NCBI RefSeq assembly: GCF_011065405.1
Contig: NZ_CP047056.1
Location: forward strand, 1,882,747-1,946,746
From: Succinivibrio dextrinosolvens
Lineage (GTDB): Bacteria > Pseudomonadota > Gammaproteobacteria > Enterobacterales > Succinivibrionaceae
Reading direction: 5' to 3'
DNA: 64,000 nucleotides
Every line of letters begins with the position of its first letter. Positions within the stretch are counted from its first letter, which is position 1. The position numbers and the translations under genes were made by a program. Shown in pieces: positions 1 through 64,000 of this stretch. The notes below the pieces were generated by a model. The model was not told where the DNA came from, ran no database searches, and was given only the letters and a program-made list of their open reading frames with translations.

Positions 1-18
1 ATGCACAATGAATATAAG

Positions 19-35
19 AATATTCACCATTTTTG
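19..35 (+). promoter_or_regulatory. Candidate operator, ATATTCACC motif copy 1
   Basis: The sequence reads AATATTCACCATTTTTG. The same core recurs at 337-350 and, inverted, at 1418-1432, always outside coding sequence and flanking the AraC-type gene. It may be a site for that regulator; this is inference from recurrence only. Confidence 0.35.
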
Positions 36-336
36 AAATTATGATTAATTTTGTGAGGAAGTTCAGATTCTATAACACTGTTCAGCTATAAAGAATATTT
101 TGTGATATGTTCACTATAGTAAAACGGTTTTCAAAAAGTTACGGAATAATTACAAGGCAGTATTTGCAAATTCCGCCTTAACCAATTATTTGAAATGTGA
201 AGATAATTTTATTTTTATGTTATATATATAACAGAAAAAGGCATTAACCGGTCATAAGCTGATAATGCATTCACTTTTATAAGCTAGTATCGAGGCAAAC
301 ACTTTATATAAATACAGACAAAACAAGTGATTGTCA

Positions 337-350
337 TATATTCACCATTT
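337..350 (+). promoter_or_regulatory. Candidate operator, ATATTCACC motif copy 2
   Basis: ATATTCACCATTT lies 18 bp ahead of the AraC-type start codon, a position suited to autoregulation. The match to the copy at 19-35 is exact over 13 bp. Confidence 0.35.
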
Positions 351-367
351 ATACGAGAGTTTGATAT

Positions 368-1258
368 ATGAATTCATGTAGCAATGCCATCCAGGAAACA
401 ATTCTAAGGGGATCACCTGACTGTCCTTTCGAGTTCTATCATATCGATAAAAATCATCCTAAGTTTGCCATGACCTTTCATTATCACCTTGACTTTGAAA
501 TCATTCGAGTTCTGCAGGGAACTTTCTCTTTATATATAAATGAGCGTCATTACGATTTAAAGCCAGGTCAGTATATCTTCATTGAAGGAGGCAAGGTTCA
601 CGGAGGAAAACCAGAGAACGATGACTGTATTTATGAATGTGTAGTATTTGATTTAAACCTGCTTTTTGATGACAGAACCCCTGGACATGGTTTTCTGAAA
701 AAACTGTCTGAACACAGCGTTGTGTTAAATGAAATCTATTCAGAACAGACCGATGAAGAAATCACCCGCGCCTTTGACAATGTATTCGAGTTTACCAATC
801 CAAAACAGAACAACGCCACCATTGCTTACGGTTCACTTCTTTTAGCTTTCGGCAAAATCTATAACAAAGGACTATATACCTCATATATAAGCCAGATTAC
901 GGGCAACTATACCAAACAGTTTGGCAGGCTGCCTATTCTGTTCAGATATCTGTACGACAACTTTCAGAGAGATATCTCTTTGGATGAAATGGCAAAAACA
1001 CTGGATCTAAGTCCAAAGTATTTCTGCAGATTCTTCAAGCAGATTACAGGATTGCGTCCTATCGAGTACTTAAACAACTTCAGACTTGAATGTGCTTCCA
1101 TGAGACTTGCAACAGAAAATGAAAGCATCAATGAGATTGCCTACTCCTGCGGATTTAAAGATCCCTGCTACTTTGCAAAGATCTTCAAGAACTTCAAGAA
1201 AATGAGTCCAAGTGAGTACAGACGTTTAAACTTCAGTCAGAACAAGCTGGCAAATTAG
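368..1258 (+). CDS. AraC family transcriptional regulator
   Basis: This 296-residue protein has an N-terminal cupin-like sensor domain, including a His-rich stretch around residues 35-45 and YDLKPGQYIFIEGGKVHGG. A C-terminal AraC-type double helix-turn-helix covers about residues 195-290; DLSPKYFCRFFKQITG and INEIAYSCGFKDPCYFAKIF are typical of the two helix-turn-helices. The length is normal for the family. It sits 350 bp upstream of a TRAP transporter in the same orientation and probably controls it in response to a small acid or sugar, which is inference. The ligand cannot be named. Candidate binding sites lie on both sides of the gene. Confidence 0.85.
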   Translation: MNSCSNAIQETILRGSPDCPFEFYHIDKNHPKFAMTFHYHLDFEIIRVLQGTFSLYINERHYDLKPGQYIFIEGGKVHGGKPENDDCIYECVVFDLNLLFDDRTPGHGFLKKLSEHSVVLNEIYSEQTDEEITRAFDNVFEFTNPKQNNATIAYGSLLLAFGKIYNKGLYTSYISQITGNYTKQFGRLPILFRYLYDNFQRDISLDEMAKTLDLSPKYFCRFFKQITGLRPIEYLNNFRLECASMRLATENESINEIAYSCGFKDPCYFAKIFKNFKKMSPSEYRRLNFSQNKLAN

Positions 1259-1281
1259 ACTTTTTATCTATTTACATATCA

Positions 1282-1312
1282 AAATGCGTCAGGAGACTGA
1301 TTGTGCATTTTT
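1282..1312 (+). terminator. Probable terminator after AraC-type gene
   Basis: Outer arms AAATGC and GCATTT enclose an inner TCAG/CTGA stem with a GAGA loop, followed by a short T-run. The hairpin starts 24 bp after the AraC-type stop codon. Confidence 0.5.
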
Positions 1313-1417
1313 CTCCATGTCGGAGCTTTATCATTTAATTTAACTAACGTCTACGAGCGTTTTGCGCGTAAGGAAAAAAAAATTTCTTTATGATCACAAA
1401 TGTTTAATCATACCGTT

Positions 1418-1432
1418 CAAAAGGTGAATATT
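1418..1432 (-). promoter_or_regulatory. Candidate operator, ATATTCACC motif copy 3
   Basis: On the minus strand this reads AATATTCACCTTTTG, matching the copies upstream of the AraC-type gene. It lies about 175 bp before dctP, so it could be the regulator's site at the transporter promoter. Confidence 0.35.
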
Positions 1433-1607
1433 AAACAAGGTTTTGTGAACATATTACTATCACCTGTTTCCATTTTCAGATTAGAGTTGATCGTGGATAG
1501 AATAATGTTCTTTCCCAGAGAATATGCTGTTATTTCCAACGGCTCTGAAAATCACAGAATAAAACAATAAAAATATATTAAACAAACATACAACGGAGAT
1601 TGTTATC

Positions 1608-2606
1608 ATGTTGAAAATCTTATCAAAAACTGCACTTGCAGTCGCAGTCTGCGCCTTCTGTTCAACAGCAGCATACAGTGCTGAATTCAAGGAAATGACC
1701 TTAAGACTGGCTCATACAGCCGCAACTTCTCATGCCCATAATAAGGCAGCAGAACAGTTTGCCAAGAATGTTAAGGAAAGAACCGGAGGAAAGGTAACTG
1801 TTGAGGTCTATCCTGCAGGTGAGCTTGGAGATCAGCCAGCTCTGGCAGAGCAGATTACCATGAGTTCTCTAGATATGGCCATCGTTTCCTTAGGTAATCT
1901 TGCCACCTACTCAAAAAAACTAAATGCCATGACCGCTCCATTCCTCTTTGAAAACTACGATCATGCACATAAGGTTATCGACAATTATGTAATGGACTGG
2001 ATGAATGAAGGTCTTGCTCAGCATAACGCTTATGGTTTATCCATGTTCGACTATGGTTTCAGACAGACCACAACCAAGGGTATCGTGGTTAAGAGTGCTG
2101 AGGATCTGAAGGGAGTAAAAATCCGCGTTCCACCTTCAGCAGGACTTCTGGCTGCCTTTGATGCAATCGGAGCCAATACCCAGAAGATTGCATACTCTGA
2201 GCTATATTCCTCATTAAAGCAGGGTGTTGTAGACGGCCAGGAAAATCCGGTTTTCACCATTTATGCCGATTCTCTGTTTGAAACACAGGATAATCTGGCT
2301 CTAACCAACCACTATTTTGACTGTCAGGCTCTGATAATCAACAAGGACACCTACGAAGCTCAATCAGATGAACTCAAACAGATCTTAAAGGAAGAAGCCA
2401 TCAAGGCACAGAATCTTACCCGTGAAGAAATCTCCGGTGGCGAAGCCAAGGTGATTGAACAGCTAAAAGAGAAGGGAATGAACGTTACCACTCCTGACAG
2501 ACAGTCATTCATTGACAAGATGGAACCAGCCTACAAAAAAATCGGAGAACTATCCGGACAGGAAGAAATGGACAAGCTGCTTAAGGCTGTTGCAGACAAC
2601 AAGTAG
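1608..2606 (+). CDS. dctP: TRAP transporter substrate-binding protein (DctP family)
   Basis: This is the periplasmic solute receptor of a tripartite ATP-independent transporter, 332 residues. A clear Sec signal peptide covers residues 1-24, with cleavage after AAYSA. The mature part has DctP-family hallmarks: LRLAHTAATSH near the N-terminus and KIRVPPSAGLLAAFDAIGAN followed by YSELYSSLKQGVVDGQENP in the region that holds the substrate carboxylate. A purine-rich ribosome site (ACGGAGATTG) precedes the ATG. The genes for the large and small membrane subunits follow. DctP-type receptors bind organic acids such as C4-dicarboxylates or sugar acids; the exact substrate is not readable. Confidence 0.9.
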   Translation: MLKILSKTALAVAVCAFCSTAAYSAEFKEMTLRLAHTAATSHAHNKAAEQFAKNVKERTGGKVTVEVYPAGELGDQPALAEQITMSSLDMAIVSLGNLATYSKKLNAMTAPFLFENYDHAHKVIDNYVMDWMNEGLAQHNAYGLSMFDYGFRQTTTKGIVVKSAEDLKGVKIRVPPSAGLLAAFDAIGANTQKIAYSELYSSLKQGVVDGQENPVFTIYADSLFETQDNLALTNHYFDCQALIINKDTYEAQSDELKQILKEEAIKAQNLTREEISGGEAKVIEQLKEKGMNVTTPDRQSFIDKMEPAYKKIGELSGQEEMDKLLKAVADNK

Positions 2607-2712
2607 ACTGTCTTATTCTATCTAATCTGTTATTCTCGATGTCATCTTTTGGAAGGTAACTATCAGAAATTACGCTAGATTACCTTCCTGATTTCAAAAT
2701 ACGGAACGTAAT

Positions 2713-3996
2713 ATGATCATGTTCTTTATCTTTGCAGGCGTACTGCTTCTGATGCTGATTGGTGTAAGCACTGCAGTTACCATGGGATTTACCTCGCTTG
2801 CAACCTTTCTTCTGGCTGGAGGCGGAATAGAAAAATTATTCCTTATTCCCCAGCGTATGTACGATCAGGTCTCCGGCATTACTCTGATGTCTATTCCATT
2901 TTTCCTTTTAATGGGAAACTTCATGAATGTAGGCGGTGTATCCGGCAGTCTGTTTGGCTTTGGAAGAGCCTGCCTTGGACATAGATGGGGCGGTCTGTCC
3001 AATGCTGCAATTGCTGCCTGTATGGTAATGGCTGCCATGTCAGGTTCTGCCGCAGCCTGTGCCGCCGGTATTGGTATGATTGCCATCGGAGAGATGTCAA
3101 AGTGCGGTTATGGAAAACCATTCTGCTGTGCAACCATTGCTGCAGGCGGAGCTTTAGGTCCTATTATTCCTCCAAGCATTACACTGATTCTTTACGCAGG
3201 ACTGACACAGACCTCCGTTAATTCCCTGTTTGCGGCAGGAATCGTGCCTGGTCTGCTGCTGGGTATCGGTTTTATGTCCTGGTCATCATATGTAAGCTAC
3301 AAGAACGGTTATGCAAAAGAAGATCCTGTACCTTGGATTGAACGCTATGATGCCTTCAAGAAAGCTTTTTTAGCCCTGATGACTCCTGTCATTGTCATAG
3401 GCGGTATGTTCGCAGGCCTGTTCACCGCGACTGAAGCAGCCGCTGTTGCCAGTTTCTATGTAATGGTTTTAGGCTTCTTTGTTTACCACACTCTGCATAT
3501 CAGGGATTTACCAAAAATATTCTGGGAAACCGTAGAACAGACTTCAAAGGTAATGTTTATTATTGCAACTGCAGGTTTCTTCCAGTACGTACTGCTGTAT
3601 ACACGTATTCCTCAGCAGGCAATTGCCTTTATTTCCGAAAGCTTCACTTCCATTATTCCTGTACTGCTGATTATCATTCTGGTGCTGGTTTTAATGGGCT
3701 GTTTCATGGAGGGAACCGCAATTCTGCTGATTACCGTTCCTATCTTTGTGCCTCTGGCAAAAGCCTTCCACTATGATGTGGTGCAGATGGGTATTGTAAT
3801 GTGCATTTCTCTTGCCGTTGGAGTCCTGACACCTCCGGTGGGGCTGAATCTGTACGTGATGGCATCGATTACCGGTGAAAAAGTGATGGCTATTGCTAAA
3901 CAGGCGGTAGGTTATGTTCTGATCATGATTGCTGTAGCAATTCTGGTAGCCTTCTGCGGACCTGTTACTCTAGGTCTTGGACATCTGATTAACTGA
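2713..3996 (+). CDS. dctM: TRAP transporter large permease (DctM family)
   Basis: This 427-residue protein is almost entirely hydrophobic, with about 12 membrane segments, as expected for the TRAP large subunit that carries out Na+-coupled transport. Family signatures include SIPFFLLMGNFMNVGGVSG, AACAAGIGMIAIGEM, GALGPIIPPSITLILYAG and GVLTPPVGLNLYVM. It follows dctP by about 105 bp. It precedes the small subunit rather than following it, whereas dctP-dctQ-dctM is the common order. Confidence 0.92.
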   Translation: MIMFFIFAGVLLLMLIGVSTAVTMGFTSLATFLLAGGGIEKLFLIPQRMYDQVSGITLMSIPFFLLMGNFMNVGGVSGSLFGFGRACLGHRWGGLSNAAIAACMVMAAMSGSAAACAAGIGMIAIGEMSKCGYGKPFCCATIAAGGALGPIIPPSITLILYAGLTQTSVNSLFAAGIVPGLLLGIGFMSWSSYVSYKNGYAKEDPVPWIERYDAFKKAFLALMTPVIVIGGMFAGLFTATEAAAVASFYVMVLGFFVYHTLHIRDLPKIFWETVEQTSKVMFIIATAGFFQYVLLYTRIPQQAIAFISESFTSIIPVLLIIILVLVLMGCFMEGTAILLITVPIFVPLAKAFHYDVVQMGIVMCISLAVGVLTPPVGLNLYVMASITGEKVMAIAKQAVGYVLIMIAVAILVAFCGPVTLGLGHLIN

Positions 3997-4005
3997 GGCT
4001 GATAT

Positions 4006-4518
4006 ATGAATACAGTATTAAATCTGCTTAAAGGCATAGATGCCATAGTCAGCAAGGTAACTCGTTTTATCTGCATAGCATCTATGATGATCATTTTTGT
4101 GATGTTCCTTCTGAACGTATTCGTCAGATTTGTGCCTATATACAACTTCACCCAGACTGATGAATGGACACAGCTCTTTTTAGTATGGGTAATTTTCTTT
4201 GGAGCACAGGAACTGGTGAGAACCAGAGGACATTTTATTGTTGATGTGATAACTGACAGAATCGTAGGTACACCTGCTGGTAAAATCTGCAGAATCATCT
4301 CCACAATAATTGAGGCCATCATGTACGCAACCATCTGCTACTACGGCTTTGTGCTGGTATGCCGCGCTCAGTCCTACATGCTGACCATCACATGGCTGCA
4401 GAAGAAGTATTTTTACATGGTAATTCCTGTAAGTGCCTTCTTTATGACCTGCTACTCTTTAAGAGATATAGTTCAGGCAGTTAAAATGCCTTGGAGAGCA
4501 GAAAACAAACCGACTTAA
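4006..4518 (+). CDS. dctQ: TRAP transporter small permease (DctQ family)
   Basis: This 170-residue protein has four predicted membrane segments. The conserved DctQ region runs from NVFVRFVP through TDEWTQLFLVWVIFFGAQELVR to GHFIVDV. It starts 9 bp after the dctM stop, so the two are co-transcribed. It completes the transporter begun by dctP and dctM and is the last gene of the operon. Confidence 0.88.
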   Translation: MNTVLNLLKGIDAIVSKVTRFICIASMMIIFVMFLLNVFVRFVPIYNFTQTDEWTQLFLVWVIFFGAQELVRTRGHFIVDVITDRIVGTPAGKICRIISTIIEAIMYATICYYGFVLVCRAQSYMLTITWLQKKYFYMVIPVSAFFMTCYSLRDIVQAVKMPWRAENKPT

Positions 4519-4532
4519 GATCCACAAAAGAG

Positions 4533-4570
4533 ACTCGTAAATCTTAGCCTATAATCTGAGATTTACGAGT
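4533..4570 (+). terminator. Inverted repeat after dctQ, probable terminator
   Basis: A perfect 12-bp inverted repeat (ACTCGTAAATCT / AGATTTACGAGT) with a 14-bp loop lies 14 bp after the dctQ stop. There is no strong T-run after it, so it may act as a 3' stabilising hairpin rather than an intrinsic terminator. Confidence 0.45.
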
Positions 4571-4582
4571 AATATGTGACGT

Positions 4583-4729
4583 TCTCCCCCTACTATACAG
4601 GTGACAGCTCTTATAGAAGTGGGGCTTCCTGTTCGAATGCTCTAACGACAAAAGCATTAAAGATAGAATCTGTGAATCCTACCTATATAGAGGAGGTAGA
4701 ATTCTTACTGACACCAAGTTAAATCTTGA
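4583..4729. other. Non-coding stretch with small hairpins, possible mobile-element remnant
   Basis: No gene is seen between dctQ and the flavin reductase-like gene. The stretch holds a CTACCT/AGGTAG hairpin near 4680-4700 and a GC-richer patch near 4583-4635. It resembles the structured ends of IS200/IS605-type elements, but there is no transposase and the assignment is weak. Confidence 0.2.
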
Positions 4730-5320
4730 CTAGATAGAAATCTTGGTATCGTACGCCTTTCCTATTGAATAGAAATGGTTTCCTGCCACATAATGGATAG
4801 TACTGAATTTAGGATCTGCTTGTTCAAATATCCAGTGACCATTCTTGAAGACTCTTTCATCAGCATAGGCTTTTACACATTCACCAATAAAGAGATCGTA
4901 AGCCTGCTGATTGTGTTCCTCCGGAATCAGCTTGAAAATCATGTATGCCGCACAGCCTTTCATTAGAGGGATATCGCATCCGTCAAGAGTGAAAATTTCT
5001 GCTCCGCTTTTTTCGATTTTATCCTTAACATCGTATTTGCTGACGGAGCCTAGGTACATGGTCTCTTCAATAATCTCAAGAGTCGGAAGAGCAATGGCAA
5101 AATAACCGCTCTTTTCAATTAAAGGTCTTGTAAAATGAGATTTATCAATCACAGCAGTAGCTTTAAAAGGCATAATATCAAGTGCACAAACCCAAGTAGC
5201 AGGCATCATTCCTGTTTCTCCGTTGTATTCTGCGCTAATCATGCCTGTTCCTCCAACATTCAACAGTCGGTAAGCCTTTTCCATTGCTACAGGTTTTAAA
5301 TAGTTTTTTGTCTGTTCCAT
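4730..5320 (-). CDS. Flavin reductase-like domain protein
   Basis: This 196-residue protein resembles the flavin reductase-like FMN-binding split-barrel family. Features include an N-terminal segment with GGTGMISAEYNGETGMMPATW (flavin-contact region), followed by ATAVIDKSHFTRPLIEKSGYFAIALP and a conserved LDGCDIPLMKGCAAYMIFKL. The family binds FMN and reduces flavin or acts as a small oxidoreductase. It stands alone, convergent with the TRAP operon and followed upstream by ssb in the same orientation. The substrate is unknown. Confidence 0.7.
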   Translation of the reverse strand: MEQTKNYLKPVAMEKAYRLLNVGGTGMISAEYNGETGMMPATWVCALDIMPFKATAVIDKSHFTRPLIEKSGYFAIALPTLEIIEETMYLGSVSKYDVKDKIEKSGAEIFTLDGCDIPLMKGCAAYMIFKLIPEEHNQQAYDLFIGECVKAYADERVFKNGHWIFEQADPKFSTIHYVAGNHFYSIGKAYDTKISI

Positions 5321-5434
5321 AGAAAATCCTTATGTTTCATTAAGTAGACAACCTTTGTTTGTTACAAAATCAAGCACCTTATTCTGCCACATTGGAGGAA
5401 GTGAGAGCCTCAAAAAAAAGCTTCTCAAAAAAAA

Positions 5435-5980
5435 TTAGAATGGCAGATCGTCAGAATCATCATTTCCATCCACAACGATAGCAGGTTCAGGATTTGATGA
5501 TGGTTTCTGATTTATGAAAGATGAATCGTTCAGAAAAGATGGCTGTGCTGAAGGATTTCCGTATGGAGAATTATCAGGCTGAGCATGATTGTTTTTAAAA
5601 GAATTATTCTGCGCAGAGAAAGAATCACTCTCCGCGTGAGCCTTTGAAGAACCAAGCATCTGCAGCTCATCTGCGACAATCTCTGTTACACTTTTCTTAA
5701 CATTCTGCTTATCGGTAAATGATCTGGTACGAAGTTTTCCTTCCACGTATACCAGTGATCCCTTATGTAGCCATTTCTGAGCTATTTCTGCCAGTCTTCC
5801 CCATAAAACAACTCGATGCCATTCAGCTATCTCTGTCATCTGACCAGATTCTGCATTGCGACGAACCTCATTGGTAACCATTGAAACATTGGCAACTGCA
5901 GTACCTGAACCAGTTGTTCTAAATACAGGTTCATCTCCAAGATTACCAATCAGAATTACTTTATTAACTCCACGAGTCAT
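5435..5980 (-). CDS. ssb: Single-stranded DNA-binding protein
   Basis: This 181-residue SSB binds and protects single-stranded DNA in replication, recombination and repair. The N-terminal OB-fold (about residues 1-110) starts MTRGVNKVILIGNLGDEPV and contains WHRVVLWGRLAEIAQKWLHKG. A Gln/Asn/Ser/Pro-rich linker follows. The acidic tail ends DDSDDLPF, the classical SSB tip that recruits partner proteins. It lies divergent from uvrA, the arrangement found in enteric bacteria. Confidence 0.97.
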   Translation of the reverse strand: MTRGVNKVILIGNLGDEPVFRTTGSGTAVANVSMVTNEVRRNAESGQMTEIAEWHRVVLWGRLAEIAQKWLHKGSLVYVEGKLRTRSFTDKQNVKKSVTEIVADELQMLGSSKAHAESDSFSAQNNSFKNNHAQPDNSPYGNPSAQPSFLNDSSFINQKPSSNPEPAIVVDGNDDSDDLPF

Positions 5981-6255
5981 ATTAAATCCTTATAAATAGA
6001 CTGTCCTCGGAGAAGAAATCTCTTTGGTACAGCAAAATGATAATTATTAGCCTGTATATTATTGCATTGAAATTTTTGCCCTTGCATTTAAGCATATCCA
6101 AAAATACCCACTTACAATGCATGTCATTTAGCTTAAATCTTTTTTTTCTTTTTTTTCAATAAGATTAGATAAGAACTGTGCGGTAAATTTTTTTTTGATT
6201 TAAATATTTTCAGAACAAAGAAAGATAATCAAAAAAAAATCGGGCAGGAATAATG

Positions 6256-6390
6256 TTGAATCATAATGGGGGCGACTAAAAAGGTCATTTTTAGCAATTA
6301 CTAAGAAAATAATTTATTTAAATTTCAATATATTATTTTTAAAAATTTTGCTAAAAAATGACTTTTTAGTCAGCTCCAACATAATTCAAT
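6256..6390. repeat. MITE-like long imperfect inverted repeat between ssb and uvrA
   Basis: Two arms of about 45 bp, roughly 6256-6299 and 6344-6390, are imperfect reverse complements. Both contain GACTAAAAAG, TCATTTTT and TAGCAA blocks. The roughly 45-bp centre is almost pure A/T. The whole unit could fold into one long hairpin. It has no coding capacity. A MITE-type element or a strong transcription barrier are both possible. I could not identify a clean target duplication. Confidence 0.5.
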
Positions 6391-6546
6391 AAAGATTATT
6401 TTCAGTGCTCTCATAATATGACTTCAATGCACAATTATCTCTAATAGAAATTATTACTGATTAATTTTGTCGTCTTTTCTTTTATCCTCCATGAATTGTT
6501 TAAGGTAAAATTACAAAATCGACTTTAATAAAAATCAATTATACAA

Positions 6547-9390
6547 ATGGATAAAATCGTAATTCGCGGTGCCCGCACCCATAATCTGAAAAATCTGAAT
6601 CTGACAATTCCACGTAACAAACTCTGCGTAATCACAGGAAGATCAGGTTCAGGAAAATCATCTCTTGCCTTCGACACTCTTTATGCAGAAGGACAGCGTC
6701 GCTATGTGGAATCTCTTTCTGCATACGCCCGTCAGTTCTTATCCCTGATGGACAAGCCTGATGTTGATTCAATCGAAGGTCTATCCCCTGCCATATCTAT
6801 TGAGCAGAAGGCCACCTCACACAACCCAAGATCAACAGTTGGTACTATCACAGAGATTCATGACTATTTAAGACTTATCTGGGCCAGAATCGGAGAGGCA
6901 AGATGTCCTGAACACGGCACAGTTCTGAAAGCTCAGACCATAAGCCAGATGGTTGATGCAGTTATGGAACAGCCTGAAGGCACTAAGATTATGATCCTCT
7001 CTCCTGTGGTAAGAGGAAGAAAAGGTGAATACAAACAGCTGTTCGCCGATCTGGCAAAAGACGGTTTTATCCGCGCCAGAGTAGATGGAGAAATCTGCGA
7101 TCTCTCCGATCCTCCAGATCTGGCTTTAAGAGAAAAGCATGATATTGATATTGTTGTAGATAGAATCAAAGTGAAGCCAGATTTAAAACAGCGTCTTGCT
7201 GATTCCTTTGAAACCGCGCTCAAATACTCTGATGGTATTGCCGTGGTCTGTCCGATGGAGGAGCATAAAAAAGAGGATGAGATTCTGTTCTCATCTCATT
7301 ACTCATGCCCTATCTGTGGCTACTCAATTCCAGAATTAGAACCAAGAGATTTCTCCTTTAATAATCCACACGGATACTGTCCTAAATGTGAAGGCTTAGG
7401 CGCAATGATGGTTCTGGATATCGACAAGATCGTTCCTGATAAAACCAAATCCGTATTTGAGGGAGCAATTCTGGGATGGGACAGAAGAAATCCTTTCTAT
7501 TATAAGGAATTAGAAGCTGTTGCCGATTATTACGATATAGACCTTCAGAAACCATTTAGTGAACTTACCAAAAAAGAAGTTGATCTGCTTATGTATGGCA
7601 CTGGCACCACAGCCATTCCTATGAAAATGGTCTACTCTGGAGGAAAGAAATCCCAGACTAGTTTTGAGCCATTTGAGGGTGTTATTCCTAATTACGAGAG
7701 AAGATCACGCGAAACCGAATCTGAGTATGTAAGAGTCTATATTTCAAAACTGATGAGACCACTGCCTTGCCCTGACTGTCATGGCGCAAGACTGAAAAAG
7801 GAATACTGCAACGTATTTGTTAACAATAAATCCTTACCAGAGATTAATAACTACTCAATACAGGAGTGCTACCAGTTCTTCTCTGAAATAAAGCTTACAG
7901 AGCAGGAAAAGAATATTGCTTCCAGAGTATTAAAGGAAATCAGAGCCAGATTGGGATTCCTGATAAACGTTGGTCTTGGTTACCTAACGCTGTCGCGCTC
8001 AGCTGAAACCCTATCCGGAGGTGAAGCCCAGCGTATCAGACTGGCAAGTCAGATCGGTGCAGGTCTGACCGGTGTTATGTATGTGCTGGATGAACCAAGT
8101 ATCGGTCTTCATCAGAGGGATAACTCAAAGCTCCTTGATGCCCTGAAGAATCTGAGAGACATCGGCAATACAGTTATTGTTGTAGAGCACGATGAAGATA
8201 CCATGAGAGCTGCAGATCAGATTATAGATATCGGTCCTGCAGCCGGAATCAACGGTGGCGAAGTAATCGCTCAGGGACCGGTTGATGAAATTGAAAAATG
8301 CGAAAATTCCCTGACCGGTAAATACCTCTCAGGAAAAAGACGCATTGAAATTCCAAAGAAAAGAATCAAACCAAAGAAATCAAAGCTCCTGACTTTAAAG
8401 GGATGTACCGGCAATAACCTCAAGAATATCGACGTATCCTTCCCTGTTGGATGCTTCGTGGTAGTAACAGGCGTTTCAGGTTCTGGCAAATCAACACTGG
8501 TTAACGATACCTTGGTCAGAATTGCCGAGCGTAAACTAAACGGAGTCACAGCAAATGATGATCCTGCTCCATTTAAAGAGATAGAGGGACTTGAGCATTT
8601 TGACAAGATCATCTGTATTGATCAGAGTCCTATCGGCAGAACGCCTCGTTCAAATCCTGCAACATACGTAGGACTGTTCTCTGATATACGAGACCTGTTT
8701 GCAAAAACTCCTGAATCAAGAGCAAGAGGCTATACTCCTGGCAGATTCTCCTTTAACGTAAAAGGAGGTAGATGCGAAGCCTGTCAGGGAGATGGAACCA
8801 TCAAGGTTTCCATGAATTTCATGCCTGATGTATATGTAAAGTGTGAAGAGTGTGACGGTAAGAGATATAACCGAGAAACTCTTGAAGTTTTATATAAAGG
8901 CAAAACTATCGCTGATGTTCTTGACATGAACATTGAGCAGGCTTTAGAGTTCTTCTCGGCAGTACCTTCCATCGCATCTAAGCTGCAGACACTGATGGAC
9001 GTGGGCCTATCCTACATTACCCTAGGTCAGTCTGCAACAACCTTCTCAGGCGGTGAAGCTCAGCGTATCAAACTCTCTAAGGAACTGTCAAAGAAGGCAA
9101 CTGGTAAGACTCTTTACATTCTTGATGAGCCTACTACAGGTCTACACTTTGAAGATGTAAGACTATTACTCGATGTTCTGATCAGATTAAGAGATCAGGG
9201 AAATACCGTTGTGGTAATCGAACATAATCTTGACGTAATCAAATCGGCAGATTATCTTATCGACCTAGGACCGGAAGGTGGTCGTGACGGTGGAAATGTA
9301 ATCGTCTGCGGTACTCCTGAAGAGGTCAGTGAATGTAGAGAATCATTTACCGGGCAGTTTTTAAAACCAATACTAGAAAGAGGCTATTAG
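6547..9390 (+). CDS. uvrA: Excinuclease ABC subunit A
   Basis: This 947-residue protein is the damage-recognition ATPase of nucleotide excision repair and loads UvrB. Two ABC modules are visible. The first has Walker [10 protein letters not shown] near residue 31 and signature [16 protein letters not shown] near 490. The second has Walker [10 protein letters not shown] near 644 and signature [16 protein letters not shown] near 835. Zinc-finger cysteines occur as CPIC...CPKC near 255-282 and CEAC...CEEC near 741-766. Length matches E. coli UvrA (940). The 566-bp region shared with ssb shows no clear LexA box of the CTGT-N8-ACAG type. Confidence 0.98.
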
Positions 9391-9398
9391 GAGACTAT

Positions 9399-9779
9399 AT
9401 GGCAAAACTTACAGAAAAAGAATATGAGGCAATCCAGTCTCTAAATGCAGAATACAGACAGGCAATGTTTATGAGAGTTGCCAAAGAAGAAAATGGCTTC
9501 TACATTCTTGCTGATAGCGAAGGCCCACTGATTCTTGAAGATACGGAGGAAGATGAGGATCATAACATTTTCAGTATTCTTCCTGTATGGTCACATGAGG
9601 AACTTGCTGCAGGCTATGCTGAGAAAAACAGCATGGAAGGCTTCAAGCCTCAGTTCGTAACCACTCAGGTATGGAACGAGAAATGGGTTCCAGCATTCCG
9701 TGAGCAGCAGAATGTACTGATTGGCTTCATGCCGATTTCAGATAAGGATTTCTCTGTAGAATCACCTATAGAATTCTAA
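9399..9779 (+). CDS. DUF2750-like small protein
   Basis: This 126-residue acidic protein starts 8 bp after the uvrA stop and is probably co-transcribed with it. The pattern of a YxxxxF region, GFYILADSEGPLILEDTEEDED, LPVWSHEELAAGYA and a C-terminal WVPAFREQQNVLIGFMP resembles the DUF2750 family, whose role is unknown. No signal peptide or membrane segment is seen. The family match is by eye only. Confidence 0.6.
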   Translation: MAKLTEKEYEAIQSLNAEYRQAMFMRVAKEENGFYILADSEGPLILEDTEEDEDHNIFSILPVWSHEELAAGYAEKNSMEGFKPQFVTTQVWNEKWVPAFREQQNVLIGFMPISDKDFSVESPIEF

Positions 9780-9814
9780 CGTCCTCACCAAAAGGCAAAG
9801 ACGTCAGATCAGGA

Positions 9815-10378
9815 TTACTTGATGAGGTCGTCTGGGATCTGAACCTTTGCCTTTGCAAGTTCAGTTTTAACGTATTTGAATAAAGCTCTGGAATTAGGCT
9901 TTGCGACTTCTTCAGACTCGATTTTTGCAGCTTCTTCCTTTGCTTTCTTAACCAGATTGCGAAGCTTGTTTCTATCAATCTCAGCAGCCAGATTACATAA
10001 AGCGTTAACCACTTCAATACCACCAGTTATAAGCTTTTCTCTTAATTTCTCAAGCTTAAGCGCATTAGGATCAACCTTAGAAGAGGCCCCCAGCATATTA
10101 ACCTGCTGCTCAAGATCTGAATCGTCATAGGCTCTCTGCAGTTTAGCCACATACTGAAGCTGTCTACGTCTTTCATCTGATTTGGGCTTGAGTTTTCGTG
10201 CAATAATCAGAGCATCTTTAACATCCTGAGGAATAACCAGGGATTTAAAGCTCTGATCACCGAGATCAGCTATCTTTTCAACAAGCTTTCTGATTGCCTG
10301 CGCTTCTCTTTTATGAGCGCTGCGGCTCTCCTCTTCAGGAGCGGAATCAAAGCCTTCAAAATGTTTCTGTTCTGCCAT
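9815..10378 (-). CDS. darP: Ribosome maturation factor DarP/YjgA
   Basis: This 187-residue, highly charged, mostly helical protein matches the YjgA/DUF615 family, recently named DarP, which assists late 50S subunit assembly in E. coli. Recognisable parts are SRSAHKREAQAIRKLVEKIADL near the N-terminus, LKPKSDERRRQLQYVAKLQR, and a C-terminal ALFKYVKTELAK. The length agrees with E. coli YjgA (183). It is the last gene of the minus-strand mla operon, 3 bp after mlaB. That coupling to lipid transport genes is not the usual context. Confidence 0.85.
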   Translation of the reverse strand: MAEQKHFEGFDSAPEEESRSAHKREAQAIRKLVEKIADLGDQSFKSLVIPQDVKDALIIARKLKPKSDERRRQLQYVAKLQRAYDDSDLEQQVNMLGASSKVDPNALKLEKLREKLITGGIEVVNALCNLAAEIDRNKLRNLVKKAKEEAAKIESEEVAKPNSRALFKYVKTELAKAKVQIPDDLIK

Positions 10379-10381
10379 AAG

Positions 10382-10630
10382 TTAAGTCTCGATTTCTAAA
10401 ATATCGTTAAGTCTATAAGTTGTGATCAAATTTACTGCAGTTTGAGAAACATTAAGCAATTTAATCTTTTTATTGTCTAAAGTCTTGGCCCACTGCACCA
10501 GGAAGGCAGCACCGGCAGCATCAATCTTTCTGATATTCTGCATATCAAAAACAGAATTTCTGAAGATTTCATCTCGCTGTTTCCACAGCTTTGGCACAGT
10601 AGTAAAGGTTAATTCTGTAAGATTATCCAT
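10382..10630 (-). CDS. mlaB: STAS-domain protein MlaB
   Basis: This 82-residue single STAS domain is the small cytoplasmic partner of the MlaF ATPase in the MlaFEDB phospholipid transporter. The core contains FDMQNIRKIDAAGAAFLVQW, where the conserved S/T of the STAS loop appears as an Ala-rich DAAGAA. It lies in the canonical position after mlaC, with a gap of 19 bp. Identification rests on size, the STAS pattern and operon position. Confidence 0.85.
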   Translation of the reverse strand: MDNLTELTFTTVPKLWKQRDEIFRNSVFDMQNIRKIDAAGAAFLVQWAKTLDNKKIKLLNVSQTAVNLITTYRLNDILEIET

Positions 10631-10649
10631 AACCCACTAGGAACTCTGC

Positions 10650-11264
10650 TTATTTGTTATCTGTTGAATTCAGTTTTGCAATAGCTGCATCTACGCCCTG
10701 ATTCTTAATGATTGGAGAAATCTCTGAAACCTTGGCATCCAGCATGGAGATGTTCTCGCCGATAAGATCAAAGGCCTTCCACTCACCGGTCTTTGAATTC
10801 TTGCGCATCTTCAGAACCAGCTCTAAATCCTTTTTACCGCTCTCTCTGATAATCATCTTTACAGAAACCAGAGACTCACTTTCAGGAACATTCTTTACCT
10901 CTGAAGGAACAATTTCCTGATTGGTGTACTTTGAAAGAACTGAAACAAAGCTCTGTTTCATGTATTTTTCAAATGCATTGGTAAACTTCTCTCTGTCTTC
11001 CTTGGAAAGAGTCTTAAGAGAGGTTCCCATTACCTTGTAGGCTGCATATTTGATGTCGATATAAGGGAACAGATTATCCTGAATGATCTTCTCGGCAACA
11101 GCATTGTCAGAAATCTTATCCTTGTTGGCTTTAATTTCCTTGACGGTATTTACAGCAACATCATTTGCCAGCTGATAAGGATTGCTCATGTCAAAATTTG
11201 CCTGAGCGGTGAAACTGAACATAAGAACGATAAAAGCTGATAAAAGCGCAATAATCTTTTTCAT
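10650..11264 (-). CDS. mlaC: Periplasmic phospholipid-binding protein MlaC
   Basis: This 204-residue protein has a signal peptide over residues 1-22 ending TAQA. It belongs to the MlaC (Tol-Tol-Ttg2D) family that shuttles phospholipids between the outer-membrane MlaA complex and the inner-membrane MlaFEDB complex. Family features are NLFPYIDIKYAAYKVMG, REKFTNAFEKYMKQSFVSVLSKYTNQ and a C-terminal GEWKAFDLIGENISML. It lies between mlaD and mlaB. Confidence 0.93.
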   Translation of the reverse strand: MKKIIALLSAFIVLMFSFTAQANFDMSNPYQLANDVAVNTVKEIKANKDKISDNAVAEKIIQDNLFPYIDIKYAAYKVMGTSLKTLSKEDREKFTNAFEKYMKQSFVSVLSKYTNQEIVPSEVKNVPESESLVSVKMIIRESGKKDLELVLKMRKNSKTGEWKAFDLIGENISMLDAKVSEISPIIKNQGVDAAIAKLNSTDNK

Positions 11265-11276
11265 AGTAAAACTACC

Positions 11277-11816
11277 CTATTCCTTAGTTGAATCAGTGTT
11301 TGAATCTGTGGTTGTCTCTGCAGCATTAGCCTTTGATTTTTCGGCATCCTGAGAGGAATTAAATAAAAACTTTGAGATCAGATCCTCAAGCACGACAGCT
11401 GAACCTGTATCGGTAATGTAATCACCATTCTTTAGATAGGTGGTTCCGAGATCCTCATCATAGAAGCCTGGAGTAATGGCAATATACTGCTCACCGATAA
11501 TACCTGAAGTCTGAATGCTAGCCTTTGATTCGCTGGAGATTTTATCAAATTTTTTCTCGATACCGATACTTACAACCGGAGTCAGACTCTCACCGTCAAG
11601 ATTGATGGCGGTAACTCTGCCGATGGCAACACCGCCGATTCTGACAGGAGCACGTAATCTTAATGAACCGATATTCTCAAACTTGGCATAGACTGTATAC
11701 AGTTCTGCTTTGGAATTTAATACCAGACCTGCAACCTGCAGAGCAAGAACACATGCAGCGATAATGCCTAACAGCATGAAAATGCCAACCATGATTTCTG
11801 TTTTTAAATATTTCAT
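11277..11816 (-). CDS. mlaD: MCE-domain lipid transport protein MlaD
   Basis: This 179-residue protein has one N-terminal membrane anchor (about residues 8-30) and one MCE domain (about 38-118) with the typical VYAKFENIGSLRLRAPVRIGG opening and GIIGEQYIAITPG closing motif. MlaD forms the periplasmic hexamer through which lipid passes. The C-terminal 30 residues are polar and rich in Ser, Thr and Asn. It sits between mlaE and mlaC. Confidence 0.95.
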   Translation of the reverse strand: MKYLKTEIMVGIFMLLGIIAACVLALQVAGLVLNSKAELYTVYAKFENIGSLRLRAPVRIGGVAIGRVTAINLDGESLTPVVSIGIEKKFDKISSESKASIQTSGIIGEQYIAITPGFYDEDLGTTYLKNGDYITDTGSAVVLEDLISKFLFNSSQDAEKSKANAAETTTDSNTDSTKE

Positions 11817-11829
11817 TACTAATTACCTA

Positions 11830-12603
11830 CTAGAACATTAAGGCTGTAAGAATAAAATCCAGACCTAAAACCGCTAATGATGACTGCACAACTGTAGCTG
11901 TGGTAGCTCTACTGATACCCTCAGAAGTTGGACGGCAGTCATAACCGTTGAAAAGAGCAATCCAGGTACAGACAAAACCAAAGACTGCAGCTTTGATAAT
12001 CATTGGAACCAGATCCTCTGTAAGATCGACGCTGGCCTGCATACCTGACCAGAAAATACCATCGTCAATACCAAGCCAGTCAACACCAACAAGCTTTCCG
12101 CCATATATACCGATAAGACAGAAAAGCAACGAGAGAATAGGCATACTGATAAGACCGGCCCAGAATCTTGGAGCAATGATTCGTCTGAGAGGATCAACCG
12201 CCATCATTTCCATGGCTGAAAGCTGCTCAGAAGCCTTTAACTGACCAATTTCAGCAGTCAGTGCAGAACCTGCTCTACCTGCGTACAGCAGTGCGGTAAC
12301 CACAGGGCCAAGCTCTCTGATGATAGACAGAGCCACGAGGGTTCCCAGAGAACCTGTAGCCATAAAATCCTTTAAGATATTAAAGCCCTGCAGACCTAAA
12401 ACCATTCCGATAAACAGTCCGGAAACCAGAATGATAATGATGGACTGAACACCAACAAAATAAATCTGGTTTATCAGTAAAGGAAATGATTTTTTTAGGT
12501 TAGGTATCGCTATGATTGAATGAAGAAAAATGATTGTAGATCTTCCTAAAGAGGAGATCTTTTTCAACGCATATCTTCCTAAAATACCAAATAATTCTAA
12601 CAT
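11830..12603 (-). CDS. mlaE: Phospholipid ABC transporter permease MlaE
   Basis: This 257-residue integral membrane protein has about five to six segments. Family signatures are [41 protein letters not shown] and [25 protein letters not shown]. It is the permease of the MlaFEDB complex. Its start codon overlaps the mlaF stop by one base, indicating translational coupling. Confidence 0.96.
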
Positions 12604-13409
12604 TACAGCTCCTCGATATAATTCTGAGAGCCTTTTAGTTTAAAAGCATAAGGACCATCAAAATCGCCCTGAATAAACTGAATAACTCTAGGATCACTGC
12701 TGTTTACAATCTCCTGTGGAGTTCCGCTTCCTAAAACCGAACCCTCCGAGAGAATATAAACATAGTGGGCAACTTCGAGTATCTCTTTCACATCGTGTGT
12801 TACAACAACTGAAGTTTTGCCTAAGGATTTATTGATATCAGCAATAAGCTTAACCAGTACGCCTTTGGTAATAGGATCCTGACCAACAAAAGGCTCATCA
12901 TACATGATGAGATCAGGATCCAGAGCAATAGAACGGGCAAGTGCGGCACGTCGTGCCATACCGCCTGAAAGCTCTGAAGGGTACAGATAGGCAGCAGCTC
13001 TCATTCCTACGGCCTCAAGATTCATTAAAACCACATCATGAATCAGCTCTTCAGGAAGTGATGTGTGTTCTCTGATAGGAAAAGCGACATTGTCAAAAAC
13101 ATTCATATCTGAAAACAGAGCTCCGCTCTGAAAAAGCATACTCATTCTTTTTCTGAGTTCATAAAGCTCATTTCTTTTCAGTGAATGGACGTTGATGCCG
13201 TCAAATTCGATTGTCCCTTCATCTGGGACAAGCTGTGCACCTATCAGTCTTAGGATCGTGGTTTTACCAGTACCTGAAGGTCCGAGAATCGCTGTGATTT
13301 TTCCTTTAGGGATATTCAGCGACAGATTCTTATAAATCTGCTTACTGGCATACGAGAAAGATACGTTATTAACTTTAATAAGACTATCTTCGTCTAGGAT
13401 TTCACTCAT
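12603..13409 (-). CDS. mlaF: Phospholipid ABC transporter ATP-binding protein MlaF
   Basis: This ABC ATPase of about 268 residues has Walker [10 protein letters not shown], signature [14 protein letters not shown] (the MlaF-type GGM variant) and Walker [14 protein letters not shown]. It powers MlaFEDB. I chose the ATG at 13409 over a GTG six bases further upstream. It is the first gene of the minus-strand operon mlaF-E-D-C-B-darP. Confidence 0.95.
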
Positions 13410-13415
13410 AAACAC

Positions 13416-13752
13416 ATTTAATTATTTTATATACGGTTAACAGAGAATTTAATCAGAGTATAGGCAAAAACAGCTACCCAGGAAAAATACTCAAAATTAA
13501 TCTCTTCTGATACCTGCATTGTACCAAATTAATAAAGCACATAAATTCAGTATAGGCGAAATTGTCCATATATAGAGACAACAATATGAATATTGTTGGT
13601 CGCAAAATCACATTAATAGTTGTTATAATTACGCATGTTTTTTCTAGTCTTTAATTTATCAATTAAACTTAAAGTTGGTACATAGATAAATTGTACTGAG
13701 TTTATTTTTTACAACTGGATGTTGATACTCCAAAGAAATATACCGGAATAAT
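13416..13752. other. Divergent intergenic region between mlaF and kdsC
   Basis: This 337-bp region must hold the promoters of the mla operon and the kdsC-lpt-rpoN operon. A TATAAT hexamer occurs near 13622 but without a good -35 at the expected distance. The palindrome at 13579-13598 is listed separately. No small gene is seen. Confidence 0.5.
13579..13598. promoter_or_regulatory. Perfect palindrome, candidate operator
   Basis: CAACAATAT-GA-ATATTGTTG is a perfect 9+2+9 palindrome in the middle of the mlaF/kdsC divergent region. The form suits a dimeric regulator that could affect both operons. The regulator is unknown. Confidence 0.4.
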
Positions 13753-14325
13753 ATGAAAAAAGTTACTACCGTTAATACCTGCTATGGAAAAGTTGACGCA
13801 GAATTTCTGACCCGTCTTTCAACCATCAAGCTTCTGGCTTTTGATGTAGACGGAACCATTACCGACGGTGGAATTATCTACGACAACGAGAATCTGGAAA
13901 TCAAGAGATTCAATACCAAGGATGGATTTGGAATATACGCTCTGGTAAAAGAAGGCATCGAGTGTGCGGTTATCACTGGAAGAGAGGCAAATCTAACCTC
14001 AAGACGTATGCAGGATCTTCATGTGCAGCATATTATTCAGGGTGAGAAAACCAAGAATGTAGCCCTGACAAACTTGTGTGAAAAACTGAATATTTCTCTT
14101 GATGAGGCAGTATGCATCGGTGACGATCTCAATGATATGCCAATGTTCAGAATTGCCGGTTTAAGTGTCTGTCCCCATGATGCCCATCCTTTCATCAAAT
14201 CACAGGTTGATTATATAACTACCTGTAATGCAGGCTATGGTGCAGTAAGAGAACTGTGCGATCTGATTTTAATGTCAAAGGGGATCCTGAATCCGGATGG
14301 TGGATTTGTAGATGAGCGTTACTAA
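13753..14325 (+). CDS. kdsC: 3-deoxy-D-manno-octulosonate 8-phosphate phosphatase
   Basis: This 190-residue HAD-family phosphatase has the nucleophile motif LLAFDVDGTITDGG near residue 30, a middle VITGRE motif and the C-terminal metal motif CIGDDLNDMPM. KdsC dephosphorylates KDO-8-phosphate in lipopolysaccharide core synthesis. The length matches E. coli KdsC (188). It heads the lpt operon and overlaps lptC by 14 bp. Confidence 0.95.
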   Translation: MKKVTTVNTCYGKVDAEFLTRLSTIKLLAFDVDGTITDGGIIYDNENLEIKRFNTKDGFGIYALVKEGIECAVITGREANLTSRRMQDLHVQHIIQGEKTKNVALTNLCEKLNISLDEAVCIGDDLNDMPMFRIAGLSVCPHDAHPFIKSQVDYITTCNAGYGAVRELCDLILMSKGILNPDGGFVDERY

Positions 14326-14890
14326 AAAATCGATACTGATTGCGGTACTTTTTGCTTTCATATCGTCAGCCATTTACCTTTATACCTTAACTTTAAAAAC
14401 ACAGGAAGTTAAGGATATGTCTGGTCTGCCTACATTTATTGCAACAGACTCTAACGGAACCCTGTTTGATAAAACAGGCAAAATAACCAGAACCATGATT
14501 GCAAGCAGAACAGAATTCTACGATCAGAGAAATATGTACCATTTCGATGATCCGCTGATCACAGCTTACAATTACAAGGATACAGACAAGCCTAATATCT
14601 GGCATCTTAAGGGCCAGAAAGGCAAAATGAAGTCCAATGACTATGCCATTGTAAATGGTGATGTGGTCATCTATCCAGGCTTCAAGGATGCAGTCATTGA
14701 CAAGGCAACTGCAGACAATCTTGTGTACAGCTTTGCAACTGATGAAGTAACCTCAAAAGATCTTGTAACCATTTACGGACATGTGTTTCAGACCGAAGGT
14801 ACAAATTTCAAATTTAATTTATCCAATAATGTGATGAGTTATAAGGGAAAACCACATGCTACATATTATCCAAAGAGCAAGAAAGACTAA
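14312..14890 (+). CDS. lptC: LPS export protein LptC
   Basis: This 192-residue protein has a single N-terminal membrane helix (about residues 7-26) followed by a periplasmic beta-jellyroll. LptC hands LPS from the LptBFG transporter to LptA. Sequence features such as DLVTIYGHVFQTEGTNFKF and the position between kdsC and lptA support the call. It overlaps both neighbours. Confidence 0.9.
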   Translation: MSVTKKSILIAVLFAFISSAIYLYTLTLKTQEVKDMSGLPTFIATDSNGTLFDKTGKITRTMIASRTEFYDQRNMYHFDDPLITAYNYKDTDKPNIWHLKGQKGKMKSNDYAIVNGDVVIYPGFKDAVIDKATADNLVYSFATDEVTSKDLVTIYGHVFQTEGTNFKFNLSNNVMSYKGKPHATYYPKSKKD

Positions 14891-15374
14891 GTTAGTTCTA
14901 CTGATGATAGCCCTTGCATCACAGAGTGCATATGCATTAAAAGACGATACTGAGCAGCCTTTGAATATTATCTCAAAGGAGCAGATTGCCGATTTTGAAT
15001 CCAACAAAGCTATTTTTATCAAGGACGTGGTTGCTACTCAGGGCAGTATGGAACTGCATGCTGATAAGGCTGAGTTATCCAGAAACAGTAAGGGGGAACT
15101 CCAGGAAGTTAAAGCCTACGGCAAACCTGCGACCTTCAAACAGAAACAGGATGACGGCAAGCTGGTTCACTCTCAGTCATCAATTATTCAGTATTTGCCA
15201 GAGAAGAATCTGCTGATCCTTATCGGTAGAGCCACAATCTGGCAAGACAACTCTCATGTTGATGGCGAGAGAATTGAGTACAATACTGTAACAAGACAGT
15301 TAAAAGCATCAAATGAAAACAGCCAGGGCGGAAGAGTACAGAGCACATTCCTGCCTCAGGAACTGAAAAAATAA
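14856..15374 (+). CDS. lptA: LPS transport periplasmic protein LptA
   Basis: This 172-residue protein has an N-terminal signal peptide ending SQSAYA at about residue 27. The OstA/LptA fold opens with PLNIISKEQIADFESNKAIF and contains GSMELHADKAELSR. LptA forms the periplasmic bridge for LPS. The start lies inside the end of lptC, overlapping by 35 bp in another frame, and is chosen because it provides a complete signal peptide. Confidence 0.92.
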   Translation: MLHIIQRARKTKLVLLMIALASQSAYALKDDTEQPLNIISKEQIADFESNKAIFIKDVVATQGSMELHADKAELSRNSKGELQEVKAYGKPATFKQKQDDGKLVHSQSSIIQYLPEKNLLILIGRATIWQDNSHVDGERIEYNTVTRQLKASNENSQGGRVQSTFLPQELKK

Positions 15375-15392
15375 CACCTACCGGAAATAAGA

Positions 15393-16118
15393 ATGAGCAT
15401 ATTACAGGCTTTACATTTAAAGAAAACCTATAAGAAAAGAACTGTTGTTTCAGATGTCAGCCTAGATGTTGAGAGCGGTTCTATCGTTGGCCTTTTAGGT
15501 CCTAACGGAGCAGGAAAAACCACATCCTTCTACATGATTGTTGGTATTGTTTCCTCTGAAGGCGGAAACATCATTCTCGACGGCAAGGATATTACCTCTC
15601 TGCCTATGCATGCCAGAGCCAGAGCCGGTCTTGGCTATCTTCCACAGGAAAACTCCATCTTCAGAAAGCTTACTGTTTATCAGAACCTGATGGGCGTTAT
15701 GGAGCTTGTACCTAATCTGACAAAGGCTCAGCGTGAAGAAAAGGTTAATGAGCTGCTAGAAGAATTCAACATTGCAAGACTAAGAGACAATTCCGGTATG
15801 TCCCTGTCTGGTGGAGAGAGACGTCGTGTTGAAATTGCCAGAGCTCTGGCCGCTGATCCAAAATTCATTCTGCTGGATGAGCCTTTTGCAGGTGTTGATC
15901 CTATCTCCGTAAACGACATTAAAGAGATTATCCTTCATTTGAGAAATAGAGGGATCGGCATCTTAATTACAGATCATAATGTCCGTGAAACTTTGGATGT
16001 TTGTGAAAAATCATATATAGTTAATGCAGGACAGATTATTGCGCAGGGTACTGCGGACGAAGTTCTAAGCAACACAAAAGTAAAGGATGTATATCTAGGA
16101 AAAGACTTCTCAATGTAA
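15393..16118 (+). CDS. lptB: LPS export ABC transporter ATPase LptB
   Basis: This 241-residue ABC ATPase has Walker [10 protein letters not shown], signature [16 protein letters not shown] and Walker [17 protein letters not shown], the exact LptB style. It drives LPS extraction by LptBFG. It starts 18 bp after lptA and precedes rpoN, the conserved order. Confidence 0.97.
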
Positions 16119-16135
16119 TAAAACATAAGGGATTT

Positions 16136-17734
16136 ATGGCAGGAATAAGAAACACGCTGCAATTAAGGACAGCTCAGACTCAGACATTATCAATGACACC
16201 TCAACTGCAACAGGCTATCAAGCTGCTGCAGCTGTCATCTATTGAGCTTGAGCAGGAAATTCAGCAGGTTCTTGAAGAAAATCCCTTTTTAGAGAAAGTC
16301 TCTTCTGACTCAAATGACGAGTCATTAGAAGCTCTTGAGGAAAAAGAGCAGTCAGATTCCGACGATTTTGATCCCTTCGACAACGATTCCTCAGCAAGCA
16401 ATACCTCAGACTCCATGATTGAACATGACAATTATGGAGACGAGAATTTCGATCCTTTCAGAGATTCCGATTCTTCATCCATATCAGAAAGTCAAAGTAC
16501 CTCAAACGAGGATACAGCTGTTGAAGAAAACAACGTCACCTCTGTTAAAGAAGATGAGCTAATCCGTAACGATGACTATATCAACAAGAGCTCCAAAGGC
16601 CTGGCCATAGAGAACAACGATATCTATGAGGGTGAAACCACAGAAACCTTACGAGACCACCTGATTTTCCAGCTGGAGATGTCACCTCTTGAAGGAACTG
16701 ATAAGCTCATAGCCATGAATATTATTGATGCAATCAATGACTCAGGCTATATCACCGAATCACTTGAGGATATCCTAAGCTCAGTGCAGAAAGATGATCC
16801 TGAAACCACTCTGGATGATGTCAAAGCAATTCTAAAGCTTGTTCAGCACTATGATCCGCTGGGAGTGGCATCAAGAGATGCTGCCGAGTGTATGCTGATT
16901 CAGCTCCATGAAATGGACAGCTCAACCCCATACAGAGATCTGGCAATCAAGGTAATTTCAGAATACTCAGATCTGCTTTCCAACAGAGATTTCAGAAGTC
17001 TCTGTCAGAAGATGTCCATTAAGGAAAATGTTCTTAAGGAAATCATTGCGGTTCTGCAGAAGCTGAACCCAAGACCAGGTAATTTTGCCCCTTCCAAGAA
17101 AACCGATTTTGTTATTCCGGATGTTATTGTTGTAAAGACATCAGATGGCAGCTATACAGCTGAACTGAATTCCTCCGCCAATACTCTCATCAGGATCAAC
17201 GAAGCCTACAGTCAGCTTTCTAAACAGGCCAGAACAGTTCAGGAGAAGGAATTCTTTAAATCTCATCTGCAGGAGGCAAACTGGTTTATATCCAGCCTTG
17301 AAAAGCGTAATGAGACCCTACTGAAGGTTTCCCGCTGTATTGTTGCTCACCAGACTGAATTCATGGACAAAGGACCATCTGCAATGAAGCCAATGGTTCT
17401 CAATGATGTGGCAACAGAAATTGAGATGCATGAGTCCACTATTTCCAGAATCACTACAGAAAAATACATCTATACCCCTAAGGGCACCTTCGAACTCAAG
17501 TACTTCTTCTCCTCCTCTGTAGGAACCGATGACGGCGGTGCTGCATCTGCAACTGCAGTTAAGTCCTTCATCAAAGACCTCATTGCAGGAGAGAATCCTC
17601 GCAAGCCTCTGTCAGACAGCAAGCTATCTGAACTGCTTTTAGAGAAAGGCATGAATGTAGCAAGAAGAACTGTTGCAAAATACAGAGAAGCTTTAGGTAT
17701 TGAATCATCTTCACAGAGAAAGAAGCTGATCTAA
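16136..17734 (+). CDS. rpoN: RNA polymerase sigma-54 factor
   Basis: This 532-residue protein has the Gln/Leu-rich region I (SMTPQLQQAIKLLQLSSIEL), a long acidic Ser/Asp/Glu-rich region II (about residues 55-155, longer than in E. coli), the core-binding domain, and the C-terminal RpoN box ARRTVAKYRE. It directs transcription from -24/-12 promoters with enhancer-binding activators. In most gammaproteobacteria hpf follows directly; here hpf is 7.5 kb away. Confidence 0.97.
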   Translation: MAGIRNTLQLRTAQTQTLSMTPQLQQAIKLLQLSSIELEQEIQQVLEENPFLEKVSSDSNDESLEALEEKEQSDSDDFDPFDNDSSASNTSDSMIEHDNYGDENFDPFRDSDSSSISESQSTSNEDTAVEENNVTSVKEDELIRNDDYINKSSKGLAIENNDIYEGETTETLRDHLIFQLEMSPLEGTDKLIAMNIIDAINDSGYITESLEDILSSVQKDDPETTLDDVKAILKLVQHYDPLGVASRDAAECMLIQLHEMDSSTPYRDLAIKVISEYSDLLSNRDFRSLCQKMSIKENVLKEIIAVLQKLNPRPGNFAPSKKTDFVIPDVIVVKTSDGSYTAELNSSANTLIRINEAYSQLSKQARTVQEKEFFKSHLQEANWFISSLEKRNETLLKVSRCIVAHQTEFMDKGPSAMKPMVLNDVATEIEMHESTISRITTEKYIYTPKGTFELKYFFSSSVGTDDGGAASATAVKSFIKDLIAGENPRKPLSDSKLSELLLEKGMNVARRTVAKYREALGIESSSQRKKLI

Positions 17735-17873
17735 GAGTTATTGTTGAAGTTATTCTTTCTCACCTTAATTTGAAAAAATATTAAAGCGCTCCAGATCTAA
17801 AGTCATCATACTATGCTTGCGGATTAACAAGAAGAATCTGCTAGAATAGATATGAAACGCAGGAGATATCGGA

Positions 17874-19520
17874 ATGGCTTCATATTTAAATCCAGGATTT
17901 GAAAAGTATCAAGAATCATTAAATGCAAAGATATACATTGATAAATCAGATCTCATTGCCATTCTAAATGAAAATATCAGTACCACCCAGAAATACATCT
18001 GTATCAGCAGACCAAGACGCTTTGGAAAATCAGTTACTGCAAATATGCTCTGCGCCTATTATTCAAAAGATACAGACAGTTCCTTTCTATTTGATAACCT
18101 AAAAATAGCAAAATCAGATTCATATAAGAAACACCTGAATCAATACAACACCATATTTATCAATATGCAGCGTTTTCTCTCCAGAGCAAAAAATGATATT
18201 GATCAGATGCTGATTGATCTGAATAACTTTATAAAAGAGGAAATCTGCGAACAGTACCCTTCAATTGATGTAAGTAAATTTACAGAACTTTACGATGTTT
18301 TAGACTGTGTCTATCAGCAATCAAATAATGAAAACGAACAGACCAAAAAAGGTTTTGTATTCATTATCGATGAATGGGACTGCATACTACGAGAGAAGCA
18401 AACTGATGCTACAGGAATAAAGAAATATCTGGATTATCTAAGAGTACTCCTAAAAGATCAGAGCTATGTTGCTCTAGCCTACATGACAGGTATTCTTCCA
18501 ATCAAGAAATACGGTTCTCACAGTGCGCTTAATATGTTTGATGAATATTCAATGACTGATCCTGGTGAATATGCATCATATATTGGCTTTACAAAGGATG
18601 AAGTTATCAATCTTTGCGATACATACCAGATTGATGTTAATACCATGAAAAAATGGTATGACGGCTATTCTTTTGATGAATCACTGCATCTTTATAATCC
18701 AAATTCTGTTGTAAAAGCAATTCAAAGGAAAAAGTTCTCTAGTTACTGGACACAGACAGAAACATTTGAGAGTCTTCGCAGATATATTGATTTAAATATG
18801 GAAGGACTTCGAGACGAGATTGTAAAACTTATTGCAGGTAATGAGGTTGTTGTGAATACTGCAAAATTCCATAATGATATGACAACCTTTGAAACCAAGA
18901 ACGATGTTTTAACTCTTCTGATTCATTTGGGATATCTAGCGATTGTTCCAGACTCAGAACTAAAAGGTATTGATAACGACAAAATTTTTGCTGTTCACAT
19001 TCCTAACGAAGAGATTAGAAAAGAATTCAGAAACATAACTGAAGACAATCAGAATTATCCAGGAATATACTCCCTTATCAGTCAATCCATGGATTTACTT
19101 GAAAAAATCTATGAAAAAGATAACACGGCAGTTGCTCAAGCATTCGATATTGCACATCAGGACCATTCATCAATTCTGAAATACAACGATGAGAACTCTC
19201 TAAGCTGCGTTATCTCTCTCGCTTTAAATCTTGCCTCTGTGGATTTATACAATGTATATAGAGAGCTTCCAGCAGGAAAAGGCTTTGCTGATATGGTATA
19301 TATTCCAAAGCAGGGAGTAGAAAAACCTGCTCTTTTGGTTGAGCTTAAATATAATCAGAGTGCTATAACAGCAATTGATCAGATAAAGCAGAAAAACTAC
19401 AGCAGAATCTTCCATGATTACAAAGGAGAAGTTCTGTTGGTTGGCATCAACTACGATAAAGACACCAAGACCCATCAGTGTCAGATTGAAAAGATGAATT
19501 CTCAATCACAAAGAACCTGA
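17874..19520 (+). CDS. AAA-ATPase-like protein with C-terminal PD-(D/E)XK nuclease domain, copy 1
   Basis: This 548-residue protein fits the AAA-ATPase_like plus PDDEXK_9 architecture that is expanded in gut bacteria and whose function is unknown. The N-terminus has YIDKSDLIAILNE and the Walker A variant SRPRRFGKSVTANML near residue 43; a Walker B-like FIIDEWDC lies near residue 163. The C-terminal nuclease core is GKGFADMVYIP then ALLVELKYN, giving the D...ExK pattern, near residues 465-495. It is the first gene in the insertion between rpoN and hpf. Two other members occur in the window, one intact (27142-28920) and one dead (48740-49095). Confidence 0.85.
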   Translation: MASYLNPGFEKYQESLNAKIYIDKSDLIAILNENISTTQKYICISRPRRFGKSVTANMLCAYYSKDTDSSFLFDNLKIAKSDSYKKHLNQYNTIFINMQRFLSRAKNDIDQMLIDLNNFIKEEICEQYPSIDVSKFTELYDVLDCVYQQSNNENEQTKKGFVFIIDEWDCILREKQTDATGIKKYLDYLRVLLKDQSYVALAYMTGILPIKKYGSHSALNMFDEYSMTDPGEYASYIGFTKDEVINLCDTYQIDVNTMKKWYDGYSFDESLHLYNPNSVVKAIQRKKFSSYWTQTETFESLRRYIDLNMEGLRDEIVKLIAGNEVVVNTAKFHNDMTTFETKNDVLTLLIHLGYLAIVPDSELKGIDNDKIFAVHIPNEEIRKEFRNITEDNQNYPGIYSLISQSMDLLEKIYEKDNTAVAQAFDIAHQDHSSILKYNDENSLSCVISLALNLASVDLYNVYRELPAGKGFADMVYIPKQGVEKPALLVELKYNQSAITAIDQIKQKNYSRIFHDYKGEVLLVGINYDKDTKTHQCQIEKMNSQSQRT

Positions 19521-19661
19521 GAGATTAAGAAAAAAAAGAACAGAATTAACAGATTATCTTTGGATAATTACAGAATTTTTGGCAAGTTTAGTTTTTTTGC
19601 AAAAAAGGTCTTGGAACAGTGAAAAAACAATGGTCCTAAGGACAGTGAATTTTTTTATTAT

Positions 19662-20327
19662 CTAGTTATTAGCCAAGGTTTTCACGATTGCTTTTATCCC
19701 CTCTTTGCAAAGATGTTCAAAAGCAGGAACAGTAAAAGTATCATTATTCCTTTTAATTGCCTTTGTCTGTCTTTGTGAAGGGTGAGTAATAATATAAACA
19801 GATGAGATGAAAGTAAAAATCAGAAACTCAAAATCGACCTTCTGCTCTTCACTTACGTGACTGAAAAATTTGCTTACATACAATCCTAATAGCTCAAATG
19901 TACGCATGATGTAGGACTTAAATGTTATCAGCTCATCTTCTGTACAACCAAGTTCTATGATTGAATAATTGATGGATAACATCTTAAGCATTCTTGGATA
20001 AGAGATAATTCCGTTATAAATTACGTCGGTAAACTCTGCAACACCGAGAAAATCAGTGGACTCAAGCTTGTCCTCAAGATATCTGTTTAAACTGCAGAAG
20101 TCCTTTCCCAGAACGTATATAAGAATATCATCAGGATTTTTAAAATAGCTGTAAATAGCTGGTCTGGTAAAGTTTGTAAGCTTTGAAATGGTGGAAAAAT
20201 TTACGGCACCGTACCCATCCTTATCATAAAGATCCATTGCAATAGAGACAATTTTTTCTTTTCGTTCTTCAAACTGCTCTTTTGTTCTTGCTCTTTTAAA
20301 TGATGACACGAATATTTCTCCACTCAA
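19662..20327 (-). CDS. TetR family transcriptional regulator
   Basis: This 221-residue protein has an N-terminal TetR helix-turn-helix (about residues 15-65): RKEKIVSIAMDLYDKDGYGA followed by STISKLTNFTRPAIYSYFKN. The C-terminal ligand domain is variable. It is the last gene of a seven-gene minus-strand operon and probably represses that operon by binding the palindromes near 24945-24981. That link is inference from position. Confidence 0.88.
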   Translation of the reverse strand: MSGEIFVSSFKRARTKEQFEERKEKIVSIAMDLYDKDGYGAVNFSTISKLTNFTRPAIYSYFKNPDDILIYVLGKDFCSLNRYLEDKLESTDFLGVAEFTDVIYNGIISYPRMLKMLSINYSIIELGCTEDELITFKSYIMRTFELLGLYVSKFFSHVSEEQKVDFEFLIFTFISSVYIITHPSQRQTKAIKRNNDTFTVPAFEHLCKEGIKAIVKTLANN

Positions 20328-20354
20328 AACGAATTACCATTAATTATCGGGCAT

Positions 20355-20756
20355 TTACTCTGCTTTTACAAAGATTTTACCAATAACAGTTGGATCAACA
20401 GCGTCCATATCAATCAATTCTAACTTCTTTACCATTTTAATGGTACCGGTTTTATATTTCTGAAAGTGAGCTGTTTTTATATGCTGCTGATAGGTTTCCT
20501 GATCTTTGTAGATTTCCACAATGGAGATCAGATTAGGTTTTTCTTTATCCTGCATAGCGAATAATGAAATTACACCTTTTTCCTTTTCCAGGGAAGCTTC
20601 TCCGTTTTCTTTTAAAAACACCAGATATTCATCCAGAGAGTTAGGCTCTACTTCGATTTTTGCAATTCTTACAATCATACCGTCATTTACAGCTGCACTG
20701 GCCTGAAATCCTGCCATACAGAAAACACCAAGAATTAAAGAAAGTAATATTTTCAT
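20355..20756 (-). CDS. Secreted antibiotic biosynthesis monooxygenase-like protein
   Basis: This protein of about 133 residues has a signal peptide (MKILLSLILGVFCMAGFQASA) and one ABM/YgiN-like alpha-beta barrel domain, with IVRIAKIEVEPNSLDEYLVF, GVISLFAMQDKEKPN and HIKTAHFQKYK. Members act as small cofactor-free monooxygenases on quinols or related compounds. I prefer the ATG at 20756, with AGGA just upstream. A more upstream ATG at 20771 overlaps the aldo/keto reductase stop as ATGA. The periplasmic location is unusual for this family. Confidence 0.78.
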   Translation of the reverse strand: MKILLSLILGVFCMAGFQASAAVNDGMIVRIAKIEVEPNSLDEYLVFLKENGEASLEKEKGVISLFAMQDKEKPNLISIVEIYKDQETYQQHIKTAHFQKYKTGTIKMVKKLELIDMDAVDPTVIGKIFVKAE

Positions 20757-20767
20757 AGGATTATTCC

Positions 20768-21802
20768 TCATCTTTTCAAGTTCTGCATCCAGACAAGATT
20801 TTTATCGCTGGATACTCCTGTATTCTGAGCCATCACGCCTACAAGATTATGCGGGCGGTATAACTCCTCAAGATATTTAACATCCTCCTCATTCAAAGAT
20901 AAATCCACAGCCTTAACCATGTCCTCTACCTGTTCTAGTCTGGTTGCTCCTACTACAGGTGAGGTTACATTTCGAATAAGCCAGCTTAGGGCAATCTGGG
21001 TCATTGAGACCTTGTATTTATCTGCAATCTCTTTAACTCTCAGGATAATCTTCTCATCTTCTGCGGCAGTGGAGTCATATTTAAGGTGAGCATAACTATC
21101 CTCATTTAATCTCTTGGTTAATACCTCGGATGTTCTTGAAAGACGACCACTTGCAAGAGCACTGTACGGGGTCATGGCAATATTGTCGAATTTACACAGT
21201 TTTGCCATTTCGCGCTCTTCTTCCCTGAAAATAAGGTTGTAGTGATTCTGTACACTCACGAATTTAGCAAAACCTTCAGCCTGAGCTATATCATTCATTT
21301 TGGCAAGCTGCCAGGCATAACAGTTTGAAATGCCTATATAGCGTATTTTGCCTTTCTTCACCTGATTGTTAAGACCTTCTAAAATCTCATACATAGAAGT
21401 TCTGTAATCCCACATGTGATAGATATAGAGATCTACATAATCCATATTCAGATGGGAAAGACTGGAATTCAGCATATTCTCGATATGCTGCTGCCCGCTT
21501 ATACCATTCTCTATTTCCTCATCAGAACGTGGAATGAATTTAGTGGCAACCACAACAGAATCTCTGGCAGCACTCTTGTTTAAGGCTTTACCAAGATATT
21601 CCTCACTGGTTCCTTTCTGATATCCGATTGCCGTATCAAAAAAATTAATGCCGCAGTCTAAAGCTTTTTTTACAATAGTATGAGTTGTATTCTCATCAAC
21701 AGTCCATGAATGCTGACCTATATTCGGATTGCCAAATCCCATACATCCAAGACAAATCCTTGAAACATTAAGTTTGGAATTACCTAAGGTTGAATATCTC
21801 AT
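20768..21802 (-). CDS. Aldo/keto reductase
   Basis: This 344-residue TIM-barrel oxidoreductase has the N-terminal LGNSKLNVSRICLGCMGFG, the catalytic Asp and Tyr in FFDTAIGYQKGTSEEYLG, the Lys in VVVATKF and the His in LYIYHMWD. The AKR tetrad is therefore present. It reduces aldehydes or ketones using NADPH. It overlaps the following ABM gene by 4 bp at the upstream start. Confidence 0.92.
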   Translation of the reverse strand: MRYSTLGNSKLNVSRICLGCMGFGNPNIGQHSWTVDENTTHTIVKKALDCGINFFDTAIGYQKGTSEEYLGKALNKSAARDSVVVATKFIPRSDEEIENGISGQQHIENMLNSSLSHLNMDYVDLYIYHMWDYRTSMYEILEGLNNQVKKGKIRYIGISNCYAWQLAKMNDIAQAEGFAKFVSVQNHYNLIFREEEREMAKLCKFDNIAMTPYSALASGRLSRTSEVLTKRLNEDSYAHLKYDSTAAEDEKIILRVKEIADKYKVSMTQIALSWLIRNVTSPVVGATRLEQVEDMVKAVDLSLNEEDVKYLEELYRPHNLVGVMAQNTGVSSDKNLVWMQNLKR

Positions 21803-21820
21803 ACTATTGTCTCCTGCCTG

Positions 21821-22111
21821 TTATTTTGACTGTTCAGTTAGAGCAGAACTGATTCTTCCCAATGCAATTTCATGAATTTCATTAGAACAGGCATGTGCTT
21901 TTGTTAATGGATCATCTGCCAGGGTTTCTTCAACTTCCTTGAGTGAAGCCGCCTCTATAATAGCGTATCCACCAGTTCCTCCTGGAAGATATGGACCAAA
22001 CATCTTAAAGAAGCCTGTGTCAAAATGCTTGTTTAAAAATTCCATATGTCCCTGAAGATGTGGTTTTGCATTTTCTAAAGATGGAATGGTTACATTTAAT
22101 AAAAAGTACAT
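21821..22111 (-). CDS. YciI-like protein
   Basis: This 96-residue protein shows the YciI-type ferredoxin-like fold pattern: YFLLNVTIPSLENAKPHLQGH at the start, then GPYLPGGTGGYAIIEAASLKEVEETLADDPL. YciI-like proteins are small putative enzymes linked to degradation of cyclic or aromatic compounds. It lies 10 bp after the quinone reductase gene in the operon. Confidence 0.75.
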   Translation of the reverse strand: MYFLLNVTIPSLENAKPHLQGHMEFLNKHFDTGFFKMFGPYLPGGTGGYAIIEAASLKEVEETLADDPLTKAHACSNEIHEIALGRISSALTEQSK

Positions 22112-22120
22112 AATGCTCTC

Positions 22121-22681
22121 CTAAATCTTTTTTACTAAATCAAACAGTCTTGCAGCGTGATTTTCAGCTCTTTTCTCTACCTTAAGCCTGTCGTCATCTG
22201 AGGAAAGGCCTGGAACATACATCATTGAATTAGAGAATACAGGCTCTTCAAACTTAAGTCCGCAAAGGTTGGCAGTCTGAATAAATGGAGTATAGAATTC
22301 TTTTACCTCATAATTCATAGCCTTTCCATGCTGGTATTCATCTTCAGAAGCACCGGTAGTGAAAGAGATAACCAGATGTTTGCCCTCAAGAGCCTTACCC
22401 TTAGAACCATGAGCAAAGCCATGAACAAATACATCATCAAGCCACTTCTTAAGTAATCCAGGCATTGAATACCAGTAAAAAGGGAACTGCCAGATGATAA
22501 TATCCGCTGCAACTAAAGCATCCTGTTCTGCTTTTACATCAAATCTGTAATCAGGGTACATCTCATCTAGTAATCTAATTTGAGCCTCTGGGCATAATTT
22601 CTTGAATTCAGAAATAATCTTTGCGTTACCTACAGAGGCTTTTAAGTTAGGATGTCCACTAATCAATAATACTTTTTTCAT
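22121..22681 (-). CDS. NAD(P)H-dependent flavodoxin-fold oxidoreductase
   Basis: This protein of about 186 residues opens with KKVLLISGHPNLKASVGN and has QFPFYWYSMPGLLKKWLDDVF, the hallmark of the NAD(P)H quinone reductase / KefF / MdaB group of FMN flavoproteins. It reduces quinones or similar electrophiles by two electrons. I chose the ATG at 22681, which has GAGG at good spacing, over a TTG 12 bases upstream that would abut the preceding stop. Confidence 0.87.
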   Translation of the reverse strand: MKKVLLISGHPNLKASVGNAKIISEFKKLCPEAQIRLLDEMYPDYRFDVKAEQDALVAADIIIWQFPFYWYSMPGLLKKWLDDVFVHGFAHGSKGKALEGKHLVISFTTGASEDEYQHGKAMNYEVKEFYTPFIQTANLCGLKFEEPVFSNSMMYVPGLSSDDDRLKVEKRAENHAARLFDLVKKI

Positions 22682-22693
22682 AACACACCTCAA

Positions 22694-23863
22694 TTAAAGA
22701 GAATTTCTTAAAATTGTTACAATTCCGTCTCGGTCAATTGGAGCAAAAGACAGTTTCAAATCCCACCAGGCTTTTGAAATATGATCAGCCATCTTCTCAA
22801 AATGCTCATCGGTGATTCTGGAATCAAGTTCCTTCAGAGAAGCAGGGATACCAATCTTTCTGAAGAAATCAGCTGTTGCTTCAATAGCTTTATTAGCATC
22901 AGCATTAACATCACCTGAGTTCTGAATATTCCATACTCTGTAGCCGTACTGTGCAAACTTAACAGCAGTCTTTTCATTTAAGCTATATCTCATCCAGTGA
23001 GGAATAATTATTGCCAGACCTGCTCCGTGAGTTATGTCATACCAGGCTGAAAGTTCGTGTTCAATCGCATGACAAGGCCATGGACTTGGGGCTCTGGCAA
23101 TAGCAAGCAGACCACCACAGCCAAAGGCACTGGCTAACATAAGATTGTAACGGGCTTCGTAATTTTCATGATCCTTCAGGGCTACAGGTGTACTCTGAAA
23201 TACAGTTCTTAACATTGATTCGGCAAAGCCATCTGTCAGAGGATTTCCATCCAGAACAAAATACTGTTCAAATACATGGGAGATAATATCTGCTGCACCA
23301 GATGCTGTCTGATAGTCAGAAACAGTATAGGTATATGTAGGATCCAGGAAAGAAGCTACAGGAAACAGTTTATCGCTTGCAATCATAAGTTTTTCATGGG
23401 TTTCCTCATTTGAGGTTACACCAACACCATCATATTCACTGCCGGTTGCTGACATTGTCATAACCGCAAAGATAGGAAGACAGTTTCCAATCTTAGATGG
23501 ATCTTTTACGAGATCCCATGGATCACCTTCATAGCCGACTGCAGCTGCAATGTGTTTACTGCAGTCAAGAACACTGGTACCGCCAAGAGATAAAATCACA
23601 TCGATCTTGTTATCTCTGCAAAGCTTTACCCCCTCTCTTACTTTGCTGATTTTTGGATTAGGAGTAATTCCGCTGAACTCAGTTATCATCCTGTCCTTTA
23701 AAAGATTTCTTACTCTATCTAAAAGACCGCTCTTTTTTACACTTCCACCACCATATACAACCAGGATGTTTTTTCCATAGCTGTTGATTGCAGCAGGAAG
23801 ATTATCTATGCAGTTTTCTCCGCCGAAGATACGGGTTGGAAGATATAACGAAAATGGATACAT
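22694..23863 (-). CDS. Iron-containing alcohol dehydrogenase
   Basis: This 389-residue enzyme opens with FSLYLPTRIFGGENCIDNLP and has a GGGSV dinucleotide site. Metal-binding residues are visible in GAADIISHVFEQY and in PCHAIEHELSAWYDITHG. It resembles YqhD/butanol dehydrogenase-type enzymes that convert aldehydes to alcohols with NAD(P)H. It is the second gene of the operon. Confidence 0.92.
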   Translation of the reverse strand: MYPFSLYLPTRIFGGENCIDNLPAAINSYGKNILVVYGGGSVKKSGLLDRVRNLLKDRMITEFSGITPNPKISKVREGVKLCRDNKIDVILSLGGTSVLDCSKHIAAAVGYEGDPWDLVKDPSKIGNCLPIFAVMTMSATGSEYDGVGVTSNEETHEKLMIASDKLFPVASFLDPTYTYTVSDYQTASGAADIISHVFEQYFVLDGNPLTDGFAESMLRTVFQSTPVALKDHENYEARYNLMLASAFGCGGLLAIARAPSPWPCHAIEHELSAWYDITHGAGLAIIIPHWMRYSLNEKTAVKFAQYGYRVWNIQNSGDVNADANKAIEATADFFRKIGIPASLKELDSRITDEHFEKMADHISKAWWDLKLSFAPIDRDGIVTILRNSL

Positions 23864-23897
23864 GATTTTTTACCTTTGCTTGAATAAATAACTTTGA

Positions 23898-24896
23898 TTA
23901 AAGATTAAACAGTTTTTCTGCGTTCTTTGAAAAAATCGCTTCTTCATAAGCCGCAAGATCTTTATCTGAAGACAGTTCATGACGCAGCTTTTCCATATTG
24001 TTTATAAGCACATCTTTCCTAAAATATGGGTAATCACTGCCATACAGAATCTTTGATGGATCTGTATATGAGAGCATGCCTTTAATCACGGCAACAGACT
24101 GAACACCAGCTATATCAAAATAAAGTCTGGAAATGTTAGCGTCAATATCAATATCTCCAACCAGATTTCTTTCTTTAACCACTGGATAAATAGCTTTCAT
24201 ACGGGGAATGGTCAGACCTAAAAATGAACCGCCATGAGGTACGACCATTTTGATTTTATTGTATTTAACTAAAGTGTTATGCATTACCAGATTTACTACC
24301 GCTCTGGTTGTATCGGCAGGATATTCAAACATTGCCAATGGTGTTGTTCTGAATAACTGATCTGCTAAACCGTATGGTTTGTGAGGATGGATAATTACTA
24401 CAGCCTCACGGTCATTCAATACTTTCATCAGAGGTTCCAAATCAGTATCTCCAAGATACTGACCATCTATATTTGAACCAAGAGAAATACCATCAGCGTG
24501 GAGCTCATCAAGAGCATAAATTGCCTCTTTGACTGCGTCCTCAACATTTGTAAGCGGTAGAGTTGCACAGAACAGATATTTATTAGGATTATCCTGTTTT
24601 ACCTTGTACATATTCTGATTCAGGGTTCTGATAAACTCGGCACTGCTTTTATCAACATATGGATGAATAGGAGCAAGAGTCAGCACGGATTTATCAATAC
24701 CGGCTTCCAACATAAAATCGGTATCGTTTTTAAGACTCCACTCTGGTAAAGGAAAACCTTCCTTCAAAGATAAGTTATTGGCTTCAAGATAAGCAACGTA
24801 CTCATCACCAATGTAGTGATTATGCACATCTATAACCGCAGCCTGTGAGCTTCCACAAAGAAATAAAGGGATCAGCAGCGAACTTAACTTTTTCAT
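23898..24896 (-). CDS. Exported amidohydrolase-family protein
   Basis: This protein of about 332 residues begins with a signal peptide (MKKLSSLLIPLFLCGSSQA). The amidohydrolase-2 metal motif HxH follows at once as DVHNHY. Later HPHKPYGL, VPHGGSFLG and the terminal YGSDYP (catalytic Asp) fit the ACMSD-like hydrolase/decarboxylase branch. Most relatives are cytoplasmic, so export is notable. I chose the ATG at 24896, preceded by AGGTG; a GTG lies 9 bases upstream. It is the first gene of the operon. Confidence 0.85.
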   Translation of the reverse strand: MKKLSSLLIPLFLCGSSQAAVIDVHNHYIGDEYVAYLEANNLSLKEGFPLPEWSLKNDTDFMLEAGIDKSVLTLAPIHPYVDKSSAEFIRTLNQNMYKVKQDNPNKYLFCATLPLTNVEDAVKEAIYALDELHADGISLGSNIDGQYLGDTDLEPLMKVLNDREAVVIIHPHKPYGLADQLFRTTPLAMFEYPADTTRAVVNLVMHNTLVKYNKIKMVVPHGGSFLGLTIPRMKAIYPVVKERNLVGDIDIDANISRLYFDIAGVQSVAVIKGMLSYTDPSKILYGSDYPYFRKDVLINNMEKLRHELSSDKDLAAYEEAIFSKNAEKLFNL

Positions 24897-24931
24897 GAAA
24901 ATCACCTAATCAAATAATTAACACACTGTTA

Positions 24932-24981
24932 ATAATAATTGTAATTTACACAATGTCAATTATTATTTTACATATTGTAAA
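24932..24981 (-). promoter_or_regulatory. Promoter with two TetR-type palindromes for the redox operon
   Basis: On the minus strand TTGACA (24959-24954) and TATTAT (24937-24932) are separated by 16 bp. Two palindromes overlap the -35 region: TTTACA-TAT-TGTAAA at 24967-24981 (perfect) and TTTACA-CAA-TGTCAA at 24945-24959 (one mismatch). Their centres are 22 bp apart, about two helical turns. The -35 hexamer lies inside the second palindrome, suiting repression by the TetR gene at the operon's end. Confidence 0.65.
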
Positions 24982-25254
24982 TTAACTTAGTGATTTTATT
25001 AAGATTAAAGTTCACTCTGCTGAAAATTCTTAGAGTTTTATTAATCTGAATCTCATATGAGAATTATTTTTTAATTAATATTCAAAATATTGAATAACTT
25101 CACGAAATAATATATTGAAAATAAAAAAGTATTTTTTTTGTGACCTTCCGTCTTTAAAACAACAGAAAATAATCCTAATATTTAAGTGTGGTTACATTTC
25201 AGTACTGCATTTTGTTGTTACCCGGCACTAAGATCGGGTTAAGGAAGTGTTAAT
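24982..25254. other. Non-coding stretch before hpf
   Basis: This AT-rich stretch shows no gene. A small CCCG/CGGG hairpin near 25220-25237 directly precedes hpf and may sit in its leader. No sigma-54 site was found. Confidence 0.4.
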
Positions 25255-25539
25255 ATGCAAATTAATATCCATGGTGTTGGCATTACAGTTACAGACTCTT
25301 TAAAAGACTATGTAAATGATAAATTCAAACGTCTTGAACGTAAGGGAGATCTAATAACCTCAATTTCAGTTACCTTAACTGTAGAAAAACTAGCCCACAT
25401 TGCAAAGGCAGATTTGGCCGTAGTTGGTAATAATCTACATGCAGAAGCTGAAGCAGAAAGTATGTATCCAGCAATTGACGCATTAATTGATAAAGTTGAT
25501 GGACAATTGGTAAAATACAAAGAGAAAATGAAGTCATAA
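25255..25539 (+). CDS. hpf: Ribosome hibernation promoting factor (short HPF)
   Basis: This 94-residue protein matches short HPF/YfiA: MQINIHGVGITVTDSLKDYVNDKF, then HIAKADLAVVGNNLHAEAEAESMYPAIDALIDKV. It binds the decoding site of 70S ribosomes and promotes 100S dimers in stationary phase. It starts the hpf-ptsN-rapZ group that normally follows rpoN directly. Confidence 0.95.
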   Translation: MQINIHGVGITVTDSLKDYVNDKFKRLERKGDLITSISVTLTVEKLAHIAKADLAVVGNNLHAEAEAESMYPAIDALIDKVDGQLVKYKEKMKS

Positions 25540-25560
25540 CTCGTGATTATTTAATATAAG

Positions 25561-25585
25561 GCCCTGTATTGACAGGGCTTTTTCG
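25561..25585 (+). terminator. Intrinsic terminator between hpf and ptsN
   Basis: GCCCTGT-ATTG-ACAGGGC forms a strong stem followed by TTTTTC. It lies between two genes usually co-transcribed, so it probably attenuates ptsN-rapZ relative to hpf. Confidence 0.8.
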
Positions 25586-25602
25586 TCTTTGAGGAGAGAA
25601 TC

Positions 25603-26115
25603 TTGATAAAATTCATTGAAACACAGGTTATTCCTAAATCTTTAATTTTATCTCCGCTTTTCTGCTTTAGTAAAAAAAGACTTTTCGAAGAAATTGCCGA
25701 CTGTGCAGGCTATGTGCTTCAGAAACCGGCAAAAGAAATCATTGACGCATTAAATAAACGAGAAACCTACGGTACTACCGTTTTTTATCCTGGAATTGCC
25801 ATTCCTCATGCAGTTATAGACAGTGAACATGAGACCTTCGCAATTCTATCCATTCTGGATAAACCTATCACCTTTAATTCCATTGATTCAGATGAGCAGC
25901 TGATTGATATTGCCTTATGCCTGTTCATCTCTAAATATGATGATTCAGCAAAGATAGAATCCTTATTAAAGAATATAACTATTGTTCTATCTAACAATGA
26001 TTTACTGAATTCGTTAAGACTGGTAAAGAATGAACCATCAAAATTAGCTATTCTGCTTAACAAGATTGATTACATTCTGGATAAGCCAGTTCAGGAACCA
26101 GCACAGGCAAATTAG
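25603..26115 (+). CDS. ptsN: PTS nitrogen regulatory protein EIIA-Ntr
   Basis: This 170-residue PTS EIIA type-2 domain has the phosphorylatable histidine in FYPGIAIPHAVID. It receives phosphate from NPr in the nitrogen PTS and regulates potassium and sigma-54-linked functions. The start is a TTG with GAGGAG six bases upstream; no suitable ATG lies nearby. An npr (ptsO) gene is not present after rapZ. Confidence 0.92.
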   Translation: MIKFIETQVIPKSLILSPLFCFSKKRLFEEIADCAGYVLQKPAKEIIDALNKRETYGTTVFYPGIAIPHAVIDSEHETFAILSILDKPITFNSIDSDEQLIDIALCLFISKYDDSAKIESLLKNITIVLSNNDLLNSLRLVKNEPSKLAILLNKIDYILDKPVQEPAQAN

Positions 26116-26139
26116 TTTAATATTCAATAGGATAGATTT

Positions 26140-27027
26140 ATGCATAAACAAGTGGATCTGGTTGTTATATCAGGAAGATCCGGTTCAGGAAAAACAGTCG
26201 CCTTACACGCCTTAGAAGATCTTGGATTCTACTGCGTAGATAATTTGCCGGTTGAACTGCTCAAAAACATGATAGAGCTGGCAAAGAAATCATATCCCAA
26301 AATAGCGATTTCTATCGACGTCAGAAATCTTCCTGACACAGGCCACGAAGATTTACTGAATGATATCTATCTTAAAGTGAATAACGATCCGGTGATTGAC
26401 AGTACCATCATCTTTATTGATGCCGATGATCAGGTACTAATCAAAAGATACTCAGAAACCAGACGACTTCACCCTCTTTCTCAGAAAAATTTAACTCTGA
26501 ACGAAGCTATCCAGAAAGAGACAGAGATTCTGAAAATAATCTCCTCAGTTGCAGACTTAAGAATAGATACCACCAATCTATCCATCCACGATTTATGTAA
26601 AAACGTAATCTCAAGCATAAACGGCAAACCATTCAAGGAAGTTGTTCTTATCTTTGAATCTTTTGGATATAAGGATGGAATAACCAAAGAGGCTGATTTT
26701 GTTTTTGACGCAAGATTCCTGCCTAACCCATACTGGGATAAGAATATAAGAAGCTACTGCGGATTAGAGGAACCAATTAAGAATTTCTTTGCCAAATATC
26801 CAGAGGTTGAAAACTATATCAACAAGCTTGATGATCTGCTGCTTGAAATCATGCCAGCCATCGAGGTCGGAGATAGAAGCTATCTTACTGTAGCAGTAGG
26901 CTGTACCGGAGGTTTCCACCGATCAGTGTATATAGCACAGACTCTTGCTGACAGATTCAAGGAAAGAGGTACCAATGTAAAGGTTCGACACCGCAGTCTG
27001 CAGAAACTCAAAGTTTCAAAATCCTAA
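26140..27027 (+). CDS. rapZ: RNase adapter protein RapZ
   Basis: This 295-residue protein has N-terminal P-loop GRSGSGKTVALHALEDLGFY and the C-terminal signature AVGCTGGFHRSVYIAQTLADRF with a basic tail KVRHRSLQKLKVSKS. RapZ guides RNase E to the sRNA GlmZ and so controls amino-sugar synthesis in enterobacteria. It lies 24 bp after ptsN, the conserved position. Confidence 0.95.
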   Translation: MHKQVDLVVISGRSGSGKTVALHALEDLGFYCVDNLPVELLKNMIELAKKSYPKIAISIDVRNLPDTGHEDLLNDIYLKVNNDPVIDSTIIFIDADDQVLIKRYSETRRLHPLSQKNLTLNEAIQKETEILKIISSVADLRIDTTNLSIHDLCKNVISSINGKPFKEVVLIFESFGYKDGITKEADFVFDARFLPNPYWDKNIRSYCGLEEPIKNFFAKYPEVENYINKLDDLLLEIMPAIEVGDRSYLTVAVGCTGGFHRSVYIAQTLADRFKERGTNVKVRHRSLQKLKVSKS

Positions 27028-27141
27028 ACAGTCAAAAACATGGTGATTACCTTTATTTATCAGGTTTAAGCCTATTGTTTAATGAGTTATTTATTGTTGT
27101 ATTTTAATTTATTGTCCTTCACTGTTTACAGTTCAGTACTA

Positions 27142-28920
27142 CTAATGCTGATGACAATAAACACAGTCAGGCCCAGCAAAGACCATGGCATAGGCTTTGA
27201 TATTTCTGCCTTTAAAGTCTATTGCTGATTTATAGGCTGTAAGCTCTGCTGTGGCATCTTTGATGGCACTCTTTAAGGAGCTTTCACCAGTCTTATCTCT
27301 GGTTTCTGTCTTTTTAAGATATTTAAGCTCGATAATATAGATACACTCATCAGGCAAGCCCTTGTTTACGGTGATTACCAAATCCGGAAATCTTTCTCCT
27401 TCCTTTGGCACCTGCACAGACTGCTGCATCTTAACGTAGGTATTTACAATTGGCATGGTCTCTAATTTTGCATATAGCGCAAGATTCAGAGCCATTTCAT
27501 TCATGTGGCTTAATACCTGATTGTTCATAATCCTGCTTAAGAACTCGGTACAGGACTCTGCAAAGGAGGAGATATCGTCTTCACATGCTGTTAAGGCTGA
27601 CAGATTTAGCTTTGGAGCCTTAAACTCAGTATTGTCTTTAAAGCTGAAATCTATCGTACATCTTGCAAAGAGTTTAGACATAAAACGATTTGGAATTTTA
27701 AGCGCAAGTCCACTTGGAGATGATTTTTCTCTATCTATGGTCAGATAGCCCAGGTAGTAAAGCATGGATAAAAGCTGCTCAAGGTTGTACTCCCTTACCT
27801 GATTCAGATTTATGTTTTCTGAGAGCTTACTTACGTAGAACACTCCTCCCTGCAGATAGGTATCAATGATAAATTCAGCAGTTTCTTTCTGGGTTAGATT
27901 AAACAGCTGACTTAACCTACTGCCATCATGGTCAGAGGCAGGATCTAAGTACTCATCAGGATTTAGGAATATCCCCTTCTGACGAACCTTGGTCAGATAA
28001 TAAAGACACATAGAAGAATTATAGACCGTCTTATTAGCCTCACTTGAGAAACAGTATCCGTCGTAGACTGGTTTCATTCTCTCAATGATTTCTTTTGTTG
28101 TAACACCTAACTTTTCTACATCCACAAGCTTAGGAATTAGAATCTCCAGTTCATCCTCGGTAAAACCAGCGTACTCATTGAAACAGTCTAAAGATGTAAC
28201 ATTTAAGGCAATGTTAAATCCAGAGGTTAGTGAATCAAGAGAAACAGATGAGACTCCGGTAATAAAGGTCTTGGCTATAGCATCACTGGTCTGGGCTTTT
28301 ATCGACGCGTAAAAGTTTTTTAGAAGCCCACTCTTACCAGTGATTGAAAGAAATAATTCTAAATTTTTTGCAAGGATTTCATTTGCAAAATTGTCATACT
28401 CATCAATCATCACATAAAGTTTTTGAGTATTAAAATAATTTAAGTACGCATTTGTAAAGTAATTAAACAGGGTTACAGAGTCTTGTTTATTTAACTTGCT
28501 GTAATCAAATTTAAAATCTGGATATCTACGTTTAAAATTATCTATTCCAAGGATTACCACAGAAAAAAAACTGTCTACCAGAGTTTCGTAATTATCAGTA
28601 TTAACTCTCGAAAAATCAAAATCAATTACATGATAGCTGTTGTGAGAAGGAAGGTTCTCCTCATATATTTTTGTACCAGAAAACAACTCTTCATATCTGT
28701 CCTTGAAGGAAATGTCATAATAACATTTAAGCATACGGACAAATGTAGACTTACCAAAACGACGGGGACGCAGAAGTACAGGAAATTTACTTGTCCCCTT
28801 ATCGTCAAGGTATTTAATCATCAGGCTCTTATCAGCAAAGGCCAACTCGTCCTGCCGAAATAAATCAAAAGCTGACTGACCATAAGGATTATTTAGTAAT
28901 GTAACTGTACTCTCTGACAT
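27142..28920 (-). CDS. AAA-ATPase-like protein with C-terminal PD-(D/E)XK nuclease domain, copy 2
   Basis: This 592-residue paralogue has the same layout as the gene at 17874. Near the N-terminus are FADKSLMIKYLDD and Walker A PVLLRPRRFGKSTFVRML; Walker B-like LYVMIDEYDNFANE lies near residue 169. The C-terminal nuclease core is ERFPDLVITV then CIYIIELKYLKK, near residues 510-540. It ends DCVYCHQH. It is convergent with rapZ. The function is unknown; members are often lineage-expanded and may act in defence or mobile-DNA control, which is inference. Confidence 0.85.
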   Translation of the reverse strand: MSESTVTLLNNPYGQSAFDLFRQDELAFADKSLMIKYLDDKGTSKFPVLLRPRRFGKSTFVRMLKCYYDISFKDRYEELFSGTKIYEENLPSHNSYHVIDFDFSRVNTDNYETLVDSFFSVVILGIDNFKRRYPDFKFDYSKLNKQDSVTLFNYFTNAYLNYFNTQKLYVMIDEYDNFANEILAKNLELFLSITGKSGLLKNFYASIKAQTSDAIAKTFITGVSSVSLDSLTSGFNIALNVTSLDCFNEYAGFTEDELEILIPKLVDVEKLGVTTKEIIERMKPVYDGYCFSSEANKTVYNSSMCLYYLTKVRQKGIFLNPDEYLDPASDHDGSRLSQLFNLTQKETAEFIIDTYLQGGVFYVSKLSENINLNQVREYNLEQLLSMLYYLGYLTIDREKSSPSGLALKIPNRFMSKLFARCTIDFSFKDNTEFKAPKLNLSALTACEDDISSFAESCTEFLSRIMNNQVLSHMNEMALNLALYAKLETMPIVNTYVKMQQSVQVPKEGERFPDLVITVNKGLPDECIYIIELKYLKKTETRDKTGESSLKSAIKDATAELTAYKSAIDFKGRNIKAYAMVFAGPDCVYCHQH

Positions 28921-29575
28921 AAAGCTGTTTCCTTAACTACATTCTGTCTTCATTATAGCAGAACAGCAAAAACATGCTCTCAGCTAAGAACATTAGGAAC
29001 ATTTGAAGAAAAGTTTTAAAAAGCACAGTATCGTGATATTAGATATAGGTAGGTTACTTGGTGATAAGATGAAAGATCATCTTCTTGCTCTTCTTTAGAG
29101 ATGAATTTTAAATCTGTCTAACGCGCTCAAGCCTCACCTTCTATAAATTACCTCATTAAACTTCTTTTATTCACGCTTATAGCTGTAACTAAGCATCAGG
29201 TCTTTACAGATGTATAACAAAAATCAGAAAAGATGAATAAAGTTACAGAAAATGTGCTGATGACGGACTATACCAATACCTATAATGTGTTCACATCCAA
29301 CTGTGGCCAACATATAAAGATAATATAGAAATACAGTAGGTTATTTTGATTTGTTAAAATTTGATCTGCAAACATTATAGTTTTTATGTTAAGCAAAAAA
29401 TTTAACTATAATATGCATATGAAACACAGCATTTAGCGTTATTTGTGTTCAGTTTAACTTCAGATGATGTGTTCCTAAATATGGAATGCTCCTACATTAT
29501 TATTTAGATAGTTTTTTTAAATCCTATAACTAAAAAGATTACTTAGAGTCAAAAGTTTTAAAGACAGGATAAACC
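28921..29575. other. Non-coding region at the left edge of the accessory island
   Basis: No intact gene is seen in this 655-bp stretch. It contains the decayed rpoH 3' fragment (29052-29130) listed separately. The remainder is AT-rich with no clear structure. Confidence 0.5.
29052..29130 (-). pseudogene. rpoH: Decayed copy of the rpoH 3' end
   Basis: Bases 29052-29130 align with the last part of rpoH at about 40177-40276. GGTTACTTGGTGATAAG is identical, then 21 bp are missing. Then come ATGAARGATCAT, TCTTCTTTAGAGATGA, AATCTGTCT and ACGCGCTCAA with a few mismatches. Orientation is the same as rpoH. It marks the far boundary of the 11-kb island whose near boundary is the intact rpoH 3' end. 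Confidence 0.75.
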
Positions 29576-30115
29576 ATGAAAAGACAAGTTGCTTTAGATA
29601 TAGAAACGACAGGCCGCTCTGAAGATGGCTCTTATGTAGGAGAGCACCGTATTGTAGAAATTGGTTGCGTTGAAATTGTTGAAAGAAAAATTACAGGACG
29701 ATCTCTCCATTATTACGTAAATCCTGAACGACCTGTTGACGAAGAAGCCTACCAAGTTCACGGAATACCCGATACATTTTTATATGACAAACCAAAATTT
29801 AAGGAAATAGCTAATGAATTATTAGATTTTATTAGAGATTCTGAACTTCTGATTCATATTCCTGAATTCGATGTTGGATTTCTTGACAAAGAATGGTTAA
29901 TTTTAGGATTAAAAGAAAGAACGTCAGATATAGCTAAGATTGTGAATGTTAATTCCCTTGCAATGAAAATACTTAAAGGTCAAAAAGGAGATTTAGATAA
30001 TCTATGTAATTTATACGACATAGATCTAAATTCACGTGCATTCAATGGAGCTTTAACAGATGCAGAAATTCTAGCAGAAGTATATCTAGCTATGACTGAT
30101 GAGAAGAAAAATTGA
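29576..30115 (+). CDS. DnaQ-like exonuclease domain protein, catalytic His missing
   Basis: This 179-residue protein is closely similar to the N-terminal exonuclease domain of the DNA polymerase III epsilon subunit. Motif I is ALDIETTGR, motif II is LIHIPEFDVGFLD (DnaQ usually has IHNAxFD), and motif III is FNGALTDAEILAEVYLAMT. In E. coli DnaQ the last motif reads LHGALLDAQILAEVYLAMT, so the catalytic His is Asn here while the acidic residues remain. The C-terminal alpha-subunit-binding tail is absent. It lies just inside the island boundary. It is probably a paralogue, not the main proofreading subunit. Confidence 0.8.
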   Translation: MKRQVALDIETTGRSEDGSYVGEHRIVEIGCVEIVERKITGRSLHYYVNPERPVDEEAYQVHGIPDTFLYDKPKFKEIANELLDFIRDSELLIHIPEFDVGFLDKEWLILGLKERTSDIAKIVNVNSLAMKILKGQKGDLDNLCNLYDIDLNSRAFNGALTDAEILAEVYLAMTDEKKN

Positions 30116-30506
30116 TAGTGTCTAAAAACACTCACTATTCGATATTTGATTCTTTATATTAAGAAATTCATAAAGACTTCGTTTCAAGAATTATCAGTAA
30201 AATCTTTATAAGAAATCTTCTAAGATTATACAGTTTTCCTAATAAAAATTAGCAAAAGCCCATAAGCTAAGGAAGATTATTGTAAACTTTTCTAATTCTC
30301 TTTAATTGAAGAAATATATACTCCCTTACACCTAAAACCATCAATCCTTATAAATATAATAAGAACAACAGAATACCTTGTTTTAATATTCAAAGCTTCT
30401 TCATTTTTGTGTGTTTTTATTCGCGTTGGCATTCAAAAATCTAGAACACCTGATTCCTATAATTTCCAAACCAGAATAATAAAAACTTTTAAAGAAGAGT
30501 TATTTT
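30116..30506. other. Non-coding region after DnaQ-like gene
   Basis: This strongly AT-rich stretch of about 390 bp shows no gene or RNA signature I can support. Confidence 0.4.
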
Positions 30507-31038
30507 ATGGTTAAAGAAATATCATCGAAGTATAGGAACTAATCAAACAACATTAACACAAAAGAAAAATTAGATGCTGATAAGAAAGAAAAGAAGTATC
30601 CCAGACAAAAGGTTGTTGCTCGTGACATCGAACATTTAAAAAAACTAATAAAAAAAAACCATAAAAGAAGATGGTAACAAATGCGATCTTAATTACATAG
30701 ATGTGTCACATATAGAAGACATGAGTTATTTGTTTGCTGGATCTAAATTTTGTGGAGACATAAGCAAGTGGAATGTATCTTCAGTAACAAACATGAGTCA
30801 TATGTTTTACAACAAAATAAACAAAAATAATGTTGAAGATGAAATATTTAATGGAGATCTAAGTAAATGGGATGTATCGAATGTTACTAATATGAACTTA
30901 ATGTTTTATAAGTCCAAGTTCAATGGAGATATCAGCCAGTGGGATGTTTCCAACGTCATTTTTATGCAATCCATGTTTGATGGCTCTGCATTTAATGGCG
31001 ATTTAAGTAAATGGTACAAAGTCTCTCCCAAAAAATAA
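30507..31038 (+). pseudogene. BspA-type repeat protein, broken 5' part
   Basis: From the ATG at 30507 the frame meets a TAA at 30540, then continues as KVVARDIEHLKKLIKK. A run of nine A's near 30650 shifts the frame to TIKEDGNKCDLNYID, the head of a repeat module. An open frame from 30703 then encodes four to five 24-residue units of the type FNGDLSKWDVSNVTNMNLMF. The header agrees with those at 31075 and about 32030, showing that the frames belong together. With a stop and a frameshift this looks inactive. Confidence 0.65.
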
Positions 31039-31074
31039 CTTGGAGCCTTCTGAATAAAAAGAGTCTGTTAGTTT

Positions 31075-32370
31075 ATGTCCAGAAAAATAATAATAGCCAG
31101 AAATCTTGCATATCTAAAAAGGTTAATCCGAAGATTTATAAAGATAAAAGGAAACACTTGCGACCTGAACTTTATTGATGTGTCCAAAATAACTGACATG
31201 AACAGCTTATTTTATATGTCTGATTTTAATGGTGACATAAGCAGATGGGATGTCTCAAACGTCCAGACTATGACGGGAATGTTTGCCTACTCAAGATTCA
31301 ATAATAATATCAGTAATTGGAATGTTTCTAGTGTTACTGAAATGAGCAGAATGTTTGAGAAATCAGAATTCAATCAGGACATCAGCAGTTGGAATGTTTC
31401 AAATGTGAAGAATATGACCAGAATGTTTGCTGCTTCAAAATTTAACCAGGATATCGGTCGGTGGAATGTATCTAATGTCCACAATATGCACATGATGTTT
31501 TTAGCAGCTGACTTTAACGGAGATATAAGATCTTGGAATACATCAAAAGTTGTAAACCTAAATAGAATGTTTTTTAAAGCAAAATTTAACGGTGATATCA
31601 GTGACTGGGATGTTTCCAACGTAAAAGATATGCGCGGCTTATTTGCCTATTCTTCATTTACTGGAGAAATAAAAGACTGGAACGTATCAAAAGTAAAATT
31701 CATGGGGAAAATGTTCTTCAAATCGGCTTTTAACGCTGATATAAGCAAATGGGATGTCAGCAATGTAAAAGATTTTAAAAAGATGTTCTCCTTTTCAAAA
31801 TTTGCCGGAGATATTAGTAAATGGAATGTAGCTAACGCTACAGATATGAGTTGTATGTTTCAAGGAACAACAGACTTTAAATGTGACATCAGTAAATGGC
31901 AAATTCCATTAGATGTAAAAACAAAAAAGTTATTTAACAAATCGTCTTTAACATGGGACATTACAAATTTTGATATATGGAAGAAAAGAAATACCCCTCC
32001 CAATATTGATGAAGAAGGCCTTTATATTGCGGAAGACAAGGACCATTTAAAAGCACTTATAAAGAAAGCAATAAAAAAACACGGAACAAATTGTGATCTG
32101 AATTTTATAAATGTGTCAAAAGTTTCTGATATGAGTGGATTATTCAAGTTTTCTGAATTTAATGGAGATATAAGCAAATGGGATGTTTCTAGGGTAAAGA
32201 ATATGAGAGAAATGTTTTACTGCTCAAAATTTAATGGAGATATCTCTAATTGGGATGTTTCTCAAGTTACAGATATGAGTTGGATGTTCACTTTTTCTCA
32301 GTTTCAAAAGGATTTGACGAAGTGGAATACATCATCCGTAACAAAATCAACTTCAATGTTTGTAATGTAA
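31075..32370 (+). CDS. BspA-like leucine-rich repeat (DUF285) protein
   Basis: This 431-residue protein consists of two modules. Each has a header of about 35 residues (AYLKRLIRRFIKIKG...CDLNFIDVSKITDMNSLF and DHLKALIKKAIKKHG...CDLNFINVSKVSDMSGLF) followed by 24-residue units FNGDISxWDVSNVxxMxxMF. Module one has about ten units, module two about three. BspA/DUF285 repeats usually occur on bacterial surface or lipoproteins. Here there is no signal peptide or lipobox, so location is unclear. It may be the 3' part of a larger gene that includes 30507-31038. Confidence 0.7.
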   Translation: MSRKIIIARNLAYLKRLIRRFIKIKGNTCDLNFIDVSKITDMNSLFYMSDFNGDISRWDVSNVQTMTGMFAYSRFNNNISNWNVSSVTEMSRMFEKSEFNQDISSWNVSNVKNMTRMFAASKFNQDIGRWNVSNVHNMHMMFLAADFNGDIRSWNTSKVVNLNRMFFKAKFNGDISDWDVSNVKDMRGLFAYSSFTGEIKDWNVSKVKFMGKMFFKSAFNADISKWDVSNVKDFKKMFSFSKFAGDISKWNVANATDMSCMFQGTTDFKCDISKWQIPLDVKTKKLFNKSSLTWDITNFDIWKKRNTPPNIDEEGLYIAEDKDHLKALIKKAIKKHGTNCDLNFINVSKVSDMSGLFKFSEFNGDISKWDVSRVKNMREMFYCSKFNGDISNWDVSQVTDMSWMFTFSQFQKDLTKWNTSSVTKSTSMFVM

Positions 32371-32394
32371 TTTAAGACATAAAATCGATTGGCA

Positions 32395-33414
32395 TTAACT
32401 GTTTCTTCTTGATAATTCTGACTCAACATCAATCAATGATATTGGCTTTTCATTTATTAGCGACATAGATTTTAATGTCTTGATGAAGCCCTCTATCTGA
32501 CGGACATCAGATTTAAAATGCCTTGCAAGACAAGCAACTATATCTGAGGAAAGCTGCAGCTCTAATTCTTTGCTTTTCTCCGTGATAATCTTCTTTTTAG
32601 TCTTAAAATCTGAAGGATAAAGCTTCACATATTTTATGGATTGCAAAAAAAGACGAACACTGTCATCTGTAACAAGATTTAATGGTTCTGAGGTTGCCGA
32701 TACAAGAAGCTGCATCTGGTATTGAGAAAGAACATCCATAATCATTCCCCAAAAGGCCTGTTGCGTTTTTTCTCCATTACCAAGTAAATGAATATCATCA
32801 ATTATCAGAACATCTTTTTTGGTAATCGTATTGTGACTAAAAAGCGTGTCGTTATCTTTATGCTCCGAGATTGACGCAATGTATCTTCGAATAAAATTAT
32901 CAGCCCTCAGAAAGCTTATTCTTGAATCAGGATTATTCGCATTAATTCTATTGGCAATCGCCCATAAAAGATGAGTTTTACCTACACCAGAATCACCATA
33001 AACATAAAATGGATTATGGTCATTATCTCCAGGATTTTCAGATACCTTTTTTGCAAGAATAACTGCCTCCTGATTTTTTTTGCTTGTAATGAAATTTTCA
33101 AACGTCTTATTTAGATAAACGCTGTGAGGCACAACAACATTTGAATTTATCTCATTAAAAGCAGAGAAAAGAATAATCTCTACTCTAACACCTGGATCAT
33201 CGAGATTTTTTAATAATTCCTCTATAAGTTTTTGGCCAAACGATTCTAATGAACTTTTTATGTTTTCATTACTGCAGATAATGTATAGAGTTTGCTCTAA
33301 TATTCTGAGTTCGCATTGAGAAGAAAGACACTGAAACAAAGCTCTTTCCAGAGCATTATCTGAAGCATTACAAATCTTATTTACTGTCCTATTCCAAAGA
33401 TTGTATAACTCCAT
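32395..33414 (-). CDS. DnaA-like AAA+ protein lacking the DNA-binding domain
   Basis: This 339-residue protein resembles chromosomal initiator DnaA but ends after domain III. Residues 1-80 look like domain I (MELYNLWNRTVNKI...LYIICSN). A short linker leads to VYLNKTFENFITSKKNQEAV and NPFYVYGDSGVGKTHLLWAI (Walker A). Walker B is VLIIDDIHLL, and sensor II is SDVRQIEGFIKTLK. The protein stops at ESELSRRNS, where DnaA would enter domain IV with its helix-turn-helix. The DRLKSRF arginine-finger segment reads DSVRLFLQSIK, so that Arg appears lost. It lacks an Hda-type clamp-binding N-terminus. It is divergent from the WYL gene. Confidence 0.82.
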   Translation of the reverse strand: MELYNLWNRTVNKICNASDNALERALFQCLSSQCELRILEQTLYIICSNENIKSSLESFGQKLIEELLKNLDDPGVRVEIILFSAFNEINSNVVVPHSVYLNKTFENFITSKKNQEAVILAKKVSENPGDNDHNPFYVYGDSGVGKTHLLWAIANRINANNPDSRISFLRADNFIRRYIASISEHKDNDTLFSHNTITKKDVLIIDDIHLLGNGEKTQQAFWGMIMDVLSQYQMQLLVSATSEPLNLVTDDSVRLFLQSIKYVKLYPSDFKTKKKIITEKSKELELQLSSDIVACLARHFKSDVRQIEGFIKTLKSMSLINEKPISLIDVESELSRRNS

Positions 33415-33667
33415 CTATCTACTCCCTTAACTCTGCAGGAAAACAATCAAATCATGATTGAAGTATATCTTTGAAGTATTCCTAAATTTAGAACACACAA
33501 GAACATAAAAAAGAATTATTTGAGAACAATTCCAAAAAAGAGAACATCTATCAACTATAAATAGAGATAAGAAAGAGTTACGGATAGATTTATGGCAACT
33601 AAACAAGATCCCGATTCAAAGCGAGTTGATAAAGCGCTTAAGCTTTATCGATTACTTCTTATCAACG

Positions 33668-33676
33668 ATAGAAAAT
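33668..33676 (+). repeat. Left target-site duplication of IS4-like element
   Basis: ATAGAAAAT immediately precedes the left terminal repeat. The identical 9 bp follows the right terminal repeat at 35381-35389. Confidence 0.85.
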
Positions 33677-35380
33677 CATACCCAGGACCTTAAGCTATTT
33701 TACAAGAGGCCCCTAGTTGGTTAGCGATCTGCCAAAATAATAATGGCAGATCTTTTAATAAAATTCGATCTCGCTGCGATGGTGTCGTTCTTGTACAGAA
33801 CTCTGCGATGTTAGCGAGAAGTTCTTTAAAAATTCGATATATGGTCGATCTGCTTTTGTACGCAAGTGCATTGACGAAATCGGCAAAGAGATCGTTGTAC
33901 TTATGCAGTTTCAGCAGTGATAAGTTTGTAATCTCATGCTTTAGAACCGCCTTAGTTCCACAGAAGGTCTTGATAATTGAGGCCAGAAGCGAAAGCAGGA
34001 TAAAGATAAGAATTACATTCTTCTTACTGGAGTTTATGCTCTTCAGATTGTTGCCACTCTTGTTTGCCTTGTTGAAAAGCTCGATGTTCCAGCGGACTCT
34101 GTAAAGCAGATAAAGCTGTTTTGAACCAAGCTTATCTCTTCTGACATTGGTTCTTAGAATAGAGATTTTATCCTCATCCTTTGCTGCAGGATTATATCTG
34201 TGAATGATTCTAAGAGCATTGCCTTTGGTGGTCCTGATGGTTACATCGCAATTTAGCTTTTTAGGTAAATCCTTAAGCTTTTTACCTGTGTATTCTTTGA
34301 GGATAGAACCATCCTCGGTAAAGGCTTCTACGATTGTTCCATTGGTGTTGACCTTACCTCTAATCAGAAACTGAATCCCTTCATCTGAAAGAGACTTTTC
34401 AAGTTCTTCATCAATATAGCCTCTATCAGCAATGAGCAGACAGTCTTTAAGATATTCTTTGAGAACACGGTCTCTTTCAGAGCCGACAGCCTCGGAGATA
34501 TCAATGTAGATAAAGGTCTGCTGAATTAGAGAATATGCAACATGAAGCTTTGCACCTGGTCTTGCAGATTCACCATCTAATCTGTCTCTGCCTTTTCCCT
34601 GACAGCCGAAGTTAGCTGCACAGGAGTACTGAAGGTCAATTTCTGTACCGTCGATGAGAATGATATCCTTAACGCCTAGAGCCTTAAGTATTGTAGTCAA
34701 ATCTTCTGAAAGATATTTCTTAATCTTCTTTGCAAGCTTATGAGAGAACAGAGATATAGACTGTTCAACAATGGTCTTGACGACTGCAAGTGCTTCATCA
34801 GAATCAAGCTGTTTATGAATGCACTTATGACTCATTCTGAGAGCTTCTGCCTGATTACGGTTGTAGTTCATGTGAAAGTCATTAAGAGTAAACTCTGAGC
34901 TTCTAGTTGATGAACACAGTTTGGATAAACTGCCGAGCAGATAACTGGATAGAGAGAATTTACGTTTCCTAATACAGGCTTTGCATTCAAAAGCAATATC
35001 TCGGATATTGTCTTTGGAAAGAACTGAAAGAAGGTTTTTAGCAGATGGAGATAAATTGGTTGACAGATTTGATAGAAATAGGGATAATGGCTCCATGGGT
35101 TCTCCTTTAATTAGTTGATTTTTAAGCACATTCATTATACTAAAGGTGAACCCTTAAGTCCATTAATACCAATCAAATCAAGTAATTATTTCCCCAATTT
35201 CAAAAAATCCCAAAATTAGGACAAAACAATATCGTTTTGTTCAAATACACCTGTTGTACAATACATTAACAGATTGATTTATATATCGAATTTTTAAAGA
35301 ACTTTACCTACAGGTTGACTGTTAGGTACATTATGATTTAACCCATTGATCTTAATTAATTTTTAAAGATCCTGGGTATG
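33677..35380 (-). mobile_element. IS4-family insertion sequence, 1704 bp, complete
   Basis: Terminal inverted repeats are CATACCCAGGACCTT on the left and, reading inward from the right, CATACCCAGGATCTT: 14 of 15 identical. The 9-bp direct repeat ATAGAAAAT flanks both ends. One transposase gene fills the element on the minus strand. The clean ends and intact transposase suggest a recent insertion. Confidence 0.88.
33690..35096 (-). CDS. IS4-family DDE transposase
   Basis: This protein of about 468 residues has the DDE triad in IILIDGTEIDL, CLLIADRGYIDEE and the YREK-like YRVRWNIELFNKANKSG, as expected for IS4-type transposases. I chose the ATG at 35096, which has AAAGGAG at good spacing; a start 39 bases upstream lacks this. 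The gene is intact and occupies nearly all of the insertion sequence. Confidence 0.88.
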   Translation of the reverse strand: MEPLSLFLSNLSTNLSPSAKNLLSVLSKDNIRDIAFECKACIRKRKFSLSSYLLGSLSKLCSSTRSSEFTLNDFHMNYNRNQAEALRMSHKCIHKQLDSDEALAVVKTIVEQSISLFSHKLAKKIKKYLSEDLTTILKALGVKDIILIDGTEIDLQYSCAANFGCQGKGRDRLDGESARPGAKLHVAYSLIQQTFIYIDISEAVGSERDRVLKEYLKDCLLIADRGYIDEELEKSLSDEGIQFLIRGKVNTNGTIVEAFTEDGSILKEYTGKKLKDLPKKLNCDVTIRTTKGNALRIIHRYNPAAKDEDKISILRTNVRRDKLGSKQLYLLYRVRWNIELFNKANKSGNNLKSINSSKKNVILIFILLSLLASIIKTFCGTKAVLKHEITNLSLLKLHKYNDLFADFVNALAYKSRSTIYRIFKELLANIAEFCTRTTPSQRDRILLKDLPLLFWQIANQLGASCKIA

Positions 35381-35389
35381 ATAGAAAAT
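35381..35389 (+). repeat. Right target-site duplication of IS4-like element
   Basis: ATAGAAAAT directly follows the right terminal repeat and duplicates 33668-33676. Confidence 0.85.
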
Positions 35390-36772
35390 ATTCAACAACT
35401 GAACTGACAAAGATTTTAAACTGTTCTAAACAGTCCATTAGGGCAGTCATTGATGATCTTAATGCCAATCCTGAAATAAATATCTGCGAAGAATTTAATG
35501 AGCATACCAGAGTCAAAAAATACTTTATAGAGCACAGTAAACATGGAATGAATGAGCCAATAGCTTTAGAAGGTTACCGCCAGATGGAGCTATGCAGAGA
35601 TCTTATAGGAAAACTTCTACCTGAAGACGATCTGCTTGAACTAAATAAGGCTTTGTTTAATGCTGCTAACTATCTTCCTAGAAAAGCCAGATGCAATTTC
35701 AAAACATTCTCCATTGCAACAGGATTTTCAAAAGGTCATATCAATTACAGCAATTCAAAAGAAATTCTTCATAAACTCTATGAATGCATTACACAAAAGA
35801 ATTGTTGTTCACTCTCGTATCAGAAAGAAGTAAATGGCACTATAAAAGAGTATTACTTTGCTCCAAAAAGAATTATCTGCCTACGAGATACTCTGTATAT
35901 AAAAGGATGGATTGTTGATGATCAACATGATGAAGTTATATGCAAACATCCGAATCCAACCAATTTCTCTGTACACAGAATTCAGGATATTCATGTTTTA
36001 GAAGACAAGTCGTCAGAAGCACTTTCTGATGTGATTGGTAATCACGAGATGTTTGGTCTCATATCAGAAAATGAACCTTTTAAGGTGATTCTAAGATTCA
36101 CAAATCCTCATGCCATTACTTATGTGGCAGATAGAATATGGAGTAGCGACCAGAAACTTGAATTTAATGAGGATGGCTCATTAACTCTTTCTTTCACCAC
36201 TGACAGTTATTACGAAACATTTACCTTTGCTCTTTCATTCGGTAGAGGAGTAGAAGTCATTTCTCCAGAAGAATTAAGAGAAGAAGTTAAGGCTGAAATA
36301 AAAGAAATGAAAAAGATTTATTGAGGAGTGTTTTATGTGTGATTTACCAAATGACTTAAAGCCCATTTATGAATCATGGCTTTGTCGATGGCATAAGCAA
36401 GATGATATCCAAGATCATAACAAATATAAAAAAAAAGACAATGAATGGGGGTACAGTGTGAACACCAACCCTTTTATCGCAATTGAGACTCACATAAATG
36501 AAGACACAATAACTGATTTGCTCGCGCATATACTTCAGACAGACGAAGAAATAAAAATGGAATTCATTAATTTTCTTTTAAATAAAGCAAATAAAGAGAA
36601 AATTATTAAAGAGGAGGTAAAAAAAACAGAAATAGAAACCCAGTATTATATACAAAATCAAGGTAAAAAAAGTCGTTTAGATTTATTTATAAAAATACCA
36701 AACAAATACTACATTATTATAGAGAACAAAATCTTTGATGCCCCAGAACAGCCAAAACAAATGGAACGATAT

Positions 36773-36783
36773 ATTGGTGGCAT
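36773..36783 (+). repeat. Left target-site duplication of ISAs1-like element
   Basis: ATTGGTGGCAT precedes the left terminal repeat; the same 11 bp occur at 38612-38622. Confidence 0.8.
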
Positions 36784-36946
36784 ATGGCGCCAACACGATC
36801 AGATCATTATCTCAAATCTGTTGAAGCCTGATTTTCAACCAAATCGGCAGGTAATTGTGCCAATTTACAAATTTACAAATCTTTGTCAAAAGCCCTGTTT
36901 TATAGTCAGGCACGACAAAGTGCCAAGGTTATTCACTAACTTTGGC

Positions 36947-36980
36947 TTTGTTCTTTCAAAATATGATTCAAAGGATTAAA
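36947..36980 (+). repeat. Inner inverted repeat, left arm
   Basis: TTTGTTCTTTCAAAATATGA and the following bases match, inverted, the arm at 38486-38518 (TTTGTTCTTTCAAAATGTGA on the minus strand). Arms closely flank the transposase gene. No target duplication adjoins them. Confidence 0.65.
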
Positions 36981-36981
36981 T

Positions 36982-38425
36982 CTAAGTTCGTTTAGCCTTG
37001 ATTTTATGTCTTCCTCTAGCAAACTTACCAAGTGGCGTATCATCATTGATACTGGCCTCAAAACCGGTTTCTTTTAGATTGTCAGGAATGTCATTGCCTG
37101 TAGGCTCAGCCTCTTTGTAGACAATGCCGATGAGACCTTCATCGTTCTCAAGCTCTGACATATCCCTGGTAAAGAATGCTTTCATGAACTTGAATCCATA
37201 ATCATCTTTCTGTGCAAGCATTCTCAGTGTCTTGAAAGACCATGGTTTATTGTAGTGGTAAGGAATATTGTCCCTGATGTAGCTAAGAATATTGAATGCC
37301 ATTTTGGTGTAGATTGTGCTGTTGTTTATATAGTCTCTATTCCTTAATGGTAGCTGATCCTGCTCAAAGACCACATCCAGTACCCAGTGCATTGATTCAA
37401 CCTTCCATCTCTGGAGAATGATTTTAAGCATGGTATCGGCAAATTCCTTATCCAGTCCATCTATAACCAGAGAGCTGATATAGAATCTGTCTTCATTCTC
37501 AACTATGGTATTAGAGTTTTGTAAATTCTTGTGGTTCTTACTCTTATCACAGAATTGACATCAGGCCACTTTTGCGCATTTCCTTAGAGAGGGCGTACTT
37601 GGCATCAAGAATTGCAATCTCTTTGCCTTCCTTTCTGCCATGAGCCTCAAAGACCATGGTAGACGAAACAGATTCCCCTGGATATTTATCCATATCGTAG
37701 AATTGAAATCCGGTTTTTACGTCATCTATCAGATTACCCTGATTGTCTTTCAGACAAACCAGAAAGTCGGCATTGGCATCAACCACAGCCTTTACTGTAT
37801 ATGGTCTGGTATTTATGGCATCCCAGGTGAGGATTGCATTTCTCAGATTCAGAGCTTTAATCATATCCAGAATTACTTCTGCCTCATGATTTTTCTTGTC
37901 TACAGTTCTCTGGGAGAGAGTAATTCCGTAGGTTGAGGAATGCAGACTAACGATGTCGATGCCAGAATCTTTTCGTGCATCATTACCGTTCTTGCTTGAT
38001 CTTGTTGCATTGATATTCTGTCCATCTGCTGCTATTACCTCTCTTTCTTTTAAGGGTACTGAACCCAATGGTTTCTCTGAGAGTTCTCTATGATTGGCAA
38101 AGTAGTTTGTTAGGAAGTTTACCGTTTCATTAGTATTAAGAATGCTTACTACTCTTCTTAAGGTCTGCTCTGATGGAACGTCATCATCCAAACCATAGAA
38201 ACTTTCTTTAAGCCAAGGCAGCTTTTCTAACCAAAACAGTCTCTGTTCACTTGCGTCATTACAGTTACATATTCTGGCTAAAATAACTATAGAGCATATG
38301 ACACTCAGAGGATAGATAATGCGATCCTGTGCTCGAGGATCAGTTAAATTCAGCTCAACAATTCTCTGAAGAAAGGAAGCATCGTTAATAGTATTGTCAA
38401 AAGCATCCTGGTCAGTTGAAGTCAT
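36982..38425 (-). pseudogene. ISAs1-family transposase, frameshifted
   Basis: The 5' part (38425-37547) encodes an H-repeat/ISAs1-type transposase with EREVIAADGQNINATRSSK, ILTWDAINTRPYTVKAV and FLVCLKDNQGNL. At a run of four A's (37570-37573) the frame is lost by one base. The other frame continues KWPDVNSVIRVRTTRIYK and RFYISSLVIDGLDKEFAD to IILQRWKVESMHWVLDVVF, which carries the conserved HW region, and runs to 36982. The full product would be about 481 residues, long for the family. Confidence 0.85.
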
Positions 38426-38485
38426 TTTTATTCTTTCGTATCCGTTACAATTACAGGGAAAGGATATTAATTATTTAACATTAAG

Positions 38486-38518
38486 TTTGATCCGTGAATC
38501 ACATTTTGAAAGAACAAA
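38486..38518 (-). repeat. Inner inverted repeat, right arm
   Basis: This is the partner of the arm at 36947-36980; about 29 of 33 positions match when inverted, allowing one gap. Confidence 0.65.
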
Positions 38519-38611
38519 ATCAGTAGGTTAACTAACTGATTAATTTACATTAATTTTTGTAAATTACAAATTTGTAACTATGTGAGCGCCATCATATGGT
38601 GTTGACGCCAT

Positions 38612-38622
38612 ATTGGTGGCAT
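38612..38622 (+). repeat. Right target-site duplication of ISAs1-like element
   Basis: ATTGGTGGCAT directly follows the right terminal repeat and duplicates 36773-36783. Confidence 0.8.
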
Positions 38623-39600
38623 TCAGTCTTTATATGAAGCTCAGGATAAAGATATAATCGCTTTCTATGCCACCGTAGAAGGTACAGAAGAATGTAGGAC
38701 TGCAGGAAAATACAAAAATAGAATCTCAAAATTAACCTTTTACAAGGAAGATGATCCAACAAGTATATATAGTTTTCTAAATAACTACAGAGAAAAAAAC
38801 ACACTTGTTAAGTTTTTTTTAGAATATCTTAAATATACATTTTTCGACTCTAACTCAAAAGTTTTTTTGAAGATATTATTGAGACACATAAAGGAAATTT
38901 GGAAAAACTACAACTAGATGATGTGTTTATTAAAGGATCACAACGCATTCAAAAATCTGTAAATGAATACGACTCTCCAAAAGAATTCTTTTATCAATTA
39001 CTAAAAGTTCATATTTTGAATCAATATATTATTAGTTGGTTCAATAATTCTGATAAAGACATGATTAATTACAGTTATGTTTTTAGTGGCATTAAATTAA
39101 AAAAAGAAATTGAAAATTATTCTGTATGTTTTGAAACCAAGTATTGGTATAACAGCTACTATATAGTAATAACCGTATGTTCTAAGAAAAGTATTCCTAA
39201 AAAAGCTTTAAAAGCTTTATTTGATGAAGTAAGCGATCATGTAGAAACAAAACAAAACAAGACCAATGGTGAATATGAATATTCCCTCTGGTTATGGATT
39301 CTTGATTATGATGTTTATGAAAAATATATAGATAAGATCGATGACAAAATAATCAAAAATAACTGGAAGACATACAGTAAATACATTGAACTCATATGTA
39401 AAAAATGTATGAAAAAAATTTTTGAGAATATATGTAAAAGAATAAAAAAAATAAATAAAGAACAACAAAAACAAGATGTTAATAAGCCTAACGACATAGA
39501 CAAAAAAACAAAACAAGATGGTGATATGCCTTACTACATATACAAAAACCTTCCTTATTAGAGGGCAAAATAATCTCAATCGATGAAATAAAAACGTATA

Positions 39601-39683
39601 TTTAGAGAATAGTGAAATACAGAATTCATTCTCTAAAACTATAAGGGAATGATTGTAACTTGGTATCTTTTGCCTAAGTTACA
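39601..39683. other. Two consecutive hairpins after the nuclease gene
   Basis: TTTAGAGAAT/ATTCTCTAAA (39601-39610 and 39628-39637) and TGTAACTT/AAGTTACA (39654-39661 and 39676-39683) are perfect inverted repeats. They may terminate the nuclease transcript. No strong T-run follows. Confidence 0.4.
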
Positions 39684-39735
39684 TTTCAGGAAGCGCCGGC
39701 TAAGGTCCTCTTAGTCTCCAAAACACCGGCTAAGT

Positions 39736-39899
39736 GCAAATATTTCAAGAGTAATGTACTTCTTTTTTATTGGTGATAAAGCGGTACTAACCAATGGCTT
39801 AGTGAAAAAAAAACACAAAAAACTCCAATAAAAGAAATAGAAAAAGCACTGAAATACAGACAAGACTATATACAAAGATATGGTGATACAAATGGATGA
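39736..39899 (+). pseudogene. HigB/Gp49-like toxin remnant
   Basis: The frame gives ANISRVMYFFFIGDKAVLTN then GLVKK. At a run of nine A's (39805-39813) it shifts to TQKTPIKEIEKALKYRQDYI and a stop at 39899. This is the C-terminal half of a phage-derived Gp49-like/HigB toxin, typically ...RVLYFF...FVKKTQKTP. The N-terminal half, upstream of a stop near 39710, is missing. Its stop overlaps the antitoxin start. Confidence 0.7.
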
Positions 39900-40164
39900 T
39901 TTTGATAACTATTTGGTAGAGCAGCAAAAAAATCCAAAATTCAAAAAAGAGTATGATGCTTTGGAGCCTGATTATCAGATGATCTCTTCTCTGATTGCTG
40001 CAAGAGCTGAAAAAAAACTTACTCAGCAGGATCTCTCAAAAATTACAGGGATTGCTCAGGCAGATTTATCAAAAATCGAGAATGGAAATGCAAATCCTAC
40101 TTTAAAAACCTTAAAAAAAATTGCTGAAGGATTAGGAAAAAGACTACAGATATCATTTGTCTGA
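39892..40164 (+). CDS. XRE-family antitoxin (HigA-like)
   Basis: This protein of about 90 residues has a helix-turn-helix over roughly residues 35-88: KKLTQQDLSKITGIAQADLS and NANPTLKTLKKIAEGLGKRL. I chose the ATG at 39892, which overlaps the toxin stop; an in-frame ATG lies 12 bases upstream. It would have neutralised the adjacent HigB-type toxin and repressed the operon. The toxin is broken, so this is an orphan antitoxin. It is convergent with rpoH, 18 bp away. Confidence 0.85.
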   Translation: MDDFDNYLVEQQKNPKFKKEYDALEPDYQMISSLIAARAEKKLTQQDLSKITGIAQADLSKIENGNANPTLKTLKKIAEGLGKRLQISFV

Positions 40165-40182
40165 GCTTTTTTTTCAGGAAGG

Positions 40183-41085
40183 TTACTTGGTGATAAGCTT
40201 GGTACCTGAATCCTGACCATGAAGGATCATTTCCTTGATCTTCTTTAGAGATGAGGTTTCAATCTGTCTTACGCGCTCAACTGAAACCTTAAGTTCATTA
40301 GACAGTTCCTGAAGGGTTGCCTTCTGTTCATCAAGCCATCTTCTCTTAATGATGTATTTTGATCTCTCATCAAGTGAATTTAATGCATTACCAAGCTGTT
40401 CAAGCTCAAAGCTCTTATAGTCTCTGTTCTCAAAGTTCTTGGCAAAGTTGGAATTCTCATCCTCAAGATAGGCAGCAGGAGCAAGCATAGGCAGAGAGGC
40501 TGCAGTTTCTGAAGAATCCTCTGCAGAAAGATCATAGCCAATATCCTGTCCTGCCAGTCTTGACTCCATTTCAGCCACATCACTTTCGGTCACACCAAGA
40601 GTCTGTGCAACTGTCTCTCTTTCACTCTGAGAGAACCATCCCAAATGCTTTTTATTCTGTCTTAATTTGAAGAAAAGCTTTCTCTGAGCCTTGGTGGTAG
40701 CTACCTTAACTACACGCCAGTTCTTGATAACGTAATCATGAATTTCAGATTTAATCCAGTGAACGGCAAAGGCAGCAAGTCTTGCACCAGCATCAGGGTC
40801 AAAGTGCTTAACCGCCTTCATGAGCCCGATATTGCCTTCCTGAATAAGATCAGCCAGAGGCAGACCATAACCAGAATAACCTCTGGCTATACTTACCACG
40901 AGTCTGAGGTGAGAGAGCACCAGCTTTCTTGCAGCTTCAAGATCACCATAATCACGAAGTCTTATGGCAAGAGCTCTCTCATCCTCTATTTCAAGCATAG
41001 GAACCTGATTGATGGCTTTTACATAGCCTTCAATATTGCCAACAGGGGCAAGCATTCCTAATGACTGATTCTCTTTATCTGACAA
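40183..41085 (-). CDS. rpoH: RNA polymerase heat-shock sigma factor (sigma-32)
   Basis: This 300-residue sigma factor has region 2 with LVLSHLRLVVSIARGYSGYG and LADLIQEGNIGLMKAVKHFD, the RpoH box-like QRKLFFKLRQNKKHLGWFS and region 4 helix-turn-helix ATLQELSNELKVSVERVRQIE. It directs heat-shock genes. The 3' end borders the accessory island, and a decayed copy of this end lies at 29052-29130. ftsEX, often between rpoH and ftsY, are absent. Confidence 0.96.
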   Translation of the reverse strand: MSDKENQSLGMLAPVGNIEGYVKAINQVPMLEIEDERALAIRLRDYGDLEAARKLVLSHLRLVVSIARGYSGYGLPLADLIQEGNIGLMKAVKHFDPDAGARLAAFAVHWIKSEIHDYVIKNWRVVKVATTKAQRKLFFKLRQNKKHLGWFSQSERETVAQTLGVTESDVAEMESRLAGQDIGYDLSAEDSSETAASLPMLAPAAYLEDENSNFAKNFENRDYKSFELEQLGNALNSLDERSKYIIKRRWLDEQKATLQELSNELKVSVERVRQIETSSLKKIKEMILHGQDSGTKLITK

Positions 41086-41175
41086 CTTATTCTCTTCGTA
41101 ACAGCAAATTACAAACGGAAAACAATTATATGCCTATAGAGGCTGTATAAATACACTACCAGAGAAATTATTTCA

Positions 41176-42549
41176 CTAGCTGAAGAGAGCATCAACGAAA
41201 TGGTCGACATCGAATACTCTTAAATCTTCCTTACTCTCGCCTATACCGACGTATCTTACAGGTACTTTAAACTTATCAGCAAGAGCAAAGATTACACCGC
41301 CTTTAGCTGTACCATCGAGCTTAGTCAGTACAAGTCCGGAGACATTGACAGCCTCTCCGAAAATCTTCATCTGAGAAACAGCATTCTGACCGGTGGTTGA
41401 ATCCAGTACCAGCATAACCTCGTTAGGAACATTCTCATCAATCTTCTTCATAACGCGAACAATCTTCTTGAGCTCTTCCATCAGATTGTCCTTGTTCTGA
41501 AGTCTGCCCGCGGTATCGCAGATAAGCACATCTGTATTGTGAGCCTTAGCTGAGGTTAGAGCATCATAGATAACTGATGCACTGTCGGAACCTGTTGGCT
41601 GAGAGACTACAGGAGTATTGGTACGTGCTCCCCACTCCTTTAACTGTTCAACAGCTGCAGCTCTGAAGGTATCACCGGCAGCAAGCATTACGCTCTTGCC
41701 CTGCTCCTTATACTTAAGAGCAAGCTTACCGATGGTAGTAGTTTTACCTGCACCGTTAACACCTACCATCAGGATAACAAATGGCAGATCGTTGGTTCTT
41801 TTTACCTCAAGAGGAATTGCACAAGGCTTTAGAATATCTTTTAGAATATTCTTAAGATTATTCTTTAGAGCACTTGCATCCTTAAGCTCACGCAGTTTTG
41901 ACTCTTCACGCAGCTTCTCAATAATTCTGGTGGTGGTCTCAACACCAAGATCAGCGGTTAATAAAGAGGTTTCTAGCTCCTCATACAGACCTTCATCAAT
42001 CTTCTTACCAGAAACCAGAGCGCCGATACCTAAAGCCAGATTCTCACGAGTACGCTTTAATCTTTCAAAGAATGATCTCTTAACCTTGGTTTCTTCAGCT
42101 TTATCTGAGTTTTTATCTTCTTCAGCAGGAACAACAGCTTCAACAGGAGCAGCTTCGCTTTCAAACTGTTCAGTCTTTTCCTGTACAGCATCCTTAGTAA
42201 CCTCAGTTTTAGTTTCCAGGGTGTCTGAAGCCTCAGGAATTTCTTTATCCTCAGCTACCTCAACTTCAGGCTCAGCCTTAGCCTCTTCTGCAGCTACACT
42301 CTGAGGCTGTTCCTCTTTAGAATCTGAGGTCTGTACCTTCTGTGTCTGCTCTGTCTCATTGGACTTTTCAACAGCACTTTCACTCTCAGATTGCTCTGTC
42401 TTTGATGATTCGGTATTTAATGCTTCTGTACCTGCTGACTCTTTTACTTCTTCAGCAGTCTTCTCTGTATCATTAACTTTCTCTGAGATATTCTCTTCGT
42501 TCTGATTTTCTTCTTTATTCTTTTTAGAGAAAAATGAAAAAAGGCCCAT
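41176..42549 (-). CDS. ftsY: Signal recognition particle receptor FtsY
   Basis: This protein of about 457 residues has a long acidic Glu/Ser/Thr-rich N-terminal A domain (about 1-155) and an NG GTPase domain. P-loop GVNGAGKTTTIGKLALKY, DTAGRLQNKDNLMEELKKI and TKLDGTAKGG are present. It docks SRP-ribosome complexes at the membrane. I chose the ATG at 42549, with GAGGAC upstream, giving MGLFSFFSKK. Confidence 0.97.
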   Translation of the reverse strand: MGLFSFFSKKNKEENQNEENISEKVNDTEKTAEEVKESAGTEALNTESSKTEQSESESAVEKSNETEQTQKVQTSDSKEEQPQSVAAEEAKAEPEVEVAEDKEIPEASDTLETKTEVTKDAVQEKTEQFESEAAPVEAVVPAEEDKNSDKAEETKVKRSFFERLKRTRENLALGIGALVSGKKIDEGLYEELETSLLTADLGVETTTRIIEKLREESKLRELKDASALKNNLKNILKDILKPCAIPLEVKRTNDLPFVILMVGVNGAGKTTTIGKLALKYKEQGKSVMLAAGDTFRAAAVEQLKEWGARTNTPVVSQPTGSDSASVIYDALTSAKAHNTDVLICDTAGRLQNKDNLMEELKKIVRVMKKIDENVPNEVMLVLDSTTGQNAVSQMKIFGEAVNVSGLVLTKLDGTAKGGVIFALADKFKVPVRYVGIGESKEDLRVFDVDHFVDALFS

Positions 42550-42679
42550 TATTGTCCTCAATTAAGCTATTACAATTTACAAACTCATGCAATTATATGC
42601 TAATTTTTACGATATTTCATTTTATTAGGCAGGTGTAGACGATCTGTTTCTGTTACAATTCCTCAAAAAAGGAAGAAAT

Positions 42680-43246
42680 ATGGCTGGATACGAAAACGAA
42701 ATTAAGATTATTGGCGGCCTGTATAAAGGTAAGCTTATCCCTTTAAAGGATGCAGAAGGCCTAAGACCAACCCCTGCCAGAGTAAGAGAAACCATCTTCA
42801 CCTGGCTTAGCGGCAACATTGAAAATGCCCGTGTGCTTGATCTGTTTGCAGGTTCAGGAGCATTAGGCTTTGAAGCTCTATCAAGAGGTGCTGATAAGGT
42901 TACCTTAGTTGAGATGAATCCTCAGACAGTATCTACCATAAAAGGTGTTGCTGAAACCTTTAAGACAGACAAGGTGGAAGTAATTAAGGCTGACGCCCTA
43001 TCCTATCTTGAGAATACTTCAGAGAAATTTGATGTCATCTTTGTTGACCCACCTTATAAGCTGGACATCTATGAGTCTGTACTGAGTCTTATCCTAAAGA
43101 GAAATCTTATTGATGAGAATTCAGTTATCTATGTAGAGATGAGAAACGGTTCCAATCAGATTGTTCCTGGACTTGAATGTATCAGAGAACAGACTGCAGG
43201 ACAGGCTAAATATACCCTGATGAGAAAGAGCAGTCTGCTGTTTTAG
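42680..43246 (+). CDS. rsmD: 16S rRNA (guanine966-N2)-methyltransferase RsmD
   Basis: This 188-residue methyltransferase has the SAM-binding VLDLFAGSGALGFEALSRGA and the catalytic VDPPYKLDIYE. N-terminal GGLYKGKLIPLKDAEGLRPT and RVRETIFTWL are typical. It is divergent from ftsY, its usual neighbour. Confidence 0.96.
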   Translation: MAGYENEIKIIGGLYKGKLIPLKDAEGLRPTPARVRETIFTWLSGNIENARVLDLFAGSGALGFEALSRGADKVTLVEMNPQTVSTIKGVAETFKTDKVEVIKADALSYLENTSEKFDVIFVDPPYKLDIYESVLSLILKRNLIDENSVIYVEMRNGSNQIVPGLECIREQTAGQAKYTLMRKSSLLF

Positions 43247-43251
43247 TTTTT

Positions 43252-43283
43252 ATTCCATTTCACCTTTGAAGATGAAATGGAAT
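43252..43283. terminator. Inverted repeat between rsmD and sdaA, probable bidirectional terminator
   Basis: ATTCCATTTCA and TGAAATGGAAT form a perfect 11-bp stem with a 10-bp loop between two convergent genes. T-rich sequence flanks it but the T-run is imperfect. Confidence 0.55.
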
Positions 43284-43297
43284 TCTACATTATATTT

Positions 43298-44695
43298 TTA
43301 ACACTCAACCACGCTTACAGCCAAACCACCGGCACTGGTTTCCTTGAACTTGATGTTCATATTTCTGCCGATTTCATTCATAGCCATAATTGCAGCATCC
43401 AAAGACACCTTGTGCTGAGTATCCTTCTCTGCAGTAGCCAGAAGCACTGCGTTATATGCCTTGATAGCTCCCATTGCGTTTCTTTCAATACAAGGGATCT
43501 GCACATAACCGCCTACAGGATCACAGGTTAGACCCAGATGATGCTCAAGAGCAATTTCAGCCGCATTTTCCACAACACAGGCATCATAGCCTCTTGCATG
43601 AGCCAACATGGCAGCAGCCATGGATGAGGCAACACCAATTTCTCCCTGACAGCCAACCTCTGCACCGGCAATACCTGCATTGTGCTTGCAGAGCATACCA
43701 ACGGCTACAGAGGCCAGAAGACCTTCGCGCAGAGCTCGGTCTCCCAAGCTCATATCATTTCTCATAGCGTACAGCAGAGCTGGAATTACTCCTGCAGCAC
43801 CACAGGTTGGAGCTGTAACAATCACACCACCGGAGGCGTTCTCTTCGGAAACAGCAAAGGCATAGGAGTTAATCTTGCCCATCAGTCTGTCTGCCTCAAA
43901 GTTATTGGTCTTGTACTGCTCTAAGATAGCCTGAGCCTTTCTCCATACTCCAAGGTGACCTGGAAGTTTACCTACGTTATTAAGACCTCTTTTTACAGAG
44001 TCGTACATAACCTCCATAAGCTCATCGAGTTTTTCGCAGATCTTTGGACGGGACATACCGGTTATAGACATCTCATTCTCAAGGATAAGCTCATGTATAG
44101 TAAGACCTGTTTCCTGAAGTCTCTGATGCAGTTCACGCATCGTTCCGTATGGATGGACAGGTTTACCTCTTTCCTCTTCCTTCCAGCCTTTCCACTGAAT
44201 AAAGCCCCCGCCCACAGAATAGTATTCAACCTCAAACAGGTTATTTCTGTTTGCATCAAGCAGAGCAATCAGCATGGTGTTGTTGTAAGGAGAGTCATGC
44301 TTTACAGGACCGAACTTGATACAGTCCAGACTCACCGTAATTGATTTATTTTTAAGCTTAATTTCGTATTTCTTTTCAGGAGTCTTCTTAATATCCTGAA
44401 GCACGGAGCCTGGACATTTCTCAGGAATATTACCGATTATACCGGCCAGAACAGCGGAATCAGTGCCGTGACCAACACCGGTTGCAGACAGTGATCCCAG
44501 TAAGGTTACCTCAATTGCAGCGGCTTTTGAAATCACTTCATCACTCAGAGCTGAAATCTTATTGTAAAAATCGTTACCAGCCTTCATTGGTCCGATTGTA
44601 TGAGAACTTGATGGACCAGGACCAACCTTGAAAAAATCAAAGATAGCTGTTTCTACAGGAGGTCTGTTTTGTATTTTGTATTTATATTCTGACAT
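43298..44695 (-). CDS. sdaA: L-serine ammonia-lyase (iron-sulfur, single chain)
   Basis: This 465-residue enzyme deaminates L-serine to pyruvate using a [4Fe-4S] cluster. Signatures are FFKVGPGPSSSHTIGPMKAG near the N-terminus, SAYA-type SYAFAVSEENASGGVIVTAP, GAEVGCQGEIGVASSMAAAM and LTCDPVGGYVQIPCIERNA, with the cluster-type cysteines. It lies 70 bp after the serine permease gene, so the pair imports and degrades serine. Confidence 0.93.
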   Translation of the reverse strand: MSEYKYKIQNRPPVETAIFDFFKVGPGPSSSHTIGPMKAGNDFYNKISALSDEVISKAAAIEVTLLGSLSATGVGHGTDSAVLAGIIGNIPEKCPGSVLQDIKKTPEKKYEIKLKNKSITVSLDCIKFGPVKHDSPYNNTMLIALLDANRNNLFEVEYYSVGGGFIQWKGWKEEERGKPVHPYGTMRELHQRLQETGLTIHELILENEMSITGMSRPKICEKLDELMEVMYDSVKRGLNNVGKLPGHLGVWRKAQAILEQYKTNNFEADRLMGKINSYAFAVSEENASGGVIVTAPTCGAAGVIPALLYAMRNDMSLGDRALREGLLASVAVGMLCKHNAGIAGAEVGCQGEIGVASSMAAAMLAHARGYDACVVENAAEIALEHHLGLTCDPVGGYVQIPCIERNAMGAIKAYNAVLLATAEKDTQHKVSLDAAIMAMNEIGRNMNIKFKETSAGGLAVSVVEC

Positions 44696-44764
44696 AATTT
44701 TTGTTCTTATATATCAATAAATAGGCCAGGATAAGTACTACCCAGGCCTCAGAGTTATACGTTG

Positions 44765-46039
44765 TTAGATAAAGCTTAACAGCAGTGAAGCAATAGTTAC
44801 GATACCCATTACGGTAATGAAGACATTAGAGAAACTACCCTGATACTTCTTCATTGCGGGAATCTTGGCAATTGCATACATTGGCATTAAGAACAGAATG
44901 ATGGCAATGATAGGACCGCCAAGTGACTCAATCAGACTTAGGATACTTGGATTAACGGTTGCCACAAACCATAAGGTTAGAAGGAAGAAAATGGTGATAA
45001 CGCGGTTTCTGCGTTTGCTTACCATCTTGGCACCTGGAGTCAGCTTAACAATGATGCCGTTTAAACCTTCTCTTGCGCCCATGTAGTGACCGAAGAATGA
45101 GGTTGAGATAGCCAGGAAAGCTACAAATGGTCCAAAGTAAGCAATTACAGGAGCATCAAACTTGTTGGCAAGATATGACAGAATGCTGATGTTCTGGGCT
45201 CTGGCCATGCTCAGATCCTGTGGAGACAGTGATAACACACAGGAGAATACAAACAGCATAACAAACAGAACCAGGATTCCACTAGTGTACTTAAGAGTAC
45301 GGCTTGCATACTTTTCAGCCTGATCACCATAACGCTCTTTCTGAGATACAGCAAAAGTTGAGATTGCAGGAGAGTGGTTGAATGCAAATACTAATACAGG
45401 AATGGTAATCCACAGAGTAGATGCAAAGCTGCCGAAATCAGGAACAAAACTGAACTGTGAAAGATCCCACTTTGGAATCAGATATAAAGACATTGCGAAA
45501 AGAATACAGCAGAGTGGGTATACAAGCTTCTCATTGAACAGAAGAACCAGCTTCTCACCGCAGATGATAATTGCAATGTAAGAGAAAACACAGATACCGG
45601 CAAGAATTACTCTTGGAGGAGCACTCATATGCAGCTGATTTACGATAAAGCTGTCTACAGTATTGGTAATACTTACGCCGTAAATCAGAAGAATTGGGTA
45701 GATAGCAAAGAAATACAGAGCAGTAATGATTAAACCTGCTGATTTACCGAAGAATTCCTCAGTAACATTGGTAATATCACCGTCCTTTAGAGATGATGCC
45801 AGTACAAGTCTGGCAAGGCCTCTGTGAGCAAAGTATGTCATGGGGCCTACAATAAGGGTAATGATTACCAGAGGCCATAATCCGGACATACCGGCGGTAA
45901 TAGGCAGGAATAAAATTCCGGCACCAACAGCGGTTCCAAATAGGTTCAGCATCCACATGATGTCGAACTTGTGCCATCTTTCTCTTGAGTTGCTGGTAAC
46001 AACCTGAGAAGTTGCAGCAGTATTATTAGTTATTTCCAT
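44765..46039 (-). CDS. sdaC: Serine/threonine permease of the HAAAP family
   Basis: This 424-residue protein has about 11 membrane segments. The start [20 protein letters not shown] and the segment [20 protein letters not shown] match SdaC-type proton-coupled serine permeases. Linkage with sdaA supports serine as substrate. Confidence 0.92.
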
Positions 46040-46326
46040 ATTAGTTCCTTATGTTTTATAGAAAAACCTTTGGTTCTGGTTTTTCATGATTTGAATATAC
46101 CTCGCCTGAATATTCTTCAGTAACGAAGTATGCCCATTTTAAGTGCAGAAACATTTTCAGTCACCACTTTTGCAGATAAAACATGAGTACATTAAAAATT
46201 AACAGTATTTCTGTGTGTTCCACCTCAAGCTTTGAGTATTTAGGTTATAAGAAGCATAGAGAAACAGTAAAAAAACAAGTATATTGCTAGGTTTTGCAAA
46301 ATTCAAAAATTTGAATTTTCTATTAT

Positions 46327-46971
46327 TCACCAAATCATAATTCTGCTAAAGGTAGCGTTTTTTTTCTCAGCCCCAACAGTTGTCTTATCTGAATGGCCTG
46401 ACAGTAGTACTGTGTTATCAGGCAAAGAAAAAATCTTATTTACGATACTTTTCATTAAATCTTTGGGATTACCTCCAGGAAACTGGTAACTTCCTATATT
46501 TCCTTTGAAAATTGTATCTCCAACAAAAGCTACTCTATCCTTTTCTGAATATAAAATAATTGAGTCAGTCGTATGTCCGGGAGTATATATAACCTGTAAA
46601 GAAAACTCATTATTTTCTTCAAGTCTTAGAATATCTCCATCATGCGTAACTGCATCCACTTTTACAGTAATTGGATAACCGCATTGTGATGAGAGGTTCA
46701 TATAGCCATCAGACAGGTAGCTATATGAATTTTTATGTGCTACTACAGGTACAGAAAGAGCATCTCTTATTTCATTAACTGCACCAATGTGATCAAAGTG
46801 ACCATGGGTCAACAGTATTTTTTCAATAATCCAGCCTTTTCTAACAATCAAATTTAATAACTTATATGACTCAGCGCCAGGATCTATCAAAAATCCATGC
46901 TTTGTACGATCATCGATATAAAAATAGCAGTTTTCTGCAAAATACCCTTTTACTGGAATCGCTACTATCAT
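46327..46971 (-). CDS. MBL-fold metallo-hydrolase
   Basis: This protein of about 214 residues has the metallo-beta-lactamase motif THGHFDHIG, a later TPGHTTDS, VGDTIF and LSGHSD, supplying the two-metal site. It resembles glyoxalase II-like hydrolases. I chose the ATG at 46971, 5 bp after the FrnE-like stop, over a longer form that overlaps it. Confidence 0.88.
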   Translation of the reverse strand: MIVAIPVKGYFAENCYFYIDDRTKHGFLIDPGAESYKLLNLIVRKGWIIEKILLTHGHFDHIGAVNEIRDALSVPVVAHKNSYSYLSDGYMNLSSQCGYPITVKVDAVTHDGDILRLEENNEFSLQVIYTPGHTTDSIILYSEKDRVAFVGDTIFKGNIGSYQFPGGNPKDLMKSIVNKIFSLPDNTVLLSGHSDKTTVGAEKKNATFSRIMIW

Positions 46972-46976
46972 ACTTG

Positions 46977-47684
46977 CTAACCAATTATGCAACCTGTAGG
47001 ACCGCAAGACATACCATGAGTATTTTCATTTTTGGTGTTTTCTTTCTCAAGTGCAGCCAAAATTGTATCTTTCATGTATTCTTCAGACTGAGCTCCGCTA
47101 ATACCGTAACCATTTACATAAAAAAATGGAACAGAGTGAATCCCGTATCTTGATGCTTCTTTCTCATCAAGAATGACTTCATCCTTATATTTATCTGAGT
47201 CAAGGAGCATCTTAACTTCATCCTTGTTAAGTCCACACTCAACGGCAATATTAAGTAATACCTCTTTGTCAGCCAGTTCCTTGTTATCGGTAAAATAAGC
47301 CTTATACAGTTTCTCAATTAGACTGTCAGTTAGTTTCTTATCACCTGTATTCATTGCAAATTTGGTAAGTCTGTGCGCATCCAAGGTATTGGTAAAAAGA
47401 GTAGTCGCATATCTGAAATCTAATCCCTCTCTCATTCCCATTTTTGAAATCTTCTCAATTGTTTCTCCAGCTTCTTCCATGGATATGCCATATTTTTTAG
47501 CGAATCTTGTTTGAGTATCACCTGTAGAGAATTTTTCTGCATAAGGATCAAGCTGAAAAGCCTTCATTTCAAGCTCAAACTGCCTTCCCTTCATTTCAGG
47601 CATATTCGCAATTATTTTCTTCAATCTGGTTTCACCAATGTAGCAATAAGGACAAGCGTAATCAGACCAGTAGGTAATTTTCAT
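46977..47684 (-). CDS. FrnE-like DsbA-family oxidoreductase
   Basis: This protein of about 235 residues has the thioredoxin-type active site YACPYCYIGETRL near residue 11 and FrnE-like HRLTKFA, YFTDNKELADKEVL and GIHSVPFFYVNG. The C-terminus CGPTGC resembles a metal-binding CGPDGC tail. It lacks a signal peptide and is probably cytoplasmic. Start ATG at 47684 has AAAGGAGC upstream. It is divergent from a TetR gene that probably controls it. Confidence 0.87.
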   Translation of the reverse strand: MKITYWSDYACPYCYIGETRLKKIIANMPEMKGRQFELEMKAFQLDPYAEKFSTGDTQTRFAKKYGISMEEAGETIEKISKMGMREGLDFRYATTLFTNTLDAHRLTKFAMNTGDKKLTDSLIEKLYKAYFTDNKELADKEVLLNIAVECGLNKDEVKMLLDSDKYKDEVILDEKEASRYGIHSVPFFYVNGYGISGAQSEEYMKDTILAALEKENTKNENTHGMSCGPTGCIIG

Positions 47685-47700
47685 AAAAGCTCCTTTAAAA

Positions 47701-47756
47701 ATAGAACGTGTTTTATTTATATTTGCAAGTATATAAAACACGTTCTATAATGTCAA
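47701..47756 (-). promoter_or_regulatory. Promoter with 16-bp inverted-repeat operator
   Basis: On the minus strand TTGACA (47756-47751), a 17-bp spacer and TATACT (47733-47728) form a near-consensus promoter. A perfect inverted repeat ATAGAACGTGTTTTAT (47701-47716) / ATAAAACACGTTCTAT (47733-47748) places one arm in the spacer and the other near the start of transcription. It lies between the FrnE-like and TetR genes. Confidence 0.8.
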
Positions 47757-47790
47757 CAATTTGAAATTTTTTTTTATGACAGGGATTAAA

Positions 47791-48402
47791 ATGGCAAGAA
47801 AAAGTGGAAGACCACCAAAGAACGAGATCGGTCATGATTCTCAGCAGAAAATCATAGATGCAGCTGTAAAGCTGATAAAAGAAATAGGTGCAGATAATAT
47901 AACAGTACGAAAAGTTTGTACAGAAGCAGAATCATCCATTGGAACTTTTTATCATTATTTCAGAGATAAAGATGAGTTACTGATGTATTTTATTCAGGAA
48001 TTGCCCTTTAAAAACTGTGAATTAAAAGAAAATTTATCCAATATTTCTGAAAGAATCATTGAACTTTATATGAAGCTTGTAAACCGTTATATGGAGTTGG
48101 GACTGGATTTTATGAAATGCTTCTACACCCCATCAAACTCATCTTTAAAAGCATATATGAGTGAGATTGACGGAAAGTTTTTAGACGGGACTGTAATGTC
48201 TAGATGTGAAGAGGAACTCTCTAAAGCACAGGACGAAGGATATGTAAAAAAAGATCTTGATCCTCACGTAATAACTGCAGATGTTTGCTCCATAGTTAAA
48301 GGATGTATATTTGACTGGTGTCTTACTGACGGAAAAAGCGAACTTAAAGAAAATATACGTAGAATTCTCAATGCTTATTTTCGATATTGCATATGTCTGT
48401 AG
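47791..48402 (+). CDS. TetR family transcriptional regulator
   Basis: This protein of about 203 residues has the TetR DNA-binding domain: QKIIDAAVKLIKEIGADNIT and VCTEAESSIGTFYHYFRDKD. I chose the ATG at 47791, preceded by AGGG; upstream alternatives lack a ribosome site. It probably represses the divergent FrnE-like/MBL operon and itself through the 47701-47748 palindrome. Confidence 0.88.
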   Translation: MARKSGRPPKNEIGHDSQQKIIDAAVKLIKEIGADNITVRKVCTEAESSIGTFYHYFRDKDELLMYFIQELPFKNCELKENLSNISERIIELYMKLVNRYMELGLDFMKCFYTPSNSSLKAYMSEIDGKFLDGTVMSRCEEELSKAQDEGYVKKDLDPHVITADVCSIVKGCIFDWCLTDGKSELKENIRRILNAYFRYCICL

Positions 48403-48739
48403 TTGTACGTAAAAAAAATTAACAGCTTCATATTTCATTATTGCTGATTTTGTCTGATGTACTTAGAATGTTCACGAATTTTTTAACAGTATGTTTTTGA
48501 AGATATTTTGAGACAGGATTTGCATCAAAAAAAATGTAAATCAAATATTTTGTCTACAGAGGACTGAAAAGTGACTTCTGAATGGTGAATACTAAGAATC
48601 TGCTATACAGCACAAGTAACTCAGTCTATTAACACTAGTTACCCAAAAGATACCTGAAATTCTTTCTAGCTGTGAGGTCAAAAAAACATAAATTTGGTAT
48701 CAGACTTGAAGAAAAAAGTAGTCTTGTAGCGATATCGTA
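48403..48739. other. Non-coding stretch before AAA/nuclease remnant
   Basis: No gene is visible. A short patch near 48640-48665 (CAAAAGATACC) is shared, inverted, with the hairpin region near 39663-39673, but this is too short to interpret. Confidence 0.35.
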
Positions 48740-49095
48740 CTAGTGTTTTTTACAATAAACACAGTCAGATCCAGCAAAACCATTAAGAATGGCTTTGACA
48801 TTCCTACCTTTAAAGTCCAGAGCGTTTTTTTGCTTTAAAACCTGCTCTTTGGTATCCTGAATTGCGTTCTTTAAGGAGCTTTCACTACTCTTATCTGAAT
48901 CTTCTGTTTTGGTAAGATATTCAAGCTCAATAAGATAGATGCACTCAGTGCCTGTGCCTTTGTTTACAGTTACTACTAGATCTGCAAATTTCTCTCCATC
49001 TCCTAAGATCCTCAGAGACTTCTGCAGTCTTAACTCAAAATCATCCTTGCAAGCTCTTCAAGTTTGGCATAAAGAACCAGATTTAAATCCATTTC
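48740..49095 (-). pseudogene. C-terminal remnant of an AAA-ATPase/PD-(D/E)XK protein, copy 3
   Basis: Read on the minus strand this matches the end of the gene at 27142-28920: MDLNLVLYAKLEELA, GEKFADLVVTVNKG, CIYLIELEYL, SSLKNAIQDTKEQ, LDFKGRNVKAI and GSDCVYCKKH. It contains stops and a frameshift near 49030-49055. The nuclease ExK motif has become ELEYL, losing the catalytic Lys. The ATPase domain is gone. It abuts the LysE-family gene. Confidence 0.8.
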
Positions 49096-49101
49096 AACTG
49101 C

Positions 49102-49713
49102 TTACAAAAGATAGAAGAATGACTTCACAAGATTTAAACCGTAAATAATTATAACCACACCGCAGATCCTGTTGATAACAGTCAGAACACCTGCATTAAT
49201 TCTGCAGCTGAACAGAGAGATAAGGAAAATAAGCCCTAAAAACCATAGAAAAGATGCGGAGATAATGCCAGACATAAATGGCAGAGCCTGATTGGAAAGC
49301 AGAGTTACATGAAAAGCCCCCAGCATCATAGTGCCATCAATAATTGCCTGAGGATTACACCAGGTTACAAAACATGCTGAGGAGATAGTTCTTCTGATAG
49401 GCATTCTTTCTGAGGCTTTTTTAATCTCACCAGCCTTACTCTTAACCAGTCCAAGACCTATTTTGATAAGTACGATGCTACCTATGAGAAGTATTCCCAG
49501 TTTAATAAAATCATATTTCTCCATTAAACTGCCAATACCATAGAAACAGGAGGCTGATAAGGTAATATCAAAAAAAGCCACAATGATTGCGGTAAAAAAA
49601 GCTCTTCGTCTGGAATCATTCAATGCGGAATTAATCACGAACAGATTCTGCATACCAATTGGAGCAAGGTATGCAAGTCCCATAGTAAGTCCCTGCAGAT
49701 AATAAGTGTACAT
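49102..49713 (-). CDS. LysE/ArgO-family amino acid exporter
   Basis: This 203-residue protein has about six membrane segments and the LysE-family start LAYLAPIGMQNLFVINSAL, plus TWCNPQAIIDGTMMLGAF. Family members export basic amino acids such as lysine or arginine. It is divergent from a MocR-type regulator, which probably controls it. Confidence 0.88.
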   Translation of the reverse strand: MYTYYLQGLTMGLAYLAPIGMQNLFVINSALNDSRRRAFFTAIIVAFFDITLSASCFYGIGSLMEKYDFIKLGILLIGSIVLIKIGLGLVKSKAGEIKKASERMPIRRTISSACFVTWCNPQAIIDGTMMLGAFHVTLLSNQALPFMSGIISASFLWFLGLIFLISLFSCRINAGVLTVINRICGVVIIIYGLNLVKSFFYLL

Positions 49714-49721
49714 TGAATTAT

Positions 49722-49735
49722 ACCAACCAAATTAA
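49722..49735 (+). promoter_or_regulatory. MocR-type direct repeat, site 1
   Basis: ACCAACCAAATTAA lies next to the LysE-type start. The same motif recurs in the same orientation at 49831 and 49854. Direct repeats are typical of MocR/PdxR regulators. Confidence 0.6.
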
Positions 49736-49830
49736 CTATACTAAAAACACAAAAAACAATCTAAAAAGGCTTTAATTCCTTTATTTAACTTTAATTTTAG
49801 AGTTATTATATTTTTGATTATTTTTTTGTA

Positions 49831-49867
49831 ACCAACCAAATTATTACTTTTATACCAACCAAGTTAA
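49831..49867 (+). promoter_or_regulatory. MocR-type direct repeats, sites 2 and 3
   Basis: ACCAACCAAATTA (49831) and ACCAACCAAGTTA (49854) are spaced 23 bp apart, about two helical turns, and end just before the regulator's ATG. Autoregulation is likely. The match to site 1 is 13 of 13 and 12 of 13. Confidence 0.65.
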
Positions 49868-49872
49868 AAAAA

Positions 49873-51339
49873 ATGAAAAACTGCATCGAAATAAGCTGGA
49901 AGCCTGATAAAAACTCAGGAATTCCTGCATATCAGCAAATCATTGATTTTTTTCTATCCTCAGTAAGTTCAGGCGCTTTTGCAGTTGGTATGAGACTGCC
50001 CTCCCAGAGAAAGCTCTCAGAACTCTTTGAGGTCAACCGTTCTACAGTCAGCACCGCTATTGCAGAACTGTCATCCTACGGAATTATTAAAGGAAGCTAT
50101 GGAGCAGGTACAGAAATAGCCAGTAACACCTGGTCAGTACTGTTAAAGAGTAATCAGAACTGGTCAAAGCATGTACTCTCCGGAAATTTTAAAGAAAACA
50201 TCTCAACGCTTCAGGTTATAAACCATCTTGAGTTTGATAAAGATCTGTTGAGACTGGGTACAGGTGAGATCGACCACAGACTTTTTCCTGTGGAACTGTG
50301 GCAGAAAGCTCTTAATAACGTCGGTAATAAGGTCACATCTCTAGGGTATTTAGAACCATTAGGTCTTTATGAACTTCGCTGTGAAATTGCAAAGCATCTT
50401 AATAAGATAGGAATCTGCACCACTCCGGAATGTATTCTAATTACCTCAGGCTCACTACAGGCTCTACAGCTGATCTCGGTATGTCTTTTAAAAAGCGGTT
50501 CTAAGGTTTTTGTAGAAGCGCCTTCATATCTTAAATCACTGCAGGTCTTCGAATCAGCAGGACTTGAGCTTACAGGTATATCCATGGACTCTGACGGAAT
50601 GGAATACTGGAAAATTCTTCCGCATCTAAGACATACTGGTGAGGATAACTCCTCTGTAGTCTATACAATCCCAACCAATCATAATCCTACCGGAATATGC
50701 ATGAGTGAAAAGAGAAGACAGGAGTTTCTGGAATTCTGTATAACCCATAGAATTCCCGTAATTGAGGATGGAGCATATCAGGAATTAAGCTTTACTAAAG
50801 ACTATTCCCCTATCAGAACGCTGGATCACAATGGCATGGTAATCTATCTTGGTACCGCCTCTAAAACCTTATCTCCTGGCCTTAGAATCGGATGGCTGGT
50901 GGCCCCAGAGGCTGTAGTCAAAAGATTAGGTGATGCAAAAATGCAGATGGACTATGGAGCCAGCTCTGTATCTCAATACATCTTTCTGGAGTTTCTTAAG
51001 ACAGGAATGTATGAGAGTTATCTTTGTAAGCTGAAGAATATACTCAAACAGCGTCTTGATAATGCAATGAGAATTCTTGAAGAACATTTTCAATCTATTG
51101 CAGAATGGACACGTCCTAAGGGAGGCTTTTATATATGGCTTACTTTCAGACAACCTGTAAAAACAGATCTGCTGTTCAATGAAGCTATCAAAGCAGGAAT
51201 ACTTTTAAATCCTGGCGATATATATGATTTTAAGGCAAACAATTCAATCAGACTTTCTTATGCCTATATTACAGAAGATGAATTCAAGAAAGGTGCAATG
51301 ATACTGAAAGAGCTGATTTTTAAACAGGTTGCCAAGTAA
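49873..51339 (+). CDS. MocR-family regulator (GntR helix-turn-helix plus aminotransferase domain)
   Basis: This 488-residue protein has a GntR winged helix (about residues 10-80; PAYQQIIDFFLSSVSSGAF and MRLPSQRKLSELFEVNRSTV) followed by a fold-type I aminotransferase domain. The PLP-binding Lys is in LGTASKTLSPGLRIGWLV, with the NHNPTG motif as TIPTNHNPTGICM. MocR proteins sense PLP or amino acids. Its divergent partner is the LysE-type exporter. Confidence 0.92.
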   Translation: MKNCIEISWKPDKNSGIPAYQQIIDFFLSSVSSGAFAVGMRLPSQRKLSELFEVNRSTVSTAIAELSSYGIIKGSYGAGTEIASNTWSVLLKSNQNWSKHVLSGNFKENISTLQVINHLEFDKDLLRLGTGEIDHRLFPVELWQKALNNVGNKVTSLGYLEPLGLYELRCEIAKHLNKIGICTTPECILITSGSLQALQLISVCLLKSGSKVFVEAPSYLKSLQVFESAGLELTGISMDSDGMEYWKILPHLRHTGEDNSSVVYTIPTNHNPTGICMSEKRRQEFLEFCITHRIPVIEDGAYQELSFTKDYSPIRTLDHNGMVIYLGTASKTLSPGLRIGWLVAPEAVVKRLGDAKMQMDYGASSVSQYIFLEFLKTGMYESYLCKLKNILKQRLDNAMRILEEHFQSIAEWTRPKGGFYIWLTFRQPVKTDLLFNEAIKAGILLNPGDIYDFKANNSIRLSYAYITEDEFKKGAMILKELIFKQVAK

Positions 51340-51342
51340 CAG

Positions 51343-51365
51343 AAAACCCTCACAAGGAGGGTTTT
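51343..51365. terminator. Bidirectional intrinsic terminator
   Basis: AAAACCCTC-ACAAG-GAGGGTTTT is a perfect stem with A and T tails, lying between the convergent MocR gene and atpC. It can terminate both transcripts. Confidence 0.85.
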
Positions 51366-51388
51366 CAAAAGGTATATTCAAATTGAAA

Positions 51389-51817
51389 TTATCTGCGACG
51401 ATTCTTTGCAATCTCAACAACCTTGATTCGAGCCATAGCATCTGCAAGCTTAGATAATGCATGAGCATAGTCAGTATCACCTGAACCATGACGGTTAAGC
51501 TCATCCTTAGCAGCTTTGATAGCCTCCTGTGCTTTAGATTCATCGATATCATCAGCACGCAGAGCTGTATCAGCCAGGATGGTTACATTATCAGGCTGAA
51601 CTTCCAGAATACCACCAGCCAGATATATCTGATCCTCTTTACCGTTGCTGTCAACGATGGAGACCATACCTGTCTTGATGGTTGTTAATAAAGGAGTATG
51701 ACCGTATCTAACGCCAAGCTCACCTTCTGAACCTGTAACACGTATTGACTGTACAAGTCCTGAATACAATGAACTAATGCCACTAATCACGTTCAGATGG
51801 AATGATATTGACTCCAT
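51389..51817 (-). CDS. atpC: ATP synthase F1 epsilon subunit
   Basis: This 142-residue protein has the epsilon beta-sandwich start [34 protein letters not shown] and the C-terminal helical hairpin. It links the central stalk and inhibits ATP hydrolysis. It is the last gene of the atp operon. Confidence 0.95.
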
Positions 51818-51831
51818 TTTCCACCCCTCTA

Positions 51832-53259
<1,428 letters not shown>

Positions 53260-53266
53260 TTAATTT

Positions 53267-54130
53267 TTAAACCGCTGATGCACCAGATACGATGTCATTT
53301 AGCTCCATCGTAATACCTGCCTGTCTTGCCTTGTTATACTCAAGCTGTAAATCACTTACCAGAGTCTCTGCATTATCGGTTGCAGCTTTCATAGCAACCA
53401 TTCGTGCAGCCTGCTCTGATGCAAGGTTCTCTAAAACAGCCTGATAAACCATCTGCATTACATAACGGTCAAGTACGACCTTTAAAATTGCCTCTGGTTC
53501 TGGCTCATACAAATAATCCCAGTGATGCTTCTTTGCCACCTGATCCTCTGAAGGAACCAGAGGCAGAAGCTGAATACATTCAGGGATCTGAACCATAGTA
53601 TTCTTAAAGACATTGTTTGCTATATAAATGGCATCGATTTCACCATTCATATAGGCATTAGTCATAACCTTGATAGCACCAACAAGTTTTTCTGGCTGAG
53701 GGTTGTCACCAAATCCAGAATGTGAAGCAAGCACTTCAAAGCCGTCTCTATTGAAGTAAGCACCGGCCTTGGTTCCAAGCAGAGCAAGCTTAACGTTAAC
53801 ATTCTTTTCCTTGAATTCATTCATCTTCTGAATAACCTTACGGAAAAGGTTAATATTAAGACCGCCACACAGACCACGGTCAGTGGATACGATAATAAAG
53901 CCTACATTCTTTACAGGTCTCTCTTCCATGAATGGATGATGGAACTCAGAATGTGAAGCGGCAATATGACCAATAATGTCGTAAAGACCTTTTGAATAAG
54001 GGCGAGACTGGCTCATTTTTTCCTGAGCCTTGCGCATCTTAGAGGCGGCTACCATCTGCATAGCACTAGTTATCTTCTGTGTATTCTGCACAGAAGCTAT
54101 CTTAGTACGTATTTCCTTTGCACCTGCCAT
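53267..54130 (-). CDS. atpG: ATP synthase F1 gamma subunit
   Basis: This 287-residue central stalk protein has the N-terminal helix [35 protein letters not shown] and the C-terminal [20 protein letters not shown]. It transmits rotation from the c-ring to the beta subunits. Confidence 0.98.
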
Positions 54131-54140
54131 TTAAGAGCTC

Positions 54141-55682
54141 CTAGAAAGTCTGAGTTGATTTAAAGTCTTTGATTAAATCAGACAGCTTATTGGCAATGTC
54201 ATCTGAATAATCAGGCTTTGCATCAATATCCTTAATCAATGAATCATATTTTGAATGAGCAAACTCTAGAAGAGCCTTTTCAAAGGTTAGAACATTTGAC
54301 AGTTCAACATCTTCCAGGAATCCTCTTTCAGCAGCAAAAATTACAAGAGCCTGCTCTGCTACGGTTAGTGGAGCATACTGATTCTGCTTCATTAACTCTG
54401 TAACCTTCTGTCCGTGATCCAGCTGCTTACGGGTTGCATCATCAAGGTCTGATGAGAACTGAGCGAAAGCTGCAAGCTCACGATACTGAGCCAGAGCGGT
54501 ACGAATACCACCTGATAATTTCTTCATAATCTTGGTCTGTGCAGAACCACCCACACGTGAAACTGAAATACCAGGATCTACAGCAGGTCTGATACCAGAG
54601 TTGAATAAGCTGGTAGTCAAGAAAATCTGACCGTCTGTAATAGAAATTACGTTGGTAGGAATAAATGCAGAAACGTCACCGGCCTGGGTTTCAATAATTG
54701 GAAGAGCGGTTAGAGAACCAGTCTTACCAACAATCTTACCGCCTGACATTTTCTCCAGATACTCAGCGTTAACACGTGAAGCACGCTCTAACAGACGTGA
54801 GTGCAGGTAGAAAACGTCACCAGGGAAAGCTTCACGCCCTGGAGGACGACGTAACAGCAAAGAAATCTGACGATATGCAACAGCATGCTTTGACAAATCA
54901 TCATAGATAATCAGGGCATCTTCACCTTTATCCATGAAGAACTCACCCATAGCACAGCCTGCATATGGAGCAATATACTGCAGAGCTGCAGTATCAGAAG
55001 CAGATGCAACCACAACGATAGTGTTGGATAGAGCACCTTCTTCGTCCAGCTTTCTTACTACTGAAGCAATAGTAGAAGCCTTCTGTCCGATTGCAACATA
55101 AATACAACGAACGCCATATTTAACCTGATTGATAATGGTATCAATCGCTAAGGCAGTTTTACCTGTCTGACGGTCTCCAATGATAAGCTCACGCTGACCA
55201 CGTCCGATAGGAACCATTGAGTCAACAGCTTTATAACCTGTCTGAATAGGCTGAGAAACGCTCTGACGTGCAATAACACCTGGAGCGATCTTTTCTACAG
55301 GATAATAGGTATTGCAGTTAACAGGTCCCTTACCATCAATTGGAGCACCTAGAGAGTTAACAACTCTTCCAAGCAATTCATTTCCAACAGGAACTTCAAG
55401 AATACGACCAGTACTGTGTACTGTCATTCCTTCTGAAAGTTCACCGTATGGTCCTAAAACAATAGCACCAACAGAATCACGCTCTAAGTTCAAAGCCAGA
55501 CCGTATAGGTCACCGCCGAACTCAAGCATTTCTCCCTGCATAACGTTGGACAGACCGTGAATTCTTACGATACCGTCGTTAACAGAAACGATAGTACCCT
55601 CATCGCGAGCTTCTGTCACAACTTTAAATTGCTGGATCCTTTGTTTGATTAAATCAGCAATTTCAGTCGAATTAAGTTGCAT
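54141..55682 (-). CDS. atpA: ATP synthase F1 alpha subunit
   Basis: This 513-residue subunit has P-loop [15 protein letters not shown] and the conserved [20 protein letters not shown] and [14 protein letters not shown]. It alternates with beta in the F1 hexamer. The length equals that of E. coli AtpA. Confidence 0.98.
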
Positions 55683-55697
55683 TATTTATCCTCTTTC

Positions 55698-56234
55698 TTA
55701 TCTGAGGGTTGAAGACAGGTTCTTTAAACTTGTCCTTACACTAGCATCGATAACCTTGTCACCAACCTTAAGTACAGCACCACCGATAAGGTCTTTATCG
55801 ATAATCTGTTCAATGGTTACGGTACAATCGTATTTCTTTGCCAGTTTATCCTTTATCAGTTTTATTTCGCTTTCTGCAAAAGCTCTTGCGGATATAAGCT
55901 GAGCGGAAATACATTTATCGTGTTTCTGTCTCAATCTTATGAATTCCTCATAGATATCAGGAAGAACCTCGAAGCGATTGTTTTCACCAATAATCTTGAC
56001 GAAATTCTCACCATGTTCATCTATGAGATTGGCAGGCTTTAACAGCGAAATAAGACTGTCGGCTGCGGCAGATGAATTAGCAGCAAGTTTTAAATGATCT
56101 CTAAAGTAATCATTTTTATAAGCTTCAGACAGAGCCTGAAGCATACACTGCCACTCATCAAGTTTTTTCTCATCAACAGCGAAAGAAAAAGCAGCTTCAG
56201 CGTAAGGTCTTGCAACAGTCAAATTTTCAGCCAT
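55698..56234 (-). CDS. atpH: ATP synthase F1 delta subunit
   Basis: This 178-residue protein starts VARPYAEAAFSFAVDEKK and ends with IDKDLIGGAVLKVGDKVIDA, both delta (OSCP) hallmarks. It joins the peripheral stalk to F1. Confidence 0.95.
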   Translation of the reverse strand: MAENLTVARPYAEAAFSFAVDEKKLDEWQCMLQALSEAYKNDYFRDHLKLAANSSAAADSLISLLKPANLIDEHGENFVKIIGENNRFEVLPDIYEEFIRLRQKHDKCISAQLISARAFAESEIKLIKDKLAKKYDCTVTIEQIIDKDLIGGAVLKVGDKVIDASVRTSLKNLSSTLR

Positions 56235-56251
56235 TACATTACCTCTTTACT

Positions 56252-56722
56252 CTATAGCGAATCAGCTATCTTCTTTAACATTGCCTCATCTGATTTCTCA
56301 TCAATCTTTTCATTGATGATCTTCTCAGCACCAGCAATAGCCAAAGAAATAACTTCAGATCTTAAATCTTCGCGAGCTTTATTCTTCTCTGATTCAATCT
56401 CACTCTGAGCTAAATCAAGAATCTTTTTACGCTCTTCCTGAGCTTCTACTGAAGCCTTGTCGATAATCTGAGATCTGGTCTTATTTGCTTCTTCAATAAT
56501 TTTCTGAGCTTCTGCCTTGGCAGAACGAACAGTTTCCGCTGCATCTTCTTTAGCTAGCTCTAAGCTTTTTTTAGCTTTTTCAGCAGCAGTCAAGCCGTCA
56601 GCAATTTCTTTCTGTCTCTTCTCAATTGCATTTAACAGAGGAGGCCATACATATTTCATGCACAGCACGGCAAAGATAAGAAACGCTACCGCCTGACCTA
56701 CGAAAGTTGCATTAATTTCCAA
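56252..56722 (-). CDS. atpF: ATP synthase Fo b subunit
   Basis: This 156-residue peripheral stalk protein starts [20 protein letters not shown] with one membrane helix and continues as a long charged coiled-coil rich in Ala, Glu and Lys. The length equals that of E. coli AtpF. Confidence 0.96.
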
Positions 56723-56753
56723 TCTAGATACCTCTAAATTTGGTTAGTCCTAA

Positions 56754-58003
<1,250 letters not shown>

Positions 58004-58096
58004 CTAATTTAATGACTTAGCTCGATAACAACGTAAAAAAATACGACTATTTACTTTTTTTGTCAAAAGCAAAAATTCATATTTTGTATGGAGTTA

Positions 58097-58489
58097 TTAG
58101 GGTAAATTATCGTTTAGCCCATTCTTAAAATAAATGATAAACCGCAAAATAACCATATAACTGAAAGTTAAAATTATCATTTTGTTATTTAAATCAAATA
58201 TTTTAAAACTCAAAGTAAGCAGTAGTATCAAAACTGCGAACTTTAGAATAAAGGCATATATAAGCTCATAAACCACATATCCAGGAGAAATGAGTTTATT
58301 GGAAGAATTTCTATTTGCGAGATAAAAATAGATGAATATTATTATAGAAAAAATGACAAAACCATCTAATACAGAAGCAAAATTAATTAGATAATTTTTA
58401 TCGAAAAAATATGAGTAAACTGTACAAAATAATGCACACAGCAAAAAGTTTATTAAATAAATTTTTATACTTTTTTTATCAATGTGCAT
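58097..58489 (-). CDS. atpI: ATP synthase subunit I (AtpI)
   Basis: This 130-residue very hydrophobic protein has four predicted membrane helices. It lies between parB and atpB, the place of AtpI, which assists c-ring assembly or Mg2+ supply. The sequence is divergent and the call rests mainly on position, size and topology. Confidence 0.75.
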   Translation of the reverse strand: MHIDKKSIKIYLINFLLCALFCTVYSYFFDKNYLINFASVLDGFVIFSIIIFIYFYLANRNSSNKLISPGYVVYELIYAFILKFAVLILLLTLSFKIFDLNNKMIILTFSYMVILRFIIYFKNGLNDNLP

Positions 58490-58530
58490 TATAAAAACCT
58501 AATTCGAAATCACAAAGAATTGAATTATTT

Positions 58531-60288
58531 TCACTTTTCTTCAGGTGTTTCTGACATTAGTTCTTCAAGATTTACATCTTCAGAAACAACTTCTTCTGTG
58601 ATTACTTCCGGTGAAATTTCGCCAGCGGCTAAATCTTCAGGTGTAACTTCATCAGCAGCTATCTCTTCGGTTACAGCTTCCTCAGGGGCAACTTCATCTG
58701 CTGCTACTTCTTCAGTTACAGCTTCTTCAGGAGCTACTTCGTCTGCTGCTACCTCTTCAGTTACAGCTTCTTCAGGAGCTATCTCATCTGCAGCTATTTC
58801 TTCAGATACAGTTTCTTCAGGAGCAACTTCATCTGCTGCTACCTCTTCAGTTACAGCTTCTTCAGGAGCTATCTCATCTGCAGCTATTTCTTCAGATACA
58901 GTTTCTTCAGGAGCAACTTCATCTGCTGCTACCTCTTCAGTTACAGCTTCTTCAGGAGCTATCTCATCTGCAGCTATTTCTTCAGATACAGTTTCTTCAG
59001 GAGCAACTTCGTCTGCTGCTACCTCTTCAGTTACAGCTTCTTCAGGGGCTACTTCGTCTGCAGAGACCTCATCAGTTACAATTTCTTCAGGAGCTACTTC
59101 GTCTGCTGCTACCTCATCAGTTACAGCTTCTTCAGGAGCTATCTCATCTGCTGCTACCTCTTCTGATACAGCTTCTTCAGGTACTACCTCATCTGAAGTT
59201 AACTCTTCAGCAGGAGCTTCCCCTTGAGCAACGTCTTCTGCAGCAGGTACCTCTGCTGGAGTATCATTAGTTGAGATATCTTCTGCTACAGCATCTTCGG
59301 ATACATTCTCCTCCTCAACATTATCTTCAAGAGCAGGAGTAACGTTCAGATCTTTTACATCAGCTTCAATCTCTAATTTACTTAAAAGAGACTCCAACTG
59401 TTCAATTGAAGAATAAGCAAGAGTTAACTTTCCTTTAGAATCGCTAGTTGCCTTGAACTTAGCTTTAATACCTGATAGATTCAGGCGAATCTTCTTTTCC
59501 CATTCGCCAAATTTTTCACTTGTGAAAACAACTTTCTTATTCTTTGTTTCTTCAAAGCCATTAACTTTGATATTTTTTACAAGCTCTTCAGTCTGTCTTA
59601 CATTTAAAGACTTCTTTATAACGTAAAGAGCAGCTTTTAGTTGTAAGTCTGGATCTTCAAGAGATAAAAGAACTTTTGCATGACCAAGATCGATCTGATT
59701 GGCCACAACCATTTTCTTAACATCTTCCTGAAGATTATTTAGTCTAATAATATTTGTTACTGTACTTCTTGATTTTCCAAGAGTTTTTGCAAGTTCTTCT
59801 TGACTTAGCTGACACTCTTCAAGCATCTGCTTAAAGGCTTCAGCCATTTCCAGAGGATTTAAGTCTTCTCTCTGAATGTTTTCAATCAAAGCAAGAGCAT
59901 AACCGTTAGAATCAAGATCATCTCTTACTAGACAAGGAATTTCAGTAAGTGAAGCAAGCTGGCAAGCTCTGAATCTTCTTTCACCACAGATAATTTCATA
60001 TACGTCATCAGATTTTTTTACAATTAGAGGTTCTAACAGACCATGCTCAGTAATAGAGTCTGCTAGCTCTTTTATAGAATCCTCATCAAAATTTTTTCTT
60101 GGCTGATATTTAGACGCTTTTAATTTATCAGTTGAAATATTAACTACTGAATTCTTTGAAACAGCTTCAGTAGCTTCAGCAGGAGCAGCCTCCTGAACCT
60201 TTTCCTCAACCTCAACTTTCTGTCTTTCTTTTTTTATTTTTTGGGATTCACCTAATAGTGAACCTAGTCCACGTCCTAAGCCTGCCAT
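58531..60288 (-). CDS. parB: Chromosome partitioning protein ParB with long repetitive acidic tail
   Basis: This 585-residue protein starts MAGLGRGLGSLLGES and has the ParB/Srx CTPase domain with LIVKKSDDVYEIICGERRFR, then the helix-turn-helix LSQEELAKTLGKSRSTVTNI and a C-terminal dimerisation region ending ESLLSKLEIEADVKD near residue 310. A further 270 residues follow, made of 15-residue units such as AADEVAPEEAVTEEV. Typical chromosomal ParB has about 290 residues. It binds parS sites for origin segregation. Confidence 0.95.
   Translation of the reverse strand: MAGLGRGLGSLLGESQKIKKERQKVEVEEKVQEAAPAEATEAVSKNSVVNISTDKLKASKYQPRKNFDEDSIKELADSITEHGLLEPLIVKKSDDVYEIICGERRFRACQLASLTEIPCLVRDDLDSNGYALALIENIQREDLNPLEMAEAFKQMLEECQLSQEELAKTLGKSRSTVTNIIRLNNLQEDVKKMVVANQIDLGHAKVLLSLEDPDLQLKAALYVIKKSLNVRQTEELVKNIKVNGFEETKNKKVVFTSEKFGEWEKKIRLNLSGIKAKFKATSDSKGKLTLAYSSIEQLESLLSKLEIEADVKDLNVTPALEDNVEEENVSEDAVAEDISTNDTPAEVPAAEDVAQGEAPAEELTSDEVVPEEAVSEEVAADEIAPEEAVTDEVAADEVAPEEIVTDEVSADEVAPEEAVTEEVAADEVAPEETVSEEIAADEIAPEEAVTEEVAADEVAPEETVSEEIAADEIAPEEAVTEEVAADEVAPEETVSEEIAADEIAPEEAVTEEVAADEVAPEEAVTEEVAADEVAPEEAVTEEIAADEVTPEDLAAGEISPEVITEEVVSEDVNLEELMSETPEEK
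58600..59200. repeat. Tandem minisatellite, 45/90-bp period, inside parB
   Basis: About a dozen 45-bp units encode AADExAPEExVxEEx. A 90-bp higher-order unit starts at 58778, 58868 and 58958 and is almost identical in all three copies. Outer units are more diverged. Such an array can gain or lose units by slippage in steps of 15 or 30 residues without frameshift. Confidence 0.9.
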
Positions 60289-60300
60289 ATGAGTTCCCTT

Positions 60301-61065
60301 TTATTTTGTTTTTTCTATTACTTCTGCAGCTAATGCTAAATAAGCTTTAGAACCAACTGAAGACTTATCGTAATACATTGCAGGTTTTCCATAACTTGGA
60401 GCCTCTGCAAGTCTTACATTTCTAGGAATTATGGTTTCATAAACCAGATCACCAAAGTTCTTTTTCAACTCATCAGATACATCTGTTGATAGTCTGTTTC
60501 TGTTATCAAACATTGTACGAAGAATACCTTCGATCTTTAGTTTTGGATTTACAGCGGTAGCAAGCTGATCAACAGTTTCAATAAGAAGAGTCAGACCTTC
60601 TAGTGCAAAATACTCACACTGAAGAGGAACAAGAATAGAGTCAGATGCACATAATGCATTAACTGTGAGAATATTTAAAGATGGAGGACAGTCGATAAGA
60701 ATCAAATCATATTCTGACTTGATTGGATCTATAGCTTTTTTCAGGAAGTTTTCTCTACCGAATTTATCCAGTAAATTTACTTCTGCTGCTGTTAAGTCCT
60801 CATTTGCAGGGATAAGATGAAAATCGCCCTCAGTCTCTTTAACTATCGCCTCTTTAACATCTAAACCATCAATAAGAACGTTGGTTATAGACTTTTCAAG
60901 ACCAAACTTGGAAACTCCAGATGCCATAGTGGCATTACCCTGAGGATCGCAATCTATAACTAGGACTTTCTTTTGCATTGCTGCCAATGATGCAGCTAAA
61001 TTCACGCATGTGGTGGTTTTTCCTACGCCACCCTTCTGATTAGCAATAGAAATAACTTTAGTCAA
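60301..61065 (-). CDS. parA: Chromosome partitioning ATPase ParA
   Basis: This 254-residue Walker-type ATPase has the deviant P-loop ISIANQKGGVGKTTCVNLAA, VIDCDPQGNAT and LILIDCPPSLNILTVNAL. It segregates origins together with ParB-parS. It lies 12 bp upstream of parB. Confidence 0.98.
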   Translation of the reverse strand: MTKVISIANQKGGVGKTTTCVNLAASLAAMQKKVLVIDCDPQGNATMASGVSKFGLEKSITNVLIDGLDVKEAIVKETEGDFHLIPANEDLTAAEVNLLDKFGRENFLKKAIDPIKSEYDLILIDCPPSLNILTVNALCASDSILVPLQCEYFALEGLTLLIETVDQLATAVNPKLKIEGILRTMFDNRNRLSTDVSDELKKNFGDLVYETIIPRNVRLAEAPSYGKPAMYYDKSSVGSKAYLALAAEVIEKTK

Positions 61066-61081
61066 TTTATAGTCCTTATGC

Positions 61082-61738
61082 TTAATGTAGTTTCAATATA
61101 ACTGCCTTTCTATTGGCATCCAATGAAGGAACTCTCAAATCAATTATACTTTCTATTTGAGCATTTTTAGGAAGATCATTCAATTCATTATCTTCTAAAT
61201 TTGCTTTCATACAGATAAAAACACCAGACTCCGCTATTAAGTTCTCACACCATTCAACAATTTTACACAACGGTGCAAAAGCTCTGCTTAAAATGCATTC
61301 AAATCTTTCTTCAGGAACAATATTTTCACAGCGGTCATTTATTATGGTTACGTTTTTAAGACCAAGTGAAGTCATTGCGGTTCTAACGAAAGATAGCTTC
61401 TTAGCAATAGAGTCAATCAATGTAAATTTTTTATCAGGGTTTAGTATAGCAAGTACTAATCCTGGAAACCCTGCACCTGTTCCCACATCTGCAATATTAT
61501 TTTTATCTCTGATTAAAGGTGAAATAACAGCGCTATCCAGAATATGAAGAACAACAATCTTATCAGGTTCTCTAATAGCAGTCAGATTCAGAGCATTATT
61601 CCATTTGCACAGCAGAACCACCAGGGAGGCTAACTTTTCAAGTTGCTCATCAGTATAATCAACGTCGGTTTTCGACATTAAATTTCTGATCTGTCCAAGG
61701 ATTTCAGTCTGATTGACTGTACTATCTTTTCTTCCCAT
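61082..61738 (-). CDS. rsmG: 16S rRNA (guanine527-N7)-methyltransferase RsmG
   Basis: This 218-residue protein has WNNALNLTAIREPDKIVVLH followed by SAM-binding NIADVGTGAGFPGLVLAILN and the SRAFAPL motif. It modifies G527 of 16S rRNA. It lies 10 bp after mnmG, the classical gidA-gidB pair. Confidence 0.97.
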   Translation of the reverse strand: MGRKDSTVNQTEILGQIRNLMSKTDVDYTDEQLEKLASLVVLLCKWNNALNLTAIREPDKIVVLHILDSAVISPLIRDKNNIADVGTGAGFPGLVLAILNPDKKFTLIDSIAKKLSFVRTAMTSLGLKNVTIINDRCENIVPEERFECILSRAFAPLCKIVEWCENLIAESGVFICMKANLEDNELNDLPKNAQIESIIDLRVPSLDANRKAVILKLH

Positions 61739-61748
61739 AGAATAACCT

Positions 61749-63641
61749 TTAGTTTTTACCTAATAAATCCATCTTTTTCAAATGAACTAATAGGATTGAA
61801 ATAGCTGCAGGAGTTACACCTGAAATTCTTGAAGCCATACCAATGGTTTCAGGTTTATATTCGTTAAGTTTCTGAGCAACCTCATTTGAAAGAGCTTTGA
61901 TATTCTTATAATCAAAATCCAGAGGAAGCAGAGTCTGCTCATTGGTTTTCTTTTTCTTAATATCATCAAGTTCTCTCTGCAGGTAGCCCTGATATTTTAC
62001 CTGAATCTCAACCTGTTCCACAGACTGCTCTGTAGTTGCTATAGGTTCTAGACCTGTAGTTTTTATTAAGGCATCAAATTTAACTTCAGGTCTTCTCAGA
62101 ATTTCTTCAAGACTTTGTTCCTGAGACATAGGATTATTCAGGATCTTATTTATATTCTGGCCCATCTCAGATGAAGGTTTTACAGAGATTTCTCTTAATC
62201 TAGCCTTTTCCTTTTCGATCTGATTCTGCTTCTCCTCAAATCTTCTCCATCTTTCATCAGAGATAATTCCCAATTCTCTGGCCTTTGGAGTCAATCTCAG
62301 ATCAGCGTTATCCTCACGAAGAATCAGTCTGTATTCAGCGCGGGAGGTAAACATTCTGTATGGCTCTTTTGTACCTAATGTGCATAGGTCATCCATCAGC
62401 ACGCCAACATAAGCCTCGTCTCGACGAGGGAACCATGTAGGCTGTCCCTTTACATACAGACCAGCATTGATACCGGCAAGCAAGCCTTGAGCTGCAGCTT
62501 CCTCATAACCTGTTGTTCCGTTAACCTGACCTGCAAGGAATAAACCAGGAACTTTCTTTGACTGCATTGAAACAGATAATTCTCTTGGATCATAGAAATC
62601 ATATTCAATTGCATATCCAGGTCTTGCGATAATTGCATTTTCAAGACCCTCAATGGATCTGATGAAGTTTTCCTGAACATCAAATGGAAGTGATGTTGAA
62701 ATACCATTTGGATAAACAAGAGGTGAAGTCAGACCTTCAGGCTCAATAAACACCTGATGAGAATCTCTGTCAGGGTATCTTACAATTTTATCCTCAATTG
62801 AAGGACAGTAACGAGGTCCTATTGAATGAATAACACCAGAATAAAGAGGACTTCTGTCTAAACCACCTCTAATGATTTCATGAGTTTTCTCATTGGTCTT
62901 GGTGATATAGCAAGGTACCTGAGTTGGATGAATTTTTTCTTCATTCATGAATGAGAAAGCAGGCTGAGGATATTCTGGATCCTGTTTTGTCATCTTTGAA
63001 TAATCGATAGAGCTTGCAACGATACGTGCAGGAGTACCAGTCTTTAGTCTTCCAACCTTTAAACCTAAATCTTTTAAATTTTCAGCAAGGCCTATTGAAG
63101 CAGGATCACCTGCTCTACCTCCGGTGTAGTGATTTAAGCCAATATGAATTAAACCATTTAAGAAAGTACCAGCACAGATAACAACTGCTTTACAGTAAAA
63201 CTCTATACCTGCAGCAGTTTTTACTCCACTGATAGTCTGATCTTTATAGATGATTTCGGTTGCAGGCTGCTGAAAAATAGTTAGATTGTCATAATTCCAT
63301 AAAGTCTTTCTCATCACTTCTTTATATAAGTGACGATCGGTCTGAGCTCTGGTAGCTCTAACAGCTGGTCCTTTAGATGAATTTAAAGTTCTGAATTGAA
63401 TACCTGCCTGATCAATAGCTGTTGGACATACACCACCCATAGCATCTATTTCTTTAATAAGATGTCCTTTACCGATTCCACCAAAAGCTGGATTACATGA
63501 CATCTCACCAACTGTTTCAAGATTGTGAGTTAGAAGTAAGGTCTTACAGTTCATTCTGGCACTTGCTGCAGCAGCTTCAATACCAGCATGTCCGGCACCA
63601 ATTACTATGACGTCAAAATTTCTAAAACTATTCATCATCAA
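61749..63641 (-). CDS. mnmG: tRNA uridine 5-carboxymethylaminomethyl modification enzyme MnmG
   Basis: This 630-residue FAD protein has the N-terminal [20 protein letters not shown], the [20 protein letters not shown] motif, GTPARI and a C-terminal helical domain with [19 protein letters not shown]. With MnmE it modifies the wobble uridine of several tRNAs. Any of three tandem ATGs could start it; AGG lies just upstream. It is the gene next to the origin. Confidence 0.98.
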
Positions 63642-64000
63642 AACCTATAGGATCTGATCTTACTCTGAAGATCTTTTTTTTTTCTACAGAAAACAAGCGC
63701 CGATAATAGTAATAAGATCTTATTAATTTATTTATATATATATATTATTTTATTTATTATTTAGCTTTGAATATCTGTGGATTGTTAGATTTTCTTTTAA
63801 AAATCAAATAATTATTTATAAAAAACTTTGTCTAAAAAGTTGTGTTTTTTAGTTGTTTTATTGTGGAAAAAGCTGTAGTTATTAACAGCCTAAAAATTAT
63901 ACAGGTTTATCAACTTATTTTTCAAAAGATTTTCAAATAGTTTTCAAAACGTTTTCCACAATTTTTTAACAGGTGATATTTTACAAAATAAGTTAGAAAA
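63642..64000. other. Probable chromosomal replication origin (oriC)
   Basis: This gene-free AT-rich region lies upstream of mnmG. It starts with GATCTTTTTTTTT (63670-63682), fitting the E. coli 13-mer GATCTNTTNTTTT. An A/T-only stretch at about 63720-63763 could be the unwinding element. DnaA-box-like sites (consensus TTATCCACA) occur at 63776-63784 (TGTGGATTG), 63862-63870 (TGTGGAAAA) and 63952-63960 (TTTTCCACA). An 11-bp phased TTTTC repeat runs from 63919 to 63960. The region may continue past the window. Confidence 0.75.

Follow-up and report, generated by a model that had tools for sequence, protein, structure and literature searches.

In the 64,000-nucleotide stretch of Succinivibrio dextrinosolvens DNA analyzed here (the window), an intact open reading frame on the minus strand (positions 32395 to 33414) starts with ATG, has the Shine-Dalgarno sequence AAGGGAG 7 bases upstream, and encodes a DnaA-like protein of 339 amino acids (aa). 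Residues 103 to 249 match the Bac_DnaA domain (PF00308; E = 3e-34). The DnaA model TIGR00362 aligns residues 14 to 331 with model positions 4 to 332 of 437, up to the border of domain IV and not into it, at 168.7 bits, which does not reach the equivalog cutoff of 343.9 bits. DnaA chains are the closest solved structures by sequence, and the 40% identity to a DnaA of the genus over 231 columns means that the resemblance is not due to chance. The protein comprises domain I (residues ~1 to 88; minus strand, 33151 to 33414, from a family-specific profile), a very short linker (residues 89 to 99) that leaves almost nothing of domain II, and an AAA+ domain III (residues 100 to 331). The genome (G000) is a single 3.47-Mb contig in which the true dnaA lies 42 kb from this gene, beyond the window, so that the DnaA-like gene stands outside the dnaA-dnaN-recF-gyrB operon; mnmG-rsmG-parA-parB is found at 58.5 to 63.6 kb within the window. 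Neighboring genes without a profile match carry names that we presume from their translations.

Domain I was detected with an HMM built on 20 DnaA sequences from this family (44 bits, E = 7e-12; the best of 5,000 shuffles reached 13.3 bits), and Pfam DnaA_N was absent from the 23 Pfam matches of the protein. At positions that we take to correspond to Trp6, Asn44, and Phe46 in E. coli DnaA numbering, the first two residues are retained and the third is Asn51. Phe46 is given as the contact with DnaB and DiaA in the accessible part of PMC5742627, and the roles of the aligned domain I residues are taken from excerpts of that article and of PMC5448010. A single-sequence model of domain I has the order helix-helix-strand-strand-helix-strand, with low confidence; domain I modeled alone had a pLDDT of 54 and returned DnaA domain I at rank 11 (E = 0.14). 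The AAA+ part of the fold model was firmer (pLDDT blocks mostly 70 to 91, three at 53 to 66), and Foldseek with the full-length model placed DnaA chains at ranks 1 to 11 and Hda at ranks 12 to 15. At the other end, the frame stops at the domain III/IV boundary, and tblastn of the window with domain IV revealed no remnant of it near the gene. Just 24 bp beyond the end of the gene, a convergent DUF285 frame terminates; it is one of two neighboring DUF285-like repeat frames (30703 to 32370, plus strand) that converge on the DnaA-like gene and possibly represent one split gene.

We then analyzed the AAA+ domain against the DnaAs of the family. The alignment located Walker A (residues 139 to 149, YGDSGVGKTHL; 32968 to 33000), Walker B (residues 204 to 208, IIDDI; 32791 to 32805), and sensor 2 (residues 304 to 311, VRQIEGFI; 32482 to 32505), all on the minus strand, with the P-loop GDSGVGKTH, the IDD of Walker B, and Arg305 of sensor 2 retained. 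The box VII/Arg-finger segment (residues 248 to 265, VTDDSVRLFLQSIKYVKL; 32620 to 32673, minus strand) is changed at both of its arginines, the Arg finger being replaced by Phe (R256->F) and the box VII Arg by Ser (R252->S), and the sensor-1 Asp has become Thr (D241->T). Of the 74 AAA+ columns that are invariant in 21 family DnaAs, 43 are kept and 31 lost. In the Walker A region, 10 of 11 such residues are retained (one-sided P = 0.016), whereas 7 of 9 are gone from the box VII stretch (residues 247 to 266; one-sided P = 0.025), both regions having been picked post hoc, after the data were seen. We infer that the protein binds ATP; tight binding is not assured because the sensor-1 Asp is lost. 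Judged by its sequence, it is a deeply diverged DnaA paralogue with ATP-site residues retained. The original prediction had described domains I and III without a DNA-binding domain, a preserved DnaA-type P-loop, Walker B, and sensor II, and an altered arginine-finger segment, and this description agrees with the TIGR00362 span, the domain I HMM, the tblastn result, and the residues listed above.

A DnaA-type AAA+ domain without domain IV is also the layout of Hda (TIGR03420), and the Hda model gave the protein 85.9 bits. An Hda-like regulator, stimulating the hydrolysis of DnaA-bound ATP, is nonetheless very improbable. The score falls short of the TIGR03420 cutoff of 194.8 bits, the protein has a domain I and no Arg finger, and no N-terminal clamp-binding motif was found in it by a regular expression for an assumed form of the motif. 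Score, clamp motif, and Arg finger together ruled out an identity with Hda, and the separation from Hda made at the outset stands. Moreover, the same genome contains a separate Hda (C1, 2463267 to 2463944) that has an Arg finger and QQALDF near its N terminus and scores 190.6 bits, just under the same cutoff. A PADLOC match to DolB (18.5 bits) was taken for generic AAA+ similarity.

The leader of the gene (33415 to 33560, minus strand) contains, in addition to the Shine-Dalgarno sequence, four direct AGAACA repeats (read on the plus strand at 33490, 33500, 33523, and 33541). This stretch 5' of the gene (33490 to 33546) is the densest AGAACA cluster of the whole window and is a possible operator. 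A simple scan of the leader found no promoter-like site on the strand of the gene, which is presumably expressed. Autoregulation via DnaA boxes was discarded, as the exact sequence TTATNCACA occurs once in the window, against 3.6 expected, and lies away from the gene, at 24820.

The gene is carried by a variable insert of 13.1 kb between rapZ and rpoH (27028 to 40182; inner part, ~29069 to 40182). We compared the spacing of the two genes in the 12 genomes of the genus that have both on one contig and found it unlike that of G000 in all 11 others. The genes are at most 150 bp apart in six of the 12 (G001, G003, G010, G012, G013, and G015) and 0.8 kb apart in G009; they are 2 to 5 kb apart, with another gene orientation, in G002, G006, and G014; and G004 has a 10.6-kb insert. 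The inserts of G000 and G004 have similar ends (79% over 217 bp at window position 29070 and 88% over 289 bp at 39696 to 39982), with no further match between them at 1e-3, and both hold a copy of the rpoH 3' end at the left, which is decayed in G000 (~29069 to 29130). They look like one kind of integrating element whose cargo has been exchanged. The junction of rapZ and rpoH is a hotspot for insertion, with different cargo at 29069 to 40182 of the window and at ~1531 to 12130 of locus L084. Neither rapZ nor rpoH was found in the sister genome G011, which may therefore still carry the insert. Along with the DnaA-like gene, the insert contains two transposase genes, a WYL/WCX regulator, a PD-(D/E)XK gene, an exonuclease gene, and the DUF285 repeats. 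At 36982 to 38425 (minus strand), two in-line frames, the bigger one with transposase (DDE) domains, belong to an element that looks broken.

The insert, with its transposases and the ends that it shares with that of G004, could suit a helicase loader or a replication factor of a mobile element, which would deliver the replicative helicase to a different origin or fork, like DnaC or DnaI, and would not act on DnaA. The general layout of those loaders, an N-terminal protein-contact domain followed by a DnaA-type AAA+ domain without a DNA-binding domain (as described in the part of PMC3401641 available to us), is that of the 339-aa protein, DciA was found in none of four genomes of the genus, and the DnaI model gave 43.7 bits. 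However, scores were far under the cutoffs (22.0 versus 357 bits for NF005931 and 43.7 versus 228 bits for NF006505), the N-terminal domain is that of DnaA, and the box VII Arg that DnaC keeps, according to the same portion of PMC3401641, is lost. Ten proteins of the insert were scanned against Pfam without a match to an integrase or conjugation family, and a weakly DnaC-like gene is present elsewhere. We regard a loader as decidedly unlikely.

Searches with the DnaA-like query covered 56 genomes of the family, 297 of the order, and 377 of the class, in overlapping sets, and yielded matches in 47 (1e-8), 292 (1e-10), and 362 (1e-12) of them, respectively; the order and class searches scored up to a set number of candidates in each genome. 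Extra dnaA-like genes are rare in these genomes. Among the matches listed, only G000 (three) and G011 (two) had more than one in the family and order searches, that is, 2 of the 297 order genomes at E <= 1e-10, and only G000 (two) did so among the 377 class genomes at 1e-12. The family search also gave weak second matches in G021 (contig C44), to a weakly DnaC-like gene, and in G031 (contig C129), to a DnaA/Hda-like frame described below. Strong-scoring frames shorter than 400 aa were, among the matches listed, one of 365 aa on contig C95 of G011, where domain IV follows in frame after one stop, and five with one end close to a contig start, in G113, G164, and G175 (359 aa), in G424 (347 aa), and in G531 (386 aa), each being the sole listed match of its genome. 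Thus, no second genome with an intact copy lacking domain IV appeared among the matches listed for the family, order, and class, and a conserved family of such proteins was rejected on the same searches. A homologue search for a conserved truncation had been named as a check of the original prediction; with a single genome as carrier among the matches listed, the claim of a conserved regulator was not borne out. A scan of genome contigs for related loci retrieved 14 at 25 to 35% identity, of which 13 have long DnaA frames and the other (L025) is Hda-like (171.5 bits). A phage origin was dismissed, the matches comprising 37 phage records, of which the three inspected (H5, H12, and H13) proved to be normal dnaA genes that include domain IV, as was a plasmid origin, with 54 plasmid records matched, all below 60% identity. 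The scan of viral contigs gave no relatives.

The alternative named at the outset, a copy that is simply truncated, held in part: no second genome with an intact copy lacking domain IV was listed, but the copy is deeply diverged, with saturated synonymous sites and ATP-site residues kept. In particular, a simple truncation of the resident dnaA was excluded by the identity of 39% over the AAA+ domain and by the synonymous saturation. Compared with the resident dnaA, 12 of 38 fourfold sites are identical (0.31 expected from composition), and 34% of 231 codons differ at position 2. On a fixed tree, the terminal branch of the gene measures 0.74, 0.46, and 1.86 at codon positions 1, 2, and 3. Saturated synonymous sites, 43 of 74 invariant residues, and a frame kept whole indicate that, over most of its past, the gene was under selection for its protein product. 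This purifying selection was looser than on DnaA itself and, as far as one sequence can tell, may have ended recently. The G+C content at third positions is 0.28; of eight flanking core genes compared, seven have a higher value. In trees, the protein sits on a very long branch within the main DnaA group of the family (support, 98/93). One tree places it in the genus (83/99) and another outside, and a forced within-genus placement is not rejected (P = 0.62); the placement that holds is that within the main family group.

A second DnaA paralogue is found beside trpG in two genomes, and it is broken in both (L058, 3548 to 4309, at ~3232.5 kb of C1 in G000; L055, 1134 to 2477, in G011). In G000, only the 3' part is left, cut at Walker B and beside a TnpB-like gene; in G011, an in-frame stop occurs at the domain III/IV boundary and domain IV follows in frame. 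Its Arg finger is changed from Arg to Glu, and the sensor-1 Asp is also lost. Between the two genomes, the copies differ by 11, 8, and 10 changes at codon positions 1, 2, and 3 of 142 codons, compared with 6, 2, and 18 changes over 505 codons for the dnaA genes of the same pair, and this even spread over codon positions shows that the trpG-side copy now evolves as a pseudogene. It clusters with DnaAs from the species group to which it belongs (support, 99/96), and an AU test does not reject its sisterhood with the 339-aa paralogue (P = 0.41). The two share 4 of the 50 novelties of the trpG-side copy, compared with 4 to 9 for eight control DnaAs, and the lack of an excess gives no hint of a common origin. 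The Arg finger may have been lost convergently in the two paralogues, or its loss may be shared.

The fate of the trpG-side copy, cut or stopped and changing evenly over codon positions, bears on the main rival to the role that we propose below, namely, that the 339-aa protein is a paralogue losing its function. It would be an old dnaA duplicate, functionless or nearly so, from which a rearrangement at the insert removed domain IV and which now drifts, its frame open by chance. The very long branch and the 31 of 74 invariant residues lost are consistent with decay, as are the location in a variable insert with two transposase genes and the absence of a copy from every other searched genome among the matches listed. 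On the other hand, drift fits poorly with 339 codons free of stops and frameshifts despite saturated synonymous divergence, with a codon position 2 much slower than position 3, and with the retention of the ATP-site residues. We consider decay somewhat unlikely, and a serious contender.

We tentatively propose that this fast-evolving extra DnaA paralogue, encoded in a variable insert of the chromosome, is a DnaA-binding filament cap or brake, a possibility that we hold to be short of probable. In DnaA filaments, protomers join head to tail, each placing its box VII Arg in the ATP site of its neighbor, and changing this Arg blocks assembly, as set out in the sections of PMC3401641 and PMC5742627 at hand. 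The 339-aa protein would still be able to bind ATP and to offer an ATP site, through which it could attach to the R-end (Arg-finger face) of a DnaA protomer. It could not accept the next protomer, since its own Arg finger and box VII Arg are missing, and would not be held at DnaA boxes, since domain IV is missing. An ATP site without the box VII Arg would make it a terminal partner on the R-end alone, for which a filament cap is the simplest reading. By capping or poisoning DnaA filaments, the protein would lower or delay initiation, and its domain I may also compete for the partners of DnaA. The brake or decoy role suggested originally is compatible with this anatomy, deduced as it is from the sequence, while contact with DnaA and an inhibitory outcome are what the model would predict. 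The retained ATP-site residues beside a degraded box VII, the intact frame with its Shine-Dalgarno sequence, the past purifying selection, the domain I, and the presence of a separate Hda, which already occupies that slot, speak for a cap or brake. The finding of the 339-aa protein in a single genome among those searched, the loss of the sensor-1 Asp, the change of Phe46 to Asn51, which weakens the domain I half of the model, the lack of a promoter-like site in the simple scan of the leader, and the decay of the trpG-side copy speak against it.

The same anatomy would serve a positive cofactor, joining the R-end of the filament with a further domain I, or a store that keeps DnaA in inactive hetero-oligomers until it is needed, and the sequence is silent on the sign of the effect. 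A filament end produced by the loss of the Arg finger and domain IV would more easily be inhibitory, and we view a positive or storage role as quite improbable. Broadening the cap proposal, island-borne DnaA paralogues without an Arg finger might be a recurrent device of this lineage that caps the R-end via the ATP site and controls host replication. We think this unlikely; were it so, the trpG-side paralogue would be an independent or a sister case.

Restraint of DnaA by protein contact, the outcome proposed here, is known for SirA, Soj/ParA, and the prophage protein YfdR, which, in contrast to the 339-aa protein, are not described as DnaA paralogues in the available portions of PMC5448010, PMC5742627, PMC4285326, and PMC4776307. 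The nearest published case in the texts at our disposal comes from the Rickettsiales, in which plasmids and RAGE elements have reused DnaA_N: the Rickettsia DALP and Orientia RAGE genes likewise have DnaA domain I reused on mobile DNA (excerpts of PMC4316617 and PMC10732058). However, DALP has a C-terminal DnaA_N and is otherwise variable (same excerpt of PMC4316617), whereas here domain I is N terminal and fused to a full AAA+ domain. In the accessible portion of the open-licence PMC literature, we found no intact DnaA paralogue with domains I and III and no Arg finger, and we met no antagonist of DnaA that mimics the initiator and caps the R-end. Should the protein bind DnaA, it would represent a naturally occurring dominant-negative initiator in which ATP-site docking is split from Arg-finger docking. 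It would then offer a direct test of the head-to-tail model of the DnaA filament and exemplify an influence of accessory DNA on initiation in the host. Should it be drifting, it illustrates the extent to which a second dnaA can degenerate with its frame still open.

Two further observations concern related or neighboring genes. In the window, the ParB-like protein encoded at 58531 to 60288 (minus strand) carries at its C terminus a long, acidic, and highly repetitive tail (EEVAADEVAPEEAVT-type repeats). A DnaA/Hda-like frame from a different genus of the family (G031, contig C129; L103, 808 to 1494) is cut by the contig end, possesses an Arg finger, and scores 70 bits to DnaA and 61 bits to Hda.
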